Below are positions 1-54,626 of a stretch of 54,626 bases of DNA, in pieces. Each line of letters opens with the position of its first letter. The first letter of the stretch is position 1. Made by a program: the position numbers and the translations under genes. Location of the stretch: the NCBI GenBank assembly GCA_903934875.1, contig CAIZPP010000013.1:1-54626 (forward strand), read 5' to 3'. The stretch is from an uncultured Methylococcaceae bacterium (GTDB taxonomy: Bacteria > Pseudomonadota > Gammaproteobacteria > Methylococcales > Methylococcaceae). The notes below the pieces were generated by a model. It did no database searches. It was given only the letters and a program-made list of their open reading frames with translations, and was not told where the DNA came from.

Positions 1-111
1 ACGAATACTACTCATTCCAACTGCGGTTACTCGGATATTCTAGGGACATTCTAGGCGATACTCTGCACAGGCAACGAAGAAGTTTGCTGAATCATCTCAA
101 CCTTATGATTT

Positions 112-906
112 TTATAATAAAATATTGACCGGGAATTGCTGAGATATCGTCAGTACTAGTAGGCCTATGAACCCGACACCTATGCAGAGTAGAGCCATAA
201 TTTTAGGCCGTTTTTGCTGGAGGAACTGATATAGATAAAATCCTATAATTCCAGAAATAAAGTACGGCATATTATATATAAGAGTATGAGACATCGAATT
301 GTCCACATTGCCGATCAATAGCTTGAAAGTGACTAGTATCGACAGCAGAAGTGCAAATGCCGTTGCCAACCCATTGCGGCATATGATGAGTAGTACGGGA
401 AATAATACGTAAAACAACATTTCCACTCCGATACTCCACGAGGAAAGCACTATCCCATCGACACGATTAGAAACAAGATCAAAGGTAAATGTGGCACTCA
501 ATATGGTATCGGAAATGCTGATAGCTTGATTATAATTAAAATGTAGAATTGCAATTTGAAAAACCAACATGAAATAAAACAAAGGTGCGATTCTAGCCAA
601 ACGTCGTATCCAAAAAGACAGGATATCCTGTTCAGAAAAGAATCTTCCAGCATATCCGTAAGTTAAACTAAAAGCACTGACAACGAAAAAGAGTGGCACA
701 CCGAATCCAAAATACCATTTCATGAAGCCTAAAAGGTTTGGATCAATGAGCTTGGGAATCCATATTACATGAAAGCAAACAATTGAAAGCGCAGCGTAAC
801 CGCGTAGTGACTCAAGCCCTCCTAAACGCTCCTTTTGTCTAACCTTCGGCAAAGCCATTTCCGCTGCGACCGCTATTAGTTGATTCGTAGGTGCCGTCAT
901 TTTCAT
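112..906 (-). CDS. acyltransferase 3 family membrane protein, probably 3'-truncated
   Basis: 264-residue membrane protein of the acyltransferase-3 (OafA/YrhL-like) family, whose members O-acylate cell-surface sugars or lipids. Seen: the N-terminal signature GLESLRGYAALSIVCFH at residues about 29-45, which holds the family's conserved Arg and the catalytic-type His in the first membrane helix, a following FWIRRLARIAPLF segment, and about seven hydrophobic helices. Family members are usually 330-400 residues, so the last helices are missing; the frame stops at 112-114 and no other minus-strand frame in 1-111 restores a long continuation. Either a short paralogue or a gene cut at its 3' end. It lies downstream of the methyltransferase on the same strand and may be co-transcribed. 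Specific substrate unknown. Confidence 0.75.
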   Translation of the reverse strand: MKMTAPTNQLIAVAAEMALPKVRQKERLGGLESLRGYAALSIVCFHVIWIPKLIDPNLLGFMKWYFGFGVPLFFVVSAFSLTYGYAGRFFSEQDILSFWIRRLARIAPLFYFMLVFQIAILHFNYNQAISISDTILSATFTFDLVSNRVDGIVLSSWSIGVEMLFYVLFPVLLIICRNGLATAFALLLSILVTFKLLIGNVDNSMSHTLIYNMPYFISGIIGFYLYQFLQQKRPKIMALLCIGVGFIGLLVLTISQQFPVNILL

Positions 907-978
907 ATTTAAAGTCTATGGATTTGTCGAGTAGCCGAGGAATGGCGCACAAGGTAAGCCCCAGATAGTAAATTGTGC

Positions 979-1827
979 CTACAAAGGGGTTAAGAACACA
1001 ATTCTTTGATTGGGATCTGCCGGATATAAGCTATCGCCGACCAGTTCCCATCCACCCCAGTTTTTTGCAATGTACTCGCAAGAAATGGATGTGTCGCCAT
1101 ACGTCACGTCGCCATCAATGGGCGGTCGGCAGTGGGGCGTAAAGGCAAATCCACGCGAACGATGTTCATTCTCCATGCGCTCAACATCCACAAGATTTTG
1201 CTTTTGGTCGTGGGCGCGCCAGTACTCTATCGGCCTGATGGTGATGGCAAGCAAGCCTTGCGGGGCAATATGCTGACGCAATGCGCGCATCACCGCTTGG
1301 CTGGTCTTTTCAGACAAATGGGTAAAAACCGAAAATGCATAGATAAGATCAAATTGTACACCTTCAAAGGGCAGGCTGGTCGGGACTTCCGCGCACAGCT
1401 TGAGATTGGCGCGCACACGGGCATCCAGGCAAAGTTGCAAGGAATGTTCCCAAGCATCGCAACCGTAGATATTCTTCGGAGGGGTAAATTTGTATAAAAG
1501 CCTGATCAACCGTCCCCATCCGCACCCATAATCCAGAATGGTGGATTGTTGCAGGCTCTTGCCAGTCTGTTGTTCGTAGAACCTCGCCAACTCCCGGACA
1601 AAAGACAGCGATTGGTCAAGCAACGCCCGGCCCGATGTGCCGGTCCAAGCCACCTGGGTTTCTTCCGCCGGCATACTTGGAAGGATGGCATTGAGGTACG
1701 GGTAATTCTCAAGAGGCTCGAGAAAAAGAACCCCTAAATCTTCCAGAGTCATTTTCTGTAGTGCTTGGTACAGTTCATCTTCTGATTTTTTAGCCTGTTG
1801 CTCGAGTTCAAAATACTTCATACTCAT
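979..1827 (-). CDS. class I SAM-dependent methyltransferase
   Basis: 282-residue Rossmann-fold methyltransferase. Motif I is ILDYGCGWGR at residues about 97-106, which binds S-adenosylmethionine. It is followed by an acidic motif II region (IYGCDAWEHSL, 120-130) and motif IV FDLIYAFSVFTHL, typical of the Methyltransf_11/25 type. An N-terminal extension of about 75 residues is not recognised. The methyl acceptor cannot be predicted; proximity to the acyltransferase makes a surface-glycan role possible but unproven. It starts 33 bases after the end of secA on the same strand. ATG at 1827; a second in-frame ATG two codons later (1821) is an alternative. Confidence 0.8.
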   Translation of the reverse strand: MSMKYFELEQQAKKSEDELYQALQKMTLEDLGVLFLEPLENYPYLNAILPSMPAEETQVAWTGTSGRALLDQSLSFVRELARFYEQQTGKSLQQSTILDYGCGWGRLIRLLYKFTPPKNIYGCDAWEHSLQLCLDARVRANLKLCAEVPTSLPFEGVQFDLIYAFSVFTHLSEKTSQAVMRALRQHIAPQGLLAITIRPIEYWRAHDQKQNLVDVERMENEHRSRGFAFTPHCRPPIDGDVTYGDTSISCEYIAKNWGGWELVGDSLYPADPNQRIVFLTPL

Positions 1828-1860
1828 CTTTACCTGAATTGCGCGTTGTCAACCATTTGT

Positions 1861-4587
1861 TCAAGCCAACCGGCCATGACACTGTTTGTATTTTTTGCCG
1901 GAACCGCAAGGGCAAGGGTCGTTTCTGCCGATCTTTGTCCCTTCGCGGACAACAGTTTTGATCGGCTCGGCCTTTTTGGGCTGTTCAGCAGGAGCATCTG
2001 GGCCATCTTCCTCCATTCCGGCTGCATCTGCGTGATGGAAGGACAGTTCCAACTCACGCTGTTTTTGCCGTGCCTGTTCCTCCATAATCTGAACCTCTTC
2101 GTCGCTGCGGACCTGGACCTTGGAGACGATGGAAATCACTTCCTGTTTCACGCTGTCCAGCATATTGGTGAACATTTCAAAGGCTTCGCGTTTGTACTCC
2201 TGTTTAGGGTCTTTCTGGGCGTAGCCGCGCAGGTGGATGCCCATGCGCAAATGGTCCATGGATGCCAAATGTTCCTTCCATGCATTGTCCAGCACTTGCA
2301 GCATCACCGATTTCTCAAAATGGTGCATCACTGACAGGCCGATGGCGGTGGATTTGGCTTCGTAGTCCTCCTGCACCCGGTCGATAATCAGTTTCTTGAG
2401 TTTTTCCTCGTGCAGATAATTGTCCTCTTCCAGCCATTGGGCAATCGGGGTTGGCACGTTGAGTTCATGGTCCAGTGCTTCTTCCATGCCTTTCACATCC
2501 CACTGTTCTTCCATGGTATGCGGCGGAATGAATTGTGCGAACATGGTGTTGACCACATCCTCACGGATTGCCGTGATGGTTTCCGAAATGTCCTCGGCTT
2601 CCATCAGCGCATCACGCTGGGAGTAAATCACGCGGCGCTGGTCATTGGCAACGTTGTCGTATTCCAGCAATTGCTTGCGAATGTCGAAGTTGCGCGCTTC
2701 CACTTTGCGCTGGGCATTCTCAATGGCTTTGGTGACCCACGGATGCTCAATAGCCTCGCCCTCGGTCATGCCGAGTTTCTGCATGATCGCGGCAACCCGG
2801 TCAGAGGCAAATATACGCATGAGGCTGTCTTGCAGCGACAAATAGAATCGGGTGGAACCGGGATCGCCCTGCCGACCGCAACGTCCGCGCAACTGGTTGT
2901 CGATGCGCCTAGATTCGTGCCGTTCGGAACCGATGACATGCAGGCCACCGCTATTCACCACGGCTTGGTGACGCTGCGCCCAGTCGATTTTCGCCTGTTC
3001 AATGTCGGCGGGGTCGAGCAAATTCCGGTGGGATATTTCCTCCTTCACATTGCCGCCCAAAATGATATCGGTGCCTCGGCCCGCCATGTTAGTGGCGATA
3101 GTCACAGCAGAAGGCCGCCCCGCCTCGGCGACGATGTGGGCTTCCCGCTCGTGATGTTTGGCATTCAGCACATTATGTTCTATACCAGCCTTTTTCAGCA
3201 GCCCGGACAGGTGTTCGGAGTTTTCAATCGACGTGGTGCCTACCAACACGGGCTGGCCGCGCCCTATGCATTCTTTAATATCTTCGAGTATGGCATTGTA
3301 TTTGTCCTGCACACCTAGATACACCAAATCGCCCAAGTCTTTGCGGACATTCGGAACATTCGACGGGATGACGACGACTTCAAGATTGTAAATCTGCTGG
3401 AATTCGAAGGCCTCCGTATCCGCCGTCCCGGTCATGCCGGAAAGCTTGTCGTATAACCGGAAATAATTTTGAAAGGTGATCGATGCCAAGGTCTGGTTTT
3501 CGTTCTGCACCGTCACCCCTTCCTTGGCCTCCATCGCCTGGTGTAAGCCTTCCGACCAGCGCCTCCCGGTCATCGCACGACCGGTGAACTCATCGACGAT
3601 GATGATCTGATTATCGCGGACGATATAGTCCACGTCCCTCTGGAACAATACATTGGCGCGCAGGCAGGCGTTGATGTAATGCATCAGGCGGATATTGACG
3701 GCATCGTACAGACTTTGCCCAGGCTTGATCAGGCCGTGCTCTTCCATCATCTCCTCAATGCGTTCGTGGCCCTGCTCGGTCAGGAAGACTTGCTTGGATT
3801 TTTCATCGACGCTGTAGTCACCTGGGCCGTTTTCCTTTTCTTGCTTGGCCAGCTTCGGGATCAGCCGATTGACCTGATGGTAAAGGTCGCTGCGGTCTTC
3901 CGTGGGGCCTGAGATGATGAGCGGGGTGCGCGCTTCATCGACCAGAATGGAGTCCACCTCGTCGACGATGGCAAAATGGCGGCCCCTCTGCACTCGGTCG
4001 TCCGGGGTGAAGGCCATGTTGTCGCGCAAGTAGTCGAAGCCATATTCGTTGTTGGTGCCGTAGGTGATGTCCGCAGCGTAAGCCGCCCGGCGCTCGGTAT
4101 TGTCCAGCCCGCTGACAATGACACCCGTGCTTAGCCCCAAAAAGCCATAGATTTCGCCCATCCATTCGGCATCGCGGCGGGCCAGGTAATCGTTCACGGT
4201 GACCACATGCACCCCGTGGCCGGGAAGAGCGTTGAGATAGGCCGCCAAAGTCGCCACCAAGGTTTTGCCTTCGCCGGTCTTCATCTCAGCGATTTTCCCG
4301 TCATTCAGGACCATGCCGCCAACTAATTGCACATCGTAATGGCGCATGTTCAACACGCGGCTTGAGGCTTCACGGACTACGGCAAAAGCCTCCGGCAACA
4401 GGGCTTCCAGTTTTTCCCCATTAGCCAGGAGTTCCCTGAACTCCAGCGTTTTCGCTTGCAGTTCCGCATCGGAGAGCTTTTGCATCTGGGGTTCCAGAGC
4501 ATTGATCTTCTTGACGATTTTATTTTTTTTCTTAATTAGCCGTTCATTTCGGCTACCGATGATTGTTTTGACCAGCTTGCCCAGCAT
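1861..4587 (-). CDS. secA: preprotein translocase ATPase SecA
   Basis: 908-residue ATPase that drives unfolded precursor proteins through SecYEG. Walker A is MKTGEGKT (residues about 102-109). The DEAD-type Walker B is VDEVDS near residue 207, and the preprotein cross-linking and helical scaffold regions follow. The C-terminus has the SecB/phospholipid-binding zinc motif CPCGSG...QCH with Cys892, Cys894, Cys903 and His904. Length matches E. coli SecA (901). The start at 4587 gives the family N-terminus [16 protein letters not shown]; an in-frame upstream ATG at 4635 would add 16 residues with no homology. lpxC-dciA-secA is the usual gammaproteobacterial order, but here about 6 kb of accessory DNA separates dciA from secA. 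Confidence 0.98.
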
Positions 4588-4944
4588 TGTGATTCGATTC
4601 CAACCTATGTAAATGATGTGCGGATGATACCGCAAATTGCTCCATTTTTATATTAACAGCGCTTCCAACATCGGATAGTTACTTGATAGGATGCTAAATT
4701 GCACAAGAGGTTTGGTCAAATGCTCGCTTGAATGGCTGCCATTTTTTAATGAAATGTCGAAAATGAAAGCGCTGTGATAAGGACAGTAGGGTAGCAATCC
4801 ACTGATTGACCCTGCTTTTGCTGCATTGGTGGCAGGTTTCCGATAAATTCTAATATCCATTCTATTAGGCAAGCAACTTACGGCCTATACCGCTCATCGT
4901 TTTTGCTGGTTTCCAACCGCCCCGCCGGACGCTATACTTTGCGC
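4588..4944. other. intergenic, divergent secA / Rpn-family gene
   Basis: 357 bases between two divergent starts. It is AT-richer than its flanks and must hold the promoters of secA and of the Rpn-family gene. No convincing -35/-10 pair, repeat or RNA gene was recognised; the short frames across it resemble no known family. Confidence 0.4.
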
Positions 4945-5940
4945 ATGAACCATGACCATAGCTACAAACTATTGTTTTCCCACCCTGAAATGGTTGCCGA
5001 CCTGTTGCGCGGTTTCGTGTGCGAGGAGTGGGTGGATGACTTGGATTTTTCCACCTTGGAGCGTACTGGCGATGGCTATGTCACTGATGACCTGCGTGAA
5101 CGCTTGGACGATATCGTCTGGCGAGTCCGTTTGGGGCGGGAATGGCTTTATGTTTATTTGCTGATCGAATTCCAGTCCAGCGTGGACCCTTTCATGGCAG
5201 TGCGGGTGCTGGCCTACCTCGGGCTGCTTTACCAAGACATCATTCGCACGGGGGGCTTGACGGCGGACAGGCTTCTGCCGCCGGTATTGCCGGTCGTGCT
5301 GTACAACGGTAGGCCGCGCTGGAACGCGCCAGAGGAAGTTGCCGACTTGATCGCCGTAGCGCCCGTCGGGTTGGACCGCTACCGCCCGCGTCTGCGCTAT
5401 CTGCTGTTGGACGAAGGCCGCTATGCCGACAGCGAACTGGCTCCCCTGCGCAACGTGGCGGCGGCACTGTTCCGCATGGAAAACAGCCGCACCCCGCACG
5501 ACGTGGAACAGGTGCTGGTTGCTTTGGTCGAATGGCTGAAGGCATCTGGGCAAGACTCGCTGCGCCGGGCGTTCACCGTATGGCTGAAGCGGGTGCTTTT
5601 GCCAGGCCGAATGCCCGGCATGAATTTTGAGGATATTAACGAATTGCAAGAGGTGAAGAGCATGTTGGCAGAACGCGTGATCGAATGGACCGAGCAATGG
5701 GAGCGGCAAGGCATGGAAAAGGGCATGGAAAAGGGCATGGAAAAGGGCATGGAAAAGGGCATGGAAAAGGGCATGCAAAAAGGGGAGGCAACCTTGCTAT
5801 TGCGGCTAATGGAACTTCGTTTCGGCAGTTTAGACGAAGCGATACGCCAAAGGCTACAAAATGCAGATGCGGAAACACTGCTGCTGTGGGGTGACAGATT
5901 GCTGAATGCCGGTTCGGCGCAAGAGGTTCTGAGGGATTGA
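4945..5940 (+). CDS. Rpn-family PD-(D/E)XK nuclease / putative transposase
   Basis: 331-residue protein of the Rpn/YhgA-like family, relatives of E. coli RpnA, which promotes RecA-independent DNA transfer. The nuclease core is at the N-terminus: an acidic pair DD at residues 55-56 and the strand YLLIEFQ with Glu75 and Gln77, the family form of the PD-(D/E)XK site. The C-terminal part has a DUF4351-like tail (LLRLMELRFGSL...RLQNADAETLLLW) preceded by a charged GMEK repeat. The start at 4945 (MNHDHSYKLLFSHPEMVADLLRGF) matches the family N-terminus; an upstream in-frame ATG at 4903 adds 14 unrelated residues. Apparently intact, whereas two other copies of the family in the window (41702-42228 and 42946-43041) are fragments. 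Likely a selfish or defence-related accessory gene. Confidence 0.85.
   Translation: MNHDHSYKLLFSHPEMVADLLRGFVCEEWVDDLDFSTLERTGDGYVTDDLRERLDDIVWRVRLGREWLYVYLLIEFQSSVDPFMAVRVLAYLGLLYQDIIRTGGLTADRLLPPVLPVVLYNGRPRWNAPEEVADLIAVAPVGLDRYRPRLRYLLLDEGRYADSELAPLRNVAAALFRMENSRTPHDVEQVLVALVEWLKASGQDSLRRAFTVWLKRVLLPGRMPGMNFEDINELQEVKSMLAERVIEWTEQWERQGMEKGMEKGMEKGMEKGMEKGMQKGEATLLLRLMELRFGSLDEAIRQRLQNADAETLLLWGDRLLNAGSAQEVLRD
5710..5781 (+). repeat. 12-bp in-frame tandem repeat (GMEK x5 plus GMQK)
   Basis: Five perfect tandem copies of ggcatggaaaag (5710-5769) followed by a sixth diverged copy (5770-5781), inside the Rpn-family gene. Each unit encodes Gly-Met-Glu-Lys, so copy-number changes by slippage would alter the length of a charged helical linker without breaking the frame. 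Confidence 0.95.
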
Positions 5941-6100
5941 TCCGTAATGATGGTAATCTGCATGGCTCAGTATGTGCCGAATGAAAACCTTACCGGAATT
6001 AAAGTGAATTGCCGCAATCAGGCGGGGTTTGTTTCCGCCTATGTCAAAAACGAACAGTTTTCCAACCCTTAATTTGGCATCTGAGCCCGGATGTAGGCTG

Positions 6101-6179
6101 TTGTAGGGCGGTGCCTTCAGGCCGCTCTTAAGTCTATGGGGTTTAAGTTGGTTGAAGCGGCCTGAAGGCCGCCCTACAA
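6101..6179. repeat. REP-like palindromic element
   Basis: Left arm 6101-6125 and right arm 6157-6179 are near-perfect inverted copies around gcggcctgaaggccgccct, with a 2-base interruption in the left arm and a 31-base loop. Each arm is itself partly palindromic (ggcctgaaggcc). Typical of dispersed intergenic palindromic repeats; one of several unrelated families in this window. Confidence 0.8.
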
Positions 6180-6216
6180 GTGTTCGTTGCGTATGATCAG
6201 TTACTTGGGAACGGGC

Positions 6217-6250
6217 AAAAAAAAAAATCGGCTAGGGGCTACGCCCCTAG
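6217..6250 (-). terminator. rho-independent terminator of the VWA-PP2C-kinase-FGE locus
   Basis: Read on the minus strand, a perfect 8-bp stem (6232-6239 with 6243-6250) with a 3-base loop is followed after three bases by a run of 11 T (A-run 6217-6227 on plus). It lies about 50 bases past the FGE stop. A hairpin just past a C-type-lectin-like 3' end is also seen in diversity-generating retroelements, but the T-run makes termination the simpler reading. Confidence 0.8.
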
Positions 6251-6299
6251 AACCCCAAAAGAAAAGAAAAAAGGAAAAAGCATAAAGGGCAAAGGCAAT

Positions 6300-7597
6300 T
6301 TAGTCCTGGGCTAGACGAAACCCCTGGTTGAAGTACCGGTAGTCGGGGCTGTTCCTGTCGCGGTTGGCGGAACGGGCGTTCATGCCGTAGCCGTACAACG
6401 AGCCGCCCCGGACCGCCCGAGGCCTGCCGGCATCATTTGTGCATATATTTTTGTCGCCATCGTAAGGATTGTGGTAGGCCGAGCAGGTCCATTCCCAGAC
6501 ATTGCCGCTCATATCGTACAGGCCAAAGCCGTTGGGCTGCTTGTTGCCGACCGGGTGAGTTGTATTGCCCGAGTTGCCAGCACACCAAGCCACTGCGTCC
6601 ACACTGTCCGAGCCGCAATATTCTTGTTGCCTGCCGCCCCGGCAGGCGTATTCCCATTCCGCCTCGGTGGGCAGGCGGTATAGTGCAGCCCGGTCTGTTG
6701 GTTCAGCTTGGCGATGTACGCTTGCGCGTCGTTGAGGCTGACGCTCTCCACCGGGCAGTCGCCGCCGCAATCTTTGAAATTGGATGGGTTGGAATTCATC
6801 ACCGCCTGCCATTGCGCCTGGGTCACTTCGTATGTTGCCATTTTGAAGGGCTGCACATTAACGGCGTGGACGGGTTTTTCGTCGCTCTCACCAGTGTCCG
6901 AACCCATCATGAATTCCCCGCCGGGAAGCGCGACCAAAATTGGGCAGTTGGGGCAGGCTGGGCTGGTTTGCGGTGGATTGGCCCCCACCCTGCCCCCCGT
7001 GGGGTCAGCATTGGCTGGAGCGGATGCGCTCTTTAGCTTCTCCAATTCGGCTTGCAAGGCCAACCGCTTGGTTGTCGCATCGTCTTTGGCCTGTTGAATC
7101 TGCTGTTGCAACTGGCTTTGCTGTTGTTGGCCTTCTTTTAGGGCTTGGGTAGCTTGAGAATCGCCCGTTTGCCCCAACAGCCAGCCTAGCACAAAGCCGA
7201 TTAGCACAACCAGCACGGCGGCCAGCGACAAACGGCCCGCCAACCGTCCACTGCCGTGGGTGAATAAGCGTGGAAGCGGGGGAAGCTTGCGCGGGGCCAG
7301 TCGTGGCGGCGGGGTGTGGTTTAACGCCGCGCTCAAGGCGCGAACAATGTCCTCCGCCGCGCCGGCTGACAACGCAAACTCTGCGGTGAGGTTTTTGCAG
7401 GCTTGCCGTTGGATTGCCTCGTCGGCGCTACTCAGCAAGCGTTCGACCACTCTGGAACGGTAGGCGACTTTCAATAAAAACCGTTCGCGCTCCGGCCATT
7501 TCCCGGCTTCCGCCAACGCAAACAATTTCCTCTGATCGCGCAGCAGATTGGGTCCATGTTGTTTCAGCAATTCGGTCAGGCGGTTGGCAAGGCTCAT
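6300..7597 (-). pseudogene. membrane-anchored FGE-sulfatase (SUMF1/EgtB/PvdO) domain protein, frameshifted
   Basis: Two overlapping frames together make one protein of about 430 residues. The first part (from ATG 7597) has an unassigned helical N-terminal domain (1-95), a membrane helix at about 122-141, a Gln-rich coiled coil (150-192) and the start of a formylglycine-generating-enzyme fold (LPGGEFMMGSDTGESDE, about 224-240; YEVTQAQW). After LNQQTGLHY (about 306) the frame is lost. The remainder (RLPTEAEWEYACRGG ... NGFGLYDMSGNVWEW ... VRGGS ... GFRLAQD) continues in another frame to 6300. The shift coincides with TATA at 6679-6682 where TA is expected, a 2-base duplication. Last gene of the VWA-PP2C-kinase set. 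The FGE-like domain need not be an enzyme; many are ligand-binding lectin-like folds. A sequencing error is possible. Confidence 0.85.
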
Positions 7598-7612
7598 GTT
7601 ACAAGGTCAATA

Positions 7613-7662
7613 GTAGGGCGCGTTGCAACGCGCCGAATCAGGCCGGATGAACCCGGCCCTAC
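7613..7662. repeat. palindromic repeat over the kinase stop codon
   Basis: Outer arms gtagggc (7613-7619) and gccctac (7656-7662) enclose a perfect 18-bp palindrome at 7617-7634. The right arm overlaps the stop codon of the kinase gene (7659-7661). It fills most of the 61-base gap before the FGE gene and may attenuate or stabilise the message. Confidence 0.75.
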
Positions 7663-8990
7663 GCCGCCCTGACTTTGACGGTCCTCGGGCCGATGTGCAA
7701 TTCCACCCCTGCCATCAAGGCGCGGGCCTTGCCGGGTTCCAAATCCAATAAAGTGCCGTCCGGGGCGCGGTAGCTCCAGGTGTGGGCGGTTTGGTTGCGC
7801 AGGATCACATGGCCCGGTTCTTTGGGGTGCGGTTCCACGGTGGCCTCGACCTTGCTGGAATCCGCGCTGAAACGGCCCACGTCCAGATGGTGGCGGCGCA
7901 GGCTTGCACCGGCATAGGCCAGTTGGACACTATTGCCGTGGTGGGCGTGGCGCACGTGCAGGCATAAGCCGAGTGCGACCTCCTGTTCGCATTTCCAGCA
8001 GGTCAAAGGCTTGGATGCGCCATCCCACACATTCACCGCCCCGCAGCGGCACACCGGCGCGTTGGACTCCATCTCCAAAAACAGCCGACGCCATTCATTC
8101 AGGCGCTTGCGCCGGACCGGCTGATGTACGCTCTCGGTGAAGGTTTCCGTGAACATCGCTTTGAGTTTGGGCGGGCACAGCCGCTCCCAGCGGGTCACAT
8201 GCAGTTCCAAGCCCTGCACCCCGTGGGCGGTGTTGGCATGGTTAGTGGGGTGGAACACGAACAGCGGCTCACGCGCAAAATATTTCTGCTTGGCCGGAAT
8301 GTCCCAAGAATACAGCTTCATGGTTTCCTTGCCGTCCATCGGATGCTCCCACATCCACAGGTAATACAACAGCACGGATGCCGAGTACAAATCGGATTCG
8401 GCATTCGGCATGGCATTCCCTAGGGAAACTTCCGGTGCCATGAATTCCCAGACACCCCGCACATCGACGGTCGAGTTGTTGACCACGACATTGTCGTTAT
8501 CAATCATGCCGATTTCGCCCTGTATCGGGTCTATGATGATATTGTCTTGGTTGATGTCGCAATAGGCGTAGCCAGCGGCATGGAGGACTTCCAAGGCCGC
8601 CGCCAGCCGGTGGCCAATCCGGCATAGCACCGGTAGCCTCGGTTGCTTGCTGCGCCCTAGGCATATTTCATTAAATTTGAAATATTTGCTGTTGTCGTAG
8701 ACCTTCATCAAATAGCTCAAGCCCGTGGAACCCGCAAAAGACAGGCATTCGATGGGCCAATAGAAGCGGATGCCGGTATCGTCGGTAAATGGCTCGCCCC
8801 GGCGTACCAGTGCTTCGATTTGGCTTTCCTGCTGGGCTTCCCGCCCGGTGGGTTTGTACCATTTGGCAGCGTAGTGGCTGCCGTTGGCTTTGTCTTTGAC
8901 GAGATAAACCGTGCCTTGGCCCCCGCTGCCCAGTTTCCCCTCTATGCAATAGCGTTTGCCGGAATCGCGGCCAATGAATTCTTCAATCAT
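7659..8990 (-). CDS. Ser/Thr protein kinase with C-terminal zinc ribbon (TerY-P triad type)
   Basis: 443-residue protein kinase. Glycine loop GSGGQG at 21-26, beta-3 Lys43 (AAKWYK), catalytic loop YCDINQDN at 143-150 (Asp145, Asn150) and APEV at 185-188. The magnesium-binding DFG is replaced by DND at 164-166, which keeps the metal-binding Asp. About residues 318-340 form a treble Cys cluster (CRCG...CWKC) like a zinc ribbon, and the C-terminus (about 365-443) looks like a beta-rich domain. The start codon lies inside the end of the PP2C gene (8-base overlap), so the two are translationally coupled. VWA, PP2C and kinase genes in this arrangement are the TerY-P triad described near tellurite/stress-response genes. 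The only gene of this locus without a visible lesion. Confidence 0.85.
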   Translation of the reverse strand: MIEEFIGRDSGKRYCIEGKLGSGGQGTVYLVKDKANGSHYAAKWYKPTGREAQQESQIEALVRRGEPFTDDTGIRFYWPIECLSFAGSTGLSYLMKVYDNSKYFKFNEICLGRSKQPRLPVLCRIGHRLAAALEVLHAAGYAYCDINQDNIIIDPIQGEIGMIDNDNVVVNNSTVDVRGVWEFMAPEVSLGNAMPNAESDLYSASVLLYYLWMWEHPMDGKETMKLYSWDIPAKQKYFAREPLFVFHPTNHANTAHGVQGLELHVTRWERLCPPKLKAMFTETFTESVHQPVRRKRLNEWRRLFLEMESNAPVCRCGAVNVWDGASKPLTCWKCEQEVALGLCLHVRHAHHGNSVQLAYAGASLRRHHLDVGRFSADSSKVEATVEPHPKEPGHVILRNQTAHTWSYRAPDGTLLDLEPGKARALMAGVELHIGPRTVKVRAA

Positions 8991-9876
8991 AGTTTTTTCC
9001 TGCTTGAGATTCTGCCGTCTCTATTATGTCGGCGGCTGACGCCGGGGCGGTTACGGGTAAGGGCGCTTGCGGGGGAAAATAAAACACCGTGGCGATATCA
9101 TCGCCTACGCCTTGCTCGGTCAGCCTTGCCAGAAAACCATCCAAGCGGCCTTCCAGCCATGCGAAGCCCTTGGCTTCGGTGTCGTGCTGCAAATCCGCCA
9201 AGGTTTTTAACGGGTCGGCCAGCGAGTCTTTAAAACCGTCGGTGGAGGCCAACACCATGCGCGTCTCGGCCAAGGGCAACATTTTATGTTTCCATTTATA
9301 CACGGCATCGGCTGAGGCCAGGCTGTCCGTTGCCAAGCCCAGCCCATCGGCTTTGGCACCGGCCAGCAGGTCCGCCGCCGTCCCCGCCCCGGCTTCTTCG
9401 CGGACGAGGAACAGCGTGCTGTCGCCTATCGCCCCGGCAAACAGTTGACCGGCAAACACCACCGCCAAGGCCACTGTCGTGCCGTAGGGTTTCAGGGCTT
9501 CCACGCCCGACGCTGCGGGCTGCATCGGAAAGGCGGCAAGATGGCCGGTGACGTTGGCTTCCCAGGTTTGCCGCAGATGCCGGACAAAACGCTGGCTGAA
9601 TTCAGTGCGCACATTGTCCAGCCAGTCGGCTGGCTGCTTTTCCAGGCAGTCCACCGCGAATACCACCCAGCGGGCAGCGGCTTCGGCAGCGGCGCGGACG
9701 GCGAAATGGGCGCCCAATTCGCTACGCGTGTAACTCCCCGCGCCGTGGCCGTCCGCCACCGCCAGCAACACATAAGGGTATCCCTTGTAATAATGGATGC
9801 CAGCCAGACTGGCATCTTGGCAAGGCAGGTTCTTGTCGCGGTGATTGGCCCCCCGGACACAGCCGGTCAGCAACAA
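8983..9876 (-). CDS. PP2C-family Ser/Thr phosphatase, start lost to an amber codon
   Basis: PP2C (PPM) phosphatase of 297 residues counted from a TTG at 9876. Motifs: ADGHGAGSY (metal-binding Asp42, Gly43), YGTTV, GAIGDSTLFLV, ASTDGFKD and GVGDDIATV, in the PP2C order. Expected to reverse phosphorylation by the adjacent kinase. The natural start seems to be the ATG at 9918, ten bases past the VWA stop. From it the frame reads Met-Arg-Gly-His-TAG and then runs open into the phosphatase. TAG (9904-9906) stands where related proteins often have Trp, so TGG to TAG is likely. The gene may therefore be dead, or weakly translated from the TTG, which has no good ribosome site. Confidence 0.8.
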   Translation of the reverse strand: MLLTGCVRGANHRDKNLPCQDASLAGIHYYKGYPYVLLAVADGHGAGSYTRSELGAHFAVRAAAEAAARWVVFAVDCLEKQPADWLDNVRTEFSQRFVRHLRQTWEANVTGHLAAFPMQPAASGVEALKPYGTTVALAVVFAGQLFAGAIGDSTLFLVREEAGAGTAADLLAGAKADGLGLATDSLASADAVYKWKHKMLPLAETRMVLASTDGFKDSLADPLKTLADLQHDTEAKGFAWLEGRLDGFLARLTEQGVGDDIATVFYFPPQAPLPVTAPASAADIIETAESQAGKNYD

Positions 9877-9927
9877 GCCCGTTTCCGTCGTCGCGATGCG
9901 CGCCTAGTGTCCCCGCATGGCCGCGCC

Positions 9928-10340
9928 TCAAAACACTTGGTTCGGGTCCAGCCCGCCTAAATTGCCCGTCACCGGCCCAGTGACCGATTGCAGGGCGTTG
10001 GCGTTGATTTGCACCGGCACGGGGTTGTTGTCTTGCAGTGTGGATTTGGACGAGGCCGAAGCGCTGGCGACTTGGGTGCTGACCACGCGGATATGTTCGA
10101 CCAAGCGACCCACGTCGGGTGCCGGCAGGGTTTCCAAATGGCCCGCATTAAAATGCTGACTCGCTAGCCGTCCTCGATTTTGCGGATGTCCGGCAGCACA
10201 CTTTTGATGGCGTGGTTGACCGCTTGAATTTTTTGCCCGGACATCGAAGCAGATTCGTCCACAATCCAGATAAAATGCAAGGTGCGGCGGACGGTTTCGC
10301 CAACGATGCCGTCGTCGTCAATGTGAATATTGGCCGACAT
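9928..10340 (-). pseudogene. VWA-domain (TerY-like) protein, internally deleted
   Basis: The 5' part (ATG 10340, AGGAG ribosome site just upstream, stop 10164) encodes 58 residues ending in the first strand and helix of a von Willebrand A domain, with the MIDAS motif DESASMSG (IVDESASMSGQKIQAVNHA). The 3' part (about 10157 to 9928) lies in another frame and reads like a VWA C-terminus (QHFNAGHLETLPAPDVGRLVEHIRVVSTQVA). The middle of the domain, roughly 100 or more residues including the rest of the metal site, is missing. The junction lies near 10157-10167. Intact TerY-type proteins are about 210-230 residues. First gene of the set VWA-PP2C-kinase-FGE. Confidence 0.8.
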
Positions 10341-10539
10341 GGAAACTCCTAAGGATTGACAATCCAACAAAAATAAAACAAGCTTTGCGCCTTTAGGTGG
10401 TCTGATTGGATTATCGTATAAAATTGTTAGATAGGGAAGGGGAATTGGATGCGTTCTTTTGCTTGGCAGGACTTGTGTCTACAGTGTTTTTATCTTAACA
10501 AACTTATGTTAAGCAACCGTGTAGGCTGTAGCACGGATG

Positions 10540-10604
10540 TTGTGGAGTGCGGCGACTCGTCGCCGTCTTTTGTGTCCAGCGCGACGAGTCGCCGCACTCC
10601 ACAA
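10540..10604. repeat. long perfect inverted repeat, 24-bp arms
   Basis: Arms 10540-10563 and 10581-10604 are exact inverted copies, separated by 17 bases. Each arm contains gcgacgagtcgc-like internal symmetry. It looks like a REP/MITE-type element rather than a terminator, as no T-run follows on either strand. Confidence 0.85.
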
Positions 10605-10641
10605 GTTGCCATCCTCTAGCGATGACTACGTAACATCAGTT

Positions 10642-10699
10642 AACAAAGAAAAATAATAATGGACACTCAATAAAGCCAGCCATTATGTGAATTGCTCTG
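10642..10699 (+). repeat. 58-bp dispersed repeat, copy A
   Basis: Matches 54569-54626 at about 46 of 58 positions without gaps, including an exact 18-base start (aacaaagaaaaataataa) and a shared aattgct near the end. Same orientation as copy B. It is preceded by cgtaacatcagttaaca, also found at 52556-52572. Confidence 0.7.
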
Positions 10700-10746
10700 C
10701 AATATAATATAACTCAACAACTAATTATTCGAAATTAAAACGCTGC

Positions 10747-11205
10747 ATGGCTTACAAACCAGACTCCCCCCAGCAACTCCTAAAAACCCCGGCTTTTCAG
10801 GAGATTTTGCGGCGTGTTGCAATCCACTCTGAACTGTTGAAAAAGATCAAGGAGGGATTGCCTATCGCGTTGGCCGGGCACTGCCTTGATTGTGTTGCGC
10901 ACGAGGATGGTGAGGTGGTCATCTTTTCCGATTCGCAGGCGTTCGCTTCCCAGCTTCGGTTTTATGCGCCGGTAATCTTGGCGAAGCTCAATGCGAACCA
11001 CAGGTCGCCTTTCTTCAGGCGGGTGTCGGTTAAGAACCTCCATACTACGGCGCAGGACAGCGCCGTTAGGCTTATGCGAGCACCCTCGCCAGAAACCATT
11101 GGCATCGTAAAAGAAAGCGGCAAGGCGGCCTATTGCGACGAGTTAGGCAGGGCGCTGGCAAGGCTAGGCACGGCGATGGAACATTACGCCAAGGAGCAAA
11201 CCTAG
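10747..11205 (+). CDS. dciA: DciA-like (DUF721) helicase-loading protein
   Basis: 152-residue DUF721-family protein, the ancestral loader of the replicative helicase DnaB in bacteria that lack DnaC. Seen: an N-terminal helical region (LLKTPAFQEILRRVAIHSELLKKIKEGLP, about 10-38), then the KH-like core with the conserved stretch CVAHEDGEVVIFSDSQAFASQLRFYAPVIL (about 50-80), and a low-conservation tail. Between lpxC and secA this gene is usual in gammaproteobacteria. Here it is transcribed towards lpxC, opposite to the dcw genes. ATG at 10747 fits the family length. Confidence 0.75.
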   Translation: MAYKPDSPQQLLKTPAFQEILRRVAIHSELLKKIKEGLPIALAGHCLDCVAHEDGEVVIFSDSQAFASQLRFYAPVILAKLNANHRSPFFRRVSVKNLHTTAQDSAVRLMRAPSPETIGIVKESGKAAYCDELGRALARLGTAMEHYAKEQT

Positions 11206-11240
11206 GCCAGAATAAGCCTGTCTAGGGCAAAGTCGAAAGT

Positions 11241-11268
11241 CCCGCCCTGAGCCAAGTCGAAGGGCGGG
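11241..11268. terminator. hairpin between convergent dciA and lpxC
   Basis: Arms cccgccct (11241-11248) and agggcggg (11261-11268) form a perfect 8-bp GC-rich stem with a 12-base loop, 35 bases after dciA and 23 before the lpxC stop. No T-run follows, so a bidirectional terminator is plausible but not sure. Confidence 0.5.
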
Positions 11269-11291
11269 CACTAGTAGGTTGGGGAGGATAT

Positions 11292-12206
11292 TTAGCGTAT
11301 GGCTTGGATAGTGCGCATGTAGGAGATGGGAAGCCCCTCCTCTTCGCTATAGGTCACACATTCCCATGCGTCCTTCTGCTTCAACAACTCCCTCAGCAAT
11401 TGATTGTTAAGCCCATGACCGGATTTGTAGCCGACAAATGACCCAATCAGGCTATGGCCTAGCAGGTAAAGGTCGCCGATGGCATCCAGTATCTTGTGTT
11501 TGACGAATTCGTCCGCGTAGCGTAGACCGTCCTCGTTTAGAATCCGGTAATTATCCACGATGATAGCGTTGTCCATGCTACCCCCTAAGGCCAGCTTTCT
11601 TTTGCGCAACGCTTCAATATCCCTCATGAATCCAAACGTCCTAGCCCGACTGACTTCTTTGACGAAGGAAGTGGATGAAAAATCAATGCTGGCAGTTTGA
11701 TTGTCCCGGTTGAACACCGGATGGTCGAAGTCTATGGTAAAGGTCACCTTGAAACCATCATAAGGTTCAAATTTCGCCCATTTGTCGCCATCTACCACCG
11801 TCACTTCCTTTTTGATGCGGATGAATTTCTTTGGTGCGTCCTGCTCAAGTATTCCTGCTGACTGGACAAGAAATACGAATGGCCCGGCGCTGCCGTCCAT
11901 GATGGGCACTTCCGGCGCACTGACATCGACATAAGCATTGTCGATGCCCAGCCCGGCCAACGCGGATAACAGATGCTCCACCGTGGAAATCTTAACCCGT
12001 CCACTGACGAGTGTAGTCGACAGAGTGGTTTCACCGACGTTCTCAGGCTTGGCCTCAATCACCACTGGTTCGGCCAGATCGACTCGCCGGAATTTGATGC
12101 CACTGTTGGGAGCGGCTGGCCGCAAGGTCAAGTAGACCTTTTGGCCCGTATGCAATCCCACACCGGTTGCTCTAATTACGTTTTTTAGTGTTCTCTGCCT
12201 TATCAT
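11292..12206 (-). CDS. lpxC: UDP-3-O-acyl-N-acetylglucosamine deacetylase
   Basis: 304-residue zinc deacetylase, the committed step of lipid A synthesis, so the cell makes lipopolysaccharide. N-terminus [21 protein letters not shown] is the family signature. His78 in [10 protein letters not shown] and the [10 protein letters not shown] segment supply zinc ligands, and [15 protein letters not shown] holds the catalytic His. Length matches E. coli (305). ATG at 12206 is preferred over 12218 because it gives the exact family N-terminus and has GGTGA upstream. It follows ftsZ after 137 bases, in the usual place at the end of the dcw cluster. Confidence 0.97.
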
Positions 12207-12343
12207 CGGTTCACCCATAAGCTTTGCATGCGTCCGCCTGGAAAAAAGCAGGCCGACGATTTTTTTAAGAAAACCAGCGCCACGTGTCTTAAGCAGGTAT
12301 CCAATTTATCGCAAGGCACGCGTGTGGTTTTCACCAGTTGCCA

Positions 12344-13489
12344 TCAATCCGCTTGGCGCCTTAGGAAAGCGGGAATGTCCAAGTAATCCAAGTCAATCTC
12401 CTTCTTGGATTCGCCCCTGTTATCGTGCTTCGGTTTGTTGCGTATGCTTGTCGGTTTGTCCAAAGCGCCGTAGTCAATTTCACCGTTGTGGGTTTTCACT
12501 AGGCGCATTGGAGTTTCATTCAATTGGCGGTGGCTGGCAAGCCCCGTCGCGACGACGGTGACGCGCAACTCATCCCGAAGTTCGGGGTCCACGGAAACCC
12601 CTGCCACCACGATGGCATCATCAGCCGCGAATTCGTGGACGACATTGCCCACTTCATTGAATTCGCTAAGGGTGAGGTCCGATCCGCCGGCGATATTGAT
12701 GAGGATTCCGCGTGCGCCCTGGAGGTTGATATCGTCGAGCAGCGGACTCGCTATGGCCTTCTCCGCCGCTTCCCTTGCCCGGTTTTCACCGACGGCCACG
12801 CCTGTGCCCATCATCGCCATGCCCATTTCGGACATCACCGTGCGCACGTCGGCAAAGTCCACGTTGATGATTCCAGGGTGGGTGATCAAATCAGCGATGC
12901 CCTGCACCGCCCCTAGCAGCACGTTGTTGGCTGCGGCGAAAGCCTCAATGAGGCTGACGTTTTTGCCTAGAACCGGCAGCAGCTTTTCGTTAGGAATGGT
13001 GATCAGGGAGTCTACAAACTGGCTTAATTCCTCAATGCCCTTCTCGGCGATGGCCCTGCGCTTCTTGCCTTCGAAATGGAAGGGCTTGGTCACGACGGCG
13101 ACAGTCAAAATACCCGCCTCTTTGGCTATTTCGGCGATGACCGGTGCGGCTCCTGTGCCGGTCCCGCCACCCATGCCCGAGGTGATGAACACCATATCCG
13201 CGCCGTCCAGCACCTCAAGGATGCGCTCGCGGTCATCCAAAGCCGCCTGCCTGCCAATTTCCGGGTTGGCCCCCGCACCTAGCCCCTTCGTCAGCGCGTT
13301 GCCGAGTTGGATGACTGACCGGGCATTGACACTTTTTAATGCCTGCGCGTCGGTATTGGCGCAGATGAAATCCACACCTAGAATATGGCTGTTGACCATG
13401 TGATTGACCGCGTTACCGCCACCGCCGCCAACACCAACAACTTTAATGACGGCTTTTTGACTGTAGGAATCCGCTATTTCAAATTTCAT
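12344..13489 (-). CDS. ftsZ: cell division GTPase FtsZ
   Basis: 381-residue tubulin homologue that forms the Z ring at mid-cell. The GTP-binding signature GGGTGTG is at residues 107-113 and the T7 loop NVDFADVRTVM near 205. The C-terminal peptide DYLDIPAFLRRQAD is the conserved tail that binds FtsA and ZipA. ATG at 13489 is chosen: it is preceded by a purine-rich AGGGGTGG about seven bases upstream, while the GTG at 13498 lies within that site. It follows ftsA after 45 bases. Confidence 0.98.
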   Translation of the reverse strand: MKFEIADSYSQKAVIKVVGVGGGGGNAVNHMVNSHILGVDFICANTDAQALKSVNARSVIQLGNALTKGLGAGANPEIGRQAALDDRERILEVLDGADMVFITSGMGGGTGTGAAPVIAEIAKEAGILTVAVVTKPFHFEGKKRRAIAEKGIEELSQFVDSLITIPNEKLLPVLGKNVSLIEAFAAANNVLLGAVQGIADLITHPGIINVDFADVRTVMSEMGMAMMGTGVAVGENRAREAAEKAIASPLLDDINLQGARGILINIAGGSDLTLSEFNEVGNVVHEFAADDAIVVAGVSVDPELRDELRVTVVATGLASHRQLNETPMRLVKTHNGEIDYGALDKPTSIRNKPKHDNRGESKKEIDLDYLDIPAFLRRQAD

Positions 13490-13534
13490 ACTATCCACCC
13501 CTTGTCTTCCTGAGACTTGAATTTGCCAAAAAAA

Positions 13535-14770
13535 CTAAAAATTACCCTGAAACCAACTTTTCATTTTGTTCACCATCCTTTTGAAACCACCGTCCCCCAA
13601 GGGGCCTTTCTCACCATGTGGCCCGTGCTGGCGTCCGAAGAGCAGCAAGCCCACACCGGTTGCGTAAGCAGGGTTACGGATCACATCGCTTAGGCCAGTC
13701 ACAAATTGAGGCAAGCCTAGACGCACTGGCATGTGGAAAATCTCCTCGGCCAGATCCACCAAGCCTTCTACCCTTGAACTGCCGCCGCTAAGAACGATGC
13801 CTGCGGCGATCAAATCCTCAAAGCCGCTACGCCGCAGTTCAGCCTGCACCAACAACAGCAACTCCTCGTAACGAGGCTCGACGATTTCCGCGAGATTGAG
13901 CCTGGAAATTTGCCGTGAGGGGCGTTCACCGATGCTCGGAACTTCGATGGTTTCATCCAAGCGAGCCAGTTGCGTCAGCGCACAAGCGTATTTGATCTTA
14001 ATCTCTTCGGCATACTGGGCGGGTGTCCGTAAAGCCACGGCGATGTCGTTGGTCACTTGGTCGCCGGCAATTGGAATGACCGCCGTATGGCGGATGGCTC
14101 CGTCGGTGAAAACCGCTATGTCGGTGGTGCCGCCGCCGATGTCGACTAGGCAAACGCCCAACTCCTTTTCATCCTCCGCCAGCACGGCTTGTGCCGATGC
14201 CAATTGCTCCAAGATGACATCATCCACCTCCAAACCGCAACGCCTGATGCATTTTTCGATATTCTGCGCCGCGCTTACCGCTCCGGTGACGATGTGCACT
14301 CTCGCCTCCAGTCGTATGCCCGACATGCCTATAGGCTCTTTGATTCCCTCTTGGCGGTCGATCACAAACTCTTGAGGCAGAATATGCAATATTTTCTGGT
14401 CTGCCGGGATTGCCACCGCACGGGCCGAATCTATCACCCTGTCCACGTCACTTTGGGTGACCTCCTTTTCCTTGATGGCGACGATGCCATGGGAATTCAT
14501 GCTGCTGATATGGTTGCCTGCTATTCCTGCATATACCGAGTGGATTCGGCACCCCGCCATTGCTTCAGCCTCTTCAATGGCGCGCTGGATAGATTGCACT
14601 GTCGCCTCCAGATTGACCACCACGCCCTTTTTCAGCCCACGGGAGGGCTGCGAGCCGATTCCGATCACCTCAATTTCACCATCATCCTTCATTTCACCGA
14701 CGATAGCGGCCACTTTTGATGTGCCGATATCCAAACCAACAATCAAGTTATGTTCCGATTTTCTTGCCAT
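13535..14770 (-). CDS. ftsA: cell division protein FtsA
   Basis: 411-residue actin-like ATPase that tethers FtsZ to the membrane. Phosphate-binding loops: GLDIGTSKVAAIVGE at the start and VDIGGGTTDIAVF near residue 210, and the adenosine motif VLSGGSS near 340. The C-terminal amphipathic helix (MVNKMKSWFQGNF) is the membrane-targeting sequence. It starts five bases after the ftsQ stop. Confidence 0.98.
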   Translation of the reverse strand: MARKSEHNLIVGLDIGTSKVAAIVGEMKDDGEIEVIGIGSQPSRGLKKGVVVNLEATVQSIQRAIEEAEAMAGCRIHSVYAGIAGNHISSMNSHGIVAIKEKEVTQSDVDRVIDSARAVAIPADQKILHILPQEFVIDRQEGIKEPIGMSGIRLEARVHIVTGAVSAAQNIEKCIRRCGLEVDDVILEQLASAQAVLAEDEKELGVCLVDIGGGTTDIAVFTDGAIRHTAVIPIAGDQVTNDIAVALRTPAQYAEEIKIKYACALTQLARLDETIEVPSIGERPSRQISRLNLAEIVEPRYEELLLLVQAELRRSGFEDLIAAGIVLSGGSSRVEGLVDLAEEIFHMPVRLGLPQFVTGLSDVIRNPAYATGVGLLLFGRQHGPHGEKGPLGDGGFKRMVNKMKSWFQGNF

Positions 14771-14775
14771 GCTAA

Positions 14776-16544
<1,769 letters not shown>

Positions 16545-16548
16545 TTAG

Positions 16549-17490
16549 TTAACTTGCCAACGGTTCGCCCACGATGCGGACTTCTGACTCAAGCCAGACT
16601 CCGTGGCGGTTTTTTACTTGATCACGCACTTTACCAATTAATCGCTCAATGTCGTCGGCGCTCGCCTCCCCTAGGTTCACAATGAAGTTGGCGTGTTTCT
16701 CCGACACGCAGGCACCGCCTATGCGATACCCCTTCAGCCCACAGGTTTCGATTAACCTGGCGGCAAAATCACCTGGCGGGTTGCGGAACACCGAGCCGCA
16801 ACTCGGTTGGTTGACGGGTTGGGTCGTTGCCCGCTTCGCCAAGAGCGATCTGATGTGTTCCCGGCTCTGTTCGGTGTTGCCTGGAGCGAGCATCAGTTCT
16901 GCTGCTAAGAACCATTCGCCATCGGGGCCGTTTACACTACGGTAGCCGATTTGATAATCGTGGACAGGTCTATTCCTGATCCTGCCAAAGCGGTCAACCG
17001 TCAAAACCTTGTTGATCAATGGCCATGTTTCACCGCCAAAGGCCCCGGCGTTCATGGCCAATGCACCGCCTAGAGTGCCGGGTATGCCAGCCAGAAACTC
17101 GGCACCTTGCAAGCCCTGCTCGGCGCAGAAGCGGGCCACATGGGCACATGGAACACCGGCTTCCGCATAGATATGTCCCTTATCGGTGCAATGCATGGCT
17201 TTCAGGCGGTTTTTTGTACAAATGACCATGCCTTTGATGCCACCATCGCGCACTAGCAAATTGCTGCCTAAGCCTAGCCAGAACAAAGGCTGGTCTTGGG
17301 GCAAGGTGCGAAGAAAGCACAAAAGATCCTCCCTATCGGCGGGGAAATACATTTGTTCAGCCGGACCGCCCACTCGCCAAGATGTATGGGCGCTGAGAGG
17401 TTCGTTGTGGCGCAATATTCCATGCAAAGTTGGTGGATTTGCCGGTGTAGGCTTCAAACTGCCCGGATGCGCCCTATCCGCAGTTTGCAT
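16549..17490 (-). CDS. murB: UDP-N-acetylenolpyruvoylglucosamine reductase
   Basis: 313-residue FAD-dependent reductase that completes UDP-N-acetylmuramic acid. Motifs: [16 protein letters not shown] (35-50), [16 protein letters not shown] (71-87), [18 protein letters not shown] (138-156, FAD-binding) and [18 protein letters not shown] (about 231-248), which holds the catalytic Ser. A type II MurB by size. The gene start overlaps the end of murC by 17 bases. Confidence 0.97.
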
Positions 17491-18934
17491 TGCTTTCCTT
17501 GTCCATTAGTTTCGATGCCAAATGCGAGGGCAATTCGGCAGCAATCGAGCCAATATTGCCAGCACCCAAAGTCAATAGCACATCATCCGGGCACAATACC
17601 TTGGGCAATAGTTCGGTCAGTTCGCTGATGATCGGGACGAAAATAGGGTCCACTAATCCCCGCATGCGGATGGCCCGCGACAGCGAACGTCCGTTCACCC
17701 CGGCCAAGGGGGCTTCTCCTGCCGCATAAATGTCCAATAAAACGAGAACATCAACTTTTGACAGCACTCCCACGAAGTCTTCAAACAGGTCGCGGGTGCG
17801 GGTGTAGCGGTGCGGTTGGAACACGACAACCAGTCGCCGCCCTGGGAAGGCTTGTCTGGCAGAGTCCAAGGTCGCTGCTATCTCGCGTGGATGGTGCCCG
17901 TAATCGTCCACTAATGTGACGAAACTTCTGCCTAAGGGCAATTCGGCATTGATCTGGAAACGCCGCCCTATGCCTTTAAAACTGGCCAAGGCGCGCTGGA
18001 TGGCTCCGTCGTCCACACCCAGCTCGGTGGCCACGCCAATGACAGCCAAAGCATTGAGAACATTGTGGCTGCCTGGCAGGTTAAGGGTCACTTCCAAGCC
18101 GCTATCGCATACTGACCTGCGTACGGTGAAGTGTGTGCTCAGACCATTCCTGACGATATCCACCGCACGGATGTCGGCACCTTCGCTGAGGCCATAGGTT
18201 AACACCGGTTTGTTAACGCTAGGTAAAATTTCCTGGACGCCTGGGTCGTCCACACACAATACCGCCAGCCCATAGAAAGGAAGATGGTGCAGGAACTCAA
18301 TGAAGGTGGCCTTGAGCCGGCCAAAATCGCCTCCGTAGGTCTCCATGTGGTCTTCATCAATATTCGTGACGATAGCAATCATCGGTTGCAGATGCAGGAA
18401 CGAAGCATCGCTTTCATCTGCCTCGGCGACCAAGTAATCACCCCTGCCCAATTGGGCATTAGTGCCAGCGCTATTCAACCTGCCGCCGATGACGAAAGTG
18501 GGGTCAAGCCCTGCTTCGGCCAATACACTGGCGGTCAAGCTGGTGGTAGTGGTTTTGCCGTGAGTGCCGGCCACGGCGATGCCATAGCGAAAGCGCATTA
18601 ATTCGGCGAGCATCTCGGCGCGGGAGACGACCGGTATCTTCTGGAGACGCGCCGCTTCCCACTCAGGATTGTCACTGCTGACCGCGCTGGAAACGACGAT
18701 AACCTCGGCTGTGCGCACGTTTTCCGCGCTATGCCCAGAAAATACATGCGCCCCTAAATCAGCCAAGCGCCGCGCATTGGGGTTCATCTGCAAATCCGAA
18801 CCGGAGACTTGGAAGCCCAAATTGATGAGCACCTCGGCAATACCGCTCATCCCCACTCCGCCGATGCCGACGAAATGTATCCTGCGTATGCGGTCCATGC
18901 CGTATTTTTCTACCATAGCCGGGGGAAACCTCAT
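17474..18934 (-). CDS. murC: UDP-N-acetylmuramate--L-alanine ligase
   Basis: 486-residue Mur ligase adding the first amino acid of the stem peptide. Rossmann motif [17 protein letters not shown] (20-36), ATP P-loop [13 protein letters not shown] (about 116-128), [12 protein letters not shown] and the C-terminal domain [14 protein letters not shown] (about 342-355). The ATG overlaps the murG stop as ATGA. A later in-frame ATG (codon 13, MDRIRRIHF) is an alternative start that leaves the core intact. Confidence 0.97.
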
Positions 18935-19998
18935 CGCTTGGCCTCAATCAGGCATGTCTGTGCAACCCTCTGGGCGGCATCAGGTTTGGCAAGGGCAAGG
19001 GCGTTGCGGGCCATTCCGCGAAGGCGCTCGGGCGTTTGGATTAGATTTTTCAATTCGTCTGCTAAACTTTGAGGGGTCAATTGATTTTGGGGTATTAGCA
19101 AGGCAGCGTCGGCATCTTTCAAATAACGGGCATTAGCAGTTTGGTGGTCGTCAATGGCGAATGGAAAAGGTATCAAAATAGAGGGCAGCGCGGCTGATGC
19201 CAATTCACTTAAGGTACTCGCTCCAGCCCGGCAAATTGCCACGTCAGCCCATAGGTAGGCATCTGCCATGTCCTGTATGAATGCGACCACTTCCGCCTCT
19301 AGTCCTAAGTTGGCATAGAGTGCCTCGGTTGCCGCACACATGGATTCCCCGGTTTGATGGATAATCTCTAATTTTCCACCTACCAGCGCAATGGCATGGG
19401 GAACAACTTCGTTCAATGCCTTTGCACCGAGGCTGCCGCCCAATACTAGTAGCCTGGTCACTTTTTCTCTTGCCGGCTTTTCAACTGCCATTGCTTCCAC
19501 AATAGTTCTGCGCAGCGGATTGCCCACACAAACCGCTCCCGCTTTGGCTTCGAAGCTACCGGGAAAGGCTTCCAGTGACTTAGTGGACCATTTTACCAAT
19601 AGTCGGTTAGTCGTGCCCGGAATTCTGTTTTGCTCATGGATTACCAATGGGATTCCCAGCAACCGGGCCATAAGCCCTCCCGGCCCCGCCACAAAGCCAC
19701 CCATACCCAATACCACATCGGGCTTGAAACTACGCAGTATCCTGCCTGCCTGCCAACAGGCGGCTAGAAGTTTGAAAGGGGCTTTCAGTTGGGCTAGGGT
19801 TCCCTTGCCGCGAAACCCCGCAATCGCCAGCCATTCGATGGGAATGCCTGCATTGGGGACTACGCGGGATTCTAGCCCTGCGCGAGTTCCCATCCATTTG
19901 ACATCGCAGCCTTGTGTGCGCAACTCTTCGGCCACAGCCAATGCGGGGAAGATGTGGCCGCCGGTCCCGCCGGCTAGTATCATGACACGCGTGACCAT
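18931..19998 (-). CDS. murG: lipid II synthase MurG
   Basis: 355-residue GT28 glycosyltransferase that adds N-acetylglucosamine to lipid I on the cytoplasmic face. Glycine loops [19 protein letters not shown] (8-26) and [11 protein letters not shown] (about 98-108), and the donor-binding region [25 protein letters not shown] near residue 255. Start overlaps the ftsW end by 19 bases. Confidence 0.97.
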
Positions 19999-21182
19999 GT
20001 CGCCCTCTCCCTAGACACGCTGCCACATGCCTCAATGATTTCACTGCGTACTCGGAATAGTAGTGCCAACGCAGAACACATGACGATCATACTGCCGCCT
20101 CCATAACTCATTAGAGGGAGGGTTAAGCCTTTGGTCGGAAGCATGCCCATGTTCACGCCCATGTTGATAAAAGCCTGCAATCCAAACCAAATGCCGAGTC
20201 CATAGGCAATGTAGGCGGCGAAGGGATTTCCCACACGCTCTGCCAAACGACCGATGACAAATGCCCGCCAAACGATAATGGCGAACAAGATGATAACCAC
20301 GAAGGCACCCATCAACCCCAGTTCCTCGCCGATTACAGAGAAAAGAAAATCGGTGTGGGCCTCCGGCAGAAAAAACAACTTTTGCACACTGGAGCCAAGC
20401 CCCACCCCCATCCATTCACCGCGCCCGAAGGCGATCAAAGCCTGGGTCAACTGGAAACCAGTATTTAACGGATCGGCCCAAGGGTCGGCGAAACTAAGCA
20501 CACGTTTAATCCGATAGGGTGAGGTCAACACCAAAAAAGCGGCTCCGCAGCCTGCCACCGTAAGCAAAATGCCGAACTGCACTAATCGTGCGCCTGCCAA
20601 GAACAGCATTCCCATAGCCACCGCCATGATCACGGCGGCCGATCCAAAGTCGGGTTCCTTCAGCAACAATACGCAGGCCATCGCCAGCATGATCATTGGG
20701 CGGAGCATTCCCTGCCAGGAGGTTCTGACCATTTGTAGATGGTGGGTAATGAACGTGGCCATGTAAACGACTGAAATCAGCTTAAAGACCTCGGAAACTT
20801 GGATTCTAAGCCCAAGGATGCTTAGCCAGCGGACGCTGCCGTTCACTGTCTTTCCCAAACCGGGCACCAGAACCAGCACCAACAGCAGCATACCGGCGAC
20901 AAACAAGACAAAGGAGGACTTTTCCCAAAAAACTAGCGGGCGGGAAGCCACAAATACCGCTGCGGCCATCCCTAAGAAGACATGGATCAGTTGGTGTTTG
21001 GGAAAATAAAAACTGTCATTGGCCATTTTTTCGCCCAAATGCAGCGAGGCCGAGGCGACCATGATGTAGCCCAGCACCAAAATCCCCATCGAAACACTGA
21101 GCAACACAGTGTCCAGGTAGAAGCGTTTATGCCCCCATTGCAACACTAAACCACGATTCTTTCCGGCAACAAGCGTTTTCAT
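19980..21182 (-). CDS. ftsW: SEDS peptidoglycan glycosyltransferase FtsW
   Basis: 400-residue, about ten-helix SEDS protein that polymerises septal glycan with FtsI. Motifs: KEPDFGSAAVI (about 206-216), the extracytoplasmic LPEAHTDFLFSVIGEELG with the essential Asp, and the C-terminal LPTKGLTLPLMSYGGGSM. Start ATG overlaps the murD stop as TAATG. This is the housekeeping copy; a second, divergent SEDS gene lies at 37866-39578. Confidence 0.97.
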   Translation of the reverse strand: MKTLVAGKNRGLVLQWGHKRFYLDTVLLSVSMGILVLGYIMVASASLHLGEKMANDSFYFPKHQLIHVFLGMAAAVFVASRPLVFWEKSSFVLFVAGMLLLVLVLVPGLGKTVNGSVRWLSILGLRIQVSEVFKLISVVYMATFITHHLQMVRTSWQGMLRPMIMLAMACVLLLKEPDFGSAAVIMAVAMGMLFLAGARLVQFGILLTVAGCGAAFLVLTSPYRIKRVLSFADPWADPLNTGFQLTQALIAFGRGEWMGVGLGSSVQKLFFLPEAHTDFLFSVIGEELGLMGAFVVIILFAIIVWRAFVIGRLAERVGNPFAAYIAYGLGIWFGLQAFINMGVNMGMLPTKGLTLPLMSYGGGSMIVMCSALALLFRVRSEIIEACGSVSRERATWSRVS

Positions 21183-22552
21183 TACTGCATACTCCTCACG
21201 GCTTCCGCAAATAGGCGTCCCCGTTCTTGATAATCTTTATATTGATCCAGGCTAGCACAGGCGGGGGCCAACAACACGATATCACCTGGTTTGGCCTGTT
21301 GGTGCGCCGCGGCCACGGCCTGCTTCATGTTGCCCACCCGTATCGTAGTGACCACAGGACTCAAAGCCTGCTCCAGCAGTGGCGCGTCGCGGCCCATTAA
21401 AATCACGGCACGGACTTTCCCTGCCACCACCCCGGCGAGTTGGGAGAAATCCGCACCCTTGCCATCGCCCCCTGCGATCAGTACCACAGGGTCATGTAAA
21501 CCGTCCAGCGCCGCGACAGCGGCCCCGACGTTAGTCGCTTTGGAATCGTTGATATAGGAAACACCGCCCACGTTAGCAACCCATTGCATGCGATGGTCCA
21601 AGCCTGGAAACTCGCGCATGGCGCGGAGCATGCCGACATCCGACAGACCGACGGCATCGCCTAAGGCAATAGCTGCCAAAGCATTGGCGGCATTGTGCCG
21701 CCCTTTGATGCGCAACTCGGAGACTGGCAGCAGTGGCTGGCCTTTTCGTACCATCCACTGCCCGCCGTCAATGTCGGCCAAACGGTACTCGGCGTTCGAA
21801 TCAGTCCTCAGGCTAAATCTTACACATTGCCTTCCATCCTTGCCCATGGACTCAACCATTGGGTCATCGGCATTCAACACCATGAGCCCTTGTCCATTAA
21901 AAATGCGGCTTTTGGCATCGGCGTAATCCTGAAGGCTGGGGTAACGGTCCATATGGTCGGGGCTGATATTCAATACAGTCGAGGCCTTTGCCTCAAGTTG
22001 GCTGGATCGCTCCAACTGGAAGCTGGACAGTTCCAAGACATACAACTCAGCCTCGTCGTCCAACAAATCAAGCATGGGGGTTCCCAGATTGCCGCCGACT
22101 CTGACCTTGCGGTTATCGGCCTCGGCCATCAGCCCCAGCAAGGTCGTGACGGTGCTTTTGCCGTTAGAGCCGGTAATGCCTATGATGGGCGCCGCTGCCA
22201 CGCTCGCGAACAAATCTAGATCACCGAATACGGGTATTCCCGAGTGCATAGCCTGTTTAAACATCGGGGTTTCCAGCCCGATACCAGGGCTGACCACCAA
22301 GTGGGTTGCCCTGTCGAATGCCACGGAGTCGAACCCTCCAAGAAAAACAGCCACATCCGGCAGCAAATCGCGTAGTTCAGCCAAGCCTGGCGGTTTTTCA
22401 CGGCTATCGGCAACCGCCAATTGAATGCCCCTAGTTGACAAAAAACGCGCTACCGATAGGCCTGTCACGCCCAGCCCTACCACTAGGACACGGGAGGACC
22501 TGTCTAGGCCAAGCCGGTAAAACAACTGCGCTGTTGGGGTGTCTGCATGCAT
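21182..22552 (-). CDS. murD: UDP-N-acetylmuramoyl-L-alanine--D-glutamate ligase
   Basis: 456-residue Mur ligase adding D-glutamate. N-terminal Rossmann segment VVGLGVTGLSVARFL (24-38), P-loop GITGSNGKSTVTTLLG (about 123-138), NISPDHMDRYPS (substrate Mg site) and YINDSKATNVGAAVAAL in the C-terminal domain. It follows mraY after 24 bases. Confidence 0.97.
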   Translation of the reverse strand: MHADTPTAQLFYRLGLDRSSRVLVVGLGVTGLSVARFLSTRGIQLAVADSREKPPGLAELRDLLPDVAVFLGGFDSVAFDRATHLVVSPGIGLETPMFKQAMHSGIPVFGDLDLFASVAAAPIIGITGSNGKSTVTTLLGLMAEADNRKVRVGGNLGTPMLDLLDDEAELYVLELSSFQLERSSQLEAKASTVLNISPDHMDRYPSLQDYADAKSRIFNGQGLMVLNADDPMVESMGKDGRQCVRFSLRTDSNAEYRLADIDGGQWMVRKGQPLLPVSELRIKGRHNAANALAAIALGDAVGLSDVGMLRAMREFPGLDHRMQWVANVGGVSYINDSKATNVGAAVAALDGLHDPVVLIAGGDGKGADFSQLAGVVAGKVRAVILMGRDAPLLEQALSPVVTTIRVGNMKQAVAAAHQQAKPGDIVLLAPACASLDQYKDYQERGRLFAEAVRSMQ

Positions 22553-22576
22553 GGTCGGCTATAATTTATGGGAAAC

Positions 22577-23659
22577 TCATCTTAATTTTAATGTGGCTAA
22601 ACCAGACAAAACCAATACTACACTGATAATCCAAAATCGGACAATAACCCTAGGCTCAGGCCAACCCTTCAATTCAAAGTGGTGGTGGATCGGTGCCATG
22701 CGGAAAATGCGACGGCCTGTCATTTTAAAGGATAACACTTGGAGCATGACGGAAAGGGTTTCCATCACAAAAATCCCTCCCATGATCATTAGCACTATTT
22801 CCTGCCTTACCAGCACAGCCAGAATACCCAGTGCGGCACCTAGGGCCAAGGCACCGACGTCGCCCATGAATACTTGGGCGGGATAGGTGTTGAACCATAA
22901 AAACCCTAATCCTGCACCTACCAATGCTCCGCAAAACACCACCAACTCACCCGATTTGGGTAGAAAGGGAATGCCCAAATATTCAGCAAAATGACTATTC
23001 CCGGAGGCATAGGCAAAAATACCCAAAGCCCCTCCCACCAAAACAGTGGGCATGATCGCCAATCCGTCCAAACCATCGGTTAGATTGACGGCATTACTGG
23101 AGCCAACGATGACTAAATAAGTCAGCAGCACATAATACCAACCCATATCGAAAAAAACATTCTTGAAGAATGGCACAATAAACGTGGTTTCCGTAGGGAG
23201 AGTCGCTGCAGAGTAAAGGTACAGCGCCGCCGAAAAGCCAAAAATCGATTGCCATAAATACTTGTGTTTTGCAGCCAATCCCTTGCTGTTGCGCAATACC
23301 AGTTTTTTATAATCATCAACGAAACCTATCCCTCCGAAAGCCAGCGTCAGTAGCAAGGTTACCCAGACGTATCGGTTGCCCAGATCCGCCCACAACAAAG
23401 TGCTGATGGCAATCGACACCAGAATCAAGGCCCCTCCCATAGTGGGCGTTCCCGCCTTGGAAAAATGGGATTGGGGGCCATCCTGGCGGATGCTTTGGCC
23501 AATCTTATAACGGCTGAGACGGTGGATCATGCCCGGTCCCACCAGCAGTGAAATCACCAGCGCCGTCAATACGCCGAGAATGGCGCGTAAAGTCAAATAG
23601 TGAAATACACGGAAAACATCAATATAGTTTTCCAACAACAACGCAAGCTTTAACAACAT
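22577..23659 (-). CDS. mraY: phospho-N-acetylmuramoyl-pentapeptide transferase MraY
   Basis: 360-residue ten-helix enzyme that transfers phospho-MurNAc-pentapeptide to undecaprenyl phosphate, giving lipid I. Motifs: [11 protein letters not shown] (70-80), [16 protein letters not shown] (active-site DD, about 113-130), [10 protein letters not shown] (about 190-200) and [15 protein letters not shown] near the C-terminus. Two bases separate it from the murF stop. Confidence 0.98.
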
Positions 23660-23661
23660 GT

Positions 23662-25017
23662 TTATGTCCTTGCCCGAAGTGCCTCGACGACACGTTCCAT
23701 GTGCTGACTGCGTGATCCCTTCACCAACAATGCCGCATCTGGGTTCAATTCTTCTTTAATTGTTTCGATCATATCCTCTTGGCATGGGAAATACCTCGCA
23801 CCATGCCCGAAAGATTCCACCGCTTTGTCTGCCAGAGGGCCAGTGGCATACAAGCGAATTACTCCAAACGATTTGGCCATCGTGCCCAGGCTTGCATGCA
23901 GCTCAGCACTGGTTTCACCCAATTCCCCGAAGGCCCCCAGCGCTACCCACGGCTCCCCCGGCATTTCCAGCAAAACTTCCAGGGCGGCCCTGAAGGATGA
24001 CGGATTGGCGTTATAGCTGTCATTGATCATCAATGCTCCATTATCGGCACGGTCAGGCTGAATTCTCCCCGATACCGGAGCCAAACAAGACAAGCCTTGC
24101 TTGATTTGATGAAAATCCACACCTAAGGCCAAGCAGGCCGCCGCTGCCGCCAACGCGTTCGCAACATTGTGGCGGCCAGCCAAATGCAACGTGGCATCGT
24201 GCCGGCCGCCTTGATATGCAAAGCTAAAACACGTTTGAAAACGGTCTCCTTGCCAAGCGACGGAAACCGAGTCAGCCAATCCGCGCACATCGGCTTCGCT
24301 GCTGAAACCGAAACTGATTACTTTATGTGATCCGGCCAATTCCCGCCAAAAACCAAAAAACCGGTCATCTGCATTTAAAATGGCGATGCCACCGTCCCCT
24401 AAGGAGGAGATGATTTCGCCTTTGCCACGCGCTATTCCTTCCCGGCTGCCAAAGCCTTCAAGATGAGCGTCGCCGGCGTTGGTGATTAGCGCGACTTCAG
24501 GCTTTGCCAACCCAGCCACATAGGCAATTTCCCCTGGGTGGTTGGCACCCATCTCGACTACCGCATAGCGGTGTCCTTCTGCAAGCTGCAATAAAGTGAG
24601 GGGCACACCCAAGTCGTTATTGAGGTTGCCGCGTGTACACAAAACCATGGCGTTGACAGACAATATGGCGGCGACCATTTCCTTGACCGTGGTTTTGCCA
24701 TTGCTGCCGGTCAACCCCACCACCTGCGCGGGACATTTCTCACGCCAAGCCGCGCCCAGCCTGCCCAGTGCAATACGGGCATCGGCCACCACTACTTGCG
24801 GCAAGGAAGAATCCAGCCTGCGTTCCACTAGGGCGGCGCAAGCCCCAAGCTTGGCGGCTTGGCTGACAAAGTCATGCCCATCGAATCGATGGCCGGAAAT
24901 CGCTATGAATAGATCGCCCGGCTTGATTGTCCGTGTATCGATGCTGACAGAAGCAAACTGAGCATCCTCACCGTGCAGCACGCCCGCAGCGAGCAGGCTA
25001 AGTTCGCTTAAGCGCAT
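23662..25017 (-). CDS. murF: UDP-MurNAc-tripeptide--D-alanyl-D-alanine ligase
   Basis: 451-residue Mur ligase adding D-Ala-D-Ala to the tripeptide. P-loop [19 protein letters not shown] (about 102-120), [30 protein letters not shown] and [18 protein letters not shown] near residue 327, which is characteristic of MurF. Starts ten bases before the murE stop, overlapping it. Confidence 0.97.
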
Positions 25018-26540
25018 AATACCTTCCGTTCCTCCTTAGCCAGCCCAAGCAATTGGACAACAACCTCACGGTCATTGAACGGATATTTCACCCCATTGAT
25101 TTCTTGCGTATCTTCGTGGCCTTTGCCGGCAACCAGCAACACATCATCAGGTCCGAGATGCTCCAATGCGTAAGCGATTGCCAACCGTCGGTCACGCTCC
25201 ACGATGATGTCCTGCCGTTTGCAGCCAGCCATGATTTCCGCGATGATGGTATCACCATCCTCCGAGCGTGGATTGTCATCGGTAAGCACTAGGTGGTCTG
25301 CCAGCCGTTCAGCGATGGCCCCCATCTGGGGACGCTTGCCACGGTCCCTGTCCCCGCCGCAGCCGAATACTACCCACAAGCGACCCGAACAATGAAGTTT
25401 TAGGCTGGCAAGGGCCTTTTCCAGTGCGTCGGGAGTGTGCGCATAATCAACCACGGTTGTCGGGCTGTGCGTGGCAGAAACTCGCTCCATACGGCCAGGA
25501 ACGGCGCGGACTTTCTGAAGTCGCCGCACTGCTTCCTGTAGGCTGAAGCCCTTCGCCAACAAGACCGCCACAACCCCTGCTAGGTTTTCCACATTGAATT
25601 CTCCAAATAGCGGCGAACTGAGATGGGCTTCCTGTCCCCCAAAACGAACATCGAAGGAAACCCCCTTAGGTCCGGGTGTGACCGCCAAAGCCTGGACCGT
25701 CTCCACCCCTGGGTAAGCCCTGTGCTTGCCTGTGAGTGTGAAGCCAATTTTCCTTATCGTATGCGGCGCTTGTCGCATCACGGGCATGGCGCTTTCGTCA
25801 TCCAGATTGAATGCAATGAACTTGAGGCCTGGCCATGTGACCATGCGCAGTTTGGCTTCCAGGTAAGACTCCATAGTGACATGGTAATCCAAGTGGTCGC
25901 GGCTCAGGTTGGTGAATAGGCAGCCTTCAAAGCGAATTCCGTTGAGCCGCCCCTGCTCCAAGCCGTGGGAAGAAGCCTCTAGGGCCACATTTTCAAAAGA
26001 ACCCGCCAATAGCTTGGCCAGCAAGGAATGCATTTCGATGGCATTCGGCGTTGTGTGGGTCGTTGGCTGAAGTTTGCCTGGAACCCCCCAGCCCAAGGTG
26101 CCGATGACGGCTGCATTTCCGCCTTCCCCCAAGGCAGTGGCAAGAAAATGGCTGCATGAAGTCTTGCCGTTCGTGCCGGTAATCCCTACCACACCTAGAT
26201 GGGAAGATGGCCAGCCATAAAAACGGTCAGCAATGTGGCCCAGTTGCTGGCCTAGTTTTTCCAGCGGAATGCAAGGGATTCCCCATTCGCGTCTGGCCAA
26301 TTCCGCCCCGCCCCTTGCGGGATCGTAAAGTATCGCACAGGCACCTGATGCCGCAGCCAATGCGCCGTGTTCCATGCCATGGGATTGGCTACCGGCCAAA
26401 GCGAAGAACAAGTCCCCGCTGCGAATTATTCTGCTGTCAAGGCAAAGCCCCTGCACCGTAGCTGCGCATTCATGGGGGATGTCCACCCATCCGGCCAATA
26501 GCATAGGCAATGGGAAGCTGGCTACTCGCTCCGGCGTCAT
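25008..26540 (-). CDS. murE: UDP-MurNAc-tripeptide synthetase, meso-DAP type
   Basis: 510-residue Mur ligase adding meso-diaminopimelate. P-loop VGITGTNGKTSCSHFLA (about 117-132), TTHTTPNAIEMH, EASSHGLEQGR and VDYAHTPDALEKAL. The motif DNPRSED near residue 427 is the meso-DAP specificity signature, as opposed to the lysine-type enzymes. The start overlaps the ftsI stop as ATGA. Confidence 0.97.
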   Translation of the reverse strand: MTPERVASFPLPMLLAGWVDIPHECAATVQGLCLDSRIIRSGDLFFALAGSQSHGMEHGALAAASGACAILYDPARGGAELARREWGIPCIPLEKLGQQLGHIADRFYGWPSSHLGVVGITGTNGKTSCSHFLATALGEGGNAAVIGTLGWGVPGKLQPTTHTTPNAIEMHSLLAKLLAGSFENVALEASSHGLEQGRLNGIRFEGCLFTNLSRDHLDYHVTMESYLEAKLRMVTWPGLKFIAFNLDDESAMPVMRQAPHTIRKIGFTLTGKHRAYPGVETVQALAVTPGPKGVSFDVRFGGQEAHLSSPLFGEFNVENLAGVVAVLLAKGFSLQEAVRRLQKVRAVPGRMERVSATHSPTTVVDYAHTPDALEKALASLKLHCSGRLWVVFGCGGDRDRGKRPQMGAIAERLADHLVLTDDNPRSEDGDTIIAEIMAGCKRQDIIVERDRRLAIAYALEHLGPDDVLLVAGKGHEDTQEINGVKYPFNDREVVVQLLGLAKEERKVLCA

Positions 26541-28261
26541 ATGGTGCCGTCCTTGGCGGCAACCAAATGTGGCTGGGCAGGCTCTTGATCTGGCGGGATG
26601 TTCAGCAATCTCAATGCGCCCTCCATGACACTGGAGAACACCGGGGCTGCGACTGCGCCGCCGTAATATGCGCCAGCGGAAGGCTCGTCTATCATCACGA
26701 TCATCACCAACCTAGGATCGCTGGCCGGTGCCATTCCCGCAAACAAGGCCAGATAGCTGTTGTCGGTATAGCCACCGTGTGCGCCGATTTTCTTCACCGT
26801 GCCCGTTTTCCCGGCAATTCTGAATCCGTCAACGCTGGCCTTAAGCGCCGTGCCTTCGCGTGAAACCACATTTTCAAGCATGGAGCGTACACTGCTGGCG
26901 GTCTTGGCCGACATGATCTGATGGGTTTCAATTGGCTTGTCACGTTTCAGCAAGCCAACCATTGGTATTACCCCGTCATTGGCAAGGGATAGGTAAGCCC
27001 GCCCCAATTGCAGCAGGGATGTGGACAAGCCATAGCCGAATGCCATGGTTGCCTTTTGAAACGCCCCCCATTGATGGTGGTTGGCGGACAGGTGTCCGCT
27101 AGTTTCGCCGGGAAAGCCGGTTTCCAATGGCTGGCCAAAGCCTAGGTTATTGTAAAATGCCCAGAATTTGCCGGACGGCAGGGCAATGGCGATTTTCGAC
27201 ACGCCCACATTGCTCGACTTTTGCAAAATATGGGCGACATCCAACATCCCGTAGTTATGCACGTCTTTGACGACGTTTGGCCCGATGTGTAGAGGGGAGG
27301 TGTCAAAAACGGTGGTTTGCTTGACCGTGCCCAACTCCATCGCGCAGGCGACGACAAACGGCTTGATCGTCGAACCGGGTTCGAACACATCGGTCATTGC
27401 CCGGTTCCGGAAAACATTGCCACTGATTTTCACGCGGCTGTTGGGATTGAATGAAGGCTGGTTAACCATTGCCAGCACGTCGCCATTTTTGGCGTCCAGT
27501 AAAACCAGCGATCCCGAACGTGCTTTATTTTCAATCACCGCTTTTTTAAGTTCGCGGTATGCCAAATATTGCAGGCGCTGGTCGATGCTTAGCGTGATAT
27601 CTTTGCCCGGCACTGGCAAGTGCACATTTTCCAAGTCTTCAATGACGCGGCCTTTCCCGTCGCGCATAATCCACCGCTTGCCGGGGCTACCCTTCAGTAA
27701 GTCGTTGTAGGCCAATTCTATGCCCTCCTGCCCGTCGTCCTCCGCGCTGTTAAAACCGATCAGATGGGCGGTGACCTCGCCTGCGGGGTAGTAGCGCCGG
27801 AATTCGCGATCCGCATAAACTCCCGGAAGGCCCAAAGCGATTGCCTGATCGGCCAATTCGGGGCTGATCCTTCTTTTCAGGTAGACAAAACCACGGCTAG
27901 AGTCATCAATTCGGTCATGAATATCTTTCACCGGCATCCCGATCAAATCGCCTAGCAATTTGATGTTATTGTCCGACGCCTCGAATTCTTTGGGGTTGAC
28001 CCAAACCGACTTGACCGGGGTGCTGATGGCCAGCGACTCGCCGTTCCGGTCAATGAGGCGTCCGCGATGGGCCGGCACAAAAACCAAGCCATCATGCCGT
28101 ATATGACCCTCATGCTGGAGAAACTGCCGATCCAGAACTTGCAAGTTGACGGCCCGCCCTGCTAGCACAAGCATGCCAAGCATCAACGCGCCCAACAGAG
28201 CGCCCCAACGCCTGGAGTAATCCGTTTCGTCTTTCATTCTGGGGCGTACAACATTAATCAT
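26537..28261 (-). CDS. ftsI: septal transpeptidase FtsI (PBP3)
   Basis: 574-residue class B penicillin-binding protein. One membrane helix (about 20-37), a pedestal domain with RGRLIDRNGE (66-75), and the transpeptidase motifs SxxK at Ser297-Lys300 (GSTIKPF), SSN at 349-351 and KTG at 485-487. It cross-links septal peptidoglycan as partner of FtsW. It begins 17 bases past the ftsL stop. Confidence 0.97.
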   Translation of the reverse strand: MINVVRPRMKDETDYSRRWGALLGALMLGMLVLAGRAVNLQVLDRQFLQHEGHIRHDGLVFVPAHRGRLIDRNGESLAISTPVKSVWVNPKEFEASDNNIKLLGDLIGMPVKDIHDRIDDSSRGFVYLKRRISPELADQAIALGLPGVYADREFRRYYPAGEVTAHLIGFNSAEDDGQEGIELAYNDLLKGSPGKRWIMRDGKGRVIEDLENVHLPVPGKDITLSIDQRLQYLAYRELKKAVIENKARSGSLVLLDAKNGDVLAMVNQPSFNPNSRVKISGNVFRNRAMTDVFEPGSTIKPFVVACAMELGTVKQTTVFDTSPLHIGPNVVKDVHNYGMLDVAHILQKSSNVGVSKIAIALPSGKFWAFYNNLGFGQPLETGFPGETSGHLSANHHQWGAFQKATMAFGYGLSTSLLQLGRAYLSLANDGVIPMVGLLKRDKPIETHQIMSAKTASSVRSMLENVVSREGTALKASVDGFRIAGKTGTVKKIGAHGGYTDNSYLALFAGMAPASDPRLVMIVMIDEPSAGAYYGGAVAAPVFSSVMEGALRLLNIPPDQEPAQPHLVAAKDGTI

Positions 28262-28278
28262 CGCCTGACTGACCTATT

Positions 28279-28536
28279 TTAAGGTTTAATATAAATTATG
28301 GAATTTCTTTGCGGCATACCCATGCCCAAACGTCCGCGCGCCAATTTTTCTATCCGGCTATGCTCGGCCCAAGTGTTTTGCTCCAATTGGAGTTGGGCCA
28401 ATTCCATATCGTAAGCTTCCAATTCTTGGCCGATACGGTTTTTGTCATCATTCAACATCCGCCAGCGGTGTATTGTATACTCGACACTAAGGGCCGATGC
28501 GACTAAAACCAACAGCAATACCATCACGCTTCTCAT
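28279..28536 (-). CDS. ftsL: cell division protein FtsL
   Basis: 85-residue bitopic protein: a hydrophobic helix (about 4-20) followed by a leucine-zipper-like coiled coil (31-60) that pairs with FtsB and FtsQ. Sequence is weakly conserved in the family; identity rests on size, topology and position between rsmH and ftsI. The ATG overlaps the rsmH stop as ATGA. Confidence 0.9.
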   Translation of the reverse strand: MRSVMVLLLVLVASALSVEYTIHRWRMLNDDKNRIGQELEAYDMELAQLQLEQNTWAEHSRIEKLARGRLGMGMPQRNSIIYIKP

Positions 28537-29465
28537 GTCGCCACCCGCTCTGCGGCCCGTAAAACAGCACTGCGTGAGCGGGCATTAAGCCTCACTTCCT
28601 CCTCGGAAGGCATCTTCGCCTTGCCGACGGCTCTAAGCGTAGGCTGGTGCTCACTCAACAAAGGCAAACGCGAGGATACGGGTTTCCCGCGCTCCTGTTC
28701 GCGTATGAAATGCTTGACGATCCTATCCTCCAAAGAGTGGAATGAAATCACCACCAAGCGACCATTAGGGGCCAATGCGTCAACGGCCTTTTTCAAGCCT
28801 TCCTCCAATTCATCCAACTCTCGATTGATGGCGATGCGGATTGCCTGAAAGCTACGCGTCGCCGGATTCTTGTGCTTTTCTCTGCTAGGCACGGCTTTGT
28901 CGATTAGTACGGCCAGTTGCCGGGTCGTTTCAATGGGCCGCGCTTCTATAATGGCGTGTGCTATGCGTTTGGCAAAGCGTTCCTCCCCATAGGTCCGTAA
29001 CACCCGGACTATTTCATATTCATCCGCCTCCGCCAGCCATTCGGCTGCCGTTTGCCCTTGGCTGGTATCCATGCGCATATCCAAAGGCCCGTCGCGCAAG
29101 AAGCTGAAGCCGCGCCCGGCCTCGTCCAATTGCGGTGAGGATACCCCCAAATCCATTAAAATTCCATCCACTTTGCCGACCATTCCGATACTCTCCAGTG
29201 CTTGCCGCAAACCGGCGAAACTCCCATGCAGCAAGCTGAAGCGAGAATCTTCAAGCAGACTTTTCGCCTCCGCCGAATTGACTGCGGCGGTATCTTTATC
29301 CATTGCCAACAGATGCCCTGGGTTTTGGAGTAGCCGCAATATAGCCGAGCTATGACCGCCACGGCCAAACGTGGCATCGACATAAAAGCCATCGGCGCGC
29401 ACCGCAAGCGCTTCCAGTGCCTCTGCCAGCATGACAGGCAAGTGCAAACCATTTAATTCATTCAT
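28533..29465 (-). CDS. rsmH: 16S rRNA m4C1402 methyltransferase RsmH
   Basis: 310-residue SAM-dependent enzyme (formerly MraW) that N4-methylates C1402 of 16S rRNA. Motifs: HLPVMLAEALEAL (8-20), VDATFGRGGHSSAIL (29-43, SAM-binding), GILMDLGVSSPQLDEAGRGFSF (about 101-122) and ISFHSLEDRIVKHFI near residue 240. ATG at 29465 shares one base with the mraZ stop (TAATG) and gives the family N-terminus; an in-frame start at 29525 lies inside mraZ. Confidence 0.97.
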   Translation of the reverse strand: MNELNGLHLPVMLAEALEALAVRADGFYVDATFGRGGHSSAILRLLQNPGHLLAMDKDTAAVNSAEAKSLLEDSRFSLLHGSFAGLRQALESIGMVGKVDGILMDLGVSSPQLDEAGRGFSFLRDGPLDMRMDTSQGQTAAEWLAEADEYEIVRVLRTYGEERFAKRIAHAIIEARPIETTRQLAVLIDKAVPSREKHKNPATRSFQAIRIAINRELDELEEGLKKAVDALAPNGRLVVISFHSLEDRIVKHFIREQERGKPVSSRLPLLSEHQPTLRAVGKAKMPSEEEVRLNARSRSAVLRAAERVAT

Positions 29466-29914
29466 TAGAAACAAAGGGCACTTAATTCGGGGGATAGCTC
29501 GTCCATGCTTTCTTCTGCCAGCCATTCGTCGCGGCTGCGATTCCAGATATCCTCATCCCATATTTCAAATTTGTTTCCTTGTCCTACCAAAACGACACGT
29601 TTTTCTAGCCCAGCGAAATTCCGCAAAGGTTCTGCGATCAAAACCCGCCCTTGGGCATCCATCTCGCATTCGGTGGCATGGCCGATCAGCAAGCGCTGCA
29701 AGCGTTTGGCTCGTTTGTCCAAACTGGAAAGTTTGCTTAATTTGCGTTCGATCTCCTCCCACTCGGGCAGGGGATAGAGCAACAGACATTTGTCCGGGCT
29801 GACAGTCAACACCAATTGCTGGTCACAACATTCCCGCAACTCCGCCCGATAGCGAGTTGGCACGGCCAATCGGCCTTTTTCGTCAATGTTGATTGGATTA
29901 AAGCCTCGCAGCAA
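29465..29914 (-). CDS. mraZ: transcriptional regulator MraZ, probable TTG start
   Basis: 149-residue AbrB-fold DNA-binding protein that represses its own dcw promoter. Two SpoVT-AbrB domains: LRGFNPINIDEKGRLAVPTRYR at the start and CEMDAQGRVLIAEPLRNFA near residue 85. A TTG at 29914 gives MLRGFNPINIDEKGRLAVP, aligned with the usual MFRG-type N-terminus, with GGGG about eight bases upstream. The in-frame ATG at 29965 would add 17 residues, but it coincides with the predicted transcription start and runs through the MraZ boxes, so it could only work as a leaderless start. Confidence 0.93.
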   Translation of the reverse strand: MLRGFNPINIDEKGRLAVPTRYRAELRECCDQQLVLTVSPDKCLLLYPLPEWEEIERKLSKLSSLDKRAKRLQRLLIGHATECEMDAQGRVLIAEPLRNFAGLEKRVVLVGQGNKFEIWDEDIWNRSRDEWLAEESMDELSPELSALCF

Positions 29915-29927
29915 CGCAGAACCCCGT

Positions 29928-29962
29928 TCCCATTTTTTACCATTTTTCCCCACCTCTTCCCA
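29928..29962 (-). promoter_or_regulatory. four MraZ-binding boxes
   Basis: On the minus strand TGGGA (29958-29962), TGGGG (29948-29952), TGGTA (29938-29942) and TGGGA (29928-29932) recur with an exact 10-base period. In E. coli MraZ binds TGGGN repeats spaced five bases apart just downstream of the mra promoter. The third box here is the weakest match. Confidence 0.88.
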
Positions 29963-29970
29963 CATAGGGC

Positions 29971-29999
29971 AATATAGAAACCATCCCAACTTAAGTCAA
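29971..29999 (-). promoter_or_regulatory. sigma-70 promoter of the dcw operon (Pmra)
   Basis: On the minus strand TTGACT (29994-29999) and TATATT (29971-29976) are separated by exactly 17 bases. Predicted transcription start about 29964, immediately before the first MraZ box. No other strong promoter was noticed in the 18 kb of closely packed genes downstream. Confidence 0.85.
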
Positions 30000-30170
30000 G
30001 CGGGATTTTCAAGCTTTTACAATTTCGTCATGATTCAGATAATTTATCGTATAATTTCAGAGGAATGTAAACCGTCAATTGAATTGTGGCGGTGCTAACC
30101 CAAGCACTATCACTGGCTCTCACTGCATATTCTCATTATCCCCATGCCACTTGAAAAATGGTTGATTGGT

Positions 30171-30253
30171 AGGATGGGCAAAGGCCGCTAGGCCGTGTCC
30201 ATCAAAATCGCGCCGACCAAGATAGGCGCGTACTGGTCGCCTTTGCCCATCCT
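30171..30253. repeat. palindromic intergenic repeat
   Basis: Arms aggatgggcaaaggc (30171-30185) and its exact inverse (30239-30253) flank a 53-base core that has its own short inverted pieces (ggcgcg/cgcgcc). Resembles a small non-coding mobile or REP-type element. Confidence 0.75.
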
Positions 30254-30303
30254 TCTACAGAAAGGCCGCCCTATAAGCCAAAACCCAGTCCTCTCCCGTA
30301 TCA

Positions 30304-30327
30304 CTCCACGACATTCAAACCGTGGAG
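30304..30327 (+). promoter_or_regulatory. hairpin masking the ribosome site of the FHA gene
   Basis: CTCCACG (30304-30310) pairs perfectly with CGTGGAG (30321-30327), loop ten bases. The right arm contains the GGAG ribosome-binding site placed seven bases before the ATG at 30335, so the stem would hide it. Possible translational control; a role is inference. Confidence 0.5.
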
Positions 30328-30334
30328 ACTTCCA

Positions 30335-31897
30335 ATGAAACTTACCACCTTGATCGACCGCAATAGCCACTGCCGAGAATGGGGTGCTTTGGCTGGCGAA
30401 ATTCGCGATGCACTGGTTGATGCCTTAGAGAGCTATCCGACACTAGACGCTAATGGTTATATTAGCTTGCTGGTTGAAGTTGCCGAGCAGTTGTTACCGA
30501 TCAACGCCACTAATCCCGACTTGCTTAGGTATTCCATTTGGTTGCAGCAGTGCGGCATCAGGCATGCCTTTCTCAGTCTGCGCGGACGCAAGGCACACCG
30601 CCTATTGGTGCAATTCGTACCGGCGATGAGCCAGCAACCGCCAGCCGAGCGTATAACCCAGCAGACCGGGCTAAAAAGCCCAGGTGTTTTTCTGTCAACC
30701 AAGAGGATCAAACCTATGCAAGCAACAGCTAAACCTGTCCCCGCTAAAAAACGCAGTCTGTGGGAGCGCCTGTTCCCTCGAAGGGATGAATGGAACGATG
30801 ACAATACAGATGCAACAACAACCCCCGGCAACGGCATCGAAACCGCACCCGCACTTGAAAATAGTTCTTGGCTGGAAAGTTCCCACCGTGCCTTGACCGA
30901 AGCGACCACCAACTTTATACGCGAATTTGTCGAACCGCTGCACAGACTGAATCCTAGTGTGATGTTTAGTGTACGCTCGGTCTGTGTCGGCATGGGCGAA
31001 GACGCTTCGCCTTGCCTTGAAGCATGGGAAAAGCTGCCGCTGCAAGTTCGTAACGGCACAGCCAAAATCTTGATGGAAAAGGCTCAAGGTGCAAGCGAGC
31101 AGCTCTACCTTGGCCAGTTTTACGGGTTGTCCTTCGATCTTGATGTCAAACTAATGGAGGGGCAAAGTGTGCGTACGTTGCTCGCCTGCGATGGCAGGCG
31201 CGTTCAGCTTCGCTTTCGCTTCGACGGCGATTACCTTGAACGGAACACTCCAGTGCTGATGCCACAGAAAAAACCTGAACCATCGTTTAGCATCGAACGG
31301 GCGACAATACCGTTGGGGCTGGTTCCACTGGACGAAGAAAGCAGCATCGCCGTCGAATCGCCTCCATGCTCAGCCCATACTGATATCCCACGGGCCAAAC
31401 CCCCAACCGAAAAGCCCGCCAGAACAGAGACCGCGAAAGCCGAAACCCCACTGGTTTCGACCAAACCCGTCCAACCAATCAATATCCAAAAATTCATTAA
31501 CAAAGGCGAGACTATGTTAGTCAGTCAGCGCCGCAAAGTCATCGCTCGATTGACTATCCAGCCTTATAGCGGTGATGAAAAACAGACGGATATCCGCGAA
31601 GGCGGCTTGCCTTATGTCATAGGCCGCGAACCTGGGCAAAGCGGCTACAACATTGCCCCTGACGAAGCGCCTCCGGGTACTGGTGGTGCCTGTTCGCGGC
31701 GACATTTAGTGTTGGAGTCTTTCGACGCGCGCAGTGGGCAGTTCCATGTGCAAAACCACGCCCACAGCCGCAACGGCACCTACGATACCATAGGCCGCAG
31801 TTTGCCCGAGCGTTTCCTCTGGCGCAATGGCGAATGGCTGAGTTTGGGCGGGAATGAAGCGGGTTCGGTGCGCATCCGCTTGGAGGCAGTGTCGTGA
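30335..31897 (+). CDS. FHA-domain phosphothreonine-binding protein
   Basis: 520-residue cytoplasmic protein. The C-terminal FHA domain (about 400-515) shows its conserved points: YVIGREPG (Gly430, Arg431), CSRRH (453-457) and HSRNGTY (about 477-483), which read phosphothreonine. The first 100 residues form an unrecognised helical domain. About 105-175 and 310-390 are low-complexity Pro/Lys/Thr-rich linkers, the latter rich in Thr/Ser as a kinase target might be. About 180-300 is a separate folded domain of unknown type. The stop overlaps the PP2C GTG start (GTGA). With the PP2C and kinase behind it, it likely acts as the phospho-reader of this signalling set, like FhaB in mycobacteria. Confidence 0.85.
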   Translation: MKLTTLIDRNSHCREWGALAGEIRDALVDALESYPTLDANGYISLLVEVAEQLLPINATNPDLLRYSIWLQQCGIRHAFLSLRGRKAHRLLVQFVPAMSQQPPAERITQQTGLKSPGVFLSTKRIKPMQATAKPVPAKKRSLWERLFPRRDEWNDDNTDATTTPGNGIETAPALENSSWLESSHRALTEATTNFIREFVEPLHRLNPSVMFSVRSVCVGMGEDASPCLEAWEKLPLQVRNGTAKILMEKAQGASEQLYLGQFYGLSFDLDVKLMEGQSVRTLLACDGRRVQLRFRFDGDYLERNTPVLMPQKKPEPSFSIERATIPLGLVPLDEESSIAVESPPCSAHTDIPRAKPPTEKPARTETAKAETPLVSTKPVQPINIQKFINKGETMLVSQRRKVIARLTIQPYSGDEKQTDIREGGLPYVIGREPGQSGYNIAPDEAPPGTGGACSRRHLVLESFDARSGQFHVQNHAHSRNGTYDTIGRSLPERFLWRNGEWLSLGGNEAGSVRIRLEAVS

Positions 31898-32706
31898 GTG
31901 CCGATGAGGTTAAATCGGGCATGAAAAGGCGCGGTGGCTGGACGGTTGCCTGGGCGCAAATCACTGGCGTCCATCACAGCGTTTGTGAGGATCGTCTGGC
32001 GCATCGCGTCTTGAAGCGGGAAAACGCAGGGGGCTTGTGCCTCGCTGTGGCGGATGGTGTCGGTGGCGGTGCGCGCGGGGATGTCGCTGCCGAAGCACTG
32101 GCTCGACATTGTGTGGATGTGCCAGCGGCGCTGATAGGCAAATCCGACACGTTGGCGCAATGGATGCGTATGGCCGAAGGGCAGGTGCAACTGCGTTTGC
32201 GCGAGGTGACTTTTTCGCCTGGCGCGGCGACGTTAGTAGCGGCATGGCTTGATGCCGATGGCAAAGGCCATTTGATGCATGTCGGCGATTGCCGTGCCTA
32301 CCGCTACGGCAATGGCCTGTTGGAAGTATTGACCGAAGACCAAACTTATACACACATTGGTGAAAAGCCACCCGAAGGCGTGCCCACCGAGGCCCCGGCA
32401 CGGATGGTTGGCACCGGCTGCATGGGCGAACCGAACCTGCGCCCATTAAGCCTATCTTCAGGCGAAACTTTATTGTTATGTAGTGATGGCTTGCACCGGG
32501 ATTTGGAGACAAGCAAAATAGCCGAAACCCTACTATCAACATCGAAATCCTTGCAAACCGTTTGCATCGCTTTGGTCAACGCCGCCCGTCAGGCGGGGAG
32601 CGAGGATGACATTACCGTGCAGTTGGCGCGGCGGAGCATTGGCGTTGGGATAGCGGCGCAAGGGTGGCGATGGCTTTTAGACTGGTCAAGAAGGCTGATG
32701 ACATGA
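31894..32706 (+). CDS. PP2C-family Ser/Thr phosphatase
   Basis: 270-residue PPM/PP2C phosphatase (PstP/Stp type catalytic domain without membrane anchor). Motifs: CEDRLAH near residue 31, VADGVGGGARGD (metal-binding Asp54, Gly55), HVGDCRAYRYG, LLCSDGLHRD and GSEDDITVQLA. GTG start at 31894 overlaps the FHA stop, and its own stop overlaps the kinase start as ATGA, so the three genes are tightly coupled. Predicted to dephosphorylate the kinase and its targets. Confidence 0.9.
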   Translation: MSADEVKSGMKRRGGWTVAWAQITGVHHSVCEDRLAHRVLKRENAGGLCLAVADGVGGGARGDVAAEALARHCVDVPAALIGKSDTLAQWMRMAEGQVQLRLREVTFSPGAATLVAAWLDADGKGHLMHVGDCRAYRYGNGLLEVLTEDQTYTHIGEKPPEGVPTEAPARMVGTGCMGEPNLRPLSLSSGETLLLCSDGLHRDLETSKIAETLLSTSKSLQTVCIALVNAARQAGSEDDITVQLARRSIGVGIAAQGWRWLLDWSRRLMT

Positions 32707-34592
32707 CAGAAACTCCACTCAAACAACAAGCGAAACCAAGCAATGTTGCGGAAAAATCTCTGTGGGAACAGGTTTTGAATGATTTCTTGCCCAAGCGTCT
32801 GATAAAGCGTGAGGAAAAGCAGGCTGGCGTGGTGTTGAGCCGGGAGTATGACGTTCAGCGCGGCACGGCTGTGTGGACTAAAATCTATGAAGACCGGAAA
32901 GACGGCGAAAGCCTTAGCATCTTCAACGAATGGGAATCTATACTAATTAGCCGTCTAAAGAGCGCTGGCGTCAGCAAATGCTATCAGTTGGTCGAGTCCT
33001 CCATTGTCGCCAGCCGGTTGAACCAACCCGGCCAAACCACGATCCGCACCCGCCATGTCGGCCCCGACCTGAACCGGCTGTGCCGACGCTGGGATAAGCA
33101 GCGTTTAAGATGGAGTTACTTAAAGCTGTGGGGCAACCGCAAGCCAATAGCACATCCTTTCGTTGCTCCCGCCAATTATTTGAAGCTGGCAAAAGGAACA
33201 TTGGAGGCTTTGGAGCAATTGCACCAGAAGTCGGAAGGCTTTGTGCACTGTGATCTAAACCCTGGCAATTTGGCATTGACGGTAAGGGCGGAAATGATCG
33301 ACACAGCACGAGGCGAAGCGTTATGCCTGACCCCGGACTGGGACCATCCGTTCTTGATTGATTTCGGCTATTCGCTGTGCCGGGCTATACAGCCGCTTAC
33401 CACGCTGCCATTAGACCCGGCTAGTGGACGTTTGTCCGAACATCTGCGTGATTGCCTTAATCAGATAGAAGCCGACAGCAAGAAAAAGCATAGGCTGACC
33501 GACCAACTTTGGGAGGAAAAGCGGTTTGACAAATCCTTTTGGAGCAGTTGGCGCGACAATGCGTTGTCGCGTTTTAGAACTATCGATTGGCGCGAGGACA
33601 TTTTCCAATTGGGCTTTTTATTGCGTGAGATTCGCGACGAGTGGGGTGGCGGCGAACTTGTCCAATGTTCAAACCATCATGATATGAATAGTCTGATATG
33701 GAATTTGCCCGAACAAATGCTGACGTATGGTGAGGCCAGCGAAGTGGGAACCCCCGAGCCGACAAACTTACCTCACCGTGCATGGATTCAAGCCATCGAC
33801 CATGCCTTGGTTCATGCAGATAGGGCGGATGGATTCGAGCAAATGATACTGTATCGTGCCGATCACGATGAAGTCTATGCATTTTGGATAGGATTGCTAC
33901 ATTATCAAACACTTGCCGGAATAATGAGCCAGATTTCACCAACCTGGCTCAACAGAAAACTTGTTGATTCTAAGTGGTGGCTAGCTTGGAAATGGGGTGT
34001 GCTAGTTATGGTTATCACGGTAGTACTCGCCGCAGTCAACGGTTTGACGCAATTCTCTAATCATAATAAAAAGATAATAAATATGGTGCAACCCCCTCCT
34101 GTTTCTTTGAAACTTGAGTGTCCCTCAGAACTGGACCGTCAAGGAATGGCAACTTTTGAGAGTGATGCCAACGCATTATGGTTGAGCAAGCAGAAGAACG
34201 AAAATAACTCTGCTGCTGTTTGGCAAGCAACACGCGATGGTTTAGCCTCAGCCTTCTCACGCAAAAAGCCAAGCACCCAGGGGGCCAATGAAAAAACTAA
34301 AGCTTTGCAATGCCTTGGCATCATGTCCAAGCTTGGGGATGCCGATGCGGGGGTAAAGCTAGAGGAATTTAAGATCAATTATTACAAAAACTTAGACCAT
34401 CTTTGGGAATGGCAAAAAAAAGCAGAGGCGGACGACAGGGGGCAATTTCCTGTGGAATTGTTTAAACTTTGGAAGGAGGATTTTTTGTCATTTAAAGCGG
34501 CTGGCTATGCCAACGAGGCACACGAAGCCATGCTCTTCCTGGACAAACTTCCAGTTTATCTCCCGCCGAATGTAGTGGATACCAACTATTAG
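32703..34592 (+). CDS. membrane-anchored Ser/Thr protein kinase
   Basis: 629-residue kinase-like protein. Catalytic loop HCDLNPGN at 182-189 (Asp184, Asn189) and DFG at 220-222 are intact. The N-lobe is poorly conserved, with a likely Lys in AVWTKIYED and a Glu in FNEWESIL. A membrane helix at about 430-448 (WGVLVMVITVVLAAVNGL) is followed by a mainly helical domain of about 180 residues, probably periplasmic, without PASTA repeats. ATG at 32703 overlaps the PP2C stop (ATGA); an upstream in-frame start at 32664 is less likely. By topology it could sense the envelope and phosphorylate division or wall-synthesis proteins, but no substrate can be read from sequence. Confidence 0.85.
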   Translation: MTETPLKQQAKPSNVAEKSLWEQVLNDFLPKRLIKREEKQAGVVLSREYDVQRGTAVWTKIYEDRKDGESLSIFNEWESILISRLKSAGVSKCYQLVESSIVASRLNQPGQTTIRTRHVGPDLNRLCRRWDKQRLRWSYLKLWGNRKPIAHPFVAPANYLKLAKGTLEALEQLHQKSEGFVHCDLNPGNLALTVRAEMIDTARGEALCLTPDWDHPFLIDFGYSLCRAIQPLTTLPLDPASGRLSEHLRDCLNQIEADSKKKHRLTDQLWEEKRFDKSFWSSWRDNALSRFRTIDWREDIFQLGFLLREIRDEWGGGELVQCSNHHDMNSLIWNLPEQMLTYGEASEVGTPEPTNLPHRAWIQAIDHALVHADRADGFEQMILYRADHDEVYAFWIGLLHYQTLAGIMSQISPTWLNRKLVDSKWWLAWKWGVLVMVITVVLAAVNGLTQFSNHNKKIINMVQPPPVSLKLECPSELDRQGMATFESDANALWLSKQKNENNSAAVWQATRDGLASAFSRKKPSTQGANEKTKALQCLGIMSKLGDADAGVKLEEFKINYYKNLDHLWEWQKKAEADDRGQFPVELFKLWKEDFLSFKAAGYANEAHEAMLFLDKLPVYLPPNVVDTNY

Positions 34593-34619
34593 TAAGCTAT
34601 TTAAACGAGGATGAGTAAA

Positions 34620-35264
34620 ATGGAGGCTATTCAAAATATAACCTTCCAAAATATTTGGATATGCACTGCTATTTTGTGGTTTGCTTGTGGGATTATCAAT
34701 CCAGTGCCTGCGTTAGCGGGAGAAATATCCAGGGAAGAAGCAGCGAAAGAAAGGGTTATTAATTATTATATTAAAGATGCTCAACAAGCTATTGCAAAGG
34801 GTGATACCACTAGTGCCGTGAAAAATTATGACCATATTTTAAAGTTGGATCCAAAAAATAGTGACGCGGTAACTGGTAAACATGATATCCAAGCCGGAAT
34901 AGAAGCTAAAATATTGGCAACTAAGATTAAACATATGCTTCAGGAAGCGCGACAATATCTGGATGACCATAATTTGAGTAAAGCAGAAAAAAAATACCGC
35001 GAAGTTATTAAACTAGCCCCTAACAATAGCGAAGCAAATAACGGAGTTTTAGAAATTATCAAACAGGGTAAAAAACCATCTCCTCTATATAATAAACCTA
35101 AACATGAAGAGATTGTAAGATCAGTTAAGCAGAAACTTCATGAACCCAAGCAGAAACCCGTGATTGTGGTCAAAAAATCAATACCTAAAAGGGCCATTGA
35201 CAACAAACTACCGGAACTTGATCCACCTGAGCCGTATCATCCATTATCTGAAAGGAGCCAATAA
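34620..35264 (+). CDS. exported TPR-like protein
   Basis: 214 residues. A signal peptide (about 1-34, ending PVPALAG) is followed by two tetratricopeptide-like units, about 48-82 (AQQAIAKGDTTSAVKNYDHILKLDP) and 96-130 (YLDDHNLSKAEKKYREVIKLAP), and a Lys/Pro-rich tail. The ATG at 34620 has GAGG at good spacing; the ATG at 34611 is too close to it. It starts 27 bases after the kinase. Markedly AT-richer than the kinase and phosphatase genes. Probably a periplasmic scaffold; function unknown. Confidence 0.75.
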   Translation: MEAIQNITFQNIWICTAILWFACGIINPVPALAGEISREEAAKERVINYYIKDAQQAIAKGDTTSAVKNYDHILKLDPKNSDAVTGKHDIQAGIEAKILATKIKHMLQEARQYLDDHNLSKAEKKYREVIKLAPNNSEANNGVLEIIKQGKKPSPLYNKPKHEEIVRSVKQKLHEPKQKPVIVVKKSIPKRAIDNKLPELDPPEPYHPLSERSQ

Positions 35265-35268
35265 TAAA

Positions 35269-36477
35269 ATGAATATAAATAGAAAAGCAAGACTTATATT
35301 TGTTGTTTTGTTACTATTAGAATTATTAGGGTGTGCCAGATTAGACGCTGCTATCCATTTAAACCATTCTGCAGAACTAATAAATACAGGCGAATATAAG
35401 TCTGCCATTAGCGAGGCTACACAGGCGATAGCAATTAAGCCGGATTACCACTTGGCTTACATCGACAGAGGACTGGCTTACACTCTCGCACGAGAATATG
35501 ATAATGCCCGAGCAGATTATATCTATGCAATAGCATTAAAGCCAGAGGAGGCTGTTGCTTATTTAAATTATGCGAATCTTCTCTATTATCTTAGAAAGAC
35601 ACCAGAGGCTATAGAAGTTACTCAAAAATTCTTGAGAATACACCCTAAAAGTATGCTGATGAAAATAGGTTTAGCAGGTGCATATGAGGCTCAAGATAAA
35701 AATAATGAAGCCTATGACCTGACCTCTGATGTGTTATCTAAACTTGAGATATCAGGTATTGAAGATGTAGAAGAACTAAAATATATTATTAAAGATAACT
35801 TCTTTACTCATGTATATGGACTACATGCAGTGGTTGCTGCAGCTTTGCATAAAAACAATGAGGCCTCAAATTCGATTGCCAAAGCGAAGACCTACCGCAA
35901 CGATCTTACAACTCACTACTATATGGCAAAGATTTATTATATCAAAGGTAATTGGCAACAGAGTGTAAATGAATTAAAAAATGGTTATATTCAGGCCACT
36001 AAGGAACAACTCGATTCACCTTTAGGCTTTGAGTCAAGTTTCCTTTTAGGAAATAGTTACTTTAAAATGGGCGATATGCAGAAGGCCATAGAGGCTTATG
36101 AACACTTCCTGTCGGCGAATAAATTTGATAAAAAGGCTTTCTTAAATCTAGGACTCGCTTATGAAAAATTAGGCTATAATAGGTCAGCTATCGATAACTA
36201 TACATCTGCATTCAACTTGGATAACAATCTCTTGGAAGCTCTCACTTATAGAGGCAGTATCTACAATAAGAAAAAGCAATATAGTGACGCGATTTCCGAC
36301 TTCTCGACGGTGCTAGACCAGCAACCGCGCAATACCGATGCCTTGCTTGGCCGCGCCTACGCGCAGTGTATGAACGGAAATCGCAGTATGGCAAAAAATG
36401 ACTTGGTTGCTGTTTTAACGATAGAACCCGGGAATAACCAAGCAAAGAAAGCTTTAACAGAATGTGGCAATCGATAG
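35269..36477 (+). CDS. TPR-repeat lipoprotein
   Basis: 402 residues. The signal peptide ends in a lipobox LLGC with the acylated Cys at 22. About eight tetratricopeptide units follow, such as AISEATQAIAIKPDYHLAYIDRGLAY, AIEAYEHFLSANKFDKKAFLNLGLAYEKLG and AISDFSTVLDQQPRNTDALLGRAYAQ. AGGAG lies 12 bases before the ATG at 35269, and the gap to the previous gene is four bases. Most of the gene is AT-rich, but from about 36290 the composition turns GC-rich like the rest of the window. TPR lipoproteins commonly scaffold cell-wall synthases, so a role with the nearby SEDS-PBP pair is possible. Confidence 0.8.
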   Translation: MNINRKARLIFVVLLLLELLGCARLDAAIHLNHSAELINTGEYKSAISEATQAIAIKPDYHLAYIDRGLAYTLAREYDNARADYIYAIALKPEEAVAYLNYANLLYYLRKTPEAIEVTQKFLRIHPKSMLMKIGLAGAYEAQDKNNEAYDLTSDVLSKLEISGIEDVEELKYIIKDNFFTHVYGLHAVVAAALHKNNEASNSIAKAKTYRNDLTTHYYMAKIYYIKGNWQQSVNELKNGYIQATKEQLDSPLGFESSFLLGNSYFKMGDMQKAIEAYEHFLSANKFDKKAFLNLGLAYEKLGYNRSAIDNYTSAFNLDNNLLEALTYRGSIYNKKKQYSDAISDFSTVLDQQPRNTDALLGRAYAQCMNGNRSMAKNDLVAVLTIEPGNNQAKKALTECGNR

Positions 36478-36515
36478 GGGACTACGGAGGTAAAGATGCT
36501 TTCGATTTACTCCCG

Positions 36516-36543
36516 CATCGGGTTACATAGCGCTAACCCGATG
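36516..36543. terminator. 10-bp stem between convergent genes
   Basis: catcgggtta (36516-36525) pairs exactly with taacccgatg (36534-36543), eight-base loop, 38 bases after the TPR lipoprotein gene. AT-rich sequence follows. Likely the end of the FHA-to-TPR transcript, possibly acting in both directions. Confidence 0.55.
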
Positions 36544-36572
36544 TATGTAAATAAATTTTGAGTCAACACAGC

Positions 36573-36602
36573 GGTTGTGCGAATAAATTCGCACCTACAA
36601 CC
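36573..36602. repeat. REP-like hairpin
   Basis: ggttgt/acaacc outer arms and gtgcgaat/attcgcac inner arms (36577-36584, 36587-36594) with a two-base loop form a near-perfect hairpin. A short dispersed-repeat-type palindrome; no gene lies between 36478 and 36661. Confidence 0.6.
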
Positions 36603-36661
36603 AATTCATCTCGCTTCGCTTCATGCGGGCTACATTTCTTAACTTAATGGCAGTGCCTCTA

Positions 36662-37687
36662 TCAGTACCAACTACCCACAGGCTTCAGCATTTCCATGAT
36701 ATCCTCGCGGCGGGGGTGCACTTGGATATAGGCGTAAACAGCCAGTTTCCATCGACCGACAGTGGCCTTGGGTATGCCTAAGGCGTTCCCCAATTCTTGG
36801 TCTGTCAAATCACCAGTCTTGACCAGAGCCTCCAAGGTTTTACGGTGATTCTCCGTCAACAGGGTGTGTGTTTTATTGCCCTCGCTGTCTGTGACCAGCA
36901 CTGTTTTGCCGACCATTTCCCTAGCCAATTGGCCGACAACATTGGATAGTTGATCGACGCGGAGCAATGAGGACGCACTCTTGGCATTGGAATCTTTTAG
37001 CTGGTGGATCAAGTCGGTCTCGGGCTTGTCTGACCCCTCTGTCCCGCCTTGGTCCGCTTGCAGCCATTTTTGCTGATTGGCTTCCTTATCGCGCAGATTG
37101 CGCAGGGCATTTTGCAAGGCCCGGTGTACCCATGTCGTGACACTGGCCCCACCGGACTCACTCCAACCCGCCAGAATGCCGCCTTGTTTCTGCCATTTGG
37201 CAAAGACTTCTTGCACGGCTTCGGCGGCGGTTTCAAGCGGCAGGCCGTAGCATAATGCCAAGCTGGCGGCTAGTTTGAGCATTCTGGGGTGAAGTGCCTC
37301 AGCCAGGGCGTTGGTCTCCTGTTTGCGCTGACCGCTGGTCCGGTATTCCCGCAAGAGCAAAGCCAGCTTGGCGTTGTCGGCTTCGCGTGCCGACTGGTTC
37401 GCTTCAGGCAAGGCTAATGCGTCCAATTCCGCTTTGATGGCATCGTGTATCATCCATTCTTCCGACAATCCCGCACACAGTCGCAAAATATCCCCGTCCA
37501 AACTTTTCAAGATTTGAGTGCGCAGTTGTGCCGAGTTTGTCCCGGTTTTGACAGCTAGTTTGCTCAGTTCTCTATCAAGAATCTGGTTGACGGCGGCAAG
37601 CAGTTGCCCTGCTGATGTTGCGGAAGGCTGGCTTTGCCATAATTGGTGAAGTTCAGAAATATGCCTAGAGGCTTGTGACATGGCCAT
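36662..37687 (-). CDS. sigma-70-family-like regulator
   Basis: 341 residues. The middle (about 150-215) resembles sigma region 2: ALCYGLPLETAAEAVQEVFAKWQKQGG followed by VTTWVHRALQNALRNLRDKE, the spacing seen in ECF sigma factors. The C-terminus (about 270-330) ends in a helix-turn-helix, LTDQELGNALGIPKATVGRWKLAVYAYIQ, like region 4. An N-terminal helical domain of about 110 residues is extra. It is larger and more diverged than a standard ECF factor, so it may be a specialised sigma factor. It is divergent from the SEDS gene (178 bases apart), an arrangement that suggests control of that pair. ATG 37687, with 37681 as alternative. Confidence 0.6.
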   Translation of the reverse strand: MAMSQASRHISELHQLWQSQPSATSAGQLLAAVNQILDRELSKLAVKTGTNSAQLRTQILKSLDGDILRLCAGLSEEWMIHDAIKAELDALALPEANQSAREADNAKLALLLREYRTSGQRKQETNALAEALHPRMLKLAASLALCYGLPLETAAEAVQEVFAKWQKQGGILAGWSESGGASVTTWVHRALQNALRNLRDKEANQQKWLQADQGGTEGSDKPETDLIHQLKDSNAKSASSLLRVDQLSNVVGQLAREMVGKTVLVTDSEGNKTHTLLTENHRKTLEALVKTGDLTDQELGNALGIPKATVGRWKLAVYAYIQVHPRREDIMEMLKPVGSWY

Positions 37688-37865
37688 GATTGGTGCCTTG
37701 GGGTTTGGGGTATTGCCTATTTATACGGTCAACCTGTTGAGTTTGACTCATGGATTTGAGCAGGTTTTTTGCAAATGAAATGTTATGCTTGAACTGCGCT
37801 TTTCGACTGAGCCAATTGTAATGCCGAAACCTTATTACGGGCATCTTTTACAGAGGTGTCTTGCG

Positions 37866-39578
37866 ATGAATGATCGATCTTATCCGAATAAGAGGCTGGC
37901 CGCTGCCGGTTATTGCCTATTGGAGTTTTTCTTGACCGCCAGTGCGGCATGGGTTCTTTGGGTGCTGGCACAGCCCTTGGCTTTGCCGGGCATTTCTGAA
38001 GGTTTGGGCCAGCGTTATGCCGCCGATGGAATGGCCGTTTGGCAAGCTTGGCCTGCCCATCCCGATTGGGTTTTGCCGCTATTACCCAAGCCAGCCCGCG
38101 CTCTGTGGCTGAACCGTCATGCCGGTTTGGGGCTGGCTGTCGCGGCGGCGGTTGGCTGGCTGGCTTTGTGGGTGGCGCGTCGGCAGTGGCGCGGGGCGGC
38201 GTGGGTTTGCATGGCGCTATGGCTGATGGTTGCGGCGGTAATGCAGGTTTTTGGCTGGCCAGCGGTGGTTTGGGGGGCGGTAAGCGGGTTTTGCTGCCTG
38301 AATTACATCGCGCTTGGGCTGCTTCACCGGCCTCGCCCGTCGTTGCGTGTCTTGCGTAGCACCTCGTTGACTGCGGCTTTTGGCTGGCCGGGCTGGGTGC
38401 TTTTTAGCGGCATCGGGTTACTGTGGGTGAGTGATTTTGCTGCACGGGGCCCGGTAAAATGTGCGTTTCTAGGCCTTTATCAGGCCGACGCGTTGTGGCT
38501 ATCGAACCTGTTGCTCTTATTGGTCGCAGCAGGCCGGGGCGGTTTGATGGTGTGCTTCGCTAGGTTGGCTTCGGGTTTGTACGAATTTTCACGGCGGCGG
38601 CGGGCATCGGGTGTGTTGATCGGGGCAGGGCTGGGATTAGCCTTGTCGCTGGGTTGGTTGGGGCGGGCTGAGGATAAACTTTGGTTGCCGGGTTTGGCCA
38701 GCCCACATATTAGCGGCGAGTTATTGCGGTCTTGGGCCTGTTTGTCCTGCGCCTTGTTTGCCTACCGAGTCGGCGAGTGGGGTGCTTCGCCTGCACGGGC
38801 GCAACGGGCTTTGCTGGGGCTAGGCTGCGTGGGTGGCTTGGTGGCCGTGGGCTTGGTTGTGTCCGGCGACACCGGGCCTGGCCTGGTGATGTTTTTGGCA
38901 GGGGTTCCGACTTTTGGTTTGCCTTGGCTTTATAGGCTGTTACGCTGTCGTTGGGTCAGCCGGTCTTGGCTGTTGGCCTTAGTGCTGGGATTGGCAGGTT
39001 TTGCGTCGTGGTCGTATTCGGTGGAGCAAGTGGCTCCTGCCATCAGCTCACTGGCGAAGGAGCGGGAGTATACCTTAAATAATCCTTTCCATGCCGCAAG
39101 CCCCTATCTGGCACAACTACGTTGGCTGTTGGATGCCTCGCCAGTATTTGGATTTGGATTGGGGCGGGTGCCTTGGTGCGGCGCTATGGCGCTGGTTGGC
39201 GCAAAGCCTTGCACGGATGGTTCGGGCGCACCTCGGCAGATGGCTTCGGATTATGCCACGGCGGGTTTGAGTGCGGTGTTGGGTATGCCGGTTGCACTGC
39301 TAAGTTTAGCCGGTTTATTGACTTGGCTGGTCAGTTTGGCTGTTTGTCGGATTGAACTTGGCGCACCGCCTTGGGCTAGATTGCAGGCTTGGGTTGTGTT
39401 GGCCTTTGCACTGTGCGATTTGGCACAGGTGTTTATCACGGCGGGGGCATCATTTGGCCTGTTGCCGCTCACTGGCGTGACCTTGCCCCTTCTCGGTTAT
39501 GGTGGCGCATCTCTGTGCTTTAACGCCTTGTGGCTGGGTTTGGCTTTGAATCCGGCGGACCGGCGGGGGCAGCCATGA
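37866..39578 (+). CDS. second SEDS-family (RodA/FtsW-like) glycosyltransferase
   Basis: 570-residue, strongly hydrophobic protein, much longer than FtsW (400). The SEDS core is in the C-terminal 300 residues: SGDTGPGLVMFLAG (about 333-346), the extracytoplasmic MASDYATAGLSAVLG with Asp462 at the position of the essential SEDS Asp, and LPLTGVTLPLLGYGGASL (about 533-550). The N-terminal 270 residues add several helices not found in FtsW, partly like the long actinobacterial RodA form. ATG 37866 has GAGG nine bases upstream; in-frame starts at 37785 and 37821 are possible. The stop overlaps the next gene as ATGA. Predicted to polymerise lipid II with the transpeptidase that follows. Confidence 0.85.
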   Translation: MNDRSYPNKRLAAAGYCLLEFFLTASAAWVLWVLAQPLALPGISEGLGQRYAADGMAVWQAWPAHPDWVLPLLPKPARALWLNRHAGLGLAVAAAVGWLALWVARRQWRGAAWVCMALWLMVAAVMQVFGWPAVVWGAVSGFCCLNYIALGLLHRPRPSLRVLRSTSLTAAFGWPGWVLFSGIGLLWVSDFAARGPVKCAFLGLYQADALWLSNLLLLLVAAGRGGLMVCFARLASGLYEFSRRRRASGVLIGAGLGLALSLGWLGRAEDKLWLPGLASPHISGELLRSWACLSCALFAYRVGEWGASPARAQRALLGLGCVGGLVAVGLVVSGDTGPGLVMFLAGVPTFGLPWLYRLLRCRWVSRSWLLALVLGLAGFASWSYSVEQVAPAISSLAKEREYTLNNPFHAASPYLAQLRWLLDASPVFGFGLGRVPWCGAMALVGAKPCTDGSGAPRQMASDYATAGLSAVLGMPVALLSLAGLLTWLVSLAVCRIELGAPPWARLQAWVVLAFALCDLAQVFITAGASFGLLPLTGVTLPLLGYGGASLCFNALWLGLALNPADRRGQP

Positions 39579-41671
39579 TCGCACTGAAACCGCAACAGTT
39601 TCCCGTTGTGCGCGCCGCCGTGCTGATATTGGCTGCGATGGTATTAACCGGCATTGCCGTGTTGCTATGGAAGGCCAAGCAAAGCCATTTTGACGTTGAT
39701 GACCATCATGTGGATGGCGTGGTTTTCGAGGGCTTGGAATGGTTGGCGGAAAACATCCGTCCAGGCATTGACCCAAGCACAGAAGGCTTGGCATTGAACT
39801 GCAAGGATAAACGGCAAATTCGCCATGTCGCCGTGCTGAACACCCGTTTGGCAGGGTTGCCCCAACCTATTCATGTAGACTCTATTGCAGAACTGGATTG
39901 CGTCCAAGCGTCAATGGCGGACAAGGCGGCCGCGTGGCTATTGCGACAGGGCAAAGATTCGTCTGATTTGCTATCTTTGCTGCAATCGCCAAGAATTTGG
40001 GAGCGCGAATTGGCTCAGCGCGACCCGTTCCGCTTGCCGGGTTGCATGTACATCAGAGGCGAAGCGTTGAGCGATTCCGGTGCTTGCACGGGCGGGGCGG
40101 GTTGGCGAGCGTCCATTCCTGCCGATTGGCCACCCCAATCCGAGAGCTTGTTGGTCAGTTTGGCGTTTCAACGTCTAGCCTTGCGTGGTAAGGTGGAAAA
40201 TTTGCACCGCCACGAAGTGGCCGGACTGGTCACACCGTTGTGGCAAGGCAGCAACCAATATTTGAGCTTGGACAGTACCGTGCAGGAGAAGGCGCAGGCA
40301 ACTGCGGCCTGCTATGCTGGGGATATGACAGCTTGCGCTCGCTGCCCTTGGTGCAATCGACGCAGTGCAGCAGACATGTATGAAGGTGCGCGGGCGCGGA
40401 TGCTCGGTGTGCTGGTGGTCGATGTGCGAACTGGGTCTATTCAAGCCATAGCCAGTGTCCATACGCCGTGTTTTGCGGCCCGCCATGGCGGGGCGGCGGC
40501 AGAAGGCTGCCCAGAATTGCCCGGCTTGGCGATTGCCCAGAGATGGAAATTGAACAACCACGCTTGGCAGGCAGCGATGCCAGGGTCATTGACGAAACTG
40601 ATCACGGCGGCGGCGTTGTTGGAGTCGGACATCCCTCAACAAACCCGCGCAGTATTGCCGGATTGGATCACGCGCAGCGACACAGAGGCGTTCATCGATG
40701 CGGCCTTGTGCAAGGACCAAGGCTTTGCCGCCGACTGTGCCCGCCGCCGTGCGGCTGCTGTCCAAGCAATGGCGGAGGCTGTGGGTTGGAATACTCAATG
40801 TGGCAATGCAGGCGGCTGTGCCAAGTATGAGATGCTGTCGGGCGGTTTGTTCGCCCAGCCGCGCTATGTCGTGCATAACGGGCAGTTTTTGCTCAATTTG
40901 CAAACTGATACTTTAAAATTGAACCCTGCCGCGTCGCAAGATTGTTACCAAAATGGGGTAAAAGAACGTTGGCGCGGTTGCCACGGTGAAGATTTGGTCA
41001 ATCTCATCGCCGAATATTATGGCCAAGGCAACGCGTTAGCGAGTCCTGTGGGTGTAGGCAACGTGTTATTGCAACTGGCCGCCGCCGAGCTTGGTAGGCA
41101 TTATGCTCCAGTTGTGCATCTGTTGGCGCAAGTGGATGGTGAATCAGTTCACCCGGCGGCAAAGACGGCAATGCGGCCCGAAACGGCGCAAACTCTGCTG
41201 GTCGGCATGGCGCAAACCCATATGAGAGGCACGGCCCATGCAGCCTGTTTGCAAGCTGCTGAACGTGGCGGCGTGTTGGATTGTAAGAAAGGCAATGCGG
41301 GCTTGCGCATCGCTGGCAAGACCGGCACACCGCTGTTCCCGGCGGATGGCATGACATTGCCGCAGTGGCGCGACTTCTGCCACTCTATCGAGCGCGAACT
41401 GGCCGAATCTAAACTTGGCCAAATCCGGCGAGAACATTTACTCCACAAGAAAGCGACCTGTGGCTTGTCGCCTTATAAATGGTACGCCAGCCTTGCCGGG
41501 CCTGCGGGTGGTAGCTTTGAAAAAGCCGTCGTGGTTTTGGCCGAGCGCAATTGGAACCGCAACACTGGCCGGGTGGACAGCGTTGATGACAAGGGCGCAA
41601 ACGTCGCCGCCGAAGTAGGTCTGGCAGTGTTAAACGCACTGTATAGCCCCGCTGACACATCTTGGAAGTGA
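39575..41671 (+). CDS. divergent class B penicillin-binding protein
   Basis: 698-residue transpeptidase coupled to the SEDS gene by an ATGA overlap. Membrane helix about 15-32; the transpeptidase domain has SLTK (Ser338-Lys341), YGQG (482-485) and KTGT (582-585). The S-x-N motif is not evident. The SxxK-to-KTG distance is about 245 residues, some 55 more than in FtsI here (188). The excess is a Cys-rich insertion (CKDQGFAADC, QCGNAGGC), and other Cys pairs occur before it (CARCPWC), suggesting disulfides or a metal site. SEDS-bPBP coupling is the standard layout of wall synthases. The unusual domain suggests a special wall structure or growth mode; loss of activity cannot be excluded without the second motif. 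Confidence 0.82.
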   Translation: MIALKPQQFPVVRAAVLILAAMVLTGIAVLLWKAKQSHFDVDDHHVDGVVFEGLEWLAENIRPGIDPSTEGLALNCKDKRQIRHVAVLNTRLAGLPQPIHVDSIAELDCVQASMADKAAAWLLRQGKDSSDLLSLLQSPRIWERELAQRDPFRLPGCMYIRGEALSDSGACTGGAGWRASIPADWPPQSESLLVSLAFQRLALRGKVENLHRHEVAGLVTPLWQGSNQYLSLDSTVQEKAQATAACYAGDMTACARCPWCNRRSAADMYEGARARMLGVLVVDVRTGSIQAIASVHTPCFAARHGGAAAEGCPELPGLAIAQRWKLNNHAWQAAMPGSLTKLITAAALLESDIPQQTRAVLPDWITRSDTEAFIDAALCKDQGFAADCARRRAAAVQAMAEAVGWNTQCGNAGGCAKYEMLSGGLFAQPRYVVHNGQFLLNLQTDTLKLNPAASQDCYQNGVKERWRGCHGEDLVNLIAEYYGQGNALASPVGVGNVLLQLAAAELGRHYAPVVHLLAQVDGESVHPAAKTAMRPETAQTLLVGMAQTHMRGTAHAACLQAAERGGVLDCKKGNAGLRIAGKTGTPLFPADGMTLPQWRDFCHSIERELAESKLGQIRREHLLHKKATCGLSPYKWYASLAGPAGGSFEKAVVVLAERNWNRNTGRVDSVDDKGANVAAEVGLAVLNALYSPADTSWK

Positions 41672-41701
41672 GTCCAAAAAGACTAAGTCTCATTATTATA
41701 A

Positions 41702-42228
41702 AGCGGTAATGATTACAGCCTGTTAAAGCCAGTGTACAGTATATGGCTGTTGGCGGAAAACCTGTTGCCCGATGAAACCGATTATGCCCATGAGTATAAA
41801 CTGCAAAACCGCATAGGCCGCAGCTTGACGGATTTGGGCGGCATCCATCTGATGGAACTGAAATTGTCACGGCGGAACGGATCGAAACCGAGGAACAACG
41901 CTGGCTAAAGTTTTTCAAAGACGGCGAGGAACTGGACGAAACCGCGCTACCGGACTGGATGAACACAGAAGAAATGAGGCAAGCTATGAACACCTTGAAA
42001 CTGTTTTCCGAGAAAGAACGCGACTACCACGCCTACCAGGCGCGGCAAAATTATCTGCGCGAGCAGCGTACTATTCAAATTGAGAGAGAGGAAGATCATC
42101 GGGAAATGGAGAGGATTAAGCAGGAAATGGAACAAGCCCAACAGGATTTAGAGCGAGAACGGACGGAGAAACAAGCCGCACTTGCAGAAATTGAACAGCT
42201 CAAAGCATTATTGCCTCAATCAACTTAG
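41702..42228 (+). pseudogene. Rpn-family (PD-(D/E)XK) nuclease remnant, C-terminal half
   Basis: Reads NDYSLLKPVYSIWLLAENLL and then YAHEYKLQNRIGRSLTDLGG in one frame (about 41702-41860), then IVTAERIETEEQRWLKFFKD and MNTEEMRQAMNTLKLFSEKE in another to the stop at 42228. This is the second half of a PDDEXK_2 transposase/nuclease with its coiled-coil tail. The N-terminal catalytic half is missing and a frameshift lies near 41858-41864. It belongs to a different subgroup from the intact gene at 4945. The last 90 codons (from ATG 41959) remain open but are unlikely to work alone. Confidence 0.8.
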
Positions 42229-42236
42229 CCAGTCCT

Positions 42237-42267
42237 GTCGGGCGCGTCTTTTTGCGTTGCGCCCGAC
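42237..42267. terminator. 9-bp GC-rich hairpin after the Rpn remnant
   Basis: gtcgggcgc (42237-42245) and gcgcccgac (42259-42267) pair exactly, loop 13 bases containing five T. Terminator-like, without a clear following T-run. Confidence 0.45.
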
Positions 42268-42323
42268 GGAACTTCAAGGTGAAAGTGTCGTAGAATTGTT
42301 CCTAACCCTCGGTAGGTGTATGA

Positions 42324-42797
42324 ATGGGCCAAAATATTCCTATCAGCCTCCGTTTCGGTCGAAATGTCCGGCTGACACATCATGTGCGTAACCGCATGGC
42401 GAAAAGAGGCGTGTCTGAAGCGATGTTGTTCGACTTGATTGAAACGGGTGAAATCCGCCATGCGTCCGCAACGGATATTTGGATATTCAAACATTACGGC
42501 GATAGATCGGATAATCTGGTTTGCGCTGCGGTTTTATTGGCCCAGGCAGTTATAGTCAAGACTGTTCTGGTGGATTGGCGATTAGGAGGAGGACAAACCA
42601 TGAAAATGAACTACGACCCCGGTGACGATATTCTGGTAATCGAGTTTAACAAAGATAGCATCGTCCGTGATATTTCCCTGAACTGGAACGTCAATATCGG
42701 CATGACAGAGCAAGGCATTGGCGAAATTGTCATCCTTGACGCGAAAAAGGCCGGACTGTTACCCGTGGAGATTGGCGATGAATTGCGGGCGGCATGA
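42324..42797 (+). CDS. DUF4258-DUF2283 fusion, toxin-antitoxin-like
   Basis: 157 residues joining two families usually encoded by adjacent genes. Residues about 10-88 are DUF4258-like (LTHHVRNRMAKRGVSEAMLFDLIETGEI ... KTVLVDWRL), a small RelE-like presumed toxin. Residues 93-157 are a DUF2283 protein (MKMNYDPGDDILVIEFN ... GIGEIVILDAKKAGLLPVEI), the presumed partner or antitoxin. There is no stop between them, although a strong ribosome site AGGAGGA lies before the internal ATG at 42601. Function as a toxin-antitoxin pair is known only by association. Confidence 0.7.
   Translation: MGQNIPISLRFGRNVRLTHHVRNRMAKRGVSEAMLFDLIETGEIRHASATDIWIFKHYGDRSDNLVCAAVLLAQAVIVKTVLVDWRLGGGQTMKMNYDPGDDILVIEFNKDSIVRDISLNWNVNIGMTEQGIGEIVILDAKKAGLLPVEIGDELRAA
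42601..42797 (+). CDS. DUF2283 protein from an internal start
   Basis: 65-residue DUF2283 protein predicted from the internal ATG at 42601, preceded by GGAGGAGGACAAACC, the best ribosome site in this region. It would be made in addition to, or instead of, the fused product. Normal DUF2283 proteins are about this length. Confidence 0.6.
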
Positions 42798-42827
42798 ACG
42801 CGGTAAGGCGTATTCGTAAGGCCGTAA

Positions 42828-42852
42828 GGCGGAACCAGGGATGGGTTCCGCC
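42828..42852. terminator. 9-bp hairpin after the DUF4258-DUF2283 gene
   Basis: ggcggaacc (42828-42836) pairs with ggttccgcc (42844-42852), seven-base loop, 31 bases after the stop. Possible terminator or palindromic repeat. Confidence 0.45.
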
Positions 42853-42945
42853 GAATGGGAACTATGTATAAGTCTCACTAATCCGGGCAGATGTGTCCAC
42901 TTTTCGGCGGATCAAATCCCTGTATCCGCCCTACAACAAACCACC

Positions 42946-43041
42946 ATGAAACACCGCATAGACCCAAAAATAGATTGCGTATTCAAGGCATTGCTCGGCT
43001 CGGAGGAAAACCGCAATCTGCTGGTGCATTTTCTTTTTGAT
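42946..43041 (+). pseudogene. Rpn-family nuclease remnant, N-terminal 31 codons
   Basis: ATG at 42946 opens with MKHRIDPKIDCVFKALLGSE followed by NRNLLVHFL, the typical N-terminus of a PDDEXK_2/Rpn nuclease. Homology stops there, where a palindromic repeat (43049 onward) begins; the frame then runs into repeat DNA. The rest of the gene is gone. Confidence 0.7.
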
Positions 43042-43048
43042 TTTTGCT

Positions 43049-43170
43049 GGTTCCCAAGCTCCGGCTTGGGAACCCTTGTCTTGCAAGCTCCTGCTTGGCC
43101 GTTCTTCGGGAAGCTGGAGCTTCAAAAACCCCATTCCCATGCAGGAACTTGGGGACGAGCAACAAGGAAG
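43049..43170. repeat. palindromic repeat interrupting the Rpn fragment
   Basis: ggttcccaagc (43049-43059) and its exact inverse (43064-43074) form a hairpin with a four-base loop, followed by further imperfect palindromes (gaagctggagcttc near 43120). The element begins exactly where the Rpn homology ends. Confidence 0.7.
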
Positions 43171-43203
43171 TTGTTTTCGTCCGTATCCTAAGTGGGCCAG
43201 CCC

Positions 43204-43275
43204 GTGTAGGATGCGCTGAGCTTGCGAAGCGCATCAATCGCGACCGATGCGCCTCGTGCCTCGGCGCATCCCACG
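43204..43275. repeat. palindromic repeat
   Basis: gtaggatgcgc (43206-43216) and a near-inverse gcgcatcccac (43264-43274) flank inner inverted pieces (gcgcatc/gatgcgc). A second REP-type family, abutting the PIN-like fragment. Confidence 0.65.
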
Positions 43276-43368
43276 GACCTAGATTGCTTTGATCTGTTGG
43301 CGGATTTTGGGCGTGTCATCGTTCCCGAAATCGTTTGGCAGGAAGTGCAGCGCCATCGAAATAAGTAG
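43276..43368 (+). pseudogene. possible PIN-like toxin fragment
   Basis: Thirty codons reading CFDLLADFGRVIVPEIVWQE and then VQRHRNK with a stop at 43366. The pattern (short helix, then V-V-P-x-x-V-x-x-E) resembles an internal piece of PIN/DUF3368-type toxins. No start codon and no catalytic Asp set. Low-confidence remnant. Confidence 0.35.
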
Positions 43369-43404
43369 GTAACCATATATTTTGTAACTTTTCGGCTGGT
43401 AGGT

Positions 43405-43488
43405 GGTTAAGCCATTCGTGGTGAGTTTGTCGAACCATGAACGGCTTAACCGTCCATCCTTCGACAAGCTCAGGACGAACGGTTAAGC
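43405..43488. repeat. double hairpin repeat before recC
   Basis: ggttaagcc (43405-43413) and ggcttaacc (43443-43451) form one hairpin, and the following 37 bases repeat a related sequence in inverse (cttcgacaagctcaggacgaacgg). Of the common bacterial type with a gacaagctcagga core. The 55 bases from here to recC hold no clear promoter. Confidence 0.65.
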
Positions 43489-43543
43489 TTTATTTTCTAG
43501 TTGTTAAAAAAACGCTATATCCGCCTAGGAATCAAGTTGCACT

Positions 43544-46500
43544 ATGCTTCATCTCTTTCAATCCAACCGGCTTGAGGCGCTGCTCGACTCGCTTGCGGCC
43601 ATCGTCGCAAGTCCGCAAAGCAAGCCTTTCAACCCGGAAACCATAGTCGTGCAGAGTAAGGGCATGGCGCGTTGGATAATGCTGGGGCTTGCCGCAAAAC
43701 AGGGTATTTGTGCCAATATCCACTTTGCCCTCCCTGCCGGCTACCAATGGGAACTGTTGCGAAACGCGCTAGGCGAATTGCCCGCCCGCTCTGCCTACTC
43801 CCCCGAGGTAATGGTCTTCCGTCTGCTGGCGTGGTTATCCAGACCGCAAAACTTAGAGCGTACACCAACACTGGCAAACTATCTGCGCGGGGGGGATGAC
43901 CTCCGCCGTTACGAACTGGCCTGCCGCATCGCCGCTTTGTTCGACCAGTACTTGGATTATCGCCCAGAATGGATAACAGCATGGGAACATGGGGAATTGC
44001 TGGGATTGGGAACTGACGAACAATGGCAAGCCCTGCTTTGGCGTGAATTAGTGGCGGCGGTCGAAGAACCCCACCGCGCCCGTTTGCTTGAACGCTTCTT
44101 GCAAGCGATAGAAAGCGGTGGAGTCGAAGCCCTCTTGCCTGAGCGTGTGCTGATATTTGGCATGGGTTCGCTGCCACCGGCTTTTCTAAGCCTAGCCCAG
44201 GCATTGGCTAAGCATTGTCACGTTGCCCTGTTTGCGCTTAATCCCTGCCGCCTGCCTTGGGGTGGGGGGCGGGCAGTGGCTGGTGAAACGGGGCTTGGGG
44301 ATTTAGGCTGGGAAGAAGGCAACCCTTTGCTCGTTTCGCTAGGCAAGCCAGGCGGCGAGTTTTTTGATAGCCTCTGGGAAGCCTCCCCTAGGATCGTCGA
44401 TCTGTTTGAGGCGCAAACGGCAGGGGGAAACCTGTTGCATAGCTTGCAAGCCGATGTCCTCAACGGCGTTGACAGAAACCCCATTTCTTGCCGCGACGGA
44501 CTGGAAGGCTTGATTGCTGCGGAAAGCGGCCAGCACCGCCAGGTGATTGCCACGGATGACCGTTCGCTGCAAATCCATGCCTGCCACAGCCCGATGCGCG
44601 AGGTGGAAGTGCTGTACGACCAATTATTGGCGATGCTGGCTGAAGACCCTGGCCTCACTCCCGCCGATATTGCCGTGTTGGCACCGGCCATTGCTGATTA
44701 CGCGCCTTATATAGACGCGGTCTTCGGTGCAACCGAGAGCGCCACGCGCATCCCCTACGCCATAGCTGGCCGTGCCGCTGGCTGCGAAGAGGCGCTGCAG
44801 GACATTTTTTTGCGTTTACTAGACCTGCCTTCATCCCGGTTTGAAGCCGAATGGGTTCTGGATTTTTTGGAGCAACCGTTTCTGCGCAACCGTTTTGGAC
44901 TGTGCGAGGACGAGCTTCCGGCCATTCACCGGGCGGTGCGGGAAACCGGCATTCGCTGGGGCAGGGATGCGGACCACCGCGCATCCTTGGGGCTACCCGC
45001 AGAATCACGCCATACTTGGCGCGAGGGCTTGCAACGCCTGTTGTTGGGTTATGCCTTACCGCAAGCGGTTGCGGGGGATGGAGTTCCTCTTTTCGATGAA
45101 ATGCTGCCATTCGACGATCTGGAAGGCGGCATGGCCCAAACCTTGGGCCGGTTCGCTGAATTCGCAGAAACCTTGATGGACTTCAGCGTCCGGCTTGAGC
45201 CTCGCCATACTCTGGCTGGATGGATAGTCCTGCTGGCCGAGATGCTCGAAAATTTGTTGTTGTCGGCCACCGAGGAGGAGGAACACAGTCTGCAACGGCT
45301 GCGCGATGCCCTGGACCAGTTAGGCGAGATAGCCGAGTTGTCCGGTTATTGTCTGCCTGTCGATTTGGCAGTGGTGAAACGCTGGCTGGCGAACCAGTTG
45401 GGCATAGAATCCGGCGGCGGCTTGATGACGGGCGGGGTTACTTTCTGTGCTATGGAGCTTATGCGCAATCTGCCTTGCAAAGTCATCTGCCTGCTTGGCT
45501 TAAACGACGGTGCCTTTCCTCGCAGCCTGCATCCGCAAGGCTTTGACCTCATCGCCCGCCACCCCCACCCTGGGGACCGGTCTAGGCGTTGGGATGACCG
45601 CTATCTTTTCTTGCAGACCCTGTTGTCGGCCCGCAAAAGCCTTTATATCAGTTATGTGGGGCGTGGCATCCGTGACAATGGGGTGCTGCCCCCTTCTGTC
45701 CTAGTCGCTGATCTTCTGGATGTGGTCCAGTCTGGCTATGTGATGGAAGACGGTGGCGATTGTGTTAAGCATATTTTCACCGCCCACCCGCTACAAGCCT
45801 TCAATCCAGCCTATTTTCAAGACGACCCGAGACTGCCGGGTTTTTCCAGGCACTGGCTTGATGCCGCCAATCGCTTGGCTAAACCGGAGAAGGAAAACGC
45901 CGTTTCCTTCTTTGCGGAAGCACTGCCCGAAGTGGAAGAAAACCCAGCTATTGTCGATCTGGCCGGGTTGGCCTATTTTTTCTCCAACCCCTCGCGCTAC
46001 CTGCTGCGCAAGCGCTTAGGGCTACTCTTGGATACAGGCGTGGAGGCTTTCGAGAACCGCGAACCCTTCGTCGTGGATTATTTCGACAAGGCCGCTTTGC
46101 GTAACATGACCTTGGACGAGATGCACCAGCACTATCCTCCGCTGACTGCGCAACGCTTGGCGGTGGCGGCAGGAATGTTGCCCCACGGTGGGTTTGGCCG
46201 GGCGATCTTCGCCAAGGAGCAGGAGGCGGCAAAAAAGAACGCATCCATCATCCTACCGCTGATGGACATTCCACAGTTGGACGCCCTGCAACTCCACTTC
46301 GAGTCCGCAGGCATCCTGTTGGAAAGCCCATTTCCAGGCCTCACCCGGCAAGGTTTGCTGGAATGGCGTCTGCAAGCCACCAGCCCCCGCGACCTCTTCA
46401 ATCTGTGGATCAGGCATCTAGTCTTATGCTGGTTGCGACCGCCTGCCGTGGACTGCAGGAGCCAGTTGGTCGGCGAGAAGAAAACGCATGCTTTCGGACC

Positions 46501-46819
46501 GGTCGAGAATGCCGGTGTGGAACTTGCCAAACTGCTAGGCCATTACCGGCGCGGACTATGCCGCCCGTTGCCATTTTTTGTCAAAAGCGCATGGGCCTAT
46601 GCGGAGGCCGAACCGGCACAGGGTAGGGAAAAAGCCTTGCAAGCCGCCCACAAAGTTTGGGATGTGCCGGCCTTCCGCAGCGGGGCATTTTTTGGCGAAT
46701 CCGAGAATGCCTATTACCAGACGGTTTATCGTGGCGCTGACCCCTTGGATGCGGAGTTTGCAAGCCTAAGCTTGGAGATTATTTCACCCTTGCTGGCGGC
46801 TATCGAGGAAACGTCATGA
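43544..46819 (+). CDS. recC: exodeoxyribonuclease V subunit gamma (RecC)
   Basis: 1091-residue RecC subunit of the RecBCD helicase-nuclease, which holds the complex together, splits the duplex and recognises Chi. Seen: the N-terminal signature LFQSNRLEALLDSLA...VQSKGMARWIMLGLA (4-50), a degenerate helicase-like middle with VICLLGLNDGAFPRS and RRWDDRYLFLQTLLSARKSLYISYVG (about 645-710), and a degenerate nuclease-like C-terminal part. Close to the E. coli length (1122). The ribosome site before ATG 43544 is weak (AGGA 13 bases away). The stop overlaps recB (ATGA). Confidence 0.96.
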   Translation: MLHLFQSNRLEALLDSLAAIVASPQSKPFNPETIVVQSKGMARWIMLGLAAKQGICANIHFALPAGYQWELLRNALGELPARSAYSPEVMVFRLLAWLSRPQNLERTPTLANYLRGGDDLRRYELACRIAALFDQYLDYRPEWITAWEHGELLGLGTDEQWQALLWRELVAAVEEPHRARLLERFLQAIESGGVEALLPERVLIFGMGSLPPAFLSLAQALAKHCHVALFALNPCRLPWGGGRAVAGETGLGDLGWEEGNPLLVSLGKPGGEFFDSLWEASPRIVDLFEAQTAGGNLLHSLQADVLNGVDRNPISCRDGLEGLIAAESGQHRQVIATDDRSLQIHACHSPMREVEVLYDQLLAMLAEDPGLTPADIAVLAPAIADYAPYIDAVFGATESATRIPYAIAGRAAGCEEALQDIFLRLLDLPSSRFEAEWVLDFLEQPFLRNRFGLCEDELPAIHRAVRETGIRWGRDADHRASLGLPAESRHTWREGLQRLLLGYALPQAVAGDGVPLFDEMLPFDDLEGGMAQTLGRFAEFAETLMDFSVRLEPRHTLAGWIVLLAEMLENLLLSATEEEEHSLQRLRDALDQLGEIAELSGYCLPVDLAVVKRWLANQLGIESGGGLMTGGVTFCAMELMRNLPCKVICLLGLNDGAFPRSLHPQGFDLIARHPHPGDRSRRWDDRYLFLQTLLSARKSLYISYVGRGIRDNGVLPPSVLVADLLDVVQSGYVMEDGGDCVKHIFTAHPLQAFNPAYFQDDPRLPGFSRHWLDAANRLAKPEKENAVSFFAEALPEVEENPAIVDLAGLAYFFSNPSRYLLRKRLGLLLDTGVEAFENREPFVVDYFDKAALRNMTLDEMHQHYPPLTAQRLAVAAGMLPHGGFGRAIFAKEQEAAKKNASIILPLMDIPQLDALQLHFESAGILLESPFPGLTRQGLLEWRLQATSPRDLFNLWIRHLVLCWLRPPAVDCRSQLVGEKKTHAFGPVENAGVELAKLLGHYRRGLCRPLPFFVKSAWAYAEAEPAQGREKALQAAHKVWDVPAFRSGAFFGESENAYYQTVYRGADPLDAEFASLSLEIISPLLAAIEETS

Positions 46820-49800
46820 AGGCCTTAGTTGCCCAGGAACTTGACCTGTTCGCCACCCCACTCGCGGGCATAGGTCTCATTGAGGCCAGCGCCGGGACCG
46901 GAAAGACGTGGACCATCACCGGGTTGTATGTCCGCCTCATTGCCGAGGAGGGCTACCGGGTCGAACAAGTTCTGGTGGTAACCTATACGAAGGCTGCCAC
47001 GGCGGAACTGCGCGAACGTATCCGACTACGCTTGGCAGAAGCCTTGGCGGGCATGGCGGGTGCCGCACCGGTGGATGGGTTTTGCCGAACTTTAGTGGAA
47101 CGTGCCAGTGCTGTGGGACTACGCGGTTTGTCCATGCGGCGTTTGCAAACCGCCATCCGCAATTTCGATGAAGCGGCCATTTTCACCATCCACGGCTTTT
47201 GCCAGAGGGTATTGGCGGACAGTGCGTTTGAATCAGGCATGGCTTTCGAGACTGAGCTGGCCCCGGACGAATCCAGTGTCATCCAGGAAGTTGTTGATGA
47301 CTTTTGGCGGCGGGAAACAGCTATTGCGTCCACTTTGTGGACGCGCTACCTGGCGGATAGCGGGCAAACCCCAGACCTCTGGAGTCTAGCGGTGCGCCCC
47401 CATTTGGACAAGCCCTATCTGGAAGTGACCCCCATCCCCGAGCTTGGGGACGATGACGCGATGGAACGCTCCTTCCTCGCTGCGTTTGCCAGGGCACGGG
47501 CAATTTGGCTGGACTGGCGCGAAGAAATTACCCGCTTGTTAGTGGATGCGGCCGCCAACAAAATCCTCAAAAATAATATCTATCGTCCCGATGCCTTGCC
47601 CTTGTGGTTCGCCGGTTTCGATGAGTATTTCGCCGCGCCGGATGCCCGTCTGCCGACACCGGAAAAACTGGTGAAACTCAGCGCTGGGGAATTGGAAAAA
47701 GGCACGGCGAAAGGCAAGCCTACCCCCCGGCACCTGTTTTTCACTGCCTGTTCGGACTTGGCCGAAGCAGCGGAAAAACTGGCGGGTCTGTATCGGCTTA
47801 AGCTCACTGGAGAATTTATCCGCTTGATTGGCGAATGCAATGCCGAACTGCCCAGGCGCAAGTCCAAGTTGGGCCTGATGTCTTACAACGATTTGCTTAA
47901 CCGTTTGGCAGAAGCCTTGCAAGCACCCCAAGGAGGCCGCTTGGCCGCCGTCATTCGAGATCGCTACCGCGCCGCGCTCATTGATGAATTCCAAGATACC
48001 GACCCGGTGCAATACCGTATTTTCCAGGCGATTTACTCGGTCGGCCAGCAGCCGGTATTCTACGTCGGCGATCCTAAGCAGGCCATCTATGCCTTTCGCG
48101 GGGCGGATGTCTTCAGCTATTTGCAAGCGCGCTGGCAAGCGGTGGCCCATTATACCTTGGCGGTAAACCATCGCTCATCACCTCGGCTCATAGCCGCATT
48201 AAACGCCTTATTCCAGCGCTCGCCCCATCCCTTCCTGCTCAGCGATATCAATTACCCTGCTGTCAAAGCCGCCGACAAAGACCGGGCCACCCTAGTGGTG
48301 GAAGGTGACACGGCCTGCCCCTTCCGCTTCGCACTGCTACCGACCGATGGGAAAGGGCTCAATAAAGAAATCGCCAACCAACTGGCGGCCCAAGCCACGG
48401 CCACTGAAACCGTCCGCTTGCTCAATCTTGCGGCGGCAGGGAAGGCGCGGCTAGTGGGCGGTGGGGAAGACCGCCCCATCCACGGCGGCGACATCGCCGT
48501 ATTGGTCCCCACCCATCGCCAAGCTGCCTTGATTCACGATGCCTTGGCCCAACGCGGTGTGCCGACGGTGCGGCAAGGACAGGACAATGTCTTTGCGGCT
48601 AAGGAAGCGGAGGAACTGGAACGCATATTGTCAGGCATAGCCGAACCGCAACGGGAAAGCCGCATTCGTTCGGCGCTTGCCACGGAACTTGCCGGACTGG
48701 ATGCTGCCGCCCTGTTCGGCCTGCAAGGTGACGAGGGGGCTTGGGAAAGGCGGATTTTTGACTTCGCCCGTTACCGCGAACTCTGGCTAGTGCGCGGGTT
48801 CATGCCCATGTTTCGCCGCTGGCTGGAAGAAAATGCGGTGGTCGAACGGCTGTTGGGCTATCCCGATGGCGAACGGCGGCTGACCAATCTGCTGCATCTG
48901 GCCGAGTTGCTGCAAGTCGAAAGCCGCAACAAAGCAGGCCCGGACGGTTTGCTCGGCTGGTTCTCACGCGCCATACGCGAATCCGAAGTATTCGATGAAG
49001 CCCTGCTGCGCTTGGAAAGCGATGCCGAACGGGTCAAGATCGTCACCATCCACACCAGCAAGGGTTTGGAATATCCGCTGGTCTTTTGCCCCTTCCTATG
49101 GGATGGCAATTTGTGGAAGAAAGAAGAAACCGCCGCCTTATTCCACGATCCGGCGCGGAGTTTCCAACCCGTGCTGACTTTGGGCGGGCCAGAATACGAA
49201 GCCCATCGCGAATTTGCCAGCCGGGAAAAACTCGCTGAAAAATTGCGCCTGCTGTATGTTGCCCTGACTCGCGCCAAACAGCGCTGCTATGTCGTTTGGG
49301 GGCAGGTTTCCGGCATGGAAACCTCGGCGTTAGCCTGGTTGCTGCATGGTCCTTCCGCACCGGTTGATGATCCCTTGCAGGCGATGGAAAGCCAGTGCAA
49401 GGGGTTGGACCACGCTGCCATTGACCAAGCTTTGCAGGATTTCGCAGGCCAAGTCTTCGGTTCCGTCGCCGTGGAAGCTTTGCAGATCGACCGGACATCT
49501 TATCTGCCTAGCGTAATGGAAACGCCGAATTTACGGGTGCGCAGTTTCACTAGGCCTTATTTGCGCCCGACTTGGCGCATGGCCAGCTTCTCCTCCTTGG
49601 CTAGGGGCAGGCATAGCGAAGGGCCGGATTTCGACCCGGCGGAACCGGGCCGCAAGGAGCAGCCGCAAGACCGCACGTTCTTCGCATTCCCCAGAGGGGC
49701 GGGGGCAGGCCGTTGTTTACATGCCGTGTTTGAGGAATGGGAGTTCACCTCCTCCGATCTACCCGCATTGGAGCGGCTGGTCCGCCGCAAACTCAAGGCC

Positions 49801-50424
49801 CATGCGATTGCCGAAGACTGGACTGGCGTTGTGGCAGACCGAGTGCAAGCCATTCTCGCCACGGACTTGGACGGCAAGGGCTTAAAGCTTAAGAACATCG
49901 CGGCTAGAAACCGCTTGGCCGAACTGGAGTTTACCTACCCCATCCATGATGTGGATATGTGCGGGTTGATTACATTACTGGGCGAACCGTCATGGGCGTT
50001 GCCGCAGGAATTTGCCCGCGCTGCCGAAGCCTTGTTGTTTGACAACATAAACGGCTTTATGAAAGGTTTCATTGACCTGACTTTCGAGGCTGATGGGCGC
50101 TATTATATCCTCGACTACAAATCCAATTGGCTGGGACCGATGCCGCAAGACTACACCCGGCCCCGGCTGCTACTCGCTATGGCACATGAGCATTATTATC
50201 TGCAATATCTGATTTATTGCCTGGCCCTGCATCGCTACTTGCGCTTGCGCTTGCCGGATTACCGCTATGCTGTCCATTTCGGCGGAGTGTATTACCTGTT
50301 CCTGCGAGGCATGGGTTATGATGACTCGCCTGGGTGTGGGATATTTTATGACCTGCCTAGTGGCGAATTGATTGAGGCTTTGGACAATTGGAGCAAGAAG
50401 GGGGGTGATTTATGGCAGCAATGA
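46816..50424 (+). CDS. recB: exodeoxyribonuclease V subunit beta (RecB)
   Basis: 1202-residue UvrD-type 3'-5' helicase fused to a nuclease. Walker A ASAGTGKTWT (25-33), motif Ia VVTYTKAATAELRERI, Walker B/motif II LIDEFQDTDPVQYRIF (about 389-404), motif III DPKQAIYAFRGAD, motif V VTIHTSKGLEYPLVFCP and VI YVALTRAKQRCYVVWG. The C-terminal nuclease has the RecB-type active site DLTFEADGRYYILDYKSNW (Asp, Asp, Lys). Repairs double-strand breaks by loading RecA. No recD follows; the next genes are unrelated. Confidence 0.97.
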   Translation: MKALVAQELDLFATPLAGIGLIEASAGTGKTWTITGLYVRLIAEEGYRVEQVLVVTYTKAATAELRERIRLRLAEALAGMAGAAPVDGFCRTLVERASAVGLRGLSMRRLQTAIRNFDEAAIFTIHGFCQRVLADSAFESGMAFETELAPDESSVIQEVVDDFWRRETAIASTLWTRYLADSGQTPDLWSLAVRPHLDKPYLEVTPIPELGDDDAMERSFLAAFARARAIWLDWREEITRLLVDAAANKILKNNIYRPDALPLWFAGFDEYFAAPDARLPTPEKLVKLSAGELEKGTAKGKPTPRHLFFTACSDLAEAAEKLAGLYRLKLTGEFIRLIGECNAELPRRKSKLGLMSYNDLLNRLAEALQAPQGGRLAAVIRDRYRAALIDEFQDTDPVQYRIFQAIYSVGQQPVFYVGDPKQAIYAFRGADVFSYLQARWQAVAHYTLAVNHRSSPRLIAALNALFQRSPHPFLLSDINYPAVKAADKDRATLVVEGDTACPFRFALLPTDGKGLNKEIANQLAAQATATETVRLLNLAAAGKARLVGGGEDRPIHGGDIAVLVPTHRQAALIHDALAQRGVPTVRQGQDNVFAAKEAEELERILSGIAEPQRESRIRSALATELAGLDAAALFGLQGDEGAWERRIFDFARYRELWLVRGFMPMFRRWLEENAVVERLLGYPDGERRLTNLLHLAELLQVESRNKAGPDGLLGWFSRAIRESEVFDEALLRLESDAERVKIVTIHTSKGLEYPLVFCPFLWDGNLWKKEETAALFHDPARSFQPVLTLGGPEYEAHREFASREKLAEKLRLLYVALTRAKQRCYVVWGQVSGMETSALAWLLHGPSAPVDDPLQAMESQCKGLDHAAIDQALQDFAGQVFGSVAVEALQIDRTSYLPSVMETPNLRVRSFTRPYLRPTWRMASFSSLARGRHSEGPDFDPAEPGRKEQPQDRTFFAFPRGAGAGRCLHAVFEEWEFTSSDLPALERLVRRKLKAHAIAEDWTGVVADRVQAILATDLDGKGLKLKNIAARNRLAELEFTYPIHDVDMCGLITLLGEPSWALPQEFARAAEALLFDNINGFMKGFIDLTFEADGRYYILDYKSNWLGPMPQDYTRPRLLLAMAHEHYYLQYLIYCLALHRYLRLRLPDYRYAVHFGGVYYLFLRGMGYDDSPGCGIFYDLPSGELIEALDNWSKKGGDLWQQ

Positions 50425-50702
50425 AAGTGGGTTTTTTGTTACTGGCCATCGTGGCAGGGTCAGTGTTTTCGGGTGGATGCACCCGGCGCGACCCGTATAC
50501 CGGACAGCAACAAGTCGATGTGGGCGCAACTGCCGGTGTGGCTGGTCTTGCATTAGGCGCGGCAGCGCTAGGTGTGGCGGCGAGCAACCGCGACGACTAC
50601 TACCGCCGGAATGTCGTGCTTGTCAACCGACCCCCGGTTTACCGTCCTTACCGGGGAGGCTATTACCGTGATGGACATAGAAGTGGCTCTTACCGGCGTT
50701 AA
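50412..50702 (+). CDS. small glycine-rich putative lipoprotein
   Basis: 96 residues. A hydrophobic signal sequence ends SGGC (Cys at 23), a weak lipobox. Then comes an Ala/Gly-rich hydrophobic stretch (VGATAGVAGLALGAAALGVAA, about 37-57, glycine-zipper-like) and a Tyr/Arg-rich tail. ATG 50412 lies inside the end of recB with GGGGGGTGA just upstream; ATG 50421, overlapping the recB stop, is the alternative. Function unknown. Confidence 0.65.
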   Translation: MAAMKVGFLLLAIVAGSVFSGGCTRRDPYTGQQQVDVGATAGVAGLALGAAALGVAASNRDDYYRRNVVLVNRPPVYRPYRGGYYRDGHRSGSYRR

Positions 50703-50728
50703 CAGCCCAGCACCAACAGGAAACTAAT

Positions 50729-51202
50729 ATGCGTTTAAAACAATTCGTAATGGCTATTGGCCTGCTGGCCCTGTCGGCATCCTCGTATGCGGGGGCGGTT
50801 AAAAACAAACCGAGTTCTCAAGTCTGGGATAAATTGACCCCCGCTTGGGACGCGGTGAGTCAAAGGCTGATTGGCTTCGTCGGCGAAAAAAAGCAGCAGC
50901 TACTCGCAGACCTCGCCTTCGCCGCCGCCGCCGCCGAACAGTGCGATGGGCTGACCTTGAATCAAGACAAGTTTAAAAGCGCGTTCGACGGGCTGAACGA
51001 TGCCGCTTATCAAGCACTGGCAGCGTCTGAGCAAGCACAATACGGCCCCAAGCTGATGAATTATTTTGGCATTTATGTGGGCCTGCTGACGGCGGAAGCT
51101 GTACTTGAGCAAGCGTCATTTTGCACCTATGCAAGCAATCAACACCTCATCGGTGCGGGGAAGTACTGGTTGGATACGAATACGGGCAATACTAATAATT
51201 GA
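50729..51202 (+). CDS. exported hypothetical protein
   Basis: 157 residues with a signal peptide (MRLKQFVMAIGLLALSASSYAGA, cleavage after SYA) and a helical mature part containing two Cys (CDGL, FCTY) that could form a disulfide. AGGA seven bases before the ATG. No family recognised. It lies 26 bases after the small lipoprotein and may be co-transcribed with it. Confidence 0.65.
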   Translation: MRLKQFVMAIGLLALSASSYAGAVKNKPSSQVWDKLTPAWDAVSQRLIGFVGEKKQQLLADLAFAAAAAEQCDGLTLNQDKFKSAFDGLNDAAYQALAASEQAQYGPKLMNYFGIYVGLLTAEAVLEQASFCTYASNQHLIGAGKYWLDTNTGNTNN

Positions 51203-51244
51203 GCTTACGCACAGGCTGAAATCATTGGAGGCAAAGGTAAAATC

Positions 51245-52243
51245 GTGAACATCACCGAAATCAAACAATTGCTAGAAGCTGAAGTTCCCTTGATTTTGCA
51301 GGAGTCCCCTGGTTTTAAGGAATGGTTGCAGGACTTCATCCGCCGCCAGACAATCTCCCGGGAAAGTTTCGACGAGCGCTTTGACCGCGTGCTAAACGAA
51401 CTGGCCGCAGACCGCGAAAACCAGCGCCGTCATTGGGACGAACAGGAATTAAAATGGGCGGAACAAAGTCGCAAATGGGACGAGAATAACCAGAAATGGG
51501 TAGAGCAGAATCGCAAATGGGATGAGCTTAGGGATGAGGACAGCAAGAAATGGGAAGAGCAGAATCGCAAATGGGATGAGCTTAGGGATGAGGACAGCAA
51601 AAAATGGGTAGAACAGAATCGCAAATGGGATGAGGACAGCAAGAAATGGGAAGAGCAGAATCGCAAATGGGATGAGCTTAGGGATGAGGACAGCAAAAAA
51701 TGGGAAGAGCAGAATCGCAAATGGGATGAGCTTAGGGATGAGGACAGCAAGAAATGGGAAGAGCAGAATCGCAAATGGGATGAGCAGAACCGTAAGTGGG
51801 ATGAAACACTGAAGGAAATCCGTTCAATTAAGACGAAGTCTGAACAGGGAATTGGCGCCTTGGGTGCGCGTTGGGGCATCGCCTCGGAAGCCTCTTTCCG
51901 TGCCGCTTTAAAAGGCATATTGGAAGATTCTTTTGGTGTCCAAGTGCTGAATGTCAATGAATTTGACGACGAAGGCATCGTGTTTGGCAGACCCGACCAA
52001 GTGGAACTGGACATTATCCTGATGAATGGAATGCTGATCTTATGCGAGTTAAAGTCATCAATGTCGAAAGGCGATATGTACATCTTTGAGCGTAAGGTGA
52101 GGTATTACGAAAAGCGCCACCACCGCATAGCCGACCGCCGGATTGTGGTGTCGCCTATGGTGGATGCCAAAGCGAAGGAAGTGGCAAAGACGCTGGGGAT
52201 TGAAATCTTTAGCTATTCCGAGGATGTGACTGGCTTGGTGTAA
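51245..52243 (+). CDS. DUF3782-type coiled-coil protein with PD-(D/E)XK-like domain
   Basis: 332 residues. A helical N-terminus (1-60) leads into a long charged coiled coil built of KWxEQNRKWDE repeats (about 68-195). The C-terminal domain (about 205-332) has a nuclease-like site: VELDIIL (Asp256), then CELKSS (Glu268, Lys270), then a helix with ERKVRYYEK. The architecture matches DUF3782-containing proteins, abundant in filamentous cyanobacteria and some gammaproteobacteria, of unproven function. GTG start at 51245 with AAGG eight bases upstream. Probably an accessory gene, possibly acting on DNA. Confidence 0.75.
   Translation: MNITEIKQLLEAEVPLILQESPGFKEWLQDFIRRQTISRESFDERFDRVLNELAADRENQRRHWDEQELKWAEQSRKWDENNQKWVEQNRKWDELRDEDSKKWEEQNRKWDELRDEDSKKWVEQNRKWDEDSKKWEEQNRKWDELRDEDSKKWEEQNRKWDELRDEDSKKWEEQNRKWDEQNRKWDETLKEIRSIKTKSEQGIGALGARWGIASEASFRAALKGILEDSFGVQVLNVNEFDDEGIVFGRPDQVELDIILMNGMLILCELKSSMSKGDMYIFERKVRYYEKRHHRIADRRIVVSPMVDAKAKEVAKTLGIEIFSYSEDVTGLV
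51524..51787 (+). repeat. 54-bp in-frame tandem repeat
   Basis: Four nearly identical 54-base units encoding ELRDEDSKKWEEQNRKWD (from 51524), with one unit between the second and third lacking the ELRD codons (42 bases). Shorter KWDEQNRKWDE units flank them. High identity implies recent expansion by slippage or recombination, changing coiled-coil length in frame. Confidence 0.9.
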
Positions 52244-52316
52244 ACATGACCGAATCAAGTCTGTCTGCAAGGGTTTCCGCATTGGCAACGAAGAATAACG
52301 GGAGGGAGGGCGGGTG

Positions 52317-52436
52317 ATGGCAAGTGGCAGCTACCAAACCTTGATGAACGACGCGCTTCGGCAATTTGCGCACGGCTTGACCCTAGCCGACGTGGTGCGG
52401 GAGACCATCAGGAAGGAGTTGCGGCAGGGGAATTAA
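52317..52436 (+). pseudogene. antitoxin-like fragment (BrnA/RHH type)
   Basis: 39 codons: MASGSYQTLMNDALRQFAHG, then LTLADVVRETIRKELRQGN. The G-S-Y-Q-T-L-M-N-D-A-L-R core is that of the C-terminal half of BrnA or related ribbon-helix-helix antitoxins. The usual N-terminal half is missing. It is preceded by a 23-codon frame (52246-52317) sharing a TGATG junction; the pair may be a broken antitoxin gene. No toxin partner lies nearby. Confidence 0.5.
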
Positions 52437-52439
52437 AAT

Positions 52440-52566
52440 CTGATGTTACGCATTGGAGTGGCAAAGCTCGATTTGCCTGTCAAGGCAAGCCTTGACACTC
52501 CAAAACGAATTCGCACATCGGCAATCCTTTGCAGACAACAGCACAGGGGCCTGTGCGTAACATCAG
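52440..52566. mobile_element. 127-bp MITE-like element
   Basis: Perfect 13-bp terminal inverted repeats (52440-52452 and 52554-52566). The interior contains nested palindromes: tggagtg/cactcca (52454-52460, 52496-52502), ggcaaa/tttgcc and caaggcaagccttg. No coding capacity. The right end continues as cgtaacatcagttaaca, which also occurs at 10629-10645. No clear target-site duplication was found. Confidence 0.6.
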
Positions 52567-52580
52567 TTAACAGCCTTGCC

Positions 52581-54206
52581 CTACACCCTCCGCCGCCGCG
52601 CCGCCAGCACATGCTCGGAAAAGGGCACTTGTTGGTCCAACCCCGCAATCTCGCACACGCCCCCGCGTTCGATGTAATCCTGGCGGAAGCGGTCTATCAG
52701 TTCCATCACCGTGTGGTCAATCAGATAAACCTCGGACAGGTCGAAGATAACCGTCTTGCCGTCCGGCACTTCGGAGACTTCGGCCTTCAAGCTGATGAAG
52801 TTGGAGAAAACCGCCGAACCGCTGACGCGAAACAGCCAAGTGTCTGTGTCCTTGCGTTCCACATGGTAGGAGATTTGCAGCATGTTCTTAGGGGATACGC
52901 CGCGTAGCAAATGAATCAGCAATTTGGCGACAATGCCTATCAACACACCCGCCAAAATATTAGTCACCAGCACCCCGGCGATGGTAATGACGAATATCGC
53001 CAACTGCGCCCAGCCAAGAATCATGCGCTCGGCAAAGGTCCGGGGTGAGGCCAGTCGATACCCGGCATAAACCAATAGCGCGGCCAGAGAGGCTAGGGGA
53101 ATCTTGTCTATCACATAGGGAAACAGCAGCACGAACAACAGCATGAACGCGCCGTGAAAGAAACTGGACCAACTAGTTTTGGCACCGCTGTTGACGTTGG
53201 TTGAACTGCGCAGAATTTCGACTATCATCGGCAAGCCGCCCAGCAAACCCGACACGGTGTTGCCTATGCCCACCGCCCGCAAATCCCGGTTCAAATCGGA
53301 ATAGCGTTTGTAGGGGTCGAGTTTGTCCACGGCGGCGGCCACTAGCAGGGTTTCCAAACTGCCCACCAAGGTGATGGCAAACACACTTTCCCAGAAGGCA
53401 AAGCTTAATATTTTGGAAAAGTCTGGGAAAACAATGCTCGCCTGCAAGCTGTCGGGAATATGAACCAGAAAGGTGGGTCCAAGAACCAAATCCTTGGGCA
53501 GGATGAAATCCTGTCCAAATTGCAGATGCGCCACGTCAAATAACTGGCCGAACACAGTGCCACCGATAATCACCAAGATGGGCGCGGGTATTTTTTGCAA
53601 GCTTGGGGTTTTAATCCTCGGCCAAAAAATCAAAATGGCCAGGCTGGCTAGACCAATGAGTGCGATTTGCGGAATGAAATACACCAAGTCATGGGGGATT
53701 TTGGCGATGCCGGGCAGGACTCCGCCAGTCAGCGCTTGCACCCCGGCCATCAGCGGAATTTGTTTCGCCATGATGATGATGCCTATGGCGGCCAACATGC
53801 CGTGGATGACCGTGGACGGGAAAAAAGCGGAAAGCCTGCCCGCCTTGAACACACCCAAGCCGAATTGCAATACGCCAGAAACGACGATGGCGGCGAGGGT
53901 AAGCCGGTAACCCGCCAGAGCGTCGCCTTGGCCCAAGGATTGGACTGCGGTGAGAATCACCACAATCAAGCCGGCGGCAGGGCCGGTCACGGTGACATGC
54001 GTCCCATTGATCCGGGACACCAGCAAACCGCCGATAATGGCGGTAATAACGCCAGACATGGCAGGAAAGCCGGAGGCGATGGCAACGCCCAAGCACAAAG
54101 GCAGGGCGATCAGAAACACCAAAAAACCCGACACGATATCGTTGCGCCAGTTTTCTGTCAGGCCAGCGAACCCGGTCTTGGGTATGGGGGAAGTTAGTGG
54201 ATTCAT
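52581..54206 (-). CDS. SulP-family inorganic anion transporter with STAS domain
   Basis: 541-residue SLC26/SulP transporter. The membrane part (about 20-400) has the family signatures LIALPLCLGVAIASG, VTVTGPAAGLIVVILTAV and VGSLETLLVAAAVDKLDP. The C-terminal STAS domain (about 430-530) carries VIFDLSEVYLIDHTVMELID, where the usual D-S of STAS domains is D-H-T. It moves sulfate, bicarbonate or another anion; many relatives of this shape are bicarbonate transporters. ATG 54206 is preferred on family length; 54242 would add 12 residues, and neither has a strong ribosome site. Confidence 0.9.
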   Translation of the reverse strand: MNPLTSPIPKTGFAGLTENWRNDIVSGFLVFLIALPLCLGVAIASGFPAMSGVITAIIGGLLVSRINGTHVTVTGPAAGLIVVILTAVQSLGQGDALAGYRLTLAAIVVSGVLQFGLGVFKAGRLSAFFPSTVIHGMLAAIGIIIMAKQIPLMAGVQALTGGVLPGIAKIPHDLVYFIPQIALIGLASLAILIFWPRIKTPSLQKIPAPILVIIGGTVFGQLFDVAHLQFGQDFILPKDLVLGPTFLVHIPDSLQASIVFPDFSKILSFAFWESVFAITLVGSLETLLVAAAVDKLDPYKRYSDLNRDLRAVGIGNTVSGLLGGLPMIVEILRSSTNVNSGAKTSWSSFFHGAFMLLFVLLFPYVIDKIPLASLAALLVYAGYRLASPRTFAERMILGWAQLAIFVITIAGVLVTNILAGVLIGIVAKLLIHLLRGVSPKNMLQISYHVERKDTDTWLFRVSGSAVFSNFISLKAEVSEVPDGKTVIFDLSEVYLIDHTVMELIDRFRQDYIERGGVCEIAGLDQQVPFSEHVLAARRRRV

Positions 54207-54242
54207 TGTTTCAATCTTGTATTGCAGCATTTTCAACATCAA

Positions 54243-54626
54243 AGAGTTACTTGGTAGTGGGTAGGATAGCGCAGGTTATTCGTTTAACCTGCGGGGTTAA
54301 AGGAATGTCTGTTTTAAGTATATTTTTAAGATGAAAATGCTGTACATGAATATATCCAAATGCTTCACACACCCTTTTAAGAAATATAAGCCAACCAATC
54401 ATGTAAACACGTATAATAATACACTAATGGTCTTCCCTCAACGCTGTAAGGCGCAACAGGCATGTTCCGTTGTTTTGGCAAGGTCTTTTGTTGACCATCA
54501 AAACGGCCTATGTGCCATTTTTCACCCCTAGGAGTCCCGATTTGCATTTATGTACAGCGTTTTTTCTCAACAAAGAAAAATAATAAAGGGCACCCAATCA
54601 AACCATCCTGCGTTTGAATTGCTTTG
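54243..54626. other. right-end intergenic
   Basis: About 380 bases upstream of the SulP gene, to the window edge. Imperfect inverted ends (gctgtacat near 54340, atgtacagc near 54550) enclose about 220 bases that could be a decayed small element. The last 58 bases are dispersed-repeat copy B. A 66-codon frame at 54331 has no homology and is not called. Confidence 0.4.
54569..54626 (+). repeat. 58-bp dispersed repeat, copy B
   Basis: Matches 10642-10699 at about 46 of 58 positions without gaps, in the same orientation. The repeat may continue beyond the window edge. Confidence 0.7.

Follow-up and report, generated by a model that had tools for sequence, protein, structure and literature searches.

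A core of four genes, encoding a SEDS protein, a PBP transpeptidase, an FHA-like protein and a PP2C phosphatase, occurs together at all six loci found (five genomes), and we give about an even chance that it constitutes a mobile, phospho-gated extra peptidoglycan synthase. One locus lies in the window, the whole 54,626-nucleotide stretch of DNA analyzed here, and another on contig C279 of the same genome (G000), from a member of the Candidatus Methylumidiphilus genus; the others are in two genus mates (G005 and G006), in G025 and in G104, a member of another family. The cassette is rare, found in methane-eating bacteria and apparently transferable.

The initial annotation had inferred from position a link between phospho-signalling genes and a SEDS-PBP pair, and this link has been strengthened: FHA and PP2C accompany the pair at 6/6 loci, and the trees of the four proteins have the same shape, with pairwise identity correlations of 0.93-0.99, so that the co-occurrence and tree checks it had proposed, once run, returned neither gene sets that never occur together nor a chance juxtaposition. 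Its description of a second SEDS-PBP pair was correct in that the window pair exists besides FtsW-FtsI but was an undercount, as at the C279 locus of the same genome SEDS and PBP form a single fused chain. A homologous kinase was found at two of the six loci (window and G025) and not in the portions read of the remaining four. Within the order Methylococcales, 5 of 311 genomes carry the module, while in a class sample (369 genomes) and a phylum sample (398), with at most two candidates scored per genome, the window genome was the sole carrier; phyla beyond the sampled one were covered only by a narrow contig pattern scan (two loci). Relatives were found in neither plasmids nor viral contigs, and a contig scan with the single SEDS protein gave nothing useful. 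The PBP of G104 is 53% identical to those of G005 and G006, whereas the G000 modules share 29-35% identity with those of the same two genus mates; since the G104 module is nearer to G005 and G006 than the G000 modules are, the patchy history points to transfer or to an old duplication with loss. We infer that the module is mobile as a unit.

All genes of the annotated set are present in the window as open frames, and the overlapping stops and starts of the FHA, PP2C and kinase genes can be read directly, the first two sharing 4 bases and the last two an ATGA at 32703. The FHA-like protein (520 aa; 30335-31897, + strand) has one degenerate C-terminal FHA-like region with a GR/SRRH/NGT motif. 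Its assignment is based on this motif: the protein has no FHA match in Pfam at an E value of 0.1, but GR...SRRH...NGT aligns with the FHA-like C-terminal part of the homologues at the five other loci, two of which match PF00498 (1.1e-16 in C279 and 6.7e-15 in G005). The PP2C Ser/Thr phosphatase (270 aa; 31894-32706, + strand; PF13672, E 1.7e-16) has no predicted transmembrane (TM) segment, matches NF033484 with an E value of 8.8e-26, which is under the equivalog cut-off, and belongs to an alignment of five in which the DGVGGG, GD and DDI motifs are invariant. The Ser/Thr kinase-like membrane protein (629 aa from ATG; 32703-34592, + strand) consists of an N-terminal kinase-like part, one TM segment predicted by hydropathy and a C-terminal part. 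The PF00069 matches of the window protein (E 0.026) and of its G025 homologue (1.8e-4) are weak, both below the curated cut-off, but the two proteins share the Lys, the Glu, HCDxxPxN and D(F/L)G. In line with what had been noted, neither the window nor the G025 kinase has a PASTA match; a phmmer search of the PDB with the kinase yielded nothing usable.

The synthase pair is divergent. The gene for the SEDS protein, a putative peptidoglycan glycosyltransferase of 597 aa, runs from 37785 to 39578 (+ strand), with a later ATG at 37866 that agrees better with the G025 start. It matches PF01098 (E 1.8e-8; 34.3 bits, cut-off 26.4) over residues 508-589, and outside the last third most of the protein has no match to any SEDS profile; the score is 45.8 bits with the ftsW model (cut-off 337.5) and 31.8 bits with the rodA model (cut-off 336.7). 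Comparison with FtsW/RodA by hhalign reached 95.4%, and FtsW structures 25hr and 8bh1 matched with an E value of about 2e-8; in both cases D489 falls on the canonical Asp. This residue (SDY) is invariant in 5/5 proteins, aligns with the TDF Asp of the fourth extracellular loop and has two invariant Cys close by; the role of the SEDS Asp is dealt with in PMC8765783. Subtype B proteins carry roughly 170-300 extra residues near the N-terminus. The SEDS fold comprises ten TM helices, and simple hydropathy analysis predicted 8-12 TM segments in five module proteins and, by the same method, 8 in an FtsW fragment.

The PBP gene (698 aa from ATG; 39575-41671, + strand) starts at an ATG that overlaps the SEDS stop. 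The protein has one N-terminal TM segment, and its sole domain above the Pfam cut-off is the transpeptidase (PF00905, E 9.9e-6; 25.4 bits, cut-off 22.1), with no class A glycosyltransferase domain; the best PDB match was the class A PBP1b, a weak one (E 0.042). SxxK, which aligns with that of FtsI/PBP2, is present in 6/6 sequences and KTGT in 5/5 full proteins, while the candidate position of the third motif reads SxS or SxT, with no clear SxN. AlphaFold models of the SEDS protein and the PBP (mean pLDDT 37.4 and 35.8, respectively) were too poor to support a fold search.

The window cassette is part of an island of ~13.5 kb (30041-43540, borders approximate, no strand assigned) between mraZ (29465-29989, - strand) and recC (43544-46819, + strand). 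These flanking genes lie side by side in four of the five relatives read (G001, G002, G003 and G005), the fifth (G006) having another gene ahead of mraZ, at a contig end; DNA similarity between G005 and the window ends near 30040 and returns near 43540. The dcw neighbourhood, which had been taken as meaningful, is therefore incidental, as the cassette is an insertion between mraZ and recC and no dcw gene was seen in the stretches read of the five other module loci, and we reject a functional role for it. No mobility gene was identified within the island, whose remainder (41672-43540, no strand assigned; two open reading frames [ORFs] scanned) holds one ORF with DUF2283 and a sub-threshold DUF4258 and a second without a Pfam match. 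Two TPR proteins had also been counted as members, one with a predicted signal/TM segment (34611-35264, + strand; PF07719, 1.1e-6) and one with a lipobox-like LLELLGCA (35269-36477, + strand; PF07719, 1.8e-26). Because the G+C content of this gene pair is 37.6% versus 52-58% for the other cassette genes, and tblastn gave no match to the parts of the other module loci that were read, the TPR genes, present at the window locus alone, are probably outside the module, and we dropped them as core parts. The sigma-region-2-like/HTH regulator on the opposite strand (36662-37687, - strand), divergent to SEDS, fared better: its profile match is weak (TIGR02937, 1.2e-4, below cut-off), but a homologue occupies the equivalent place in G025 (29% over 242 aa, 1e-20), making it a feature of subtype A (window and G025).

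Our model of the module, in which catalysis, assembly of the pair, phosphorylation, its target and the biological role are all inferred, is as follows: (i) the SEDS protein would polymerize lipid II, with the PBP cross-linking the product and the two acting as a complex that in the C279 version would be one chain; (ii) Ser/Thr phosphorylation in the cytoplasm would gate the output of the synthase, with a kinase that comes from the cassette in subtype A, and is presumably encoded elsewhere in subtype B, phosphorylating a partner; (iii) the FHA protein would bind the phosphothreonine of that partner, and PP2C would return the switch to its start state; (iv) in subtype A, the divergent sigma-like regulator may control expression. 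Such an arrangement would serve wall synthesis on demand and not routine growth.

A different reading, possible but rather doubtful, makes the module the output side of a system for conflict or recognition, in which a hypervariable lectin-like (FGE/CLec) sensor diversified by a diversity-generating retroelement (DGR) would perceive a phage, a neighbour or a surface ligand and signal through an FHA/PP2C(/kinase) relay to SEDS-PBP wall synthesis or remodelling. DGR-type parts lie near the module at four of the six loci: in G104, Avd, RT and a template-like repeat are immediately upstream of SEDS; in G025, FGE genes stand at both ends of the module together with a VR-like pair; in G005, a caspase-FGE gene follows PP2C after about 120 bp; and in G006, another is found 2.7 kb upstream, with Hma genes as neighbours. 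The G025 repeats show 20 differences over 120 nt, and 15 of these coincide with adenines in the G104 template (P 1.2e-6), a template that is foreign to G025 and was chosen after the motif had been seen. Defence-type neighbours further include TIR and a MoxR-like AAA protein in C279 (bpMoxR below cut-off, without a vWA match), and DGR-CLec sensors in conflict systems are described in PMC10907252 and PMC7159879, the latter with 0 occurrences of the word FtsW. Against this, these genomes are rich in FGE genes (51 matches in G000, 43 in G005, 54 in G006 and 12 in G025; 0 in G104), so that some nearness to the module would arise anyway, the expectation for a locus (within 3 kb) being about 5% in the genus and 1.6% in G025. 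Moreover, a motif scan found no DGR-type part in the window island or the C279 contig, a complete set (RT, Avd, TR-like repeat and VR-like pair) never occurs at one locus, the eight window genes have no vWA or MoxR match, and PADLOC gave weak matches for the kinase and PP2C and none for SEDS or PBP. That hypervariable lectin-like sensing would act through the phospho-switch on a mobile SEDS-transpeptidase pair building or armouring the wall against phage, predators or neighbours strikes us as improbable. A literature search found nothing pairing SEDS with FHA and PP2C, and the term DGR was absent among the matches listed for additional SEDS proteins.

It is distinctly unlikely that the module is a substitute elongation machine sustaining growth without MreB-RodA-PBP2; in G000 it is present in two copies. 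The SEDS-PBP sets of this genome are FtsW-FtsI, the window pair and the fused C279 pair, with no RodA-PBP2 found; dacA sits beside gatC on one contig from which mreBCD-mrdA-rodA is missing, and RodA, PBP2 and MreB were not found elsewhere in the genome. With dacA and gatC on one contig, we rejected an assembly gap as the simplest cause, misassembly being possible, and G000 appears to have lost the operon, a fact that bears on the special shape, cyst or filament suggested in the initial annotation. This is, however, a single case, for which class A PBPs could be enough; MreB is kept in the other four of the five module genomes and RodA and PBP2 also in G005 and G006 (the two genus mates checked), and the module is therefore additional to the ordinary Rod machine there. 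MreB is missing from seven further genomes among 228 good ones in the order, and the module PBP had no match in any of the seven. Shape words sought in PMC8397446 turned up no statement about cell shape. Very unlikely is a selfish or degenerating island whose enzymes diverged through decay and have no cell wall role, since its rare, patchy and inserted occurrence, the lack of a clear SxN and a window FHA under Pfam detection are set against long open frames, overlapping starts and catalytic motifs kept at about 20-39% identity between subtypes.

SEDS-PBP pairs are usually regarded as core machinery for division, elongation or sporulation. The pair described here, taken as part of a mobile phospho-gated synthase, resembles mobile cargo: it is passed on together with phospho-signalling partners, and one genome has two copies of it. 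Its loci form a small natural collection in which to ask how a SEDS synthase could be gated by phosphorylation, the natural C279 fusion is a candidate for structural work, hypervariable recognition proteins may be connected with wall synthesis, and the apparent loss in G000 offers a natural test of living without the Rod operon.

To conclude, the module has points in common with several known systems. With the DGR-linked conflict systems of multicellular bacteria (PMC10907252 and PMC7159879), it shares Avd/RT at one locus, FGE targets at three, caspase at two and TIR with a MoxR-like AAA protein at one, but its conserved core is a peptidoglycan-synthase pair; it differs from the vWA-MoxR ternary conflict system (VMAP/iSTAND) in that the window has no vWA or MoxR and the C279 MoxR-like AAA protein no vWA. 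The extra SEDS proteins of Listeria and Enterococcus (PMC6624303, PMC6686043 and PMC12724132) are likewise additional copies, although these are Firmicutes proteins and here a pair comes with FHA-PP2C genes. As in RodA-PBP2 and FtsW-FtsI, SEDS is coupled to a PBP and the Asp (SDY on TDF), SxxK and KTGT are conserved, whereas the module SEDS matches over its last third alone, the PBP is larger and the two are fused in C279. The actinobacterial fhaB-pstP-rodA-pbpA-pknA/B locus, as presented in PMC6554272, also clusters SEDS, PBP, PP2C and FHA genes (6/6 here) and has a membrane Ser/Thr kinase (two loci here). It is, however, conserved throughout its phylum where the module is rare and patchy; PstP is transmembrane, while the window PP2C has no predicted TM segment; the SEDS and PBP here are divergent, the likeness being one of gene content; and module genomes own FtsW-FtsI (checked in the genus), with RodA-PBP2 also in G005 and G006. 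The mycobacterial parallel raised in the initial annotation does not extend to membership, as the SEDS protein scores far under the equivalog cut-offs for FtsW and RodA, and neither kinase has a PASTA match; the module, while not a member, partly resembles the actinobacterial pstP-rodA-pbpA locus.

The window carries, on the forward strand, an FHA-like gene (30335-31897), a PP2C gene (31894-32706), a gene for a kinase-like membrane protein (32703-34592), two TPR genes (34611-36477), a SEDS gene of the FtsW/RodA-type glycosyltransferase family (37785-39578) and a transpeptidase (PBP) gene (39575-41671), with a sigma-like gene on the reverse strand (36662-37687) and overlaps of a few bases at the FHA/PP2C, PP2C/kinase and SEDS/PBP junctions; the overlapping signalling genes, TPR pair, opposite-strand sigma-like gene and coupled SEDS-PBP pair described in the initial annotation are thus all present. 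The match of the SEDS protein to PF01098 (E 1.8e-8) is restricted to residues 508-589, and the profile match of the PBP is weak, yet above the cut-off.

The linkage of phospho-signalling genes with the SEDS-PBP pair, first proposed from the window, is borne out by its relatives. SEDS and PBP searches revealed six loci in five genomes, all draft assemblies: the window, a second contig of its genome (C279), the genus mates G005 and G006 of this gammaproteobacterial methanotroph, and two further genomes of the order, G025 and G104. The order is Methylococcales. The G025 locus was pieced together from contigs C80 and C331, which end with the same PBP stretch and presumably adjoin. FHA and PP2C genes lie beside SEDS-PBP in 6/6 loci, and the SEDS, PBP, FHA and PP2C trees have the same shape, with pairwise identity correlations of 0.93-0.99 over 10 or 15 pairs (SEDS compared without G005, where only the SEDS end is present, and the G025 PBP as an N-terminal piece); the four genes are co-inherited as a unit. 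The order SEDS-PBP-FHA-PP2C is found in five loci and is rearranged in the window. On C279, SEDS and PBP are fused into a single chain of 1599 residues (L004 12240 to L005 2039), after which come FHA, PP2C, TIR and MoxR-like AAA genes.

Two subtypes are apparent: (i) subtype A (window and G025), with a shorter SEDS, a single degenerate FHA-like region, a kinase and a divergent sigma-like gene, and (ii) subtype B (C279, G005, G006 and G104), with an N-terminally extended SEDS and an additional FHA domain, the latter a Pfam match in C279 and G005 and taken from the alignment in G006 and G104. The window kinase gave no tblastn match in the stretches read of the subtype B loci, which cover 20 of 24 kb in G006 and, in G005, a contig that begins within SEDS and ends soon after PP2C. 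Although G104 belongs to a different family, its module is closer to the G005 and G006 modules than are the two modules of the window genome, their genus mate; since the trees are unrooted, transfer and an old duplication with loss would both fit.

The module has a narrow distribution. The SEDS protein search (61 genomes) gave 59 positives, mostly ordinary FtsW/RodA, and the PBP alignment search covered 311 genomes of the order at a threshold of E 1e-25. Among evenly drawn genomes of the class (369) and of the phylum (398), with at most two candidates scored per genome, the window genome was the sole match at E 1e-20. A pattern scan of genome contigs returned two loci, those of G006 and G005, and searches of plasmids and viral contigs found no module relative.

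In the window, about 13.5 kb separate mraZ from recC, genes that are neighbouring and divergent in four of the five genus mates compared (G001, G002, G003 and G005; in G006 a different gene lies at the contig end before mraZ), which indicates that the cassette either entered at this site or was put together here. The TPR pair, with a G+C content of 37.6% against 52-58% in the surrounding region, is probably a separate acquisition.

A profile comparison of five SEDS proteins with eight FtsW/RodA fragments (95.4% probability) placed the SDY motif (D489) on the canonical TDF aspartate, and the same pairing was obtained with FtsW in 25hr (E 1.7e-8); D297 of E. coli FtsW is the putative catalytic residue (PMC8765783). 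Near D489, C465 and C476 are invariant in 5/5 aligned proteins; the subtype A PBP contains a cysteine cluster, ACARCPWCN (around 40330 in the window), and disulphides or a metal site are possible for both. All six PBPs have SxxK, and KTGT occurs in 5/5 full proteins as well as the second G025 piece; there is no clear SxN, its candidate position being SxS or SxT. An alignment of five PP2C proteins, all but that of G006, shows conservation of the PP2C residues, and the kinases of the window and G025 have K73, E89/E91, HCD..P.N and D(F/L)G in common. AlphaFold models of SEDS and PBP were unusable, probably because only 2 and 3 sequences lay behind them.

RodA, PBP2 and MreB are present in 6/7 genus genomes (RodA and PBP2 named from family match and neighbourhood), and none of the three was found in the window genome. 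A 12.3-kb probe of the mre-rodA region of G005 matches contig C152 of the window genome with both of its flanks; the dacA and gatC hits there are separated by about 120 bp (L098 490-630), and no match to the intervening 5.6 kb of the probe was listed among the 40 of 125 candidates scored. From this juxtaposition, mreBCD-mrdA-rodA seems to have been deleted, as far as the MAG contig can be trusted. MreB was found in 291/311 genomes of the order (220/228 good genomes) and, since the other four module genomes keep it, replacement of the Rod operon by the module is not a general rule.

Retroelement parts accompany some loci. The stretch immediately before SEDS in G104 (L053 34-1550) encodes Avd (NF033474, 92.9 bits; cut-off, 80) and a reverse transcriptase, and includes a template-like repeat whose codons are of the AAC type. 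In G025, genes with FGE (lectin-like) domains flank the module (L036 8961-10208 and L052 6741-8180), one 17 bp past the kinase and the other before the sigma-like gene; their 120-nt repeats differ at 20 positions, 15 of which coincide with an adenine in the G104 template (28 A/99; P 1.2e-6), and their similarity fades beyond the repeat region. A caspase-FGE gene lies about 120 bp after PP2C in G005 and 2.7 kb upstream of the module in G006, where two opposite-strand ORFs intervene. A motif scan found no DGR (diversity-generating retroelement) or FGE parts in the window island or at C279. FGE matches are numerous (51 in the window genome, 43 in G005, 54 in G006, 12 in G025 and 0 in G104), so that a single proximity to the module has a chance value near 5% in the genus, and the DGR/FGE link is suggestive, not proven. 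The window itself has one FGE-domain match, at 6309-6677 (reverse strand). The G006 module is followed downstream by defence genes resembling HmaB and HmaC (L037 13370-19999); a REP-type transposase domain lies within the HmaB-like frame.

The nearest frame for the DGR parts is that of published DGR-sensor conflict systems (PMC10907252, PMC7159879). For the module, the most likely mechanism is modelled on the actinobacterial locus in which pstP shares a transcript with rodA and pbpA, in the vicinity of genes for PASTA kinases and FHA proteins (PMC6554272): (i) the membrane SEDS-transpeptidase would build peptidoglycan once a phospho-switch permits, and (ii) the FHA protein would read the phosphate that PP2C takes off. 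No report of SEDS combined with FHA and PP2C was found in the open literature, most subscription papers and preprints lying outside that scope. The SEDS-PBP with FHA-PP2C module partly resembles the mycobacterial-type locus to which it was initially likened, yet tests of membership place it outside the actinobacterial pstP-rodA-pbpA type.
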